DNA of 64,000 nucleotides from assembly GCF_907164915.1 (NCBI RefSeq), contig NC_061869.1:10961721-11025720 (forward strand), given 5' to 3'. Positions 1-64,000 of the stretch are shown here, in pieces. Each line of letters begins with the position of its first letter. The stretch's first letter is position 1. Source of the stretch: Impatiens glandulifera (lineage: Eukaryota > Streptophyta > Magnoliopsida > Ericales > Balsaminaceae). The notes beneath the pieces are model-generated. The model saw only the letters and a program-made list of their open reading frames with translations, made no database searches and had not been told where the DNA came from. The position numbers and the translations under genes were made by a program.

Positions 1-2459
1 CCGTATTATGGTTTTCCCAAGTCAATATCCATTTATTTAGTTTTATTTTTATCTCAATATCCATTTATTTAGTTTTATTTTTATCTCTCCACCACTAGTT
101 TTCTAGATTTGCCTATCAATATCTTTTTTTTCTTCTCTCCACCACTTCTTACAAATAAAACAAATAAATTAGAATTATTAAATATTATTTTATTTTACAT
201 ATTAGTTTATTAACAATAAAAAATAAAATATATTTTTTAATAATACATTAAATCATTTAAAATTCAAACATATTTATCAAACTATTATTTACTTTATATT
301 ATTAAAAATTGTTCGAAAGTTATTTTGGGATCTAATCGTTACAATATTATTCCCCAAAATAATTTTATTTTTCAATTCTCGTGCAATGAGCTCGTATATA
401 ATTTTAAAAAATATTTTTGTAGGCTCGAGATTTTTTTTAAAAAATAAAAATTAGAGATCGAAAATGAGTGTCTACAAATAGAAAGTCAAACTATCATGAA
501 TGCATCTTTTGGAGTGATGACTTTTAATGCCTATATGCAATGAAAATGTTGTGCACATTAAGCCTAATCAACTATGTGCTCGTTGTGATGCTTTCAATCA
601 ATCAATCTATTTTTGGTTTGTCATGAATAACCTGTAAATCTCAAAACATGGTTAAGAAGAAAAGTTACATTAATCAATGACCCATGTCGTCATATATGCA
701 TACCTAAGAGGATATAAACGCACACTTTTCAACTCTTCTTTTATTTAAAATGAAAATATTTAAAAGTGGGGGTTAGTAGTAAACAAGATAAACAGTTATG
801 AGAATTCAACCCTCGTCCTAGCCATAAAATGTTTTGCAAAGTATAAGAAAAAAATTACGTCAATGGATAAAAAAAATCGAGTCTTCTTTGAGCTCATCAT
901 TTCCTCGTCATTTAGTCTTTCATCTTCTTTGTTTTTTTGGCTGCCTCTTGTAGAAACTTAGCCATAAATGTCGAACTCTTTTGTCGAAACCTTCATCGTC
1001 TTCGTTTCTCTACACTTAGAAGAGTAAAAGGTATATGGTCTATGGTTGATCATGAACTTTATGACTAAGCTATTTCCTCAAAGGGCGTTATCTCACTTCA
1101 CTTGAACATCTTGTGGTTTCCGGCGTGGTTATATCGATCAGAACGACAAATCGAAGAGTCATGGGAGTAGTGTCCAGTTTATTGTCTAAGTGAAATCATA
1201 AGAGAAAGTTTGATCCACACATTTAGAAAAATTAGGAAAGAAAAATATTTTGCGTATTTAAATTAATTTTAGAGATTCTGTTTTCGGTTCGGTACTTGAT
1301 TACACTTAATAAAGGGCTCTAGTGCTATGACTCACGTGCCTAACACATGATAGTCTCTACCTTAAACTTTTGGAAATTAAAAAAAAAATATTGTTCTATA
1401 ACTTATTTAATCATAGAGCATGCATCTACAGGTAATCCAAACATAAATATTAGTCTAGTTTTATATAATTATGTTTTCGAATATGCATCTATGTCATGGG
1501 TCTTGAATAAAAAATAAAAAATTTGTAATATTTGTAAACGAATGGAAAAACAAATATACCTAAAAAAGAAAAAAGTAAATGACTTAGTTTAAAAGGAAAA
1601 TAGAATCTAAAAAATATCCATATTCAAGTTTATTATTTGTATATATTTTGGTTTTTATTAGAACTCTTTTTTTGTTATAATTTAGTACATGATTTGGGGA
1701 TTTTTATTTTTTTTGAAAATTCACCTAACACTCTTCTAGGTTTATTTTTTTAATTGTGAGTGAAGATGTGCCTTAATATCTCTCATTTTACAACGAATCC
1801 CAAATCAAAATATATTTGGAGTCTCATCTTGAGTGTGGTTTTTTCGATCATTTCAAACGAAGACCGATTTTCCTTATATTTCCTTTTGCAAAGATTATAA
1901 ATTATGCACTTGAAACCGTGTTCTCACGGTTATTTGGAAAGAATATTTTGTGCAAAAGAAATTTTCTACACAAACATCATAGTTAAATTTGGAAATAAAT
2001 GAAATATAACCTAAATCTATCAAAATCAAACAACTTCACAAATAAATCAAACAAATTATAATCTTCATTGAATAATTTAAAAATTACAATTAGCCTAAAG
2101 AAAATTCAGAGCCAATAACTTTATAGTAACAGAAATTCGTAAAAACCAGTATAGTTATCAAACAAGAAAAACCGAATTCATAATTGATTTATTTATATAG
2201 GTGAAGTCCAGCACCAAACAACTAACAAGTTGTAACATGCATATACATCATCTTCAAAGTTAAAAGTTCATGTTTTGGATTCTAAAACACAGCAAAAATG
2301 GCCATTATATGAGTCTGGAGCGGGGGAGCATGGAGCATGTATGCAGCAGCAAGGGAAATATCAATTAGCCTAAATAAATATTAAGTCTCTTTGGGAGATG
2401 TCCAAAAGTCGAAATAATATTAGGGTTTATTCGTTACTAGCTGTTTAAAAACTCTATTT
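1..2459. other. AT-rich non-genic DNA, duplicated
   Basis: I see no gene, RNA gene or recognisable transposon in these 2.4 kb. The stretch is repeated at 56757-59210, so it is the far 3' flank of the MMP1/MMP4 duplication unit. A few short open frames occur, but they are interrupted at different points in the two copies and show no protein-like composition. Confidence 0.6.
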
Positions 2460-2990
2460 CAATTTTTATAGATCAAGATAAAGCAATACATTCTCCATAT
2501 GAAAGATGATCGGTAAAATCAACACCAATTTTAAATAATCTAGAAATCTTACAAGTAAGAAAACAAATAAAGCGAACGAGAGAGAGAAATTTTTGTTTAC
2601 CAATGGGAGAGAGCGAGATTTTTGGATGGAATAGACGAGATTGGCGAAGCTCTTCAAATCCTCCTCCGATTGGCAGCGGCTGCGGATCTTGAACGGCGGT
2701 GGCTGCGAATCGCGAATCTTGTAAAAGGCGGAAAAAGAGATTGAATGAAAGAGATAAGCTGGGGAGAGGGGAGGCTCTCGACCTGTAAATGGTTTTAATA
2801 GGAAATAATGATCGGTGTGGGAACCAATCGCTAGTATCACTTAAGTAAATAGCGATGGTCAATGTACCCATCGCTAGTATATATGTAATTGTGGTGGGTC
2901 ATTATACCGATAGCTATTATATTTGAGTTATATTTTTATGACCATGTGCTCATGGGTTCGAGTCTCATGGTGAGAGTTAGTTTAAATGTT
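2460..2990. repeat. Interspersed repeat with AGCGATTGGT-type motifs
   Basis: A moderately GC-richer segment is followed by short alternating motifs of the type ATAGCGATTGG / CAATCGCTAGTA. Related copies lie at 59220-59740 (block B) and 17937-18210. The third copy continues into a tract ending with a CACTA-like terminus at 18973, so this is probably a subterminal piece of a non-autonomous DNA transposon. Two overlapping open frames on the minus strand, of about 124 and 132 codons, start and stop differently in block B and are not convincing genes. The terminus itself is not visible here. Confidence 0.5.
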
Positions 2991-3164
2991 TTTTTTACTA
3001 TTTCCAATAAATCTAGTAACATTTTTCTTTTTAAATCACAAATTCTAATTTCTTTATTATAAATAATGCTGTTATATTATTTAAAGAAATATATATATAT
3101 ATATATATATAATATTTATTTATTTAATTCAAACAAAATAAAATGCAGAATAAAATATTCCCAA

Positions 3165-4094
3165 CTAGTAACGAAAGTTGTTGTACAATGCGTTAATTGC
3201 GTAGATATCATCATCTTGTAATTTTCTTCTGATAAACCCTGGTCTTGTATATGCCCACATTACGGCAGAAGGATCCCTACTATGCATAAGACCAAGAACG
3301 TGTCCAAGCTCATGCAACGCAACTGTTTCAATGTCCATTTCCCAAGGCCTTGTTCCGTTCGACCAAGGAACGTCTGCCCTGAAATGGAGCTTTCCGCTAG
3401 GGGGAAGTTGTGCGTAAGCCACTATTCCTGAGTGCTGCAGAAATGGGTAATAATCCTCACTAAGGTAACTAGTGAAACTTATTTGAATATCTGTATTTCT
3501 ATAAGCACTCCTTATAAAATTGAACTTCGTGACCTTTTGCCAACTGTTAAACGCATAAGTAATTGGATTAATAGCGTCTGATCGCATTCCGGCTGCTAAA
3601 TACCAGGATAGTCGGAGTTTCGACCACCTTCGTTTTCCATACATGTAGAACAAACCACTTTTATAAGGATCCCGAACTAACTTCACCCCGTGTTTGATGA
3701 GACATCCATTAACCAAATCAGGGAAGCCGCACCGAGGTTTAACCATTAGTGACAAAGTTTTCTCGTCTAAAATCCCCGAAACATTGAGATGAAAAAACTG
3801 TTGAAATTTTTTAATTGCTTTCTCCATGGCGTGATCCAAAATATTAGAGTCGTTCGATGTGGAACTACTCGTTTGGAAACAACCATCCTTGGAGGGACCA
3901 AAATAACCATATTTTGAAAGATAATTTTTCACTTGATCAAGCTTCTTAACTTTGTCACCTTTCTTGGAACCCAATAAATGTTTCATAGAGTTGAAAGATA
4001 ATAATGGATTATTATTAATAGATGATGATTGGACAACTAAAAACAAGTCCAAGACAAAGAGTAACAAAAGAATACATATTTTGACCATATTCAT
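3165..4094 (-). CDS. MMP1, plant matrixin (matrix metalloproteinase-like)
   Basis: Predicted secreted zinc endopeptidase of 309 residues in one exon, as is usual for plant MMPs. In order: hydrophobic signal peptide (about 1-23), propeptide with a peptidoglycan-binding-like fold (about 45-118), cysteine switch PRCGFPD at 120-126, and a catalytic domain with zinc motif HELGHVLGLMH at 261-271. The start is the ATG that places the signal peptide at the N-terminus; it lies 57 bp after a TATA box. Oddities: the Met-turn reads SAVMWA where the family has proline. The structural-zinc region reads SED and AYA in place of the usual HGD and AHA. There is no C-terminal GPI-type tail, so it is more like the short secreted soybean type. 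It differs from MMP4 at about nine residues. Fold and peptidase family are clear; activity is uncertain. Confidence 0.9.
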   Translation of the reverse strand: MNMVKICILLLLFVLDLFLVVQSSSINNNPLLSFNSMKHLLGSKKGDKVKKLDQVKNYLSKYGYFGPSKDGCFQTSSSTSNDSNILDHAMEKAIKKFQQFFHLNVSGILDEKTLSLMVKPRCGFPDLVNGCLIKHGVKLVRDPYKSGLFYMYGKRRWSKLRLSWYLAAGMRSDAINPITYAFNSWQKVTKFNFIRSAYRNTDIQISFTSYLSEDYYPFLQHSGIVAYAQLPPSGKLHFRADVPWSNGTRPWEMDIETVALHELGHVLGLMHSRDPSAVMWAYTRPGFIRRKLQDDDIYAINALYNNFRY

Positions 4095-4150
4095 GTTTGT
4101 GATTTGATTTGTTACTTAGTTCTTGATTTTTGTTTCACGATTTGTTTATG

Positions 4151-4160
4151 CATTTTATAG
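4151..4160 (-). promoter_or_regulatory. TATA box of MMP1
   Basis: The minus strand reads CTATAAAATG, 57 bp upstream of the MMP1 ATG. The same sequence at the same distance precedes MMP2, MMP3 and MMP4. Confidence 0.7.
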
Positions 4161-4476
4161 ACATTTGTTTTTCATCTAAATATTGTGTTAATCTTATGTA
4201 TAAATTTATTTGATCTTAATATTATAAATTTCACTATTTTATCGATTCTAAAATAGTTAAAAGCTATTAAATATTAGAGTAAATAAAAATCTTTTCTCTC
4301 TTTTTAAAAATATATTAAATGATATTATAACTGGACAACTGCATGTATAAAAAAACAAGAATTATACACAACATAATATTTTATATTAATTGTGTTAAAC
4401 TATATAGATGAACTATGTCATGAAAGTTAACACTACACTTACAAATTTTTATTTTTATTAAAATAAAAAAAATTAC

Positions 4477-5588
4477 TATTTCTGGCACGACCCCTGGTAC
4501 GAAACCAGTCTATCATCCACAAGGAGAAGTTTCAAAATACCCGCATCAGAAGGGACTGCACAGAAGTGAAAATAAGAGACATTAAAGACGGGAATTGGGA
4601 CTCACTCTTGAGAAGAAATCCAGAAGGACAGAGGATACTTGATCATATAAATAACATACAACTACACGACAGACCAGATATTCATGAATGGAAAACTGAG
4701 GACAATGGGAAGCTGGTATCGAATAAAATATGGGAGGTAACCCGGGAAAAAATACAGAAAGTTGAATGGGCTCCTCTTATATGGTCAACGAAGATTATCC
4801 CTAGACACCAGTTGAGGACAATGAAAAGCTGGTATCGAAGAAAATATGGGAGGTAACCCGGGAAAAAGCACAGAAAGTTGAATGAGCTCCTCTTGTATGG
4901 TCAACGAAGATTATCCCTAGACACCAGTTCATCCTATGGCTCGCCTTCTAGGAAAGACTCAGCACTCGTGATCGTATCAGCAAGTATATGAGCATCCCAG
5001 ACACGAACTGTCTTCTATGTAGAGGAAATGAAGAAACAATAGATCACCTATTCGGGAGTTGTTGTATTGCTTCAGAGCTTTGGGACAGATTCTATAAAAG
5101 TCTGGAGCTGATCAGTTTCCCGAGCGAATGAAATGAAATCAAATATGCAACATTATTCAAAGCCAAGGGAAATAGATTTGCAACAAGTGTGTTCAAGTGC
5201 GGCTTTGGAGCAGTGGTGTATAACATTTGGCAAGAACGAAATGCAAGGGTATATGGAAGAACCCGCAAGAGCGTTGAAGAGTTATGGAAAAATATTGTAT
5301 CGGATTGCAGCGCTCTCGCGGAACGTGGACAAGAATTCCAAGCACGGAGCAGAACTGGAATATCTGTAAGAACTGAAATTTACCGTTTTTTAAACTCACT
5401 AGATTTGAAAGCATTGTGATCAGATAATTCATTTACGTTTTTAGTTTTTTAGCTTTTATTCAGAATGTTACGACTTCAAAATCATTTTAGGCCTGTCTAG
5501 AATGATCTCTTAAACTCGTGAGTTTTTTTTCGATTTTTGGAAATTTTTAATGAAATAATGCTAAGTCGTTTTTCCAAAAATAAATTTT
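4477..5588 (+). mobile_element. 5'-truncated L1-type LINE
   Basis: This matches the 3' third of the LINE at 7643-14961 (zf-RVT-like segment and 3' UTR), with many stops, ending in the family 3' end TAATGAAAT...AAGTCGTTTTT plus a short A-rich tail. An 8-bp target duplication AAAATTAC lies at 4469-4476 and 5589-5596. The MMP2 and MMP3 flanks (for example around 38125-38140) show the unoccupied site. A 116-bp internal tandem duplication (4698-4813 and 4814-4929) is absent from the block-B copy at 61227-62210. Confidence 0.85.
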
Positions 5589-7079
5589 AAAATTACAACA
5601 AATCAAACCATAACATAAAAATATAAAACAAATATAAATAAACTAGTTAGAATTAAGCTAATTCAGAATGAAAATAAGGATGTGATCAGTAAATCAAATC
5701 AAATAAAAATCACACTCAATTTAAACTTTTAATCCAAATTATAATTAAATGTTAATGATTTAATTAATATTTATGTCTAATTAGAAAATTAAAGTAATAA
5801 TGTTATGACAAATATTCAATTAATTAAGGCATGGACTAAATGATTAACGCATGGACTATTCAATTAGCTTAGTATTGAATGTCATAAAACAATGAGACCA
5901 ATAATGTTAAGTAGTTATGGATTAAGTGAAAATGAATGAGCAATATTATTGTTAATGTGAATAAACGTTTAAATGATTCTATGGTTAATGTAAATAAACG
6001 TTTGAATAATGTTACGATAAACATTCTGCCAATTGATTAACGCATGGAATTGAATAGTCTAACTTTGCATTTCATCACATCAACATAAAACAATGAGACC
6101 ATTAATGTTAAGTACTTATGAATTAAGTGAAAATGAATGAGCAATATTTATCATGTAAATCAACGTTTGAATGATTTTATGGATTGTTTAATTCTCATCA
6201 ATTTATTGTGTAGAAATTATGAGATTAATGGGGGGTAGTTAATGATTTTTTTTTAGAAATCAGCCTTGTTAAAATTATTTTGGTCATTATTAAAACCAAT
6301 TAATTTTAATTTTTAGGGTTAAATAAATAATTTTGTGAGATGAAATGAGTACCTCATTTCATTCTAAATTATATATTTTAATCATTGATTTTTTTTTTCT
6401 AAAACTATTTTAAGATAAATAAGTACAACATTTATCTCAAATAATTTTATTTTATTATTTTGTCCCTTAATTATTTAATCTTTAAATATTACAATAATTA
6501 GGTAATTAAGTGTTTAAATTGGGTTTTTTCCATGGTATTAATTATTTTAATTTTATTTATTCAAATTAATTATTTTTAATTTTATAAATTGGTGTGTATA
6601 TTTTTATTGTTTACAAGAGAGTTTTATTATATCCAGAGTATTATTTGATAAAAATTGGTACACTCGTATTGCTTTTGGAAAATTCAAGACGTGAGTTAGA
6701 ACGACATCGAATGGTTGTCTCTTTGAGTATTTTTTTACTTTGTAGTGTTCCGATATATCTAATAGAATTGATACATTTATGCTCTTATTTTTAACCATAA
6801 TAATGAGAGTCTGAGTGAACAATAAATGGTGATTTCAATATCTCAACTATCTAAATGAGAGAATTTTTTTTAGTAACAGGTGTATATCTCATCGAAACAA
6901 TTTTGTTCTCATATATATGACTAGAAAGGAATAATGTAAGGTGAACAAGATCATATCTTATCTTGTATGGATGAGAGCAAAAACGGTCATCATAATTGAA
7001 CGCTCTCTAGTTGTTGATTCTCTTTATTTTTTTAACCATTTCTATTAATTCCTTTCATGGAATACGGCTTGTTTTGCTA
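5589..7079. other. AT-rich MMP1 upstream flank with a partial tandem repeat
   Basis: No gene was seen. About 5811-6009 and 6010-6190 are imperfect copies of one another, sharing a run around ATAAAACAATGAGACCA. About 6028-7118 is missing from block B. Short open frames at 6594-6822 are AT-rich and not protein-like. Confidence 0.5.
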
Positions 7080-7270
7080 AAAAAATGAATTAGTGCTTCC
7101 TTAGTGGTATTGGCATACTCCACATTTTCTTTAGACATAATAAATAAATTATTCGTAAAATATATGTGTGTGATATTTGCATCCTGTAATATGGGTGAAA
7201 GATAAATGGTCAACTTTTTAATTGTATATTTGAAAACGCAATAAAAATCTCTATGATAAAGAAAAAAGAA
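7080..7270 (-). pseudogene. LINE reverse-transcriptase fragment (antisense)
   Basis: Read on the minus strand, this is a decayed piece of a non-LTR retrotransposon reverse transcriptase around the F/YxDD active-site box, followed by a helix-like SKENVE segment. The block-B copy (62680-62830) is better preserved and reads FANDLFIL. It comes from a LINE related to, but not the same as, the neighbouring insertions. No ends or target duplication could be recognised. Confidence 0.6.
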
Positions 7271-8415
7271 TAATTGATGTTTTCATCTCCATTCTCTACG
7301 TGACTTCAGGACAACGCAAAGCATTTTTTTAATCAAATAAACTTCATAGTCAAAAAAGATTATCAATAACTTTAACAATTATAAAGGTGTGTGCTAAATT
7401 TTAAAAAAAAATGGCTTCATGCAGAATTCGTGAACAACATATAAAATGTTATAAACAAAAATGATTCAAAAAAATTCACAAACATCTACATAACATAATT
7501 AGAAAAATAAACGCTAAACCATGCTAACAAGAACATCATATTAGTATTAGTGTATTTTGTTATGCTTATAATTTTTTTTATGTGTATTAGATCTATTTAT
7601 ATTTTGAATTTTTATGTGTAATATTTAATAATAGTGAATTTGGCTATCGATTTCTATTAGAAGCTTATGGGTACAAGAAAGCAGCATCAAAGTCACCTGA
7701 CACTACAACAAAACATACTTCCAACAACCCTTATATGCCAACCCTTAATAAGGGTTGGTAAAAATAAAAAGAAAAAAACTTTTGTCAACCTTTATATTTA
7801 TACCATCACCTTTATTATTTTTATAAAAAATTTGTTAAAACTTTATAATTTCATTATTCTAAATTTTAATATTTTTATGTTTTTTTTAATTTTATAAATA
7901 ATTTATTTCATTATTTCAATTTTTTAAAATTTAAATTAACTTAAAATTTTATTAATATTAAATATTATTTTTTATATAACATAATTATTAATTTATTATA
8001 GAATTATTAATTTTTTTTATTAATATCTGTCTTTTATTTAATTATTTTTTAAATTAAATTTAATTAAATTAAAAATAAAAAATAATATAAATTAAAAATA
8101 AATTAATTAAACATTGTATTATATTTAAGAATACATATTTATCTTATATATTTTTTTTTTATTAATAATCAGTTTTTATAAATATATAGATAATCAAGCC
8201 CAATTCATTTGAAGTATTGAAAGACCAATTTTCTAACCTAATCAGATTAGATTTATAGAAAACCAAGCCCAATTCATTTTATTATTGAAAGACCAATTTT
8301 CTAAACTAATTAGTTTGTCGCAACCAGTTCGTCCGTAGCATCCGCCAGTTCGGTGTTATTTTTACTCACTGAACATAGTTGCTTCAATTCTCTCTCCAAA
8401 CTCTCAGCGGATCTA

Positions 8416-9190
8416 ATGGTGGTTAAGATGATGAGATGGCGGTCGTCCCTTCTATCGAAGAAATTCGAAGTTAGGTTAGTCGTTCGTAGGTACAATCCGG
8501 AGATTGTACTAGAATCGGAGGAATCGTAGGGGATGACGATGAAGATCAGGTGGAAAGGAACTAAGTTTGCCCTAAGTCCGTTCCCACGAACGGTTAAGAG
8601 GAATTTCACTAAGGAGGGAAGGATTGGAGAAAATAGTGTCGTATATTGGGAGGAAGAGTTTCAATCTGCATGTGGTATTTCTGGTTACAAAACAATATTT
8701 TCCATCCTTGGGAGATCTCTTTGACATTGTTGAATGTGAGTTATTTTGTTTTTTCTTTATATATAGTTATGGAATCCTGTTGAGAATATGAAATTTATGC
8801 ATATTTTTCTGGAATCAGAACTCGAATTGAGGGAAGAAGAATAAGGTGTTTATTGTGGAAACAACATGATTGAATCTTTCTGAATTTGCTTCTAAAGCTG
8901 ATGAGAATGGATTTGATCTTAATATCCCTGTTCCACTTCATCTGATCAATGTAGTTCACTTTTGGTAGGTCTACCTGTTTTTTTTAAATCTTTTTCAAGC
9001 ACTTTTGATTAGGTACTAGATTTATGAAGTTCATTTTTACTGAAGATATCACTCAGTTTGTTGGAGCTGAGAACCATTCAAGATTCAGCAGATTCAATTC
9101 ATAAATTCTTCAATTGTTGATTCTCTGGCATTATTCACACCATCTAGATCGGTGTTATCTGTAAATCACTCTCCTACTTACGGTAATCAT
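8416..9190 (+). pseudogene. Captured NT-C2 (EEIG1/EHBP1-type) gene fragment
   Basis: The first exon (8416-8735) begins MVVKMMRW and contains VRLVVRR, IRWKG and TVKRNFTKE, which I recognise as the N-terminal C2 (NT-C2) domain of plant EEIG1/EHBP1-domain proteins. It ends at a GTGAGT donor at 8736. A second exon-like piece (about 8825-8945) reads on through LNLSEFASK and FDLNIPV. A third (about 9050-9170) reads ELRTIQDSA. The exon order and intron remnants show that genomic DNA, not a processed transcript, was captured. It is dead: codon 38 is TAG (8527-8529), there is a frameshift near 8690, and exon 2 contains further stops. The family assignment is from recognised motifs and has not been checked by alignment. 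Confidence 0.75.
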
Positions 9191-11039
9191 TCAATCTCCT
9201 TATCAACTAGTTCAATTTTGACCTTTTCCCATTCCATATCTATATATATTGAATTTCGTTCGCACATGCAGATCATTCAGTCATATACTTCAGAATTCTA
9301 TTTCTATTGTTGTTGTTGTGTTTGCCTATGATGAGAGAACTCATCCTCTATATGAGGCTGAATTTTCTATGAATAATGTTGGAAGATGAAGTTTATGCAG
9401 CATGTTCTATTTATTTGATTGTATTTAACGATTATATTGAATGTATGAATCTGATTCATCTTTCATGTTCTGTAAGCTATATATTTTTAGCATATATGCA
9501 AGTCTTGAAGTGATTGCTTGTTTATTCTATTTGCTTTGGTGAGCATATGTTAAGAACATATAGGAAAATGAAATGGGCATTGTTTGGAGTGATCAATCTA
9601 GCAGTAGAACTCCAAACACGATTCATAATTTTAGTTTAAGCATATGATATTATCTTTTGAACTGTTGTCTGTTTTGGTAATTCATTAGGATTATGTTCAT
9701 CAAGTAAAGCATGGTCTCTTTTTTTTCCTCTCACTTGTGTGTCTTTCATCTATCTTTGCAAACTTATGGATGTATCTTGTTTGATTCACATGCCTAGTAT
9801 TTCTGAGGAGGCCATTTGCTATCATTGCTTCTACTCTCATGGCACTGAGCATAGCAATCTTAAATGATAGGTAAGTCCATGTATATATCAAAATTACTGT
9901 TTTTCTATTTGTTTTTGTTCTATTCTAAACAATCACATTTTTATACTCAAATCATATTATGACATTAATTTCTTAGTGGAATCTAACTATATATATTATA
10001 CAAATCTAATTAAGTTGAGATATTGTTTGCAGCTCACTTTTCTAATTAAGTTTATGAATTAAAAATTGTACTTATATATTCCTTATAATTTCTTATGGCC
10101 CATATATATACAAATAGTTGTTGGTAGTTGGTTTTATATACATATGTAGGAAGCTTTAAAATTGGGCTTTAGTCATGATCTATACATACAATGTAAACCA
10201 ACTATAGTTAGTGAGTGTTTCGTAGATCAGACCATTCTATTGGAATGAAAGAGACGTTTCATCCCAAAATAGAAAAGACCAAAGAACACATAGAATTCTG
10301 CAAAACAAAATATAATAAAATGAAAGATGAGTGAACTTTTTATATGTATTGATTGATTCTCAAAGTCAATGTGAATGACAAAATGTACATTATGGATGAC
10401 AGATGATCAACGGAAGAAAAGTGAAATGAATAATATAACAATTGAAAAAGATTCAGCCTAATGTGGGTGGAGAAGAAATGAGATTGTAAAATTCCCTACT
10501 ACTGATCACAATCCAAAGGATGAAAGCATCCAAACTAGCTAGCAAGCAAGTTTAAGCTTCAATATTGATAGTTTTAATTTTATTTTGAAGAATAATAATA
10601 ATGTAGATTTTTTGTTCATATATACAGTTAGGTAATAAAAATTAACAATTTAACAAATTTTGTTCTGTATTCAATCTCTAATTAATAGATGCATGCATTC
10701 ATGAATTTCTTATCATGAATCTTTGGAATAGAAATATAAATCTTAAATCCTAGCTTTATATATATATGCATGGCCTGTAATTTTCAATTAACTAATTACT
10801 AAGGGATAAAGGGTATTGTGATCGTTTCACATCCTTGCAAGTAGTAATTACTTCATTCATTAAATTAGCAGAGTATTCTTTTTCCAAATTCCAATTTCAT
10901 TCATCTACCCACTAATTACTTAAGAAACAAATGGAGGAGTTGAGAAGACTTTTACTATTATTTATTTATTTATATATATATATTTATATATATATACATA
11001 TACATGCAGACCATCATCATATCATTATCAGCTTTCATC

Positions 11040-11720
11040 TACCAAAGTTAAGCACGCCTTAAGGATCCAAGAAGAGGAAGAATGAGAATGAATCTCCTTT
11101 GTATGATCATGGAAATGACACTCATCAAAGTGAAAACTCTCTTAAGTATTTCATATTTGGTAATTTCTTTATTTATTTCTCATGTCTCTTACATTTTCTC
11201 TTTTACATATATTGGACTCTATTATAAAATTCCAGCAGATAAAGACAAAGTTATGTGTTTAGAGGTGGTTGCTGAGCAAGAAGATTCCTCCTTTTCAGAA
11301 TGAATTGATTAATTCATTGACTGCCTCTTTGATTGACTCCTCAACTAAGGAGGAAGATATATCAATTGGTACATAACTGTTATGATTTCCTTGTTGTCAA
11401 ACAATAAGTTTTCCTATTTGTCAAGCCAAATATGATTTTTTTACAGTTATGGTTAAGTCAGATGATGAAGTTGAGAATGTGATTGCAAAAGTCCATAATG
11501 GAATGGCTGAAAAAGGTTCAATGCTTTTACGAATCTTAAATGACATAATGACTTTTTTATTGTTATTTGTATAAAAGTTTAATGAAATTTATGTTTGAAA
11601 GTCAGGTGAAAAGGAAATTATTTCAGAGGTTGTTGCTGTGAAGGTGGAAGAGCTGTCTCTCTTTCCAAGTTTGGTACCAACTGTGGAGTTTATTACATCA
11701 AAAGTGGAAGTGAGGTGAAT
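11040..11720 (+). pseudogene. Possible second captured gene fragment, unidentified
   Basis: Several short stretches look like exons because they keep an open frame with ordinary amino-acid composition. One lies at 11064-11150 (rich in E, N, S, H), one at 11450-11520 (reads VKSDDEVENVIAKVHNG) and one at 11610-11710 (reads EVVAVKVEELSLFPSLVP). They are separated by AT-rich intron-like DNA. I do not recognise the family. They may belong to the same captured gene as 8416-9190 or to another locus. Confidence 0.35.
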
Positions 11721-14700
11721 AGTGAATGGGATCGGTGAAGTTATAATTGCCATGTTTCTTCTCCTTGATTTATGGTTGTTAGTGCATGTATATATATATT
11801 GTATTTTTGTGTCTAGTTCAGAGATTTTACCTTCTATCTATTTCTTATTATTGATTATGTTGTGTTTGTATGTCCAGCTTTCTGAACCTAATTGGGAGTT
11901 TCAATCAATCTGATTTAGCTAGAAACCAGAAAGCTTCAGGCAGATGCTTTAGAAGAATTTTTTTGAGGTAGAGAAATTGCTAAAAGAATTCAACAACTCC
12001 AATTGAGTGAAACTGTCTCAAGACTATAATTTGTATTTTATTAGATAATTTTGTTTTGAGAATTTATATTAATTTTGTTGTGAGAATTTATATTAATTTT
12101 GTTATAATTAAAAATATCAATAATTAGTATAAAATAAAATTTATTAATTATTAATTTAGTTTAAAAAAAATATTCAGAGAAAATTGTAAAAAAAAATCAA
12201 TATTATAATTTTAAAAATTGTTAAACATTAAATAGACTTTTAGCAACGCTTAAATTGATGTTACCGACGCTTAATTAAGCGTCGTTATAACTTGCGCCCA
12301 CCCTGCTTCTGGCGACGCAAGAATAAGTGTCGGTGATATTTTTAGCGACGCTTTTAAGGGTTGGCAGAAGTCTTTTTAAGCGTCGCCAAAAGTCTTTTTT
12401 GTTGTAGTGTGAATACCTTGTATCAGATTATTGATAGGAAAATTTCTGCAGAAGATAGTCGCGAGTTGATAAGGGTGGTCACGAGAGTAGAGGTTAAAGA
12501 AGCTTTGTTTAATATTGATGAGAATAAAAGTCCGGGTCCTGATGGGTTTAATGCACAGTTCGTCAAAGACAATTAGTCGGTTGTGGGTAAAGACGTTACT
12601 GATGGGGTTCTGGAGTTTTTCAAGAACAGGAAGATGTTAAAGCAATGGAATACAGCGGTCCTAACCTTGATCCCCAAAACTGCGGTACCCGTGAAAGTAC
12701 AAGATTTTAGACCAATTTCCTGTTGCAATGTGATTTATAAAATAATTTCAAAAATCATTTCTAAACGATTTAAAAATGTCATAGGAAAATTTATTTTCTT
12801 AACCAATCTGCATTCATCCCCGGTAGGACAATCTCTCATAATATTCTTCTCATGCAGAGCCTTTTAAAAGGCTACGGGAATAAGAAAATATCACCGAGAG
12901 TGACTTTCAAAATAGATATCAAGAAAGCTTTCGACTCTGTTAGATGAGAAGTCATTCGAGACTTTCTGGTTGTATCTGCTTTTCCTATGATTTTTATTGA
13001 TTGGATTATGCAGTGCGTTTCATCATCCTACTTTGCTGTTAGCGTCAATCGAGTCCACGGAGGCTATTTCAAGGGTGAAAACGGGGTAAGACAATGGGAC
13101 CTCTCTCTTCTTACCTTTTCATAGCTATCATGGCAATCTTTTAGAGCATCTTCGCGATGTTACGAAAGAATCGTCCATACATCTTTCACCCATTCTGTGA
13201 GGTAGAGGAGGTAACTCATTTATGCTTTGCTAACGATTTGTTCATTCTAGTGCACGCAGACATTGATTACATTAAAAATATTAGGGTTGTACTAACGTTC
13301 TTTTATGTGGTTACAGTTTAACTATTAATGAAAGCAAAAGTGTGGCATTTTATGTAGGCGTGAATGACGAAACGAAGCAGGACATCTTCAACATCATGGG
13401 CATTAAGGAAGGCAGTTTTCTCGTAAGGTACTTAGAAATTCCGTTAACCGCGAAGTAGATCGAGATCTCACACTACAAGCCGCTTATTGAAAAGGTAAAA
13501 AACACGATATCTGGCTGGGCATCGAAAAAACTTTCTTATGCAGGGAGGATCGAATTTATCAAAACTGTGGTCATGGGCATAATTGGCTATTGGGCGCAGC
13601 AAATGGTCATTCCGAAGAAGGTAATGAAGGAGCTCGATACACTGATGATGAATTTTATATGGGGTAGTAGCGGAAGTGGAGGAAAAAAAGTCAAATGGAC
13701 CGCTCTCTACAAACCGAAGTACGAGGGAGGTTCCGACTTGAAGAACTGTATCGAGTGGAACAATGCTCTCACCTTCAAGCATCTGTGGGCTTTGGAGCGC
13801 AATCACGAGTCAATATGGATCAAATGGGTACATACGAGGTTTATGAAATACGAAACCAGCATTTGGACCTGCAAAATTCATGAAGGCATAAGCTGGTCTC
13901 TAAAAAAGATTCTTAAACTAAGAAGCAATATTGAAGTTCTTTATGACATCCGGCTAGGGGACAGAAAAGGCACTCTATTCTTGCACAACCCCTGGTTCAA
14001 AAAACAACCTATCATCCACAAGGAGGATTTTCAAAATACCCGCATCAGAAGGGACTGCACAGAAGCGAAAATCAGAGACATTAAAGAGGGAAATTAGGAC
14101 TCACTCTTGAGAAGAAATCCAGAAGGTCAGAGGATACTTGATCATATAAGTAACATACAACTACACGACTGACCGGATATTCACGAATGAAAGCTGAGGA
14201 CAATGAGAAACTGGTATCGAAGAAAATATGGGAGGTAACCCGAGAAAAAACACAGAAAGTAGAATGGGCACCTCTTGTATGGTCAACAAAGATTATCCAT
14301 AGACACCAGTTCATTTTATGGCTCGCCTTCTGGGAAAGACTCAGCACTCGTGATCGTATCAGCAAGTATATGAGCATCCCTGACACGAACTGTCTTCTAT
14401 GTAGAGGAAATGAAGAAACAATATATCACTTATTCGGGAGCTAATGTATTGCTTCAGAGCTTTGGGAGAGATTCTATAAAATCCTGGAGTTGATCAGTTT
14501 CCCGAGTGAATGGAATGAAATCAAAGATGCAGCACTACTCAAAGTCAAGGGAAATAGATTTACAACAAGTGTGTTCAAGTGCGGCTTTGGAGCAGTGGTG
14601 TATAACATTTGGCAAGAACGGAATACAAGGGTATATGACAGAACCCGTAGGAGCGTTGAAGAGTTATGGAAAGATATTGTATCGGATTGCAGCGCCCTCG

Positions 14701-14977
14701 CGGGAACGTGGACAAGAATTCCAAGAACAGAGCAGAACTGAAATATCTGTAGGAACTGGAATTTACCGTTTTTTAAACTCACTAGAATTGAAAGCATTGT
14801 AATCAGATAATTCATTTACGTTTTTAGTTTTTTAGCTTTTATTCATAATGTTACGATTTCAAAATCATTTTAGGTCTATCTAGAATGATCTCTTAAACTC
14901 GTAGTTTTTTTCTTATTTTTAAGAAATTTTAATGAAATGATGCCTAAGTCGTTTTAAAAAAAATAATAGTGAATTTG

Positions 14978-15826
14978 ATTTGGACAAAAAGTTTTGTAAT
15001 TTTTACTCTTTTGTATTTAATATATTTAATTAACTTTATATTTAAATTTAAAAATAAATATATATTATAATAATATTTATCCTTATAAAATAAAATATAA
15101 TTCTATTAATAAAATAACATGATTAAATATGAAATTATAAATTAAATAAATATCTCATTTATAAAATAACAAGATGAAATTAGTTTTATTAATTAAATAA
15201 ATATTTAATTTATAAAATTAACATTCAATCTAAAAAGTTATTTGGTTTAAGAAATCAAACACTTTTAATTATATTAAATAAAAAAATTAATTTTACATTT
15301 TATTTAATATATTTAATTAAATTTATATTTAAATTTAAAAATAAACATATATTATGATAATATTTATCCTTATAAAATAAAATATAATTCTATAAATAAA
15401 TATTATTAATAAAACAACATGATTAAATATGAAATTTATAAATTAAATAAATATCTCATTTATAAAATAACAAGTTGAAATTAATTTTATTAATTAAATA
15501 AAAATTTAATTTTATAAAATTAATATTCAATCTAAAAAGTTATTTGGTTTAAGAAATCGAATACTTTTAATTATATTAAATAACAAAATTAATTTTACAT
15601 TTTATAAAATAAATATTATATCAACCAATTTGTAGTTTTATTACATATTTATTTGTATACCCACTAAGCATTTAAAAATAATCTTAAATCAATCTAAAAT
15701 ATTAAAACTAATAACATTTTTTATCTAACAAAAAATAAATATCTTATAGAATAAAAAGATTAAATTAATTTTATTAATATATTAGAAATTTAAAAAACAC
15801 GTAACATATTAAAATAACTTAACTCA
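14978..15826. repeat. AT-rich DNA with a ~290-300 bp tandem duplication
   Basis: About 15014-15300 and 15301-15602 are imperfect direct copies. Both run from TATTTAATATATTTAATTAA through TTATTTGGTTTAAGAAATC. No coding potential was seen. Confidence 0.7.
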
Positions 15827-15831
15827 TTTAT

Positions 15832-15910
<79 letters not shown>
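15827..15910. repeat. (TA)n microsatellite
   Basis: A long alternating TA tract with two short interruptions. Its length is likely to vary between individuals and to be uncertain in assembly. Confidence 0.95.
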
Positions 15911-15915
<5 letters not shown>

Positions 15916-16139
15916 TGCGTGCGAAGTTTTGTAGTATAAATGTATCTCCATACTATTGAGTATTTTGATTTAAATTTTTTTCTTTCTAAGAGGTAGAATA
16001 GAATAATTTGGTTGAAGCGTAATGATCATACGTTTGTAATGCATTGTATATTGTATGTCCCATAATAGGTCCCATTCTTATACCCTTTCCTGGAGTGTTC
16101 ATAACTATTACCTTACAACAAAATAGAGTTTGACTCAAT

Positions 16140-16344
16140 TCTTTATATTTTTTTTATTTTTTTTTTTTGAGAACGCTGGGTTCCGCTACTCTTATGGAGT
16201 GCTACTAATCCCCGCGAGTTAAGTACATAGCCCGCAAACATACTTAACCAATTACCAGGCGCAGAACTTGCCGCCTAACGGGCTCGAACCCAGGACCTCA
16301 TGAAGGCCTGGGGACTCAATGCTTTATTTATGTCCTAGTGATCA
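16140..16344 (-). mobile_element. tRNA-derived SINE, copy 1
   Basis: The minus strand carries a tRNA-like B box, GGTTCGAGCC (16281-16290). It ends in an A-rich tail, seen on the plus strand as a T run at 16148-16170. A short imperfect target duplication TGAYTCAAT flanks it (16131-16139 and 16345-16353). The body closely matches the copy at 34035-34225. The A box is degenerate in this copy. Confidence 0.7.
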
Positions 16345-16349
16345 TGATT

Positions 16350-16351
<2 letters not shown>

Positions 16352-16406
<55 letters not shown>
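16352..16406. repeat. (TA)n microsatellite
   Basis: An uninterrupted TA tract directly beside the SINE insertion site. Confidence 0.95.
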
Positions 16407-16410
<4 letters not shown>

Positions 16411-17412
16411 TAGTCCATCAACACAAAATAGTAAAAATCAAAATTTAAATTCTTTCCAAAATTCTTTTCAATTATATTTATACATCTCTTCTTCATATAC
16501 TAGTAGTCATATTATTAATGTATAAATGCTAGTTTCAAAATTTTAGAACAATAGAATACAAATCAAGCCACAACTAGTAGCACATAATATATTAATCTTA
16601 AATCACTCTAACATTCTTAAACTTAATAACAAAAGGATTGTCACTAACCTTAAGAAAGTATTGAAACACGTCTAAATGTCCTAGTATGAACTAGGATTTT
16701 ATTCTTTCTTTTTTAATGCCCCTAATGTGATCTAGATTTTTTTCCCTTTCAATGGTATACAAGACTCAATTATATCGAGCCTATAGAATACGTTACTTGC
16801 TGTAAACATCTTACGTTCCGTGATCATTATTTTTCCAATTTAAGATGGCTTACAACGCGTTATCGATGGTATATGTTTTACCTTGCATCTTTTTGTTTTG
16901 TTTTTGATGATTTAGCACGCTATCAAGAATATACATATTACATCACATATATTTATTTTCCTTTTTTCTTCTTTGTTTGGATGATTTAGAATGTAATATC
17001 GGTGATAGACATTTTACACCGCATTTGTTTTGTGTTTGGGGAGAGAAGCAATAGGTTGCTACACTTGGACAATTAAACAATGCACAAATCAATCAAACTT
17101 GCGGATAACATTTGACACACATAGTCTCTTCAAAGAGACAATGTTTTAAGAATAAAAGAAGTGAAGCAAGAAAATAAAATAGCAATAGAACACACACAAA
17201 TTTTATACTGGTTAACAAAAGGCCTACATTCAATTGCCAAGAAACATCAAGGCTATTCACTATGATCAAATAGTGAAGTTACAAGAAGATACACAAATAT
17301 TTACAAGAAAACTCTTAGAAATGAAAAACTAGAATGTTCTTGGGCTGTCTCACTTTAAAAATGAATATCTCTCAACTCACTTCAAATTTTAACTATATCT
17401 TATGGGGTTCTC
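16407..17412. other. Non-genic DNA
   Basis: No gene or transposon end was recognised. Two neighbouring phrases, around 16850-16920 and 16930-17010, resemble each other loosely (a description-like TTTAGCACGCTATC / TTTAGAATGTAATATC pattern), suggesting an old local duplication. Confidence 0.4.
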
Positions 17413-17923
17413 TTTTTTTTGGGAAAAACGACTTAGTGTCATTTTATTAAAAAATTTCAAAAATGGGAAAAAAACTCACGAGTTTAAGAGATCATTCTAG
17501 ACAAGCCTAGAATGATTTTGAAGTTATAACATTATGAATAAAAGCTAAAAAGCTAAAAACGTAAATGAATTATCTGATAACAATGCTTTCAATTTTAGTG
17601 AGTTCAAAAAATGGTAAATTCCAGTTCCTACAGATATTCCAGTTCTGCTCCGTGCTTCGAATTCTTGTCCATGTTCCCGCGAGGTCGCTGCAATCCGATA
17701 CAATATCTTTCCATAACTCTTCAACACTCCTGCGGGTTCTACCATATATCCTTGCATTTCGTTCTTGCCAAATGTTATACATCACTACTCCAAAGCCGCA
17801 CTTGAACACGCTTGTTGCAAATCTATTTCCCTTGGCTTTGAGTAGTGCTGCATCTTTGATTTCATCTCATTCGTTCGGAAAACTGATCAGCTCCAGACTT
17901 TTATAAAATTTGTCCCAAAGCTC
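17413..17923 (-). mobile_element. 5'-truncated LINE, 3' tail only
   Basis: The minus strand matches the last ~510 bp of the LINE at 7643-14961. The A-rich tail appears as the T run at 17413-17420, and the 5' truncation lies near 17923. It carries only C-terminal and 3' UTR sequence and cannot be active. No clear target duplication was seen. Confidence 0.8.
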
Positions 17924-18973
17924 GTGTCAAAGATGCTCTACATACTTGTAAGCGGCAGAGAAAGAGATAAGTGAGGGAGCAGGGGAGACTCTCAACCTAT
18001 AAATGGTTTTAATAGGAAATAGCGATTGGCACACCAATCGCTAGTATCACTTAAGTAAATAGTGATTGGTCAATGTACCAATCGTTAGTATATAGGTAAT
18101 TGCGATTGGTCATTGTACCGATAGCTATTATGTTTGAGTTATATTTTTATGAACATGTGGTCATGGGTTCGAGTCCCATGGTGGGAGTTAGTTTAAATAT
18201 TTTTTTTACTATTTCCAATAAAAGTTTATAAAATTTATTTTGTTCATGATGTTGAAAAAAAAATTAATTAGTAACAATTTTATATGGAATAGACTTTTGG
18301 ATAAATTTTTGACAAAATAAATAGTGCTGAAAAAAATCTCATTATAATAATAAGTAATAATTTGGAGAACTCAAATAACAAATTGAAAAGAATTTATTTT
18401 TAAATAATAATTTTAAATGTGGATTAGTATGATAAAAATACAATAAAAACAAGACAACCCTAAAACCAAACTACAATAATTAACCCAAATTAATGGGTTT
18501 AAACGATATTATCAATGATAAAACAAAACCACAATGATTAATACAAATTAATGGTCTATATGATATTATTATGAAGGATATCTAATATCTTCCCAATTAA
18601 TGAGCTAGTTTCGGAAATAATGTATTTTTTACCAAGTTAATCTCAAATTCATTTAGTATTATTGGTATTTATAAGTATACCAATGTCAATTTAAACTCTT
18701 TTAAGGCAATTCCTTGTTTATCAATGTTATAGTGAATGGTCTAGTTTCAATCGTTAATATGGCGATTGGTTACTTATCCAAACGCTACTAATAAAATCAT
18801 AGCGATTTGTTCTTTTTTCAATCGCTACTAATTCTTCAAAATCGCGGAAAAAGAAGGCGCCATTTTTTCGCGGTTTTTTATTAGGTTTATAGCGATTGGT
18901 TTTGTAACAAATCGTCGTTATTTCAAAGACCAATCACTATGTTTGCTCTCTAATTGGCCTTTTTTTACTAGTG
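17924..18973. mobile_element. Part of a CACTA-like element with right terminus
   Basis: The tract ends with TTTTTTACTAGTG at 18973, which is the inverted form of a CACTAGTAAAAAA terminus typical of CACTA elements. It is full of subterminal motifs of the type AGCGATTGGT / CAATCGCTA (18010-18170 and 18740-18950). The left portion resembles 2750-2990 and 59510-59720. The left terminus was not found, so the element is probably truncated or interrupted by the LINE tail beside it. Confidence 0.5.
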
Positions 18974-19515
18974 AACCATGAGGGGAGCTCTTTTTTAAGT
19001 AGCATGAGTATATCTCATACACTCGTGTTCTTGTCTTTAGGAAATAAAGACAAGAGTCTAGGTAAACACGTAGTGGTAATTTTAATGTCTCAACATTGAT
19101 GACTACTTTGACTCATTTACTTTCTCAACTCTCAAATTACGAGTCATCTTTCATTTTTTTAAACATTTTTAGGAAGAAAAATAATTTTCATTAATCACGT
19201 GATTTAATTTTAGAATTTGATCTTTTCCACGATCTTCCTTTTTTTATCCTCGAGACAATGTTGCCTATGTAACCTCTTGAAGAGGAATAAGGTTGAAAAG
19301 TAGTTCAAAGTATAAAATCGTCGATTTTATTTTGGACATGTTTCTAGTGTGATCTAGGGTTTTATTTTATTTTATTGTTTTGTTGTTCATTTTTTTTTCG
19401 AAAATCATTTAAAAATTTTGAGAAGACCCTCGCGGTTTTAGAAAAAGGTTAAATGTGTGTATGCCAATTCTTTATCCCAAGATGTATCCATATCATGTCC
19501 CTATCATTAGTCTTT
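18974..19515. other. Non-genic DNA
   Basis: Nothing recognisable was seen. It may include post-pol sequence of the Gypsy remnant that follows on the minus strand. Confidence 0.4.
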
Positions 19516-21330
19516 AAGAAAAATACTTACTGAGTGCATGAGGTTGGTTGGTGCAAAAAATTCTACGTCGTTTATCATGCAAGAGGATTGTCAACCCAAA
19601 TAATTTTTTCTTGATGATGAACGGACGTTCCCATTAAGGTCGGAACTTGCCCTTTGGGTCTAACAATTCTTGGATCTTCTTCAGAATCAAATCCCATTCA
19701 CAAAGATTTCTAGACTTGACCTTCTTGTTGAAGGCATTTGAGTCTAGATTTCTAGATTTCTCTTTTGGTAAATTTGAGTCTTGAACAAAGCGTGCACGCA
19801 TATATCCCATCAATATTAGTTGATTATATTGATCCTTAATGCAATCTTCTTCGACAATTTGACTTTCTAGAAGCACCCTTAATACCGAAAGTTTAATTTC
19901 AATCGGTTGGACGGCGTCCATTCCATAGACAAGGGGGAATGATGTCTCATCTACTGATGTTCTATTCGTTTTTCGATAGCCCCCAAGAGTGTACAGATGC
20001 TTTTCATGCCAATCTTTATAAGTAGGAGTCATCTTCTTGATCATCGTGGTCACATTCTTATTGATCGCTTCAACTGCTCCGTTTGTTTGTGGTTTGTAGG
20101 ATGACGACTTATGGTGTTGAATTTTTAATTCGGTGAGCACCTTCAACACCTCTCCTTGAAAATTTCGTCCATTATCTGAGATCATAGGATGTGGCACATC
20201 GTACCGATAAATTATTTGTTTTGGATTAATTTGGATACACGCGATGACTTCAAGACTTTGTACGAGGCGACTTCGATACATTTTGTGAAGTAGTTTATGG
20301 CCATAAAGATGATTTGATGTATGTTTCATGCATGTGGGAATATCTTGTCGATTATGTTTATACTCCACGTCGAGAAAGGCCATGGCGATGTCATGTTGTA
20401 CAATAACAACGACGAAGTATGTTTCAAGTTGGTGTATATTTGGCATTGATGACAAGTCTTGACGTACGGCACACAATCGAGTTCTAAGATTTTCCAATAG
20501 TAGCCCAAATGGAATATCTTCTTCGCTAAAGCTAGATCGTTCATGTGTGGTCCGCATGTGCTCATAATCCTCTTTGGCTGATCTCAATCTACACAAGCAT
20601 GTTCTGACTATTGACCGATTGCCTATAGAGTTTACCCACCATGAACATGTAACTGGTGGAATATCTACACAGAGCTTGTTCTGACTCGTCTTTCCTTTTT
20701 TGGAAATGAGACGGATATTCTCTATATTCGTTGTATCTTTGGAGTGACGCATACCATATTTCGCTAGCTACTTCATTGTTGGCTATCAACTTTTTCTCGA
20801 ATGCCTTTTTCAACTCTTGACGTATTTTTAACGGCTTAATCTTGACACCTTCAAGAATTTGTGTAGTTAAATCATATTCGAAACGATTCTAACACCTTGG
20901 GCATGAGTGATGGTGACCTACTTGAATATATCGACCAATCTCATCAACTATTCGTGGTACGGTTTCAGATTCTCCCTTTCACTTTCCATTCACGGTTTGC
21001 TTGACATATGACCAAGTTCAAATTGCAGATCACTTTAAATTTTTGACACCTTTCTTGTAAATCATCCCTGATCGACATGCCTCGTACTCGGCTTCATTAT
21101 TGGTGATCGAATAATCGAGATTCACCGATGTTGGGTTGTATATTTCTGTTGGATCTATGAGAATGATTTTGATACCACAACATAGTTTTTCTAAGGCCCC
21201 ATCGAACATGAGCAACCATGAGTCATTATCGGTTTGTCATTCTCATCGTTTGGAAATGATAACTCATCCTCTTCTTCAATGTGGATGGGTTGATCTACTA
21301 AAAAGTCGGTTAAAACGATTCACTTCATGA
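19516..21330 (-). pseudogene. Ty3/Gypsy pol remnant (RNase H and integrase)
   Basis: Read from right to left on the minus strand: a FLVDQPI-type linker (about 21300), an RNase H segment with FDGA and TNNEAEYEA (21215-21050), a zinc-finger-like CHQCQ (about 20450), an integrase core with SDNGRNF and PQTNGAVEA (about 20180-20070), and the integrase C-terminal tail GKFRP...ALSKYFS ending at 19518. Frameshifts and stops occur, notably between the linker and RNase H and around 20600-20750. It belongs to the same family as the plus-strand remnant at 26521-28945. No LTRs were recognised. Confidence 0.85.
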
Positions 21331-21486
21331 ATTTATAATAATATATTTCAAAACATTATTCCATTTAAATTAATATTAAATAAGATATTAAAAAAATATA
21401 TAATTTTAACACTACCCAATCCAACCAAATTGGGTTATAATATATTTGCAAAATCTTTATGTATTTTTGTAACCTATAATCCTGAA

Positions 21487-21990
21487 TAGGGGTGAGCATT
21501 GGGTGGATTAATCCGAAATTCAATCCAATCCGAATTCTAAATACTAATTCGGATTGGATATTTTGGATTGAATTGAGATCGGATCGGATTGAGTTCGGAT
21601 TGGATTAGGATTATCCAAATTATCCAGACTATCTAAATAAAAATATATTTTTTAATTATTTTTCTTTAAATAAAATTTTATCTCAATATAATATATATTT
21701 TACTTATCATCACTTTGACAATGGTATTTATTTTTATTTTTTTTATAATTATATTTTTTATTATTTTTTAATTTTAAATTTAATAATAATAATAAAAAAT
21801 CGATTTTTTTAAAAAAAAAAATAAATTAAAAAATTGTTGACTAATTTCAATTTCATATATATAAATATTTTTTAGTTTTGATTATCCAAACCATTTTCAA
21901 TCTAATCCGTATTAATTAGTAAAATTGTTTGGATTACGAATTTGATAAATTTAGTTTGGATTTAATACAGATCGGACAAAACGGATCCCC
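21487..21990. mobile_element. MITE-like element with 10-bp target duplication
   Basis: A 504-bp AT-rich element starts TAGGGGTGAGCA and ends near ACGGATCCCC. It is flanked by identical 10-bp repeats TAATCCTGAA (21477-21486 and 21991-22000). A target duplication of this length suits a Mutator-like or a retroposed origin. The interior holds many TCGGATTGGATT-type motifs, some inverted. A diverged relative lies at about 23240-24290. Confidence 0.7.
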
Positions 21991-22170
21991 TAATCCTGAA
22001 CATAAATAAAATTATATGATTTCAGATGAACAAAAAAAATCATATAATCACACAGGCATCATAAGATAAGATATCAGCTAATAGCTAAAGCTATAGCTAT
22101 ACAATATAACCAAAATGAATGAATAGATCAAGAAAACAAGAGATAAAAGGTTACAATAACAATGATCTAA

Positions 22171-22989
22171 CTATATTTTACTGGTCGGATAATAATGGCG
22201 ATGATTATCCCTCCTGTTGTTCCTGAAAGCACAACACCCAATCGAGTAAACGATGATAAGGAAGACGATGAATACAATATTCACCACCGCCACCTTCTTC
22301 CAATCACGCTTCAAATTATCCAACAGACCCGCCTTACAAGACTGACAGCCATAGCACAGCAAACTCTCATCATTCCTCCACACTTTGCAATCAGGGTTGC
22401 CATCGATTGTTGAATTTCCCGTCTGATTCCAATTGGTAGGGTTTACGTATTCAAATCCACAGTCATTCGACGGTTTACAGCAACCAGACTGTACAGAAGA
22501 TAAATGTTCCATGAAGAACTTATCAGCAGAGGTTTGAGATCCAATCAAGCTCTTACAAACATTGCTGTCCTGTAAGCAACTCTGTATTTTGTTCCAGTTC
22601 TTTGGGCTGTTAACGCGTTTCTGAAGCCAATTTGAGTAGTCGCCGAGACGGTACTCCTTGTAACCCTTGCCGGAGAGATTCTCGCCGGCGCCTTTGTTGG
22701 TGACAGCGAAAGCGAAGATGGTGAAGCAGAAGAGGATAAGGATGAGGATGAACATGACGAGAAGGTAAACCCAGAGTAACCAAGTGACGCGGCAACAGGC
22801 GCCGATTAGACCTGCTAGGGAAATGAGCATTAGAAAGACTCCGAGTGCTATTAATGGTTTGTCTAGAAAACGCTCGCATTCGGTGACGCCTTGCTTGCTT
22901 AGCCATACTCCGGCCCAGAGGATTGGGATCGAGAGTAGGAAGGTGATGAAGTTTAAGATCCCCACTAGGTTATTGCTCAAGCGAAACAT
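22171..22989 (-). CDS. Tetraspanin (TET8-like)
   Basis: Four-pass plasma-membrane organiser protein of 272 residues; plant tetraspanins of this type also mark extracellular vesicles. Membrane segments are at about 8-30, 46-66, 70-95 and 233-253. The large extracellular loop (96-232) has the plant signature GCCKP at 169-173 and further paired cysteines. The FEYVNPTNW run at 179-187 is typical of the TET7/8/9 group. The start was chosen at the first ATG (MFRLSNN); a frame-compatible extension upstream begins with TTG and lacks support. The whole protein is in one uninterrupted frame, so this looks like an intact host gene. Transposon remnants flank it on both sides. The family assignment is firm; the exact orthologue is not. 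Confidence 0.93.
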
Positions 22990-23081
22990 CTTCCTGATCA
23001 AGTTATAATGAAGGAGAAATGATTTGGATTTGAAGAAAGAGACTGATGAGATTGAGGAAGAAGAAGATGAAAAGGGTTTCT

Positions 23082-23090
23082 TTTATATTT
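23082..23090 (-). promoter_or_regulatory. TATA box of the tetraspanin gene
   Basis: The minus strand reads AAATATAAA about 95 bp upstream of the ATG, followed by a purine/pyrimidine-biased leader rich in CTTC on the coding strand. Confidence 0.6.
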
Positions 23091-23100
23091 GGTCTTAACG

Positions 23101-24394
23101 CGTGTAATCGCCTCTTTCATGCGACCCGGTCCGCGTTGCCTTATTTTGACTTGCTCCGGGCGCCTAACTATGAATTTGAATACTACCTGGGGTGGGGTGT
23201 GTGAACATATGATTTTATTAAAGGAAGTATTAATTAGTGTGAATATATGATTTGACTGATTAATCCGAAATTTGAAATTGTTTGGATTAATATAAATTTG
23301 AAATTGTTTGGATTAATATTTTGAATTGAGTTGAGATCGGGTCGAATTTAATAGTATTATTTAAATTATAAAAAAAAAATAATTATATATTTTTTTTCTC
23401 TAAATTATATTTCACCTTAATTTAATATAATTTTTCTATTTATATCGACATGATATAGTTAATCAATTTTTTGTTTTGGTCGGATTCAAATTTATTTAAC
23501 TATCTAATTTTAATTAATTAATTAAAATATTTGAAAATAATTAATAAGATGTTTTAGCAAAAATAAAAAATATTAATATAAATAAACAAAATTATTTATA
23601 ATAATAAAAATTTAATAATATTTTTTATAATTAAATATTAAATAATAAAATAACTCAAAAATTAATAATTAGATAAAAAAAAAATATTACATTGGAATAT
23701 TGTAAACTAATTAATCCAAACCGAATTATAAAATTAAATTAAATTCGGATTGAATTAAATTCACATTTAATTTAATTTGAATAATCCACGATCTAATTTA
23801 AATATAAAAAAATATTCTTGCTAAGCAAGATTTCTTTCTCCTTTAACCAAACATTCCTCATTTAATCGAATTCCTTACTTCTTTCTACATATTTTAAATC
23901 AACAACAACCACAAATTATGTTTTTTATATTATTAAAACTTTGAATTAATTATAAAAGAAAACTTATTTAATTAAATTATAACTTTATTCTATTATTATA
24001 TATATATATATAATATAAACTTATATATAATATACTTGATTCACTTTTTTTATTTTTTAATTAAATATAAATTAATTAATTATAAAAAAAATTATTATTA
24101 AATAATTTCATGTTCACATTTTAAAAAAATATAAATGTTTTTTAGGTTAGATTGTTTAAACTATATTTAATTCAATCCATAGATATTTATTAATTATTAA
24201 AATATTTAGATTACAGATGAAATAAATTTAGTTTGAATTTAATACAGCTAAAATACAACAGTCAATTTTCTCACCCTAATATTAATAATGTTTGAAGTGA
24301 TTATAATTATTTTGTAATGCTAATAATATTAGTATCTCAGTCTCATTTTTTATTATATTTTATTTAATTAAAAATAAAAAATATTATTACTACA

Positions 24395-24426
<32 letters not shown>

Positions 24427-25604
24427 CATAATTAATAAAATAATAAATATTAATAAAGATATAAACACAATCGTACTAATTACAATCAAGCAAATAAAAT
24501 AAAAACTTAAAAAGCAAAATGAGTTGAATGGTTCAAACCTTTTACATTTTATTTATAAGATTTCTCATCATTACCAATATATATTTTTTAGAATCACAAT
24601 AAAAATTATCAAACAAACATAAACAATATGTGATAAAAATTTTAAAATATTATATATTAAAAGTGGATCAAACAAATTCATATTAAATATAACTTATCTA
24701 ATAACACGTGTTTTTTGTATAGCCATTTTTATTAAAATATTTTATATTTAAATTTTATAATGTTTTTTTTATTTTTAAATATTATATTTTATATTTTAAT
24801 TATTTTATTATAATTTTATTATTAATATATAATATTTAAAATTAATTATATAAAAAAATTATATTATTATTATTATTTATTTAAATTATTATTTAAAATT
24901 AATTTTATTAAAATTATTATTAATTTTATTTTAAATAATTACTTGATATTATTTAAATATTTCTTTAATAAATAAACGAAGATGCAAGATATCTCTGATT
25001 TTGGTAGGAAAGGCAAATGTATAAGCTTGTATCTTGTTTACTTTAGTTCCATAGCGTTCAATATGTTTATGTTGGCTCCAGTTTGTTATACAGATTATTA
25101 AATTGGATAATGATCATTTGTTATACATATTATGCATCACTTTTGTTGATTTATAACTATTATATAAAAAAAAAAATTTAAAAAAAATTGTCCATTTAAA
25201 CTATAAACATATAGAGTCTAAGAATATAAAGGTTTCTTTTCATTTCTAATTTTGTGTTGTTGGTCACTTAATGACCTTGAAAATCAAGTGTTGATTTCGT
25301 GAAGCATAATCACTTTCACAATTATAATAACATGTAAATTTCCTATAAGACTTAAACATTTTTTTTATGATAAATCAAAAAGATTCATATTAATAAGTTT
25401 GTAGAGATAACATTCATGAAAACAAAAAAGACCTAAATTTGATGAATGTTACAATTTGAATTCTTATATTTCATTATATTATATATTTGACATGTACATT
25501 AGATACCATTTTTGTAATGATAAGTTGTGTATCAAGTTAGAAACTAATGTAATATGTCTCTCATTTTGTTATTTATTTTTGATAATATTAAAATGGTATT
25601 TCTA
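23101..25604. other. AT-rich intergenic DNA with a decayed MITE relative
   Basis: No gene was seen. From about 23240 (GATTAATCCGAAATTTG) to about 24285 (CTCACCCTAAT) there are phrases shared with the MITE at 21487-21990, so this is probably an older, expanded copy. A (TA)n tract lies at 24402-24427. Confidence 0.45.
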
Positions 25605-25791
25605 ATGAGTAATGATATATAAAGCACACTTATACAGCACATTCGCATAGCACCTACCTAATTTAAAAAGAAAGAGAAAATATATCTTAAAAAAAATACA
25701 AGAGAGAGAAAAATATTTTCTCTTTCTTTCCAAATGAAATAACTGTTATGCGAAAGTGTTGTATAAGGGTGTTGTATATATCATTACTCAT
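25605..25791. mobile_element. Foldback MITE
   Basis: A 187-bp element whose ends are long imperfect inverted repeats of about 47 bp. It begins ATGAGTAATGATATATA and ends TATATATCATTACTCAT, and the inner arms pair through TTATACA...CGCATA. The transcript could fold into a hairpin. The target duplication is not clear. Confidence 0.7.
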
Positions 25792-26520
25792 TTCAAATTA
25801 TCTTTAAAATTGTGACCAAAATACTTTTAAAAGTAGCTTGTGTGTTTATAATTTGTTTTTCTTTTATTGTCATTGTTCTTACCTGTCTTAGAATAGACAT
25901 CATAATCTAGTTTTAAAAAAGTTGTGTTACTTTATCCTTCTTTGAACATGCACATAATCTAGTTTAAACACAGTTGTGTTATGTAATTTAAATACAATAG
26001 AATCTTGATTATGTAATTTAATAAAAACAAAATCCAATAAATTAATTATGAATAGACAACTCCCGACTCGTTTAATATAACAAAACATGTCAGTGCATTG
26101 TGGTGCGAGAATCCAGTGTTTGAGAAAAAATTAACATCGCAAACTACATAGCAAAAAAATGTTTTCGTTTTTCTAAAACTCATTTGCCCTAATTTCCATG
26201 AGGTCAAAAAATTGACGAAAGTGAGAGCAAGGTATGTCTCGGCGAGAGAGAATGCGATATATTACATCAACAAAAAGATGACAAAGTACGAGCTCAATTA
26301 TTCTCCCATGGAGAAAGATTGTTAGGAACTAGCCTTGCCTTGCCGCCTTGGTACCGAAGCGACTTCGCCACTGCATGCAAGTCCACATAATCAAACTAGT
26401 GTCAAGGCTAAATTCTGTCTGCTTTCTCTTCTAAAGAACCCTTCTCTCACTACGACTTGTCAAATAGATAATGATGATTTTTGACTACGATATCACGTAC
26501 ACTATCTAAAAATCTATTAA
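25792..26520. other. Non-genic DNA
   Basis: No gene was seen. The last ~300 bp may be decayed upstream pol sequence of the Gypsy remnant that becomes recognisable at 26521. Confidence 0.4.
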
Positions 26521-27149
26521 AGGCAACATGGTGGATATCTTTTTAGCCGATCAACCCATCGAGGTTGAAGGAAACAGTGAAAAGATAACGTTTCTCGACG
26601 ATGAAATCATGTCCATCAACTTAGACACCCAGAGATTCATGTTTGATGGTGTGTCTAACAAGCAAGGTTTCGACATCAACATTATGTTAATCGACCCGAC
26701 TAGCACTTATAACCCTACCTCTCTAAATCTTGATTATACTATCACGCATAATGAGGTTGGGTACGAAGCTTGTATCGCCGGAATCAAATTGACAGGAGAA
26801 AAGGAAGCTCGTAGACTAGAGGTCATCAGAGATTCAAATCTCGTGATTTCCCAAGCAAATGGGGAATGACAAGTCAAAAGAGGAAACCTTAAATCCTATC
26901 ATTCCTTCCTGTTGTGACTCATGGACAAATTTGAAAGTGTCATATGTTCATACTTCAGGAGTCATAATATATTTGTTGATGCATTAATAATTCTGATTGT
27001 TATGACACAGAGGGGATCAAGATCAAGTCTCTCTAGATTCAGCAAAGATGCAATCAAGTCTATGAAAAGCAAACGATTTCCAACACTATCCAAGAAGATC
27101 CTTCGAGGGATACTACTAGAAAAATCTATTACAAGATTACATTACCTTC

Positions 27150-28049
<900 letters not shown>

Positions 28050-28945
28050 TTCGTCAAGAAATGCCACATATGCCAAATATATGCTAACTCTAAGCATACC
28101 TTACTTCCCTTTTCTACAACATGATTTCTCCTTGGACATTTTCTCCCCGTGTGTCCAATAGTCACGAGTTTATCCTAGTCGCCATCGACTACTTCACAAA
28201 ATGGGTAGAGACAACCTTTTACAAGGTCCTCAAATTAGACCAGATAACTAAATTCATCTGGAGCAATATTATTAACAGATATGGGGTCCCCACATTATGA
28301 TCTCCGAAAATGGCCGACACTTTCAAGGCGAGTAAATCAAACTTCTCGAATAGTTTAAAATTAAGCATTATAAGTGTTCGCCTTATCGACCGCAAACCAA
28401 TGGAGTTGTTGAAGCCACAAAAAATGTGATCATAATCATAAAGAAAATCACCAAAACGTATGAGGACTAGCATAAAAAGCTATATCATATGTGTTATGGG
28501 GTTATAAAACCACAACGGGCGAGACACCCTATTCCTTAGTGTATGGTATGGAGGTTGTTCAACTAATATAAATTTAACTGCACACCTTGAGAGTGCCATG
28601 GAAAGACACGACACATATGAAGATTGGGATCGATTACGCTAAGATTAGTTCACCCTTATGGAGGATAGAAGACCCGACGTCTTGTGCAAAATGCGGGCCT
28701 ACTAGTAGCGTATGGCCAAGGCCTTCAATAAAAAGGTCAATCCATGTCATCTAATCACCGGAGACCTCGTTATCAAGAAAACTAAAAAACTACAAGATCC
28801 AATAGGAAAGTTCCAAACGTAGTGGGAAGAACCCTACATTATCAAACAAATCTTCTCTAGAAGTGTAGTTCGTATGATCACTCTTGATGGTGACGAGTTA
28901 TCCTCTCCATTTATCATTAACACATTCAAAAAGTACTACGTCTGA

Positions 28946-30283
28946 GATAAGGGAGTTCAATCAAGACATGAACGAATCTCGAGGTCGATGAATGACATTT
29001 TTCTTAAGAAATGAAAACTTTTCATCAAAAATTAACGGTCATCAACAAGTGTCAAAAACAATTTTAAAAGGAAAACGAGATTTATTCACCATGGAAACAA
29101 GCGAAAATCTTTTCGTGAGTTTGAAATGTCTCTCAAATGCATTAATCCCCATAGTTCACACAATGTGTATTTTTCGGAAAAAAAAACATATTAAAGACCC
29201 ATAGTATGTACTAGGGGCATTTTTGAAAATATCGTATCGTAAAACTCTTCAGCACGAATGCTAATGTCATTTCCCAAATATCATTTATCATAAAACCTTC
29301 AACTCATGCTAAGGTCGATTCTCAAAACCGGTTTCGATTTCAACTATCGAACTACATACGAATCTGATCCTCCTCACTCGGGATATGTATGCAGCCTATA
29401 TATCTGGTATGTCTGGTTCCTTTTATCAAAATATTTTCTATCTTGAATCGATAGAGATTTAGATTTTCCTTCATTGAAAATGCTCAAGGACATCATGAGA
29501 CAAGTAGGCTTTGAGACTCGATCTCTAACAAAGGACAATTTTCCATTAGGAGTTCTAAACCTCCCCAATATTCACCCAAAGGAATATTTATCCATCACTC
29601 GGAGATATGTAGGAAACCTATCTGTTAGGTTCAGTTCCTTTTATCAAAATCTTTTCTATCTTGAATCGGAACAGATTTATTAAGTCAATTATAATTTTTA
29701 GTGTTTTAGAATATAGGTAACAAACATATTTCGATCTGATATTTTATTTTTTTTTGTCTATATTCCTTCTTCCTCTTCATCTTGTCATTTTCTTTTGCTT
29801 GATCTTCTTTATTTGGTTGCTAATGTTATTTGTCTCCTTACCATGAAAAAATGAAGAGTGATAACAATGTGTCTGTGATTATCTTTCTGTTTTTATTTTG
29901 CAATTGGCTTCCAATTATATTGATTTTTCCATTTCTGCATATTATACACTGATTTAGAGGCAAAAAGATTGTCTGAAATCCATTTATTTCAATCACTATG
30001 CTCTATATTTTGTTAAACTTATATATTAAGAATTCCATAAGTATTTCTTAATAAACATCATTTAAATAAGAGGAGTGATGGGAAAGGAATGGGAGAATAA
30101 ATGAAACATGTATCTAAAAAATAATTTGGTTAATTCGAACGTAGGGTTGATTGGATGGTTAATCAGATACTAGTATATTTTTTACTTAAAAATTAACAAT
30201 AAATTTAGTAACATTTTTCTAATTTATATACTAAATAGCATATCTAATTTATTATAGATTTTATTTTTTGAGTATATACAAAA
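28946..30283. other. Gypsy 3' region and non-genic DNA
   Basis: About 29370-29465 and 29595-29690 are imperfect direct repeats sharing CTTTTATCAAAAT and TTTTCTATCTTGAATCG. They resemble the tandem repeats found after pol in Tat-type Gypsy elements. No LTR boundary was recognised and no gene was seen in the rest. Confidence 0.5.
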
Positions 30284-30378
30284 AGAGGAATTATACATAT
30301 CTCTACTGGGAGGCAGCGACTGGAGGAGCGATGGTCGTGGACGATCGCTAGGCCCAGTATAGATATGTATCATTTTTC
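30284..30378. mobile_element. 95-bp hAT-like MITE
   Basis: The ends are imperfect inverted repeats sharing ATACATATCT.TACTGGG. The element is flanked by an 8-bp target duplication ATACAAAA (30276-30283 and 30379-30386). The paralogous MMP3 flank (about 36347-36360) has a single ATACAAAA and no insert, which gives a natural unoccupied site. Confidence 0.85.
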
Positions 30379-30884
30379 ATACAAAACTTAGATATGATGT
30401 TTTAAAATAGTTACAAACAATTTATAATTTATATAAAAGTATAAAACAATTTGATTAGCAATTATAAAAGAATGTATTTTTTTCTTTAATTAAGACAAAG
30501 TATTTATTTTCTACATTAAACATTTAAATAATTTAATTAGAAATATTATACTCATTATCTTGAATGAGTATTGAATTGACTAAATAGTTAGATTAAATAT
30601 AATTTCTGTTTAATTAATTTTGCGATTAAATTATTCTTTTCAACATTCCGATTAAGGGTTATTTAGGTGTTGTACGATTTGAGTTTGTCGATTATTCTAA
30701 TAATTTGGTCATCTCTAAGAATAGTGAAGGAAATTGCGAAAAAGAATGGGAGAGAATGACGTGGAGTGAGAAAAAAAAAAGAAAATATTATTTAAAATAT
30801 ATATATATATAACAAAAATATTTATTTATTTATTTATTATTGATTCCAAGCAAAGTATTTTGCTAGAATAAAATTCAAGTAGAA

Positions 30885-31802
30885 CTAACGAAAATTGTAC
30901 AATGCCTGAATTGCGTAGATGTCATCATCATGTAGTTTTCTTTTGATAACCCCTGATTGTGAATATGGCCACATTACGGCAGAAGGAACAATACTATGCT
31001 TAAGACCAAGTACGTGTCCTAGCTCATGCACCGCAATTGTTTCAATGTCCATTTTATCAGCCCTTGCTCCGTTCGTCCAAGGAGCGTCTGCCCTGAAACG
31101 GAGCGTTCCTCTGGGCGGAAGACGTGAGTAAGCCATTATTCCTGAGTGCCGTAGAAATGGCTCATAATCCTCACTAGGGTAACTAGTGAAACTTATTTGA
31201 ATATCTGTATTTCCATAACTTCTTAGAAAATTGAACTTCGTGACCTTTTGCCAACTGTAAAACGCATAAGTAATTGGATTAATGGCATCTGATCGCGTTC
31301 CGGGTGCTACAGACCAGTATAGTTTGAGTTTCGACCACCTTGGTTTTCCATACCCGTAGTACAAACCACTTTTAAAAGGGTCCCGAACTAACTTCACCCC
31401 GTGTTTGATGAGAGATCCATTAACCAAATCAGGGAAGCCGCACCGAGGTTTAACCATTAGTGACAAAGTGTTTTCGTCTAAAATACCCGTAACATTGAGA
31501 TGAAAAAATAGTTGAAATTTTTTAATTGCTTTTTCCATTGTCCCATCAAAAGTATTAGAGTCATTTGATGTGAATCTCGTTTGGTAATGACCAACCTTGG
31601 AGGGACCAAAATAACCATATTTCGACAGATAATTTTTCACTTGATCAAGTTTCTTAACTTTGTCACCTCTCTTGGAGTCTAATAAATGTTTCATTGACTT
31701 GAAAGATAATAGTGAATTATCATTAAAATTTGATGTTTGGACAACTAGAAACAAGTCCAAGACAAAGACTAATAAAAGAATACATGTTTTGACCATATTC
31801 AT
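30885..31802 (-). CDS. MMP2, plant matrixin
   Basis: A 305-residue single-exon matrixin, apparently complete: signal peptide (about 1-23), propeptide (about 45-117), cysteine switch PRCGFPD at 119-125, catalytic zinc motif HELGHVLGLKH at 259-269 and a normal Met-turn with MWP at 277-279. The structural-zinc region reads SED, AYS and RFR where the family usually has three histidines, so this copy departs furthest there. It is the copy with the best-preserved overall architecture in this cluster. The upstream region is homologous to those of MMP1, MMP3 and MMP4 for several hundred bases but lacks the LINE seen beside MMP1 and MMP4. Confidence 0.9.
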   Translation of the reverse strand: MNMVKTCILLLVFVLDLFLVVQTSNFNDNSLLSFKSMKHLLDSKRGDKVKKLDQVKNYLSKYGYFGPSKVGHYQTRFTSNDSNTFDGTMEKAIKKFQLFFHLNVTGILDENTLSLMVKPRCGFPDLVNGSLIKHGVKLVRDPFKSGLYYGYGKPRWSKLKLYWSVAPGTRSDAINPITYAFYSWQKVTKFNFLRSYGNTDIQISFTSYPSEDYEPFLRHSGIMAYSRLPPRGTLRFRADAPWTNGARADKMDIETIAVHELGHVLGLKHSIVPSAVMWPYSQSGVIKRKLHDDDIYAIQALYNFR

Positions 31803-31858
31803 GTTTGTTATTTGATTTATTACTTAATTCTTGATTTTTGTTTCACAATTTGTTTCTG

Positions 31859-31868
31859 CATTTTATAG
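31859..31868 (-). promoter_or_regulatory. TATA box of MMP2
   Basis: CTATAAAATG on the minus strand, 57 bp upstream of the ATG, conserved in all four MMP copies. Confidence 0.7.
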
Positions 31869-34034
31869 ACATTTTTTTAAGATGAAAAGATTGTGTTAAT
31901 CTGATGTATAAATCTATTTAGTTCGTAATATTATAAATTTTACTATTTTATAGATTATAAAATAGTTAAAAACTACTAAATATTATAATAAATAAAAAAA
32001 TCTCCCTTTTAAAAATCATGTTAAATAATATTAGAACTGGGCAATTAGTCAGGCATGTATAAAAATACACGAATTCAACTCAACATAATATTTGAGATTA
32101 ATTGTGTTAAACTATGATCTATGTCTTTGAGGGTTAACACTATACTTAAAAAGTTTCATTTTAATTAAAAAATAATAAAAATAAAAATTAGAAAAAATCA
32201 TAAATTTCTGGAAAAAAAATCAAATAATAAAAGAGTGCCAACAATGTGCATCAATAAAACATAAAAAAAAAACAATTATAAATAAATTTGTTGAAATTAA
32301 ATTAATTTCATTAATAAATAAAAATAAGAATGTGAGTAAAATAAAATCAAATAAAAATCAAACTTAATTAAATTATATATATATATATAATTATAATGAT
32401 GCTTAATTTTCAAATTGTCTGGATTGCTGGGTCGATAGCTGTGGTTAATTTGGATATATATGTGAGAGTAATTTGATATTTGGGTCGGATTGTCAGTTGA
32501 CCCGCCCATAAACTTATAACGGTTAAAAATAAAATTAAAATGTTATTGATATGTTTTAAACTTATAACCTAATAAAAACAAGTACAACCTTTTAACCAAC
32601 TAGGCTAATAAAACTTTATATTTTAAATTCAACATCAAATTTGATGAACGTGAGACGTTTTAACAATATAAGTTCAACATGTGAGAGTAAATTAAAAATA
32701 CTATCACATTTTAATCGTGATTTTTTTCGGTTTTTATATCATTACTCATGCAAATGCATAGGCTATATGCTAGTATGAATTAACGATGAATTTATTTATT
32801 TTTTGATAAAACAGCTTAGTGTCGTTTCATTAAAAAAATACAAAAGTTTAAGATCAGATCTAGACAATTTCTAGATTTGACAATAAAACAAAAATTGAAT
32901 TACAGACAACAACAATCAATTAGCGTCTATAGTGTTTTTACTTTGATTTTACTTGTGACTTTCTCAAACGAAATATCTCATATCTGGTGGAGTTTTCTAT
33001 TCTCTTCATTACTTTCGATTTCTCTTCAGGATTGAATGAGTGCATTTTCATCTGAAGTTATCTCCCCAAATATCTTTAGTAGTTTTATTGTTCCAAAATA
33101 ACATTTCAGGATACTTACATAAAATGATCTTCTTTTTGCTTTATTCTCCATCCACTTTTGATTTCTCCCCAACTATAATTAAATGTTAATTGTTTAATTA
33201 ATATTTGATATATAATTAAAAAAACTAAAGTATAATGTTAATGTTATGACAAATATTCAACTTAATTGACCTATAATATTCAACTAGCTAGTATTAAATA
33301 TTAATGTTAATTAATTATGGACTAATTGATAATAAATAAACAATATTTATTGTTAATGTAAATGTAAATGTACGACTTAAAAGTTTTATTCAATTGTTTA
33401 ATTTCTTAGCAATATATATCTATTTTTTATTATTTTATAATCTACCACCACATAATTTATATCATTCTCTCTAAATTTTTTTAATAAATTATTCTCTCTA
33501 TTTAACTAGGTGACAGTTCAAGAACCAATTCCTAATATGACTTTGTTTCACGTCCAATTTCTTAAACTAATATACTTTGTTTATTTATTCTTAAACTAAC
33601 TAACTTAGTTACTATTTAAACTCATTTTTTTAATAATTAATTTATTTATATTTAAATTCATTATTATATATATTTATTTAAATTATTATTTTATAAATTT
33701 GATATATTTAAATTATTATTGGTATAAATTAAACTATTTATATTTTGATATATATTTTAAATTATTACTTTTATAAATTTGATTATTTATGTTTTAATAT
33801 ATATATTTATATTTAAATTTTTAATTTATATAACTTTTTAATAAGAAAATTAATAAGTTCACTTCCACCGATTTTTCAGATAAGATATTTTATATTGCCA
33901 TAACAATATATTTAAATTATTTTTTTTCGTAAATATTTATCCCACACAATTTTTTATTATGAGTAATATAATTTAACTTTGTCATTGTGTTATTTATTCA
34001 CAATAAATTTAGTATGAATATTCACTACGGGTAT
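31869..34034. other. MMP2 upstream flank and AT-rich DNA
   Basis: The first ~450 bp match the MMP3 upstream region up to the point where the outer Copia element sits beside MMP3. At 32795-32900 there is a diverged, antisense LINE 3' tail (CTTAGTGTCGTTTCATTAAA). No gene was seen. Confidence 0.5.
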
Positions 34035-34225
34035 ATTTTTTTAGAACCCTGGGTTCCGCTGCTCATATGGAGTGCGCTAATCTCCGCGGGTTAAGTACAT
34101 AGCCCGCAAACACACTTAACTATTTAACCAGGCGCAGAACTTGTTGTCTGACGAGCTCGAACTCAGGACCTCATGGAGGCCTGGGGGATATCCACATTTT
34201 GTTGCCGCTAAGCTAGAATATGGGA
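34035..34225 (-). mobile_element. tRNA-derived SINE, copy 2
   Basis: The minus strand has an A-box-like TAGCTTAGCGGCAAC (34201-34215) and a B-box-like GTTCGAGCTCG about 50 bp further on, in tRNA order and spacing, then ends in an A-rich tail. A 13-bp target duplication TCACTAYGGGTAT flanks it (34022-34034 and 34226-34238). It is clearly related to 16140-16344. Confidence 0.82.
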
Positions 34226-34238
34226 TCACTATGGGTAT

Positions 34239-34572
34239 GTTTGATAACCCTAAAAATTGGCATTGTAATTAGAATTGGAGGGTCCAATTCTTAAGTTTAG
34301 TAGAACTTTTTTAATATTAAGAATTGGACTAGAATTAGAATTCTAATGAAATATAATCTAATGTAATTTTATAGTTCTCACTTTCATTATCTTTAGGTAG
34401 AATTATAATTCCAAATGTTATTTTTTTTTATGTTTTTTCAAATAAAATAATTTATTATTTTATCATTTAAAACACGATTATAGTTTTAAATCAATAATTG
34501 TTTGTTTGGAATTTATGATGTTAAAATATCGAATCGATGTTTTTTTTTAAATTAGTAAGTTAACATTTTAAA

Positions 34573-34615
<43 letters not shown>

Positions 34616-36899
34616 TTAAGAAGTTAACATATTGAACCGATATTATTTTTTTTGAATTTATGAAGTTAAATTGTCGAAACAATATGTTTTTTAATATATG
34701 AAGTTAACATGTTGAATCAATAATTATTTAATGAAAATAGAAATTTAAAAATAAATATCTTGACCCTTGAACTATCCTAATTGTTGTGTCAAACTAATAT
34801 TTTAATAAAATAAATAATATATATTAAAATTATTTTTAATATATATTCTTTCTTACAAACATATGAATTGAGATTGAATTAAAATTGTAAAGTTTTTCAA
34901 TCACGGTAATTGAATTATAATTCAATACCAATTCTTATGGAATTAAAATTAGAATTTCAATGTCAATTCTAATTTTAATTCTAATTTTACTCATCTAAAT
35001 GTATCATACTAGATTTGTTGTATCCTAAGAGACAACCATCTACGATAAGCTCCAGCATAAACGGAAAATGATAGAACTATTTAAAGGAAAATGTGTCTAA
35101 CACATGCCTTAGATTAAACTTATTCGGTGATTTCATTCTTCAGTATACATTTAGTTTATTTCATTTATTTGTATCATTGTATTTTTTTTATTTCTAGAAT
35201 TTAAAGAAAATAATAATAACAATCTTAAAACAGTTTTATGTGCTAAGTTATTTAGTAGATTGTGCCGTCGAAAATCTGTGTCTTTAATGTTTCACAAATA
35301 TGAGATGCGATGTTGCAAAAAGGATGATGTATGATTTTGAAAAGTTGAAATTATTCATTTTAATTAATGGAATAAACAACTAATAAAGATAAGTCTTTAT
35401 TATATACCTAAAGATTTAACTATTAACAATTTTTGTTTTTTGTGTTCTAAAAACTTATTTTTAGAAGTTAATATATGTTGATTTATATTAATTTTTTAAA
35501 TATTATATAAAAAATAAATTTAAACACAATAATTTGTTCCTTTTTTTATTAAAAATATTACTAAAATAATTATTATTAGTAAATAAAAATAAAAAAGTAA
35601 CTAAAAAGTTAAATTTTAATTTTTAAATAAAATAAGGGTTTTAATTTATTAATATTAATTATAGAGTGTATTGTCTCTTTGCAAGGATAGGTAGATGAGA
35701 AACAATTATTGTTTAAAATCAAACATGAAATTCTTGGAGGCGAAGATAGAAACAATTATTATAATTTATTTTATTTAATATTTAACCTATCAAATTATAT
35801 AATTTAAAATATTTAATTTATTAACTTATATATTAAATATAATTAATATATAAGGATATAATAGTGTTTTTTTTCATGTATTAATTTTAAATATTATTAA
35901 ATAAATTCAAATATCAAGTATTTAAAATTTAGATTTATATTTGATTAATTTAATTTTATCTCTATATATTTAATTATAAATATTTAAAATTCAGTATTCA
36001 TATTTTAACTTTAAGTTTTATCAGATTATTGTCTTAAGAGTACTGTCTCAAGCATTCTCACCTATTATTTAAAAAAAAAAATTATATCTTAAAGTATTAA
36101 AATAAATAATTTTTTTATTATTATTGTCGGCTTTACCTAGTGATATTCGTGAGTTGCTTCATTTCAGACTTTTCAACAAAACATGTTTCTAAAAAATTAT
36201 TGGTTTATTCGAAATAGGCTTGATTGAATGGTTAATCAGATACTATTATATTTTTTTCTTAAAAAATTAACAATAAATTTAGTAATATTTTTCTAATTTA
36301 TATACTAAATAGCATATCTAATTTATTATAGATTTTTTTTTTTGAGTATATACAAAAATTAGATATGATGTTTTAAAATAGTTACAAACAATTTATAAGT
36401 TATATAAAAGTATAAAACAATTTGATAAGCAATTATAAAAGAATGCACTTTTTTTTTTAATTAAGACAATATATATATTCTACATTAAACATTTAAAGAA
36501 TTTAATTAGAATTATTATACTCATTATCTTGAATGAGTGTTGAATTAAATAAATAGTTAGATTAAATATAATTTCAGTTTAATTGATTTTGAGATTAAAT
36601 TATTCTTTTTTAACATTCCAATTAAGGGTTATTTAGGCGTTGTATTGTCGATTATTCCCTCCAAGTTCTTTTTCCAAATTTCATCTTTCTATCATTTCCA
36701 TCCTTTAAATAATATCCAAAATTAGTCAATATTCAAATTTTCAAAATAAATCCTCAATTCAAATTTATTTATTATAAACAATGCTGATATATTATTTAAA
36801 ATATATATAAATATATATATAACAATCATATTTATTTATTTATTGATTGATTGATTTCAAGCAAAGTATTTTGCTCGAATAAAATTCAAGTAGATCGAA
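34239..36899. other. AT-rich intergenic DNA
   Basis: No gene was seen. A (TA)n tract lies at 34577-34611. From about 36190 the DNA is paralogous to the MMP2 3' flank beginning near 30130. Confidence 0.5.
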
Positions 36900-37733
36900 C
36901 TAACGAAAATTGTACAATGCCTTAATTGCGAGGATGTCATCACGATATAATTTTCTTTTGATAACCCCTAATTCTGAATATGGCCACATTACGGCAGAAG
37001 GAACATTAATATGCCTAAGACCAAGTATGTGTCCTAGCTCATGCACCGCAATTGTTTCAATGTCCATTTTATCACCACTTGCTGCGTTCGACCAAGGAAC
37101 GTCTGCCCTGAAATGGAGCTTTCCTTTAGGGGGAAGATCTGCGTAAGCCATTATTCCTGAGTGCCGTAGAAATGGCTCATAATCCTCACTAGGGAAACTA
37201 GTGAAACTTATTAGAATATCTGGCTTTCCATAACTTACCATAAAATTGAACCTCGTGACCCCTTGCCAACTGCCAAACGCATTATAAATTGCATTCATCG
37301 CATCTGATCGCGTTTCGGGTGCTACAGACCAGGATAGTAGGAGTTTCGACCACTTTCGTTCAGGATACCCATAGTACAATTCACTTTTAAAAGGGTCCCG
37401 AACTAACTTCACCCCGTAACAGTTTAGATGAAAAAATAGTTGAAATTTTTTAATTGCTTTTTCCATGGTGCGATCAAATGTATTAGAGTCGTTCGATGTG
37501 AAACTACTCGTTTGGTAACGGTCAATCTTAGAGGGACCAAAATAACCGTAATTGGAAAGATAATTTTTCACTTTATCGAGTTTCTTAATTTTGTCACCTC
37601 TCTTGGAACCCAATAAATGTTTCATAGACTTGAAAGATAATAATGAATTATCATTAAATTTTGATGTTTGGACAACTAAAAACAAGTCCAAGACAAAAAG
37701 TAACAAAAGAATGCATGTTTTGACCATATTCAT
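36900..37733 (-). CDS. MMP3, matrixin lacking the cysteine switch
   Basis: A 277-residue open frame with signal peptide (about 1-23), the first part of the propeptide (to residue 104), and a catalytic domain with HELGHILGLRH at 231-241 and a normal Met-turn. Residues equivalent to 105-135 of MMP1, including the whole PRCGFPD switch, are gone and replaced by two residues (CY). The DNA shows one inserted C followed by an ~88-bp deletion. Together these keep the frame, so the protein is open to the end. Without the switch cysteine the usual latency mechanism should be missing. It is either a constitutively active or misfolded variant, or an open-frame pseudogene. The structural-zinc region reads SED and AYA. 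Confidence 0.8.
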   Translation of the reverse strand: MNMVKTCILLLLFVLDLFLVVQTSKFNDNSLLSFKSMKHLLGSKRGDKIKKLDKVKNYLSNYGYFGPSKIDRYQTSSFTSNDSNTFDRTMEKAIKKFQLFFHLNCYGVKLVRDPFKSELYYGYPERKWSKLLLSWSVAPETRSDAMNAIYNAFGSWQGVTRFNFMVSYGKPDILISFTSFPSEDYEPFLRHSGIMAYADLPPKGKLHFRADVPWSNAASGDKMDIETIAVHELGHILGLRHINVPSAVMWPYSELGVIKRKLYRDDILAIKALYNFR

Positions 37734-37789
37734 GTTTGTGATTTGATTTGTTACTTAGTTCTTGATTTTTGTTTTACAATTTGTTTATG

Positions 37790-37799
37790 CATTTTATAG
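37790..37799 (-). promoter_or_regulatory. TATA box of MMP3
   Basis: CTATAAAATG on the minus strand, 57 bp upstream of the ATG. The outer Copia LTR begins about 460 bp further upstream. Confidence 0.7.
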
Positions 37800-38255
37800 A
37801 CATTTTTTTACATTTTTTTAGATCAAAAGATTGGGTTAATCTTATGTATAAATCTATTTGGTCGTAATATTATAAATTTTACTATTTTATCGATTATAAA
37901 ATAGTTAAAAGCTACTAAATATTATAGTAAATAAAAAAAAAATCTTTTAAAAAACATGTTAAATAATATTAGAACTGGATAATTAGTCAAGCATGTATAA
38001 AAAAAAACACAAATTCAACACAACATAATATTTGAGATTAATTGTGTTAAATCATATCTATGTATTTGAGGGTTAACATTATACATAAAAAGTTTCATTT
38101 TAATTAAAAAATAATAAAAATAAAAATTACAACAAATCATAAATTTCTGAAAAATAAAATCAAACAATAAAAGAGTGCCAACAAAGTGCATCAATAAAAC
38201 ATAAAAAAACAATTATAAATAAATTTGTTGATATTAAGTTAATTCCATTAATAAA

Positions 38256-38568
38256 TGTTAGAGTTTGTGGCCCGAATTCTTGTTGGGTCAGCGGGATTTA
38301 CCCGCGCTATATGGACCTGTAGTCTTAATGGGTCTGACTCCTTTTAATTTACATCATATTCTAGGGTTAGACAATATATAGACTATGCGGCCGTCTTTTC
38401 TCTCATTCAGTTCATTACGTTGTTCACCAAAATTTGTACAATCTTCGATATAGTGAAACTTCTCTTTTGCCCGTGGTTTTTTCACCCGTAAAGGGTTTTC
38501 CACATAATCTTGGTGTTCGTTCTTCTTTATCGCTTTTATCCTTGTTTATTGTGGTTTGGATTCTAACA
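38256..38568 (+). repeat. 5' LTR of the outer Copia element
   Basis: 313 bp, bounded by TGTTAGAG...TTCTAACA, placed directly before a tRNA-Met-type primer-binding site. A TATA-like ACAATATATAGAC lies near 38370. Confidence 0.85.
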
Positions 38569-38571
38569 AAT

Positions 38572-38583
38572 TGGTATCAGAGC
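38572..38583 (+). promoter_or_regulatory. Primer-binding site (initiator tRNA-Met)
   Basis: TGGTATCAGAGC, complementary to the 3' end of plant initiator tRNA-Met, three bases after the LTR. Confidence 0.9.
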
Positions 38584-38610
38584 CAAATTTGTTTGTTTTA
38601 TTTTTTGGTC

Positions 38611-40032
38611 ATGACCACGATGAAATACGATATTCCAATGCTGGATCGTAACACCAGATTTTCGTTATGGCAAGTGAAGATGCGAGCTATTTTGGCACAG
38701 ATGGATCTGGAAGATGCGCTATATGGCGCTGACAAGATGCCGTCTTCGTGGACTTATGAAGAAAAACAACGAGCGGATCGTAAGGCTCTATCGCAGATTT
38801 ATCTTCATCTATGGAATCAGATTCTTCAAGACTGTTTGAAGGAAAAAACAGTTGTTGCTCTCTGGCTAAGATTGGAGCAATTATGTATGACGAAAACGCT
38901 GACTAACAAGCTACACTTGACGCAACGCTTGTATTCCCAACGCATGTCTGACGGTACGTCTTTAGAAATTCACTTAACTGTTTTTAAAGAAATAGTCTCT
39001 GATTTGGAATCTATGGAGGTTAAGTACGATGAAGAAGATTTATGACTGATATTATTGTGTTCACTACCTCCTTCGTATGCTAATTTTAGAGATACCATTC
39101 TCTATAGTCGTGAGACTTTGACTTTGGATGAGGTTTATGATGCACTCTTCTCGAAAGAGAAGATGCATAAACTTGTTGGTTCAGATAACATGGCTGAAGG
39201 CCTTGTTGCACGAGGTAGACAGCAGGAGAGATATTCTAGCAGCAATAACCGTGGTAGGTCAAAATCCAAGAACAGGGATAAGACGTGTAGGTACTGCAAG
39301 AAGAAAGGCCATATTGTTGTTGAGTGTTATAAGTTATAGAATAAGAATAAGAGGGTTGGTGAGGATCAGAAGAGCAATCAACTAGAGAAATATGGCGAAG
39401 CTGATGTTGCTGAAAAGTACAATGATTGAGAACTTCCCATTACGTCTGATATTGATTCGAAATAGAGCGACGAATAGATTCTTGATTCTGGATGCACGTT
39501 TCATATGTGTCCTAATCGGGACTGGTTCTCTACATATGAAGTGGTCTCTAGAGGTACCGTTGTGATGGGAAATAATGCATCTTGCAGAATTGCTGGTATT
39601 GATACGATTAGAGTTAAGATGTTTGATGGCACTATTCGAACACTTGGTGATGTAAGGCATGTTCCTGACATGAAGAGAAATCTGATCTCATTGAGTATTC
39701 TTGATTCTAAAGGGTACAAATACACCGGTGAAGGTGGAGTTGTGAAGGTCAGCAAGGGGTCTCTTGTTGTGATGAAGGGACTTAGGAAAACTGCCAATTT
39801 ATATGTTCTGCAAGGCTCTCCGATTACAGGTGATGTTGCTGTTGCTAGTTCGTCTATGTCTGATTCCGATGTTACAAGATTATGGCACATGCGTCTAGGT
39901 CACATGAGTGAGAATGGCATGGTCGAACTGAACAAGAGAGGGCTTCTTGATGTGCAGGGTATTACGAAGATAAAGTTTTGTGAATACTGCGTTTTTGGTA
40001 AGCAGAAAAGAGTTAGGTTCTCGGCTGGTATT
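38611..40032 (+). pseudogene. Outer Copia gag-pol, 5' part
   Basis: One continuous frame starting MTTMKYDI covers gag (UBN2/DUF4219-like), a CX2CX4HX4C zinc knuckle (CRYCKKKGHIVVEC near 39290), protease ILDSGCTFHM (39478) and the GAG-pre-integrase histidine/cysteine finger (39880-40010). Five nonsense codons interrupt it: 39043 TGA, 39337 TAG, 39427 TGA, 39463 TAG and 39475 TAG. There are no frameshifts. The frame is cut at 40032 by the inner element and resumes at 53828. Confidence 0.9.
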
Positions 40033-41335
40033 TGTTAGGATCTAGGTCGCCGCTGGTGGACCGGGGGTTGGACCGGTTAGCGGTTCTCACTCGTAGGGTG
40101 GTGGTTAATCCGGTTAGAGATTAACACCGGGGTTTCAATACTACACAACCTGTCACAAACCCTTGAACTAGGTTCAAGCGCGGAAGAGGTTTGCTTTCAA
40201 GTTGAAGCGGTACACGTGTATGATAGGCGGAGTCGGTTTCGGATGATGGAGATTTGAAAAATGGTGGGTCGGTTTCGGTAATCTGGATGTTCGGTATGGT
40301 TAGTATAGATTCGGTTTGGAGCGGTATGGTTAAGTTAGTCGGTTATGTAATGAAGCCAACAGAAAGTAAATAACACAGAAGATTTTATGGATGTTCGGAG
40401 ATAAAACTCCTACGTCACCCCTTCCTCTCGAAACCGCGAGAAGGATATTCACTAAGGAATACAAGTACAATCCGATCGAGACTTATTTCCTGCTCGATAA
40501 TACTCTTACAATTCACACCGAAATTGTAACACACACTTAGACTTTCAGCACTTAGGCTTTCTAGAATAGTACACAGTTTATCACTTGTAGTAAATGCTGT
40601 TATCTCAATATATGTCTCTTGATATCCAATGTTTGTCCCGCATTTACTCTTCTGCAACTGCCTCCTTTTATAGGTGAAATATGCCAACGGTCATATTTCA
40701 CTGCCTTGAATCCGATTGGCTGATCAGAGGTGCAGTGATTCAGTGTCTCAGACCTGCCGGTCGTCTCCTCAGACCTGACGGTCAATCTCAGACCTGGTAT
40801 CCTGTTTCAGACCTGCCGGTCTGTAAGGCAAACCTGCTGGGTCTGTCTTTTACTCAATGTAGGCACTGTCTGTTTGGACAGTTGTCTGTACTTTGAAGAT
40901 TTCCTTTCTGGCTTATCCCGAAGTAGAAGGATTCGGTAGTACGGTTTTTCTGCAGCCTACAGTCTTTCCTCAGACTTGCATGGATATGGAAGTATTCAGT
41001 CTGTTCCTTTGGTATCATTCTCAATAGATACCCGAAATGTCTTCTTGTACTAGTCGGCCACTTGACTTGGCCGAATATCTTTTGGTAGTGAAGTAACCGG
41101 ACTTCTTCCGGTTATTCTTGTCTTGTGGATAATCGGCTGTTTGATGGATCTGGTTTTAAGCTTTGGCCGATCCTTTGTGCGGTCACGTTCAGAATGCTTT
41201 TGATCGGTATGGTGACTTGACCGATTCGGTTTCTTCAGTTGGTTTTCTTTTGTTCATCCGGTCCGGTTCCTTGTTCCTGCGTGGGAAGTTTGTTTAAGTT
41301 AGGTTTATTCGAACCGGTCTTGAATTTATCTAACA
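40033..41335 (-). repeat. 3' LTR of the inner Copia element
   Basis: 1303 bp, same length as the other LTR. On the minus strand it starts TGTTAGATAAATTC and ends GATCCTAACA. Core promoter TATA: minus-strand CTATAAAAGGAGGC near 40662-40675. U3 (right of that point) is nearly identical to the other LTR, while R/U5 (left of it) is clearly more diverged. Confidence 0.95.
40748..40821 (-). promoter_or_regulatory. Tandem U3 motifs, possible enhancer
   Basis: Four copies of TCAGACCTG(CCGGTC) (plus-strand reading) start at 40748, 40769, 40788 and 40807, so the spacing is 21, 19 and 19 bp. The same array is in the other LTR at 53235, 53256, 53275 and 53294. It lies about 75-150 bp upstream of the LTR TATA box in the element's orientation. 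Such arrays act as enhancers in some Copia elements such as Tnt1; that role here is inferred. Confidence 0.6.
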
Positions 41336-41539
41336 ATTTCTCCCTTTTTGATTATTTTATTTAAAATTATCAAAATCATGTAAGTTTGCAACCGTAGGCC
41401 GGTTGTTTTGTTTGGCCGGTTTTTGAAAAAAAGACTTAGAGAATTTTTCGAAAAATTTTGAGGGAGAAGTTTGGAAGAGTCTTTATCTTTTATCTAACAA
41501 TTTCTCCCTTTTTGATTATTTTATTTAAAATTATCAAAA
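41326..41539 (-). repeat. Duplicated polypurine-tract region
   Basis: A 50-bp perfect repeat occurs at 41326-41375 and 41490-41539. Each copy contains the last bases of the LTR edge (TTATCTAACA on the plus strand) and the polypurine tract (AAAAAGGGAGAAAT on the minus strand). Copy one forms the actual LTR boundary. Copy two lies 164 bp into the interior. Confidence 0.9.
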
Positions 41540-41659
41540 CTAAGTAGAAATGCAAAATAAGGCCGGATTAAAAATAACTTTATATATATATTTATAGGTG
41601 ACCGGTAAAGACAAAGCATATATAAATACTAAGGCAAACAGGAAAAAGAAGGATAGTCC

Positions 41660-44377
41660 CTATTCAGAGTCTGTGAATTCATAGGCACTCTTCTTTTTCT
41701 TCGGTTGCGGTTGCGGTTGCCTGGTCTGTTGGGAGGTTCGTTGTCTTTTAGATCGGGACCGCAGCTGTTCTTCGACTTCGTCCTCGACTTGGTCGTCTTG
41801 CTGCGAAGTACCCGTAGAGACCGGTTCGGAGATTTCATTGAGCATCTCGGCTATCCGAACTTTCTTAGGGGCCGGCCTCTTTCTTTTTGTCGGTGCTGAA
41901 GCGGAGGCGGCCGCCTTCTTCTTCTTCTCGTTTGCCTTTGCAAATTCGGTCAGGTTCCGTTTTTGCTCTTCCAATCGTGCGGCATCCTCCGCAGCCTGAC
42001 TGGCCACTTTTTCAGCATACCCTGGATATAAGATCTCGGCTCTTCTTATTCTTTCGGCTTCCAAATCTGCTTCGGTCAGTTGAGACGAACGCGGCGCCCC
42101 TTTATCTTTGCTAGCTTCGGCGTCCAGCGCATCCTGGACCCTTTTAGCCACTAGAGCATCAGCCTCTATAGCCGCGGCGTCCGCATTCTCCTTAGCTTTC
42201 AGAATTTCTGCCATCTGTGCGGTAAGTGCCTTTACTTCGGCCACGAGATCTTCGTTTTTCTTTTCCAGTACCGAGACCCGGTCGATTGTCGCGTCCACCC
42301 GTTCGAAATCCTTCTTTAAGTTTGAGGTCATAGCCTCCAGAGCTGCGGTTCGCTGAACACAATTTTCGCGCTCACCGGCCTCTTCCCACAGCCCGGTGCT
42401 GAGTTCTGCTAGGCGTGCTTGATGTTGATCCAGAAGCTGTTTTGTCACATCGGTGAACTGCAGGGCCGAATCAAATATGTTATTGCATCTATCCTTGAGC
42501 GGTTGAAACTTGGACACTTCGTGTACTTGTACGCGGTCATCGATCCGCTCTGAAATGGATGTTTCAAGCTGCTGAAGTCGGTCCTCAACCCGCTCCGAAA
42601 CTGCTGCTTCAAACTTTTGAAGTCGGTCATCAATCCATTCTTTAGGAGCCCATTCTTTAGTAGGATCCGAGGCGGTGACTTCCGGTGGTGAGGGAGGCGC
42701 GTGCTCGGTGGGGTCAGGATCGGCTCTTTCATCGAAATTTAACGGTACATCCTCTCCATTTGGAGGTTCTAATTGTGCCGCATCCTCTAAGTTCGGCACC
42801 TCAACTTCCAGGTTTGGAACCGCATCTTCTAAGTTTGGAACCTCAACTCCCAAAGTCGGTATCGGTTCCTCATCTTCCAATATTGGTTCCTCAACTTCCC
42901 TTGAAGGTGTTTGACAGTTGACTGGAAATTCTTCGATTACCGGAGCAGTATAGACCGGTACTTGCTTTTGATTGCATATTGCTTCCAGCCGCTCTATTTC
43001 TTGACGTATTTCCATTTTGCCTTTTTCAAGCTTTGTTAATACTCGCGGCGCTACGGTACACACCGATCCCCCCTCGGCATACTCTTCCTTAATTTTCCTG
43101 ATGCGCCTTCTTAGTTTCCGAAGATGGCTTCTCGGTATCAGGAGACAAGTTCGGCATTGTACCTCCTGAATTGTGTTGGATTTTGTGAGGCGGAAGATCA
43201 TGTCCTCTACCTCCTCCAATCTGTCGATGCAATCCTGTTGCGGGAAAGCCGGTAGGATGTCTTTATATTTTGTGTTGAAGCGGTGCTCATGCCACTCCAA
43301 ATATAGGTCTATAACGTCCTCGTCTCGCTTGTTTATGCCCTGAAAGATGTTCTGGGCTAATCTTTCGGCCTCGGCCTCGTCGGCTTCTTCCTTGTCGTGG
43401 CCTTCATCATTGGCTCCTGTATCATCCCCCTCGGTGGTTTCAGGGTTAGCGCTTTGTTCGGCATCGTTCGGACTCCGAGCCGAATGATCGTCGTCATGGA
43501 CCGTTCCATCTTCGGTCCTCTCCGGGTCGGTTTCCTCAGGGGCCCACTCCTCATCCTCTGTTTGTTGTGGTGGGTTTACGAAAGTTATCTTTTCTTTCTT
43601 CTTCCCTCCGGTCTTTGCTTTTGCCGGGGCATCTTTCTTTGCGGCTTTCTTCTTTCGGCCACCTGTGGAACTGGAGGCCGACTGCGTTCTTGGAAGGAAT
43701 TGCCTCGATCTAATGAGGCAACGTTTTAATAGCTCAACACCGGGACCGACGTTGAGGTTCAAGTGGAGGAAGATCTTGCCGAGTTGCACGGCATATCCCC
43801 ACGACCGGGTTGAATCCGGTTTCACCATGTCCATGAGGTTACCGAACACTGATCTTGTCCAGTTGACCTCTTTTCCTTCCAACAGACCGATAATCATTTT
43901 GATTTTGTCCTTGGTGAGATTGCTGAAGTTTCCTCCCCTTGCCAGTATCGCCCTGGCGAAAACGTCACACGCCGGGATATATTCCGGTTTCAGCATTTGT
44001 TTACTTCCGGATGTGGTGATCGGCTCATTGGTTGCCGATAAGGCGTGGCAAGCCGTCTCAAAGATATCATCGTCTATTTCTGCCGTTGCATCCTGGCCGG
44101 TAGTTGGGAGATGCAAGCTCTCGGCCACCAATGCTTCGGTGATCTCGATTTGGGAGCCGCAAACCGTTGCGATGATTCTGTCGTAGGAGATGATTGCGGT
44201 TTTGAAGAATTCTTCGACCGCCTCTTTGTAAATTACGTGAGGACCGTCTAGGAAATATCCCAGACCGGTTGTGATCAGCAGGTCAATAACTTCCTTTGCT
44301 TCGGTTGTCCCATTCTGCCGAATCTCCTCGAAGTCTACTTGAGAATAGAGTTTGAACAACGCCGAATCACGACCCAT
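41660..44377 (-). CDS. Extra gene A of the inner Copia element, 905-residue nuclear-type protein
   Basis: Function unknown. Residues 1-230 share a domain with extra genes B and C: VDF near 14, TGLGYFLDG near 37-45, EEFFKTA near 55-61, a GSK box near 124-126, and VNW near 171-173. I think this resembles the plant-transposon-associated domain Pfam calls Transposase_32, but that needs a profile search. A lysine-rich stretch (about 241-263) follows, then an acidic region, a tandem VPNLE-type repeat (about 500-530), long predicted coiled coils (about 570-780, with a repeated ERVEDRLQ/ERIDDRVQ unit), and a basic C-terminus with KRKRP and PKKKK, likely nuclear-localisation signals. No membrane segment or zinc knuckle was seen. 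The frame is uninterrupted. A TATA box precedes it by about 105 bp. Confidence 0.8.
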   Translation of the reverse strand: MGRDSALFKLYSQVDFEEIRQNGTTEAKEVIDLLITTGLGYFLDGPHVIYKEAVEEFFKTAIISYDRIIATVCGSQIEITEALVAESLHLPTTGQDATAEIDDDIFETACHALSATNEPITTSGSKQMLKPEYIPACDVFARAILARGGNFSNLTKDKIKMIIGLLEGKEVNWTRSVFGNLMDMVKPDSTRSWGYAVQLGKIFLHLNLNVGPGVELLKRCLIRSRQFLPRTQSASSSTGGRKKKAAKKDAPAKAKTGGKKKEKITFVNPPQQTEDEEWAPEETDPERTEDGTVHDDDHSARSPNDAEQSANPETTEGDDTGANDEGHDKEEADEAEAERLAQNIFQGINKRDEDVIDLYLEWHEHRFNTKYKDILPAFPQQDCIDRLEEVEDMIFRLTKSNTIQEVQCRTCLLIPRSHLRKLRRRIRKIKEEYAEGGSVCTVAPRVLTKLEKGKMEIRQEIERLEAICNQKQVPVYTAPVIEEFPVNCQTPSREVEEPILEDEEPIPTLGVEVPNLEDAVPNLEVEVPNLEDAAQLEPPNGEDVPLNFDERADPDPTEHAPPSPPEVTASDPTKEWAPKEWIDDRLQKFEAAVSERVEDRLQQLETSISERIDDRVQVHEVSKFQPLKDRCNNIFDSALQFTDVTKQLLDQHQARLAELSTGLWEEAGERENCVQRTAALEAMTSNLKKDFERVDATIDRVSVLEKKNEDLVAEVKALTAQMAEILKAKENADAAAIEADALVAKRVQDALDAEASKDKGAPRSSQLTEADLEAERIRRAEILYPGYAEKVASQAAEDAARLEEQKRNLTEFAKANEKKKKAAASASAPTKRKRPAPKKVRIAEMLNEISEPVSTGTSQQDDQVEDEVEEQLRSRSKRQRTSQQTRQPQPQPKKKKSAYEFTDSE

Positions 44378-44480
44378 GTTAAGAGTTTGAGAATGAGAGA
44401 AATCGGCTTCAGAAAGTTTAGGAAGCTTAGAGAGAGAAAGTGAATTCGCGTGAGAATGAAAAATATGACCGAAGGCCCCC

Positions 44481-44487
44481 TTTTATA
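44481..44487 (-). promoter_or_regulatory. TATA box of extra gene A
   Basis: The minus strand reads GCCTATAAAAGGGGGCC across 44474-44490. It is followed by a CT-rich leader of about 75-80 bp and the ATG at 44377. The core is very like the element's own LTR promoter (CTATAAAAGGAGGC). Upstream DNA contains GGAGGGAAA motifs (about 44536 and 44610) that recur, inverted, upstream of extra gene B. Confidence 0.65.
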
Positions 44488-44886
44488 GGCACGGTTTGGA
44501 AGCCCAACCGTCCCATCATTAATGGGCGGGAGTTTTCCCTCCAAAATGAAAGGACGCTTAAGCTATGGGCGGTTAAGTGTGAAAAGGTGGGCGGTAACTT
44601 TGAGCGGGAGATTTCCCTCCAAAACCATTTGCCTATGTCATGGATGACGCATTTTACTTTGAGACCGAATGTATGATCGGTTTCTAAGTCTAATCAGACA
44701 TTTTGATTAACAGTTTTAATCAGATTTTATGAAACCGGATAAGAACGAGGTTATTTTCGGTTACTTGGATAAATACGCAAGGGGTAAAGAGAAGCGGTCA
44801 TTGAAACTGAAACGATATTTTATTCAAGAGACCGACACTAAAGAGTACATAAAAAAAACTGATAGAATGATACGAAAGATAATCAT

Positions 44887-45594
44887 TTAAGCAGTAAGCA
44901 CCATTCTGGAATACTTTTCCACCACCGCATCTGCATCAAGAATGTTTGAGGGGGATGCCGGCGTGCCCGGTTCAAAATCTGGCCGGTACTTGAGAATCAA
45001 CTTGCTGATGTGAGGTGCAAAGCCGAGACCTTTCTTGGTCAGCACCATATTCCTCAAGTTTTGAAAGAGGACCGCTGACCAATTGATGGGCGTTTGGTGG
45101 TAGATGTGGGTCATGATGTTGTAGGTATTCTTTGAATACCGCTGATTTGGAGATTGGCACAGAATGGACCGAGTGACAATCTCAAGAAGTAGCTGAGTAC
45201 TACGACCGAGGCGGGTTTTTAACCCATGGGTTTCCACCGGATCAAGGGTTGCAGAGCAGCGTAACCCATAGTAGTATTCATCAAGTCCCTCCATGGTTGG
45301 GAAATCAGAGAACCCTTCTTTGGGCAGATTGAAGAGGGTGGCAAATTCGGCTTCATCAAGCCGGAAGGTATGATTCCTTACAGTGGTGACAATGCAATCG
45401 CCCCAGTTGCAGGCATTTCTGAAGAATTCCTTGACATCCTCAATCAGTATGGGACCGGATTCTTCGAGGAAGGTTTGAAGACCGGTAACAATAAGGCTTT
45501 CAAACATGTGTTTCTTTGCATGGTCATAGTCCCATTCTGCCATACATGAGTTGAAATCGACACTTAGGAAATTTCCCAAAGATCGGCTCGGCAT
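44887..45594 (-). CDS. Extra gene B of the inner Copia element
   Basis: 235 residues, function unknown. The start MPSRSLGNF is preferred over an upstream in-frame ATG at 45726, because a TATA box lies between them at 45690-45696 and the region after it looks like a leader. It shares the domain of extra genes A and C in the same order: VDF, TGLQTFLEES, EFFRNA, FATLFNLPKEG, HGLKTRL, PINWSAVLFQNL and GFAPHISKLIL. Unlike A it ends soon after the domain, with no basic or coiled-coil extension. The frame is intact. Probably duplicated from the same ancestor as A and C; whether it is made as protein is unknown. Confidence 0.75.
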   Translation of the reverse strand: MPSRSLGNFLSVDFNSCMAEWDYDHAKKHMFESLIVTGLQTFLEESGPILIEDVKEFFRNACNWGDCIVTTVRNHTFRLDEAEFATLFNLPKEGFSDFPTMEGLDEYYYGLRCSATLDPVETHGLKTRLGRSTQLLLEIVTRSILCQSPNQRYSKNTYNIMTHIYHQTPINWSAVLFQNLRNMVLTKKGLGFAPHISKLILKYRPDFEPGTPASPSNILDADAVVEKYSRMVLTA

Positions 45595-45689
45595 GATTAT
45601 AGTGTTGAGAGAGAGATTCAAGAGAAGTTTAAGATGAATACAAGTGTTTTGTACTTTTGGATGTGATAAAATGAGAGGAGGATGGCTCC

Positions 45690-45696
45690 TTATATA
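45690..45696 (-). promoter_or_regulatory. TATA box of extra gene B
   Basis: The minus strand reads CCTATATAAGGAGCC, about 100 bp before the ATG at 45594, followed by a CT-rich leader (CTCTCTCTCAACACT just before the ATG). It parallels the core promoter of extra gene A and of the LTR. Confidence 0.65.
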
Positions 45697-46107
45697 GGAT
45701 CGGTTTTGGAGGGAAAATCTGTGCATTGATGGTCAGTTTTGTTTTATTAAGGAAGAGAATCTTTCCCTTTTCAAGATGCATGGGGAAGCGGCAGATTGCA
45801 AGGCTCGAGGTAAGTATTTGTTGGAGAGTAACTGGATTAGTTGGAAATTAAATGTGCGGGTGGTTGGGAGTTATCTCATTAATTGGGATTATCTTATTAA
45901 ATGCATTTAACACATAACCGATATTGATTAGATAGAAACCGAAAATGGTATAGATAATGCCGGAAATGACATACATAAATGATGAAGTCAAGAAAAGCAC
46001 AAATAAAACCGAAGGAGACATGGATGAAGCCGATATGATCAAATTTGAGTTGGTTAATGATACATCCGGTACATGCTGCAAAACGACCGGATGTAAGAAG
46101 GAGTGAC

Positions 46108-46863
46108 TTAGCGAGCGCGGGAATTAGCATCACGAGGGGAGTTGAAGTTTCTCCTCCTCCATTCTCTTTCAAACCGATCGTAGAATGAGTCGATGACTTC
46201 TCTGGTGAACACCTGACCATGGTTCAAACCTTCGCCGGGACAGGTTGGAACTCCAAGTTCCTCAAAAAGTCGACTTATCTAGGGAACAAAGGCCACTGAC
46301 CGGGTGCCGATTATCCAAATAAGGACGTCAAACAGTACCCTAGACCAGTTGACCGGCGTCCTGGTGATGATGGCCGCCATCATGTTGAAAGCCGCCACGC
46401 AGTAGGTGTTGGTGACATCTTTTCCAAAGATGCCCCTTCCTATTATGTCATTGAGGAGCTGATACTCAGCCCTCAAGAGAGATTTAGAGCCATGATCATC
46501 AACAGGCTCGTCCGACCGGGCAAGGGAGAGAGAGACCTCAGCCTTAATATCGGCTGGAGGGTTTAGGTCTGTTAGCCCTTGTTTGGGCAAATCGAAGCAC
46601 CGAGCGAAGTCCTGCTCGGTGAAGTCAAAGAGAATACCCCCAACCTTTGATTGGATGTGGGTATCGAAGTGGGGTGTTCCCCGGTATACCCTGGCGTTGT
46701 AGTAAAATTCCAACACTGATTCAGGGTAGATTGTTTGCCTGGCATCCAGAAAATGCTGGAGGCCGGTATCTTCCAGTTGTTTGATCATCCGATACACCTC
46801 ATAATGATCGGTATCGGAGCAAGATTCAAAGTCGACTTGGAGAATGTTTGGGAAGAGAGACAT
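46108..46863 (-). pseudogene. Extra gene C of the inner Copia element, interrupted by one TAG
   Basis: The first 194 codons carry the shared domain (VDF, TGLQHFLDA, EFYYNA, FARCFDLPKQG, GSKSLLRAEY, PVNWSRVLF) and stop at a TAG at 46279-46281, exactly where A and B continue. The same frame then stays open for 57 more codons to a TAA at 46108-46110. That part reads ISRLFEELG... and is rich in arginine near its end, so the original product was about 251 residues. One point mutation or read-through would account for this. A TATA-like box lies about 65 bp before the ATG. Confidence 0.7.
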
Positions 46864-46924
46864 TTTTGCCTTAGTGATAGAGATAGTATTTTGTTTGTGA
46901 GTGTTTTGGTGAGTGAGTGCTTCC

Positions 46925-46932
46925 TTTAAATA
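46925..46932 (-). promoter_or_regulatory. TATA-like box of extra gene C
   Basis: The minus strand reads AGTATTTAAAGGAAGC, followed by a leader rich in CACTCAC and AACAAA up to the ATG at 46863. It is the weakest of the three internal promoters, but the spacing and leader composition are alike. Confidence 0.5.
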
Positions 46933-46935
46933 CTG

Positions 46936-47377
46936 GTTTTGGGGCTAACCTATTGTCCGGGCATTAAATGAGATGATATGTATTAACCGCAAGATAAGAG
47001 TCTTTGCATAAAATAGGCAGTTTTGCAGGTTTAGGTGTCGGTCATAGGCCTGGACTGTGAAAGATATCAAAAGATCTTCACGTCTTTTTAGGCGCGACCA
47101 GGTTTACTCTGAAAAGGCAATGATGCAGAACAGATACCTTTAACCTCTGATAACTATTCCTCTTCTGTTTGAAATTCAAATAATCTGGGGTAGCGTGCTT
47201 CCGAGCCGGTCAGACATCAGTTGTTCATCCCGATGCGGTTATTTGGTGCATGCACCAAGTAGCCGGTCGGTTTACTTTCTCTGATAGACTGGGCGGTTCT
47301 TCCGCAAACACTCCGAAGATTCAAAGTTCAACTTCTTAGGAAGAATTATCGATTTGTCTGTCTGAACCGATTTCCCT
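46936..47377. other. Spacer between pol and extra gene C
   Basis: No open frame of interest was seen. It separates the end of pol (47378) from the promoter of extra gene C. Confidence 0.5.
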
Positions 47378-50300
47378 TTAATTATCCTTTGGAAGGATTT
47401 GGCTAATGTCGGTTAAGCCGAGAGTAAGTCTAAATTGAGAAAACTTAGCTTCCTGCAGCGGCTTCGTGAAGATATCGGCTACTTGTTGATCGGTCGGTAC
47501 GTATTCCAGCCGGATATGCTTCAGCGTGACATGCTCTCGGATGAAATGATGCCTTATGTCGATGTGCTTGGTTCTGGAGTGGAGAACCGGGTTGTAGGTA
47601 ATCGCAATGGCACTTGTGTTGTCACAGAAGATCGGGGACTCTTCGGCTATGATACCGAAGTCCTTCAGCTGCTGTTGAATCCAGAGGAGTTGGGAACAGC
47701 AACTTCCGGCCGCCAAGTATTCAGCCTCCGCAGTTGATGTAGCCACCGATGTCTGTTTCTTGCTGTGCCATGATACCAGTCGGTCACCTAGGAACTGACA
47801 TGTTCCACTGGTGCTTTTCCTGTCGATCTTGCATCCTGCATAGTCTGCGTCTGAATAGCTTGTCAGATTAAAAGATGAGTCTTTTAGGTACCACAGACCG
47901 ACATCAGGAGTGCCTTTTAGATACTTCAGTATCCTCTTTGCAGCTGTGTAATGGGATTGCTTTGGATTTGCTTGGAATCTCCCACACACACCAACTGCAA
48001 ACAGGATGTCCGGTCTACTTGCTGTCAGGTACAGCAGGGAACCGATCATGCCTCGGTATGCAATCTGATCTACCGATTGACCTTCATCATCTCTATCCAA
48101 TTTAACGGATGAGCTCATTGGAGTGGCCGCTGAGGAGCATGTGTCCATACCGAATTTCTTTAGCAGCTCCTTGGTATATTTAGGTTGACTGATGAATGTT
48201 CCTTCCTTGAGTTGTTTAACCTGAAGACCTAGGAAGAAACTTAATTCTCCCATCATACTCATTTCAAATTTGTCAGTCATCATATTTGAGAACTTGTCAC
48301 AGAGCTTTGGATCGATGGAACCGAAAATAATATCATCTACATAAATTTGAACAAGTAGGATATGTTCCTTCTTTTCAAACTTAAACAAGGTTTTATCCAC
48401 CGAACCGATGGTGAAATCATGCTCTAATAAAAATGCGGTTAGCGTATCATACCAGGCCCTAGGTGCTTGCTTTAGACCATATAAAGCTTTGTTCAGCCGG
48501 TATACATGGTTTGGAAATGCAGCATTTTTGAAACCGGGTGGCTGTTCAACGTACACTTCTTCACGTATATCACCGTTCAGAAATGCACTTTTAACATCCA
48601 TTTGAAAAACTTTGAAATTTTTGAAAGCAACAAATGCAAGAAAAATCCTAATGGCTTCAATCCTGGCTACAGGAGCAAATGACTCTTCAAAGTCAATGCC
48701 TTCTTCCTGTTTGTAACCTTGAGCCACTAATCTGGCTTTGTTCCTCGTGACCAAACCGTCCTCATTGAGTTTGTTTCTGAATACCCATCTTGTTCCTATG
48801 ACCGATTGATCTTTCGGTCTGGGAACTAAGTACCAGACTTTACTACTCTCGAACTGGTTTAGCTCTTCTTGCATTCCCAAGATCCAATCCGGATCTGACA
48901 ATGCTTCATCTATTCTTTTCGGTTCAATCTGGGATATAAAAGCAGAGTTAAAATATCCTTCCAGAAGTTGACTCCTAGTTCGAACAGGTTCTGAAGGGTC
49001 ACCTATAATTTTCTCAGGAGGATGTTTACTATTTCTTCTGAGATTCAGTTCAGGAGTGTCTACCAGATTACCGGTAACTTGACCAAGGCTAGACATGTCG
49101 GTAGGTTGACCGAGATTGTCAGACCGACCGACTTCCTCGGATTGGACCGAAGTGTCAGCTTCCTGTTGTGAGACAGCTTGATCCGGCTGGGTATCAATAT
49201 TACCCATTAGCTCATGGACAAACCGCCTGAAGACCGGAGTCTCATCTTCACTGTCAGAATGAATATCATTATTTTCCAATCTGTTGTGTAGATCAAAGCA
49301 TGAAGCAGTGTTGCTTTCAACCGATTCATCGAAAACAACGTGAATTGTTTCCTCCATGGTTGCAGTTCTATTATTGTATACTCTATATGCTTTACTTACT
49401 GCCGAGTATCCAAGCATGATGCCGGTATCGGTCTTTGCATCAAAAGCGGTGAGTTGGGTTTTACCATTTATATGAATATAACATTTACAACCGAAAATCC
49501 TGAGGTACTTGAGTTTAGGAACTCTGTTAAAATAAACCTCATACGGTGTTTTGTTGTGAAATCTGTTTATTAAAGACCGGTTTTGTGTATGGCATGCAGT
49601 GTTGATAGCCTCAGCCCAAAATTTCTGAGCAATGCCGGAGTCGGCTATCATGGACCGTGCGGCTTCCTTGAGAGTCCGGTTTCTTCTCTCGGCCAGGCCA
49701 TTTTGTTGAGGAGTCCTAGCACTAGACAACTCGTGTCGAATGCCGGATTCATCAAGATATGCAGTTAATGTACTATTAGTAAATTCGGTACCTCGATCAC
49801 TTCGAATGCTATTGATACGAGTTGATTTTTCATTTTGCAACCGCTTAAGAAGTGTGATCAGGTTTGATACAGTTTCACGTTTAGATGGTAGAAATATCAC
49901 CCATGTATATCTAGAATAATCATCAATAACTACCATGGTGTAAAGCATGCCTCCTAGGCTAATGACCTGAATCGGTCCAAATAAATCCATGTGAAGAAGA
50001 TCTAGACACCGGCTAGATTGAATATTTCCTTTACTCTTAAAAGATGACCTAGTTTGTTTACCCATCTGGCATGCTGAACAAACCTTATCCTGGTTAAATA
50101 CTATATCAGGAATACCTTCAACTAGCTTTTTGCCACGAATGTAGTTTAAAGTTTTCATGTTTAGATGGTTTAGTCTCTTGTGCCATAGCCAGGTTTGATC
50201 AGTCTTAGCTATCATGCATATAGGATGTTCTACTCTTGTTTTCCAGTCTACCTTATAAATGTTACCTATCCTATTTCCGGTTAGCAATACAATACCTTGA

Positions 50301-50653
50301 GAGTCCTTAACTAAGCATGCATGTTTAAGGAATTCTACCGTGTATCCGGCGTCACACATCTGACTAATACTAAGTAGATTAAAACGTAGGTTTTCAACTA
50401 GAAGTACATTATCAATAGTTAGGTTTCCATGGACAATCTTACCCTTGCCCACAGTTTTACCCTTTGAGTTGTCACCGAAGGTAATTAGAGCACCGGTTAC
50501 TGATCTGATGTCGATTAGCAGATTGCTGTTTCCGGTCATGTGCTTGGAGCAACCGCTGTCCAAGAACCATTCGGAGTTTCCTAGCCGTTTCTTTGGATCC
50601 TGCAAAATGTACATATTTACAACTGTTTGGTACCCACATTTACTTGGGTCCAC
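47378..50653 (-). CDS. pol: Inner Copia pol (protease, integrase, RT, RNase H)
   Basis: 1091 codons open to the stop. Domains: aspartic protease DSG at 32-34; GAG-pre-integrase zinc finger H158, H163, C192, C195; integrase catalytic triad D223, D286, E322; reverse transcriptase with YVDD at 771-774; RNase H (about 930-1070) with AEAEYLA. The open frame begins at a GTG and has no natural ATG, because in Copia it is the continuation of gag. The ~120 codons linking it to gag (51017-50654) are open in another frame, so two compensating 1-bp indels break what was one gag-pol frame. Its catalytic residues are all present, so the enzyme itself looks recent. Confidence 0.93.
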
Positions 50654-51013
50654 ATGCGATTAGTCCCTTAGGTATCCAAACCTTGATGAACCGGACAGTT
50701 TTCTTTGCTAGGGTTTTAACTGTCCTTTTGGCACTCGGTCTCGTGTATTTCGGTTTTCCTTCAGATGACCTAAATGGAGATGGTCTTTGATTCGGTGATC
50801 TATAGTTTGACCTACGTGGCTCAGGAAAATCTTTCTTATATTTGAGGATTTCTGCTTTCCTTTTCTCAAGGTCAAGCCATGAATCGGTTGGGCCAACATA
50901 ATCGTATTTTAGCTTCTCTTCCCTATAATATGCGGTTTCCTCTTCTTCGGCTGTCCAGGTGCTCTTAAGGAATTTTATAAAGGGGAGGTTTCCTTTTGTA
51001 AGCCTGGCTTTCT
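50654..51013 (-). pseudogene. gag-pol linker in shifted frame
   Basis: The minus strand is open from 51017 to a TAA near 50647 in the frame one base behind gag. It reads IEKARLTKGN at its start and [11 protein letters not shown] at its end, which continues gag and leads into pol. Gag and pol are in the same frame as each other. So a base is missing near 51017 and one is added near 50650. Programmed frameshifting is less likely, since two opposite shifts would be needed. Confidence 0.8.
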
Positions 51014-52480
51014 CTATGGGTTTTCGGTCTTTGGAGCTATTCCTGTGTATCCTAGACCACGCTTACAACGAGGATGCCTATAGTGTTTATTCATATCCTT
51101 TACTATATCGCTAGATCTCTTATAGGCGGCCATCGTATATTGAAATCGGGCATTTTCTTCCTCGGTTAGTTCTCTAGTCGGTTCACTAGGTTGTTCGATT
51201 TTAAGATCTAACTCGGTTTCTAGAGTGTGGGTATCATCAGGTTGTATAACTTCCGGTTCGGTGATGATAGGTACCTCTGGTTCTATGGGAATAGGTACTG
51301 TGGGATCGGGCTTGATGTTGAGATGTTTAGGTAGCATGGTCAGTAGGTTCTTATATTCTTCTACCATGTCATTCAATGCTTCATATAACTCATCTTTAGT
51401 AAATTCATCATAGGGAGAGTCAAATACCTGTTCCTCATTGGCCATGAGGCACGTGAGTTCATCGTCGCTGTCACTGCGAGCCCACAAACTTCCTCCATCG
51501 TCGGCTATCAGTGCTTTCGGTACCTCACTTCCCTCACCGGCTTGTTGATAATTGTTTCTGTCATTCTGATAGTCCGGTTTCTGGGTATCCCTCCTTGGTT
51601 TCCTGCATTCCCACTTAAAGTGTCCCATACAGTTACAGTTATAGCATCTTACATTGGATTTGTCACCATAGTAGTTGTTTGTCGGTTGGCTCCTTTTCAT
51701 GAACCTCCCAAACTTCTGTGCAAGCATTGCCATGGCGTCCTCTGTAAACTGTTCGGCTGTTCTGATAGGTGCAGGTGCAGGAGCCGGTATCGGTGTAGGT
51801 GTAGGTACAGGAGCAGGTACAGTCGGTTCTGTAGATGTGATTAGTGCTCTGGTTGATGTTGAGGCTGAGACTTCCTCTTCGGTTCTAGATTTCATTTCGA
51901 ACTCGTATGCCTTGAGATCTTCGAATACATCGTATAGTTTCATCTTACGTAGGCTCTTTGATTCCCTCATTACCATTGTCTTTATATCCCAGGCACTTGG
52001 AAGAGATCTCAAAGCCTTCATAACTACCTCTTTGTTCTCATACTTCTTGCCCAGAGTAGCTAGCTCATCTAACACACCAGTGAACCGGTCACTGTATTCC
52101 TTCATAGTTTCTCCCGGTTTCATTTTGATGCTTTCAAACTTCTGTGTGGCCATCATTATTTTGTTCTCCCTTGTTCTTTCATTTCCTTCAAAGATCTGGA
52201 TGACCGTGTTCCATGTCTCCTTCGCAGTTTTGCAATCTCTGATCTTGCAGTATGTGTTTCTGTCTACGCTGTTGGAGATCCGGTTTCTTGCATGGTTATC
52301 CAGATTGTTCCTTCTCCTATCATCAGCCGTCCATTCTTTTCTGTCTTTATCAATGACTATCGGTCCTTCGGTTAGAACGGATTCCATTTCATCATCCAAG
52401 GTGACTAGATGCAGGTGCATGCGTGCCTTCCAGTTAGCAAAGTCACAGCCTTCTAGCATTGGAGGCCTATCCTGATACAT
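51014..52480 (-). CDS. gag: Inner Copia gag
   Basis: 488 residues. An N-terminal UBN2-type gag domain (about 1-215) is followed by a proline/alanine/threonine-rich linker (about 230-265), a CX2CX4HX4C zinc knuckle (CYNCNCMGHFKWEC, about 283-296) and an acidic tail. The ATG is 26 bases from the primer-binding site. It forms the capsid that packages element RNA in the cytoplasm. The stop at 51014 is a consequence of the frame change described for the linker. Confidence 0.92.
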   Translation of the reverse strand: MYQDRPPMLEGCDFANWKARMHLHLVTLDDEMESVLTEGPIVIDKDRKEWTADDRRRNNLDNHARNRISNSVDRNTYCKIRDCKTAKETWNTVIQIFEGNERTRENKIMMATQKFESIKMKPGETMKEYSDRFTGVLDELATLGKKYENKEVVMKALRSLPSAWDIKTMVMRESKSLRKMKLYDVFEDLKAYEFEMKSRTEEEVSASTSTRALITSTEPTVPAPVPTPTPIPAPAPAPIRTAEQFTEDAMAMLAQKFGRFMKRSQPTNNYYGDKSNVRCYNCNCMGHFKWECRKPRRDTQKPDYQNDRNNYQQAGEGSEVPKALIADDGGSLWARSDSDDELTCLMANEEQVFDSPYDEFTKDELYEALNDMVEEYKNLLTMLPKHLNIKPDPTVPIPIEPEVPIITEPEVIQPDDTHTLETELDLKIEQPSEPTRELTEEENARFQYTMAAYKRSSDIVKDMNKHYRHPRCKRGLGYTGIAPKTENP

Positions 52481-52505
52481 GTTTGCTTGAGTATTGAAAC
52501 TAACT

Positions 52506-52517
52506 GCTCTGATACCA
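52506..52517 (-). promoter_or_regulatory. Primer-binding site of the inner Copia element
   Basis: The minus strand reads TGGTATCAGAGC, the initiator tRNA-Met complement, directly beside the 5' LTR. Confidence 0.92.
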
Positions 52518-52519
52518 AT

Positions 52520-53822
52520 TGTTAGGATCTAGGTCGTCGCTGGTGGACCGGGGGTTGGACCGGTTAGCGGTTCTCACTCGTAGGGTGGTGGTTAATCCGG
52601 TTAGAGATTAACACCGGGGTTTCAATACTACACAACCTGTCACAAACCCTTGAACTAGGTTCAAGCGCGGAAGAGGTTTGCTTTCAGGTTGAAGCGGTAC
52701 ACTTGTATGATAGGCACGGTCGGTTTCGGATGATGAAGATTTGGAGATGGTGGGTCGGTTTTGGCAATCTGGATATTCGGTATGGTTAGTATAGATTCGG
52801 TTTGGAGCGGTATGGTTAAGTTAGTCGGTTATGTAATGAAGCCAACAGAAAGTAAATAACACAAGGTTTTATGGATGTTCGGAGATAAAACTCCTACGTC
52901 ACCCCTTACTCTCGAAACCGCGAGAAGGATATTCACTAAGGAATACAAGTACAATCCGATCGAGACTTATTTCCTGCTCGATAATACTCTTACAATTCAC
53001 ACCGAAATTGTAACACACACTTAGAATTTAGCACTTAGGCTTTCTTGGAATAACACAGTTTTATCACTTGTAGTAAATGCTCTCAACGCTTCACTTGATG
53101 TCTCTTAATGTCCCAATATTTGTCCCGCATTTACTCTTCTGCAACTGCCTCCTTTTATAGGTGAACTATGCCAACGGTCATATTTCACTGCCTTGAATCC
53201 GATTGGCTGATCAGAGGTGCAGTGATTCAGTGTCTCAGACCTGCCGGTCGTCTCCTCAGACCTGACGGTCAATCTCAGACCTGGTATCCTGTTTCAGACC
53301 TGCCGGTCTGTAAGGCAAACCTGCTGGGTTTGTCTTTTACTCAATGTAGGCACTGTCTGTTTGGACAGTTGTCTGTACTTTGAAGATTTCCTTTCTGGCT
53401 TATCCCGAAGTAGAAGGATTCGGTAGTACGGTTTTTCTGCAGCCTACAGTCTTTCCTCAGACTTGCATGGATATGGAAGTATTCAGTCTGTTCCTTTGGT
53501 ATCATTCTCAATAGATACCCGAAATGTCTTCTTGTACTAGTCGGCCACTTGACTTGGCCGAATATCTTTTGGTAGTGAAGTAACCGGACTTCTTCCGGTT
53601 ATTCTTGTCTTGTGGATAATCGGCTGTTTGATGGATCTGGTTTTAAGCTTTGGCCGATCCTTTGTGCGGTCACGTTCAGAATGCTTTTGATCGGTATGGT
53701 GACTTGACCGATTCGGTTTCTTCAGTTGGTTTTCTTTTGTTCATCCGGTCCGGTTCCTTGTTCCTGCGTGGGAAGTTTGTTTAAGTTAGGTTTATTCGAA
53801 CCGGTCTTGAATTTATCTAACA
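52520..53822 (-). repeat. 5' LTR of the inner Copia element
   Basis: 1303 bp, partner of 40033-41335. U3 (about 53150-53822) shows about one difference from the partner, whereas R/U5 (52520-53150) shows about twenty substitutions and short indels. Confidence 0.95.
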
Positions 53823-53827
53823 GTATT

Positions 53828-56347
53828 CATAATACGAGAGGGACTCTAGACTACATTCATTCTGATTTATGGGGGCCTTCTAGAGTACCATCTAAAGGTG
53901 GTGCGTTCTATATGTTGACTATTATAGATGATTTCTCCAGGAAGGTTTGGGCATTCTTTTTTAAACAAAAGAGTGACGTATTTTCTACCTTTAAAGAGTG
54001 GAAGTTAATGATTGAGAAGCAGACAGGGAGGCAAGTGAAGCATCTTCGAACTGATAACGGTTTGGAGTTTTGTTCTAATGAGTTTAATACTTTATGTAGA
54101 ACTGAAGGTATTGTGAGGCATCATACAGTTCGACATAATCCTCAACAGAATGGAGTTGCAGAGAGGGTGAATAGGACTTTGATGGAGAAGGTGCGTTGTA
54201 TGCGCCTTAATACTGGGCTACCGATGTCGTTTTGGGCTGAGACCGCTGCGTATGCATGTCATCTCGTTAATCGCTCTCCTTCGACTGCTATTGATAAGAA
54301 AACTCCACAAGAGGTATGGATTGGTTCTCCTACTAGTTATTCTGATTTAAAAAATTTCGAATGTCCTGCGTATGCTCATGTGGATAATGGGAAGTTAGAG
54401 CCTCGTTCGGTGAAGTGTGTGTTCATAGGGTTCAAGTAAGGTGTGAAGGGATACAAGTTGTGGTGTCCTGAGACTAGTAAAGTCGTCATCAGTAGAGATG
54501 TTGTTTTTGATGAGACTAGTATGCTTCAGGGGTCTCCATCTTCAACTCCCTCCGAGGGAAATCAACATAAGTCAAGTATTAAGGTGGAGCTTGAGATTGG
54601 GTTAAAACCTAAACCAGAGCAAACTCCAGAGCCTATTCCAGTTTTTATGGATGATGCTAGCTCCTCAGAAGCACCTCCACAACATTCAATTGCTAAAAAT
54701 AGGCCTCGTAGAGAAATTAGACGCCCTCAAAGATATGCAGAGGCTGATTTAGTTGCGTATGCATTAAATGTGGCTGAAGAGATTGATTCAGAAGAAGAAC
54801 CCGCGACGTATTCAGAAGCGGTTACCTATGAAAACTCTTGCATGTGGATGATCGCTATGCAGGAAGAGATGGAATCGCTTCACAAGAATGCTACATGGGA
54901 TCTAGTGAAGCTACCAAAGAGCAAGAAGGTTGTTCGTTGCAAATGGGTGTATAAGAGAAAGGAAGGTACGATGGGAGTTGAAGAAGCCAAGTATAAAGCC
55001 AGACTTGTTGCAAAAGGATATAGTCAAACTCTAGGTGTTGATTTTACTGAAGTATTTTCTCCAGTTGTGAAGCACAATTCTATTCGGGCTTTACTAGGTA
55101 TTGTGGCATTCCACGATCTTGAGCTTGAGCAGTTAGATGTAAAAACTGCATTCTTACACGGAGAACTTGAGGAAGACATCTACATGCAGCAACCAGAGGG
55201 ATTCGTAGCCTTAGGAAAGGAGGACTACGTATGTCAGCTGAAAAAGTCTCTTTATAGTTTGAAACAGTCACCAAGACAGTGGTATAAGAGATTCGATAAA
55301 TTTATGACCACTCATGATTTCAGGAGGAGAAGTTACGATAGTTGTGTCTACTTTAAAGTATGTGATGATGGGTCGTTTGTTTACCTATTGTTGTATGTTG
55401 ACGATATGCTAATTGCCGCTAAAGATCAAATAGAGGTCAGAAAGGTGAAAGCACAGTTGAGTAGCGAGTTTGAGATGAAAGATTTAGGTGCAGCAAAGAA
55501 GATGCTTGGAATGGAGATTCTTAGAGATCGACCGGCTGGTAAATTGTACATAAGTCAAAAGAGGTACATCAAAAAAGTCCTTAGTAGGTTTAACATGCAA
55601 AGTGCCAAGCCGGTAAGTACTCCACTAGCTGCTCATTTTAAACTTTCGTCTTCTTTGTCACCACAGTCAGATAGTGATGATGATTATATGTCGCGAGTTC
55701 CATACTCTAGTGTCGTTGGCTCCCTTATGTGTTCTATGGTTTGTTCACGACCTGACTTAGCATATGCAGTTAGTGTTGTTAGTAGATATATGGCAAACCC
55801 TGGTAAGGAACATTGGAAAGTAGTTCAGTGGATTCTCAGATACTTATGTGGTTCTACTGATGTTTGTTTACAGTTTGGGAAAAGTAGAGATGGAGTTGTC
55901 GGTTACGTTGATTCAGATTACGCTGGAGATCTTGATAAGAGAAGATCATTGTCTGGTTACATTTTTTGTGTTGGTGGTTGCGCTATTAGTTGGAAGGTTA
56001 TGTTGCAAGCTACAGTTGTTTTGTCTACTACAGAGGCAGAATACATGGCGATTACAGAAGCTTGCAAAGAAGCAATTTGGATGAAAGGCTTGTTTGGCGA
56101 ACTTAGTGATGATTTGCAGATTTCTACAATCTTTTGTGATAGCCAGAGTGCTATTTTTCTGACAAAGGATCAGATGTTTCACGAGAGGACTAAGCACATT
56201 GATGTACGATATCATTTTGTGCGTGATGTGATTGCTCGTGGTGATATTGTTGTGAGCACACACAATAATCTTGCAGATATGATGACCAAGTCACTTCCTA
56301 TTACCAAGTTTGAGCATTGCTTGAACTTGGTTGGTCTTCATTACTAA
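53828..56347 (+). pseudogene. Outer Copia pol, 3' part
   Basis: Continues the frame cut at 40032. Integrase core (LDYIHSDLWG, TDNGLEF, QQNGVAER; 53845-54170), reverse transcriptase ([13 protein letters not shown] near 55120, YVDDM near 55396) and RNase H (TTEAEYMA near 56030, [12 protein letters not shown] near 56185). One TAA (54437-54439) splits it. The rest is open for 634 codons to the natural stop. Phrasing matches Tnt1-94-type Copia polyproteins. Confidence 0.9.
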
Positions 56348-56441
56348 GTTATGCCCTTACGGAATTTTGGTGGAAGAGGTTTAATTTTGTGGTTATGCTA
56401 TCAAAGATTGGAATTCGTTTCAAGGTGGAGATTGTTAGAGT

Positions 56442-56756
56442 CAAAATGAGAGCTTTTATTGGACTTTAGATGCTTCCTAAAAATTGTTAAAATCTTCTTG
56501 AATACCCATAACTAACACTCAAACCATCTCAAACACGAAAAATGTAAAATTTGGATAAGAGCTTGAAAAACAAAAATATGGTGCATCGTCTAAGTTAATT
56601 TCATTTGATTTCCTTTTCAATCATATTTTTCTTTTTTTTTCCTTGTCTTGGTCTGCTATTTATAGCGATCTCAATGCTCTTTCCCTTCCAAAATAGAGTT
56701 TAGCCTTCTTTTGATAAAAAAAAGTTTAGAATTTATGCCGATAAATTTAGCAACTA
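56442..56756. other. Unassigned DNA between the outer Copia end and block B
   Basis: This is where the 3' LTR and right flank of the outer element should be, but the sequence matches neither the 5' LTR nor the MMP3 upstream region. A TATA-like TATTTATAG lies near 56660. It may be the left neighbour of block B brought in by rearrangement. Confidence 0.5.
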
Positions 56757-59219
56757 ACCGTATTATGGTTTTGCCAAGTCAATATCCATTTATTTAGTTT
56801 TATTTTTATCTCTCCACCACTAGTTTTCTAGATTTGCCTGTTAATATCCATTTTTTTCTTCTCTCCACCACTTCTTACAAATAAAACAAATAAACTAGAA
56901 TTATTAAATATTATTTTATTTTACATATTTATTTTTTATATATTACTTTATTAACAATAAAAAATAAAATATATTTTTTAATAATACATTAAATCATTTA
57001 AAATTCAAACATATTTATCAAACTATTATTTACTTTATATTATTAAAAATTGTTCGAAAGTTATTTTGGGATCTAATCGTTACAATATTATTCCCCAAAA
57101 TAATTTTATTTTTCAATTCTCGTGCAATGAGCTCGTATATGATTTTAAAAAATATTTTTGTAGGCTCGAGATTTATTTTAAAAAATAAAAATTAGAGATC
57201 GAAAATGAGTGTCTACAAATAGAAAGTCAAACTATCATGAATGCATCTTTTGGAGTGACGACTTTTAATGCCTATATGCAATGAAAATGTTGTGCACATT
57301 AAGCCTAATCAACTATGTGCTCTTTATGATGCTTTCAATCAATCATTCTATTTTTGGTTTGTCATGAAAAACCTGTAAATCTCAAAAGATGGTTAAGAAA
57401 AAAAGTTACATCAATCAATGACCCATGTCGTCATATATGCATACCTAAGAGGATATAGACGCACACTTTTCAACTCTTATTTTATTTAAAATGAAAATAT
57501 TTAAAAGTGGGGTTAGTAGTAAACAAGATAAACAGTTATCAGTTATGAGAATTCAACCCTCGTCCTCACCATACAATGTTTTGCAAAGTATAAGAAAAAA
57601 ATTACGTCAATGGATAAAAAAAATTGAGTCTTCTTTGAGCTCCTCATTTCCTCGTCATTTAGTCTTTCATCTTCTTCGTTTTTTTGGCTGCCTCTTGTAG
57701 AAACTTAGCCATAAATGTCGAACTCTTTTGTCGAAACCTTCATCGTCTTCGTCTCTCTCCACTTATAAGAGTAAAAGGTATATGGTCTATGGTTGATCAT
57801 GAACTTTATGACTAAGCTATTTCCTCAAAGGGCGTTATCTCACTTCACTTGAACATCTTGTGGTTTCCGGCGTGGTTATATCGATCAGAACGAGAAATCG
57901 ACGAGACATGGGAGTAGTGTCCAGTTTATTGTCTAAGTGAAATCATAAGAGAAAGTTTGATCCACACATCTAGAAAAATTAGGAAAGAAAAATATTTTAC
58001 GTATTTAAATGAATTTTAGAGATTCTGTTTTCGGTTTGGTACTTGATTGCGCTTAATAAAGGGCTCTAGTGCTATGACTCACGTGCCTAACACATGATAG
58101 TCTCTACCTTAAACTTTTGGAAATTAAAAAAAATATTATTCTATAACTTATTTAATCATAGAGCATGCATCTACAGGTAATCCAAACATAAATATTAGTC
58201 TAGTTTTGTATCATTATGTTTTCGAATATGCATCTATGTCATGGGTCTTGAATAAAAAATAAAAAATTTGTAATACTTGTAAACGAATATGGAAAAACAA
58301 ATATACTTAAAAAAGAATAAAGAAAATGACTTAGTTTAAAAGGAAAATAGAATCTAACAAATATCCATATTCAAGTTTATTATTAGTATATATTTTGGTT
58401 TTTATTAGAACTGTTTTTTTTTTATATAATTTAGTACATGATTTGGGGATTTTGATTTTTTTTTTTAAATTTACCTAGCACTTTTCTGTTTATCTTTTTA
58501 ATTGTGAGTGAAGATGTGCCTTAATATCTCTCATTTTAAAACGAATCCCAAATCAAAATATATTTGGAGTCTCATCTTGAGTTTGGTTTTTTCGATCATT
58601 TCAAACGAAGACCGATTTTCCTTATATTTCCTTTTGATGCAAAGATTATAAATTATGCACTTGAAACCATGTTCTCACGGTTATTTGGAAAGAATATTTT
58701 TTGCAAAAGAAATTTTTTACACAAACATCATAGTTAAATTTGGAAATAAATGAAATATAACCTAAATCTATCAAAATCAAACAACTTCACAAATAAATCA
58801 AACAAATTATAATCTTCATTGGATAATTTAAAAATTACAATTAGCCTAAAGAAAATCCAGAGCCAATAACTTTATAGTAACAGAAATTCGTAAAAACCAG
58901 TATAGTTATCAAACAAGAAAAACCGAATTCATAATTGATTTATTTATATAGGTGAAGTCCAGCACCAAACAGCTAACAAGTTGTAACATGCATATACATC
59001 ATCTTCAAAGTTAAAAGTTCATGTTTTGGATTTTAAAACAAAGCAAAAATGGCCATTATATGAGTCTGGAGCGGGGGAGCATGGAGCATGTATGCAGCAG
59101 CAAGGGAAATATCAATTAGCCTAAATAAATATTAAGTCTCTTTGGGAGATGTCCAAAAGTCGAAATAATATTAGGGTTTATTCGTTACTAGCTGTTTAAA
59201 AACTCTATTTCAATTTTTA
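56757..59219. other. AT-rich non-genic DNA, duplicated
   Basis: Copy of 1-2459. No gene was seen. Confidence 0.6.
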
Positions 59220-59740
59220 TAGATCAAGATAAAGCAATACATTCTCCATATGAAAGATGATCGGTAAAATCAACACCAATTTTAAATAATCTAGAATTCT
59301 TACAAGTATATGAAAACAAATAAAGCGAACGAGAGAGAGAAATTTTTGTTTACCAATGGGAGAGAGCGAGATTTTTGGATGGAATAGACGAGATTGGCGA
59401 AGCGCTTCAAATCCTCCTCCGATTGGCAGCGGCTGCGGATCTTGAACGACGGTGGCTGCGAATCGCGAATCTTGTAAAAGGCGGAAAAAGAGATTGAATG
59501 AAAGAGATAAGCTGGGGAGAGGGGAGGCTCTCGACCTGTAAATGGTTTTAATAGGAAATAATGATCGGTGTGGGAACCAATCGCTAGTATCACTTAAGTA
59601 AATAGCGATGGTCAATGTACCAATCGCTAGTATATATGTAATTGTGATTGGTCATTATACCGATAGCTATTATATTTGAGTTATATTTTTATGACCATGT
59701 GCTCATGGGTTCGAGAATTAGTTTAAATGTTTTTTTTTAC
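59220..59740. repeat. Interspersed repeat with AGCGATTGGT-type motifs, block B
   Basis: Copy of 2460-2990. The motifs are closer to the presumed consensus here (two intact CAATCGCTAGTA), and one short stretch (about TCTCATGGTGAG) is missing. Confidence 0.5.
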
Positions 59741-59908
59741 TATTTCCAATCAATTTAGTAACATTTTTCTTTCTAAATCACAAATTCTAATTTCTTTATT
59801 ATAAATAATGCTATTATATTATTTAAAGAAATATATATATATATATATAATATATTTATTTATTTATTTATTCCAAAGAAAATAAAATGCAGAATAAAAT
59901 ATTCCCAA

Positions 59909-60839
59909 CTAGTAACGAAAGTTGTTGTACAATGCGTTAATTGCGTAGATATCATCATCTTGTAATTTTCTTCTGATAAACCCTGGTCTTGTATATGGCC
60001 ACATTACGGCAGAAGGATCCCTACTATGCATAAGACCAAGAACGTGTCCAAGCTCATGCAACGCAACTGTTTCAATGTCCATTTCCCAAGGCCTTGTTCC
60101 GTTCGACCAAGGAACGTCTGCCCTGAAATGGAGCTTTCCGCTAGGGGGAAGTTGTGCGTAAGCCACTATTCCTGAGTGCTGCAGAAATGGGTAATAATCC
60201 TCACTAAGGTAACTAGTGAAACTTAATTGAATATCTGTATTTCTATAAGCACTCCTTATAAAATTGAACTTCGTGACCTTTTGCCAACTGTTAAACGCAT
60301 AAGTAATTGGATTAATAGCATCTGATTGCTTTCCGGCTGCTAAATACCAGGATAGTCGGAGTTTCGACCACCTTCGTTTTCCATACATGTAGAACAAACC
60401 ACTTTTATAAGGGTCCCCAACTAACTTCACCCCGTGTTTGATGAGACATCTATTAACCAAATCAGGGAAGCCGCACCGAGGTTTAACCATTAGTGACAAA
60501 GTTTTCTGATCTAAAATTCCCGAAACATTTAGATGAAAAAACTGTTGAAATTTTATAATTGCTTTCTCCATGGCGTGATCCAAAATATTAGAGTCGTTCG
60601 ATGTGGAACTACTCGTTTGGAAACAACCCTCCTTGGAGGGACCAAAATAACCATATTTTGAAAGATAATTTTTCACTTGATCAAGCTTCTTAACTTTGTC
60701 ACCTTTCTTGGAACCCAATAAATGTTTCATAGAGTTGAAAGATAATAATGGATTATTATTAATAGATGATGAATGGACAACTAAAAACAAGTCCAAGACA
60801 AAGAGTAACAAAAGAATACATATTTTTGACCATATTCAT
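59909..60839 (-). pseudogene. MMP4, matrixin with frameshifted signal peptide
   Basis: Nearly identical to MMP1, with cysteine switch PRCGFPD, HELGHVLGLMH and a normal Met-turn proline. The original ATG is at 60839, but an extra T in the T run at 60823-60827 (five, against four at 4079-4082 in MMP1) shifts the frame after about five codons and leads to an early stop. The matrixin frame has no ATG before the one near residue 37 of MMP1 (reading MKHLLGSKK, about 60729). A product from there would lack the signal peptide and stay in the cytosol. Either a young pseudogene or a mis-targeted variant. Confidence 0.85.
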
Positions 60840-60895
60840 GTTTGTGATTTGATTTATTACTTAGTTCTTGATTTTTGTTTCACGATTTGTTTATG

Positions 60896-60905
60896 CATTT
60901 TATAG
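60896..60905 (-). promoter_or_regulatory. TATA box of MMP4
   Basis: CTATAAAATG on the minus strand, 57 bp upstream of the original ATG. The promoter looks undamaged although the reading frame is not. Confidence 0.7.
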
Positions 60906-61226
60906 ACATTTGTTTTTCATCAAAATATTGTGTTAATCTTATGCATAAATTTATTTGATCGTAATATTATAAATTTCACTATTTTATCGATTCTAAAATA
61001 GTTAAAAGCTACTAAATATTATAGTAAATAAAAATCTTTTTTTCTCTTTTTAAAAATATATTAAATAATATTATAACTGAACAACTGGCCAGGCATGTAT
61101 AAAAAAACAAGAATTCGACATAACATAATATTTTATATTAATTGTGTTAAACTATATATATGAACTATGTCATGAAGGTTAACATTACACTTACAAATTT
61201 TTATTTTTATTTAAATAAAAAAAAAT

Positions 61227-62210
61227 ACTATTTTGGCACGACCCTTGGTTCGAAAACCAGCCTATCATCCACAAGGAGAAGTTTCAAAATACCCGTATCA
61301 GAAGGGACTGCACAGAAGTAAAAATCAGAGACATTAAAGACGGGAATTGGGACTCACTCTTGAGAAGAAATCCAGAAGGTCAGAGGATACTTGATCATAT
61401 AAGTAACATACAACTACACGACAGACCGGATATTCATGAATGAAAAGCTGGTATCGAAGAAAATATGGGAGGTAACCCGGGAAAAAACACAGAAAGTTGA
61501 ATGGGCTCCTCTTGTATGGTCAACGAAGATTATCCCTAGACACCAGCACATCATATGGCTCGCCTTCTAGGAAAGACTTGGTACTCGTGATCGTATCAGC
61601 AAGTATATGAGCATCCTAGACACGAACTGTCTTCTATGTAGAGGAAATGAAGAAACAATAGATCACCTATTCAGGAGCTGCTGTATTGTTTCAGAGCTTT
61701 GGGACAAATTCTATAAAACTCTGGAGTTGATCAATTTCCCGAGCGAATGAAATGAAATCAAATATGCAACACTATTCAAAGCCAAAGGAAATAGATTTAC
61801 AACAAGTGTGTTCAAGTGCGGCTTTGGAGCAGTGGTGTATAACATTTGGCAAGAACGAAATGCAAGGGTATATGGCAGAACCCGCAAGAGCGTTGAAGAG
61901 TTATGGAAAGATATTGTATCGGATTGCAGCGCTGTCGCGGAACGTGGACAAGAATTCCAAGCACAGAGCAGAACTGGAATATCTGTAGGAACTAGAATTT
62001 ACCGTTTTTTAAACTCACTAGATTTGAAAGCATTGTAATCAGATAATTCATTTACGTTTTTAGCTTTTTAACTTTTATTCAGAATGTTACGGCTTCAAAA
62101 TCATTTTAGACCTGTCTAGAATGATATATTAAACTCGTGGTTTTTTTTCCCATTTTTGGGAATTTTTAATGAAATGACGCTAAGTCGTTTTTCCAAAAAA
62201 AAAATTTAAA
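61227..62210 (+). mobile_element. 5'-truncated LINE, block-B copy
   Basis: Same insertion as 4477-5588, inherited through the block duplication. It lacks the 116-bp internal duplication and has its own stops. The left target duplication has decayed (AAAATAC). Confidence 0.85.
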
Positions 62211-62679
62211 AATTACAACAAATCAAACCATAACATAAAAATATAAATAAACTAGTTAGAATTAAGCTAATTCAGAATGAAAATAAGGATGTGGTCAGTA
62301 AATAAAATCAAATAAAAATCACACTCAATTTCAACTTTTAATCCAAATTATAATTAAATGTTAATGGTTTAATTAATATTTATGTTTAATTAGAAAATTA
62401 AAGTAATAATGTTATGACAAATATTCAATTAATTGCTTGCCAAATTGATTAAGGCATGGACTAATTAATTAACGCATAGACTATTCAATTAGCTTAGTAT
62501 TGAATGTCTAACCTTGGATTTCATGAAATCAATATAAAACAATGAGACCAATAATGTTAAGTAGTTATATATTAAGTGAAAATGAATGAGCAATATTTAT
62601 TGTTAATGTAAATAAACGTTTGAATGATTCTATGGTTAATGCAAATAAACGTTTGAATAATGTTACGATAAACATTCTC

Positions 62680-62830
62680 CACATTTTCTTTAGACAAAAT
62701 AAATAGATCATTCGCAAAATATATGTGTGTGATATTTGCATCCTGTAATATGGGTGAAAGATAAATGGTCAACTTTTCAATTGTATATTTGAAAACGCAA
62801 TAAAAATCTCTATGATAAAGAAAAAAGGAT
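62680..62830 (-). pseudogene. LINE reverse-transcriptase fragment (antisense), block B
   Basis: Better preserved than the copy at 7080-7270. The minus strand reads LSPILQDANITHIY followed by FANDLFILSKENVE, the active-site box region of a non-LTR reverse transcriptase, with Asn in place of the first Asp. Confidence 0.65.
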
Positions 62831-63201
62831 AATTGATGTTTTCATCTCCATTCTCTACATGACTTCAAGACAACGCAAAGCATTTTTTTAATCAAATAAA
62901 CTTCATAGTCAAAAAAGATTATCAATAACTTTAACAATTATAAAGATGTGTACTAAATTTAAAAAAAAAATGGCTTCATGCAGAATTCGTGAACAACATA
63001 TAAAATGTTATAAACAAAAATGATTCAAAAAATTCACAAACATCTACAGAACATAATTAGAAAAATAAACGTTAAACCATTCTAACAAGAACATAATATT
63101 AGTATTAGTGTATTTTGTTATGCTTATAATTTTTTTTTATGTGTATTAGATCTATTTATATTTTGAATTTTTATGTGTAATATTTAATAATAGTGAATTT
63201 G

Positions 63202-63835
63202 ACTATCGATTTCTATAAGAAGCTTATGGGTACAAGAAAGCAGCATCAAAGTCACCTGAATACCTTGTATCAGATTATTGATAGGAAAATTTCTGCAGAA
63301 GATAGTCGCGAGTTGATAAGGGTGGTCACGAGAGTAGAGGTTAAAGAAGCTTTGTTTACTACTGATGGGAATAAAAGTCCGGGTCCTTATGGGTTTAATG
63401 CACGTTCGTCAAAGACAATTAGTCGGTTGTGGGTAAAGACGTTACTGATGGGGTTCTGGAGTTTTTTAAGAACAGGAAGATGTTAAAGCAATAGAATACA
63501 GCGGTCCTAACCTTGATCCTCAAAACTGCGGTACCCGAGAAAGTACAAGATTTCAGACCAATTTCTGCTTCAATGTGATTTATAAAATAATTTCAAAAAT
63601 CATTTCTAAACGATTTAAAAATGTCATAGGAAAAATTATAAATCTTAACCAATCTGCATTCATCCCCGGTAGGACAATCTCTCATAATATTCTTCTCATG
63701 TAGAGCCTTTTAAAAGGCTACGGGAATAAGAAAATATCCCCGAGAGTGACTTTCAAAATAGATATCAAGAAAGCTTTCAATCTGCATTCAGAATGTTATG
63801 ACTTCAAAATCATTCTAGGTCTATCTAGACTGATC
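63202..63835 (+). mobile_element. LINE, block-B copy with central deletion
   Basis: Same insertion as 7643-14961; the left target-duplication sequence is at 63186-63201. Here the CACTA element is absent (site at 63257-63259). The LINE jumps at about 63779 from KIDIKKAF-coding sequence directly to the 3' UTR, losing about 1.9 kb. Around the join are about 12 extra bases (AATCTGCATTCA) that also occur about 130 bp upstream. Confidence 0.85.
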
Positions 63836-64000
63836 TTTTTTTTTTTGGAAAAACGACTTAGCGTCATTTTATTAAAAAATTTCAAAAATGGGAAAAAAAA
63901 CCCACGAGTTTAAGAGATCATTCTAGACAAGCCTAGAATGATTTTGAAGTTATAACATTTTGAATAAAAGCTAAAAAGCTAAAAACGTAAATGAATTATC
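63836..64000 (-). mobile_element. LINE 3' tail, runs off the window
   Basis: The T run at 63836-63848 is the A tail of a minus-strand LINE of the same family, followed by its 3' UTR. It inserted into the 3' end of the plus-strand LINE remnant, so two family members meet tail to tail. The rest lies beyond the window. Confidence 0.8.

Follow-up and report, generated by a model that had tools for sequence, protein, structure and literature searches.

A tandem array of three paralogues in the 3′ part of a SIRE-type Copia retrotransposon from Impatiens glandulifera

Between pol and the 3′ LTR of an abundant SIRE-type Copia LTR retrotransposon of Impatiens glandulifera lie three tandem paralogous genes in the order C-B-A, which on balance we read as an old accessory module under purifying selection, probably expressed as three internal transcription units, and not as an envelope gene. 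Their products are probably not retroviral-type envelope proteins, and what sets the element apart is that paralogues stand in tandem, each of them with a promoter-like site. The initial annotation of the window (the whole 64,000-nucleotide stretch analysed) had placed three paralogues, one of them greatly extended, in the env-like slot of such an element, and this is confirmed for the copy studied here, the extended member being A.

Structure of the element and its three genes

The element occupies positions 40033–53822 on the minus strand with the TSD AATAC, and its LTRs differ by 27 substitutions over 1298 aligned bases (K2P 0.021). Its features, by position in the window, are:

40028–40032, TSD AATAC on the 3′ side, read from the sequence
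40033–41335, minus, 3′ LTR (TGTTAG...CTAACA), from the blastn LTR pair and boundary reading
41325–41402, minus, PPT/att box, terminal copy at the 3′ LTR
41489–41566, minus, PPT/att box, upstream copy (AAAAAGGGAGAAATTGTTAGAT)
41660–44377, minus, gene A, ORF of 905 aa
44478–44487, minus, TATA-type box TATAAAAGGG before gene A, motif match
44887–45594, minus, gene B, ORF of 235 aa
45687–45696, minus, TATA-type box TATATAAGGA before gene B, motif match
46279–46863, minus, gene C, ORF of 194 codons then TAG, with 56 more in-frame codons at 46111–46278
46923–46932, minus, TATA-type box TATTTAAAGG before gene C, motif match
47378–50653, minus, pol ORF, 1091 aa, from ORF and Pfam, integrase ahead of RVT_2
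51014–52480, minus, gag ORF, 488 aa, Retrotran_gag_2, from ORF and Pfam
52506–52517, minus, primer binding site TGGTATCAGAGC, read from the sequence
52520–53822, minus, 5′ LTR, from the blastn LTR pair and boundary reading
53823–53827, TSD AATAC on the 5′ side, read from the sequence

The primer binding site is one that we take to be of the tRNA-Met type. The domain order of pol is that of Copia, rve (residues 218–315) preceding RVT_2 (605–847) by Pfam, and across the 360 nt between gag and pol there is no single open frame with either ORF. The Sirevirus (SIRE) lineage and the balsam element have in common the Copia class and an ORF in sense orientation that follows pol ahead of the 3′ LTR (env-like, or eORF-3′F), and the likeness extends to more than one PPT box near the 3′ LTR (two boxes AAAAAGGGAGAAATTGTTAGAT, at 41509 and 41345), an AT/TG attachment site after the terminal box, and a polyC-rich stretch near the LTR end (CAACCCCCGGTCC at 52554 and 40067). 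The octamer here is AGGGAGAA, however, compared to the published AGGGGGAG, and the two copies compare to a Sirevirus mean of four, both in the available part of the description (PMC2829016).

Genes A and B have the 905 and 235 codons first given for them, whereas C, put at about 251 codons, is broken at 194 in this copy; intact 251-codon copies of C are present elsewhere in the family. Gene A is laid out as a PF20167-like N-terminal domain (residues 1–240), a charged linker with basic clusters (none were found in B or C), a heptad-rich stretch at about 671–736, and a basic tail. It holds 86 heptad-like windows against 26.6 in shuffled sequences, a level reached in 1 of 100 shuffles. Hydropathy maxima (KD19) are 1.13 for A, 1.04 for B and 1.73 for C, and the predicted structure of B is weak (mean pLDDT 50) and mostly helical. 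PDB sequence searches gave chance-level matches or none, and profile, protein and PDB searches found no homologue of known function for A, B or C.

Family membership, recurrence and selection

All three products are divergent PF20167 (Transposase_32) proteins, this being the sole Pfam family with support for them and the one suggested at the outset. The profile matches 8 of 8 array members (best 6.4e-14), so PF20167 is the right family; the window's copy scores 12.9 (A), 28.9 (B) and 35.2 bits (C), all below the curated cut-off of 45 bits, and 43 of 150 scored genome matches lie above it. The eight PF20167 loci that we fetched (L001–L008) are A-type genes of divergent subfamilies. Homology of the products, also claimed from the start, is borne out by comparison of the A, B and C sequences, which rules out a chance resemblance, and by a tree of 27 rows in which each gene is monophyletic across subfamilies (support 100/100 for A, 99/96 for B and 99/98 for C), and the triplication is therefore older than the subfamilies. 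Profile searches found only two proteins, both from Impatiens glandulifera and both A-type, a protein search with B alone gave no match at 0.001 among 199 candidates, and IMG/VR scans gave no matches.

The order C-B-A is kept in 30 of 30 close loci, the window's own copy (L009) included, which together with the many genomic matches to B and C rules out a single-copy oddity. B is followed by A in all eight loci found through PF20167, and upstream DNA fetched for five of these has pol and C in front in every case, with identities to the window's copy of 67–87% for the main pol pieces, 54–61% for C, 43–47% for B and 42–48% for A. The same layout was found in other copies, a check that the initial annotation had set, though not in all: of the divergent copies whose upstream DNA was examined, eight in total, five had pol-C-B-A whole and three only part of the array, namely A and B with a domain fragment (L052), A with a fragment (L053), and A alone in the part of the stretch examined (L051). 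All three genes are kept in two clades of subfamilies.

Within the family, dN/dS is 0.174 for the A domain (28 copies), 0.229 for B (30) and 0.124 for C (29), compared to 0.035 for pol, which from only 3 copies appears under far stronger constraint than the accessory genes. Among the 150 best-scored matches for each gene, 149 for B and 139 for C are free of stops, counts that include the window's own copy and are biased to intact copies. Of the 6 long loci, 2 have a shortened A, and stops occur in several divergent copies.

TATA-type sites and the ACCG motif

A TATA-type match lies at −125 to −60 of the ATG in all 116 extracted upstream stretches (C 37/37, B 40/40, A 39/39), whereas shuffled sequences gave one in 9.4%, 4.9% and 1.4% of cases on average, respectively. 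Only for B of L007, the sole such case of the 116, was a looser six-base pattern needed; divergent subfamilies have other TATA variants, and such sites precede A and B in the incomplete L052 too. The 10-mer is conserved in close copies but not uniquely so, ranking 12, 38 and 35 of 171 windows. Shortly downstream of B, AATAAA occurs in 28 of 28 main-clade stretches, but none of 3 divergent copies tested has it.

The tetramer ACCG occurs 251 times in the element, coding DNA included, against 69.4 expected (3.6-fold, rank 1 of 120 tetramers), and it also shows the largest tetramer excess in 10 of 10 further loci with an A gene that were tested (parts of 8 copies; ratio 2.7–5.7). Background was taken from window DNA, flanking Copia, three 7 kb stretches at round coordinates, and L054, a nested MULE-like region (the family name coming from ORF reading) without the pol of the L052 family. 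No ACCG excess was found in flanking Copia, other window DNA or the MULE region, though one 711-nt piece of the flanking Copia has 8 sites against 2.8. Over all coding parts there are 150 sites compared to 81.5 in synonymous-codon shuffles (z 10.3), the excess being clear in gag (z 3.8), pol (6.5) and A (6.1); in B it is weak (2.4), and in C it does not reach significance (1.7). Density stays high even as individual sites turn over; no repeat arrays of ACCG were seen, and spacing showed no clear preferred distance, the overlap ACCGGT excepted.

Known systems and the possible role of the module

The initial annotation knew of no described system of this kind, a view that needs narrowing: SIRE elements commonly have an additional sense ORF on the 3′ side, which is present in 74% of them (PMC6317226). 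What we did not find in the literature on SIRE elements, whose extra 3′ ORFs are known, is a tandem paralogous set with conserved promoters. According to PMC2829016, Peterson-Burch and Voytas put forward an internal promoter for Sirevirus env-like genes in 2002, and by 2010 the matter had not been settled conclusively. Compared to those genes, the balsam set is a tandem of three paralogues; not one of them is joined to pol, and a TATA-type site precedes all three at a similar distance. A PF20167-like stretch (partial similarity) is also found in the extra ORF(+) of sunflower Athila 14, but that element is of the Ty3/gypsy lineage and the portion of its description at hand names one such ORF (PMC11728184). 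Grande is likewise reported to have a 3′-region accessory gene with its own promoter and a nuclear protein (Gomez-Orte 2013), though it is a single gene and, according to a review (PMC7264820), antisense.

In the reading we favour, each of C, B and A would be transcribed from its own internal promoter, and the products may be soluble nuclear or nucleocytoplasmic factors acting for the element, most likely by keeping it expressed against host silencing. A, with its length, coiled-coil-like stretch and basic tail, might serve in oligomerisation or be directed to chromatin, with B and C as domain-only partners or competitors. A tentative extension, rather unlikely in our view, is self-recognition, in which three paralogues from three internal promoters would read the ACCG (best RACCGR) filling the element, so that copies stay expressible.

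VANDAL elements are DNA transposons. VANDAL21 encodes an accessory protein family, VANC, and is itself rich in a short motif (PMC5735166, PMC10398659, available parts), and by analogy A, B and C might bind the dense ACCG and open the element's own chromatin, a sequence-specific anti-silencing that we regard as rather unlikely. In that precedent the target TE alone has the motif at high density (PMC5735166), and ACCG, judged against few background stretches, is similarly dense in the element and not elsewhere, exceeds the synonymous-codon shuffles, and keeps its density despite turnover. However, the VANC motifs are mainly in non-coding, often tandem repeats in what is available of that study, whereas ACCG is dense in coding DNA also and was not seen in arrays. 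Its excess is weak or not significant in B and C, the flanking 711-nt piece is rich in it, no relation to VANC was seen among the Pfam matches, and the excess may have a mutational or methylation-linked cause.

Slot and orientation are as in Sirevirus ENV, and the products could accordingly be diverged env-like proteins in the SIRE1 sense, aiding movement or particle release and produced from the genomic RNA either through splicing or by reading through a stop codon; SIRE1 ENV is made by stop codon suppression, and splice sites are predicted in BAGY2 and Athila (PMC2829016, in part). We find this unlikely: 514 nt separate the pol stop from the start of C, compared to the single stop codon that joins env to pol in SIRE1, a TATA-type site precedes the extracted gene starts instead, and the hydropathy maxima indicate no clear membrane segment. 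Equally improbable in our view is a role in the virus-like particle, which the products would help in its structure or by binding RNA (in assembly, or as an RNA chaperone), A being a coiled-coil scaffold. The mostly helical, weak model, the heptads and basic clusters of A, and the chaperone role proposed for ENV-like proteins (PMC7264820, part of the review) are consistent with it, but Pfam gives no RNA-binding domain in the accessory proteins, and with promoters of their own the genes would no longer be tied to gag in dosage. Finally, the broken C of this copy, the short A genes, and the stops and missing parts in divergent copies might suggest passengers of a past duplication, hitch-hiking and decaying. 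This is very improbable, as dN/dS of 0.12–0.23 disfavours such decay, the best-scored B and C matches are largely stop-free, even if biased to intact copies, and the three genes are kept in both clades.

Every element of this one family offers three gene starts, and the TATA-type site before them keeps a similar distance across diverged subfamilies, so that the question of the internal promoter becomes answerable. Self-recognition, if true, would give a function to the env-like genes of Sireviruses and also to the CGG...CCG boxes that are known to accompany these genes, and a selected, triplicated module together with an element-wide motif suggests a testable role other than infection for env-like genes.

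The element and its setting

The SIRE-type Copia retrotransposon was delimited from its LTR pair and a reading of its boundaries, and its primer site was read from the sequence.

40033-53822, minus strand: LTR element (13.8 kb) with both ends present
within the element, minus strand: primer site TGGTATCAGAGC

The LTRs are 1303 bp each, begin with TGTTAG, end with CTAACA and are flanked on both sides by AATAC. Aligned over 1298 bases, the two show 27 substitutions (K2P 0.021); assuming 1.3e-8 substitutions per site per year, the element would be less than a million years old. Both gag (488 aa) and pol (1091 aa) are recognisable, with 360 nt between them belonging to neither ORF, and in pol the integrase precedes the reverse transcriptase. 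There are two PPT boxes with an AT/TG attachment site, and a polyC stretch lies near the LTR end; compared with the Sirevirus signs in the accessible part of PMC2829016, the boxes, attachment site and polyC agree, though the PPT octamer is unlike. The element is nested in a second Copia, with gag on the left (38434-40027) and integrase on the right (53828 to about 57000). Elsewhere in the window, duplicated blocks at 30178-32272 and 36252-38212, spaced about 5.9-6.1 kb, are 86-95% identical, the second containing an ORF with HELGH (36900-37733) that we take to be matrix-metalloproteinase-like.

Three related genes and their recurrence

Three genes follow pol in the order C, B, A, preceded by gaps of 514, 684 and 509 nt respectively, the second of which counts in the 56 in-frame codons beyond the stop of C. 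The initial annotation had described them as paralogues, and sequence comparison leaves no doubt that the N-terminal domains of A, B and C are related. All eight array members tested match the PF20167 profile, so the domains are assigned to this group, the window's own A, B and C scoring under the curated cut-off. The length of about 251 codons given earlier for C holds for intact copies found elsewhere, but not for the window copy, in which an in-frame TAG follows codon 194. Beyond its domain A carries a charged linker, basic clusters and a heptad-rich stretch; of six long loci, four have an A of 905-929 aa and two a short one. The predicted structure of B (mean pLDDT 50) allows no statement about its fold beyond helices and a short hairpin. 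Two annotated Impatiens proteins (P0001 and P0002, one of them 'bfr2-like') resemble pieces of gene A, so the host annotation contains element genes.

The array recurs: around B matches the same C-B-A order is seen in 30 of 30 loci (L009-L038, L009 being the window). Scores cover only the top 150 of some 18,000 first-look candidates, hence the best copies and not a random sample, with the window's own included. The 150 matches to B are 86-100% identical and 149 lack a stop; the 150 to C are 85-100% identical and 139 lack one. In the loci found through PF20167 (L001-L008) B is followed by A in 8/8, at 42-52% identity, and the upstream DNA of five of these has pol and C in front every time. Compared with the window, the main pol pieces of these five are 67-87% identical, two short pol pieces 45 and 50%, and C 54-61%; several of these divergent copies contain stops. 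Three further copies were picked from long open frames, with the full array seen in none: L052 has A (a 971-aa frame), B and an upstream domain fragment, L053 has A and a domain fragment, and L051 has A (a 1037-aa frame), with neither B nor C found in the part of the stretch examined. One of three 7-kb genome stretches at round coordinates holds an A-type gene (L056:5876-6574), which hints at a high copy number for this element type.

In the literature searched, PF20167 appears by accession in one paper, for a sunflower Athila ORF (PMC11728184, in its accessible part). The searches, which took in neither subscription papers nor supplements, turned up no Copia element with a set of paralogues in tandem; absence is not proven.

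Age, selection and candidate transcription units

A maximum-likelihood tree was built from 27 domains; stops are written as X in 11 of its rows, and the program flagged two branches as long. In it A, B and C each form one clade (100/100, 99/96 and 99/98), and the triplication is thus older than the subfamily split. Nei-Gojobori dN/dS in the close family, from ungapped full-length copies only, is 0.174 for the A domain (28 copies), 0.229 for B (30) and 0.124 for C (29, after removal of 6 saturated pairs out of 406). Constraint is weaker on the linker (0.30) and the tail (0.34) of A, each from 4 copies, and the end of pol gives 0.035 from only three copies. Across subfamilies, divergence is much greater in the extra genes than in pol. 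Pairwise distances of B and C are uncorrelated (r = -0.02; 24 copies, from the window and loci L011-L043), and this suggests recombination between copies, with the genes exchanged as modules and mosaic copies as the result.

A TATA-type match lies at -125 to -60 of the start codon in every upstream stretch extracted (C 37/37, B 40/40, A 39/39), where shuffling gives on average 9.4, 4.9 and 1.4% (200 rounds); these stretches are kin to one another and hence not independent, and matches starting after query residue 6 and four duplicate loci were left out. For B of L007, one of the PF20167 loci, the match is by a looser six-base pattern only. The divergent subfamilies, however, carry different TATA variants about as far from the start codon, in surroundings that otherwise align poorly, and L052 too has a TATA-type site before A and before B. 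A caution is that in close copies conservation of the TATA 10-mer ranks only 12, 38 and 35 of 171 windows. AATAAA follows B in 28 of 28 main-clade stretches, the window included, and in none of three divergent ones.

ACCG excess and possible function

Counted with its complement, ACCG is present 251 times in the element where dinucleotide frequencies predict 69.4, ranking first of 120 tetramers, with RACCGR as the best extended form. Flanking Copia DNA gives ratios of 1.02 and 1.26, a MULE-like region 0.88 and other window DNA 0.71-1.01. Pooled coding parts contain 150 sites against 81.5 in synonymous-codon shuffles (z 10.3, rank 1 of 136), with z of 3.8 for gag, 6.5 for pol, 1.7 for C, 2.4 for B and 6.1 for A. 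In all ten related loci tested (L001, L002, L006, L040, L044, L046, L047, L051, L052, L053), which are parts of eight copies and hold either an A-type gene or the neighbours upstream of one, the ratio is 2.7-5.7. For the round-coordinate stretches the ratio is 2.47 with the A-type gene, 0.87 with another Copia, and 2.41 with a host-like gene and other DNA, where 22 of 33 sites fall in the last 2 kb, in unassigned DNA. A 711-nt piece of flanking Copia has 8 sites against 2.8, which leaves room for a weak effect beyond the family. Sharing of sites between subfamilies is barely above that of other tetramers (43-47% versus 37-41%), while density remains high. Sireviruses have CGG...CCG boxes in their LTRs and before env; unlike the excess seen here, a density across coding DNA goes unmentioned for them in the accessible part of PMC2829016. 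A comparison was also made with VANC, the anti-silencing protein of VANDAL transposons, in which a short motif is dense, from the accessible parts of PMC5735166 and PMC10398659.

The genes occupy what had been called an envelope-like slot, yet an Env-type function is less likely, as none of the products shows a clear membrane segment by hydropathy and none of the genes is linked to pol. Most likely the three PF20167 genes are an old accessory module under selection, probably with three internal transcription units, and we infer, as the preferred function, that their products act in regulation for the element.
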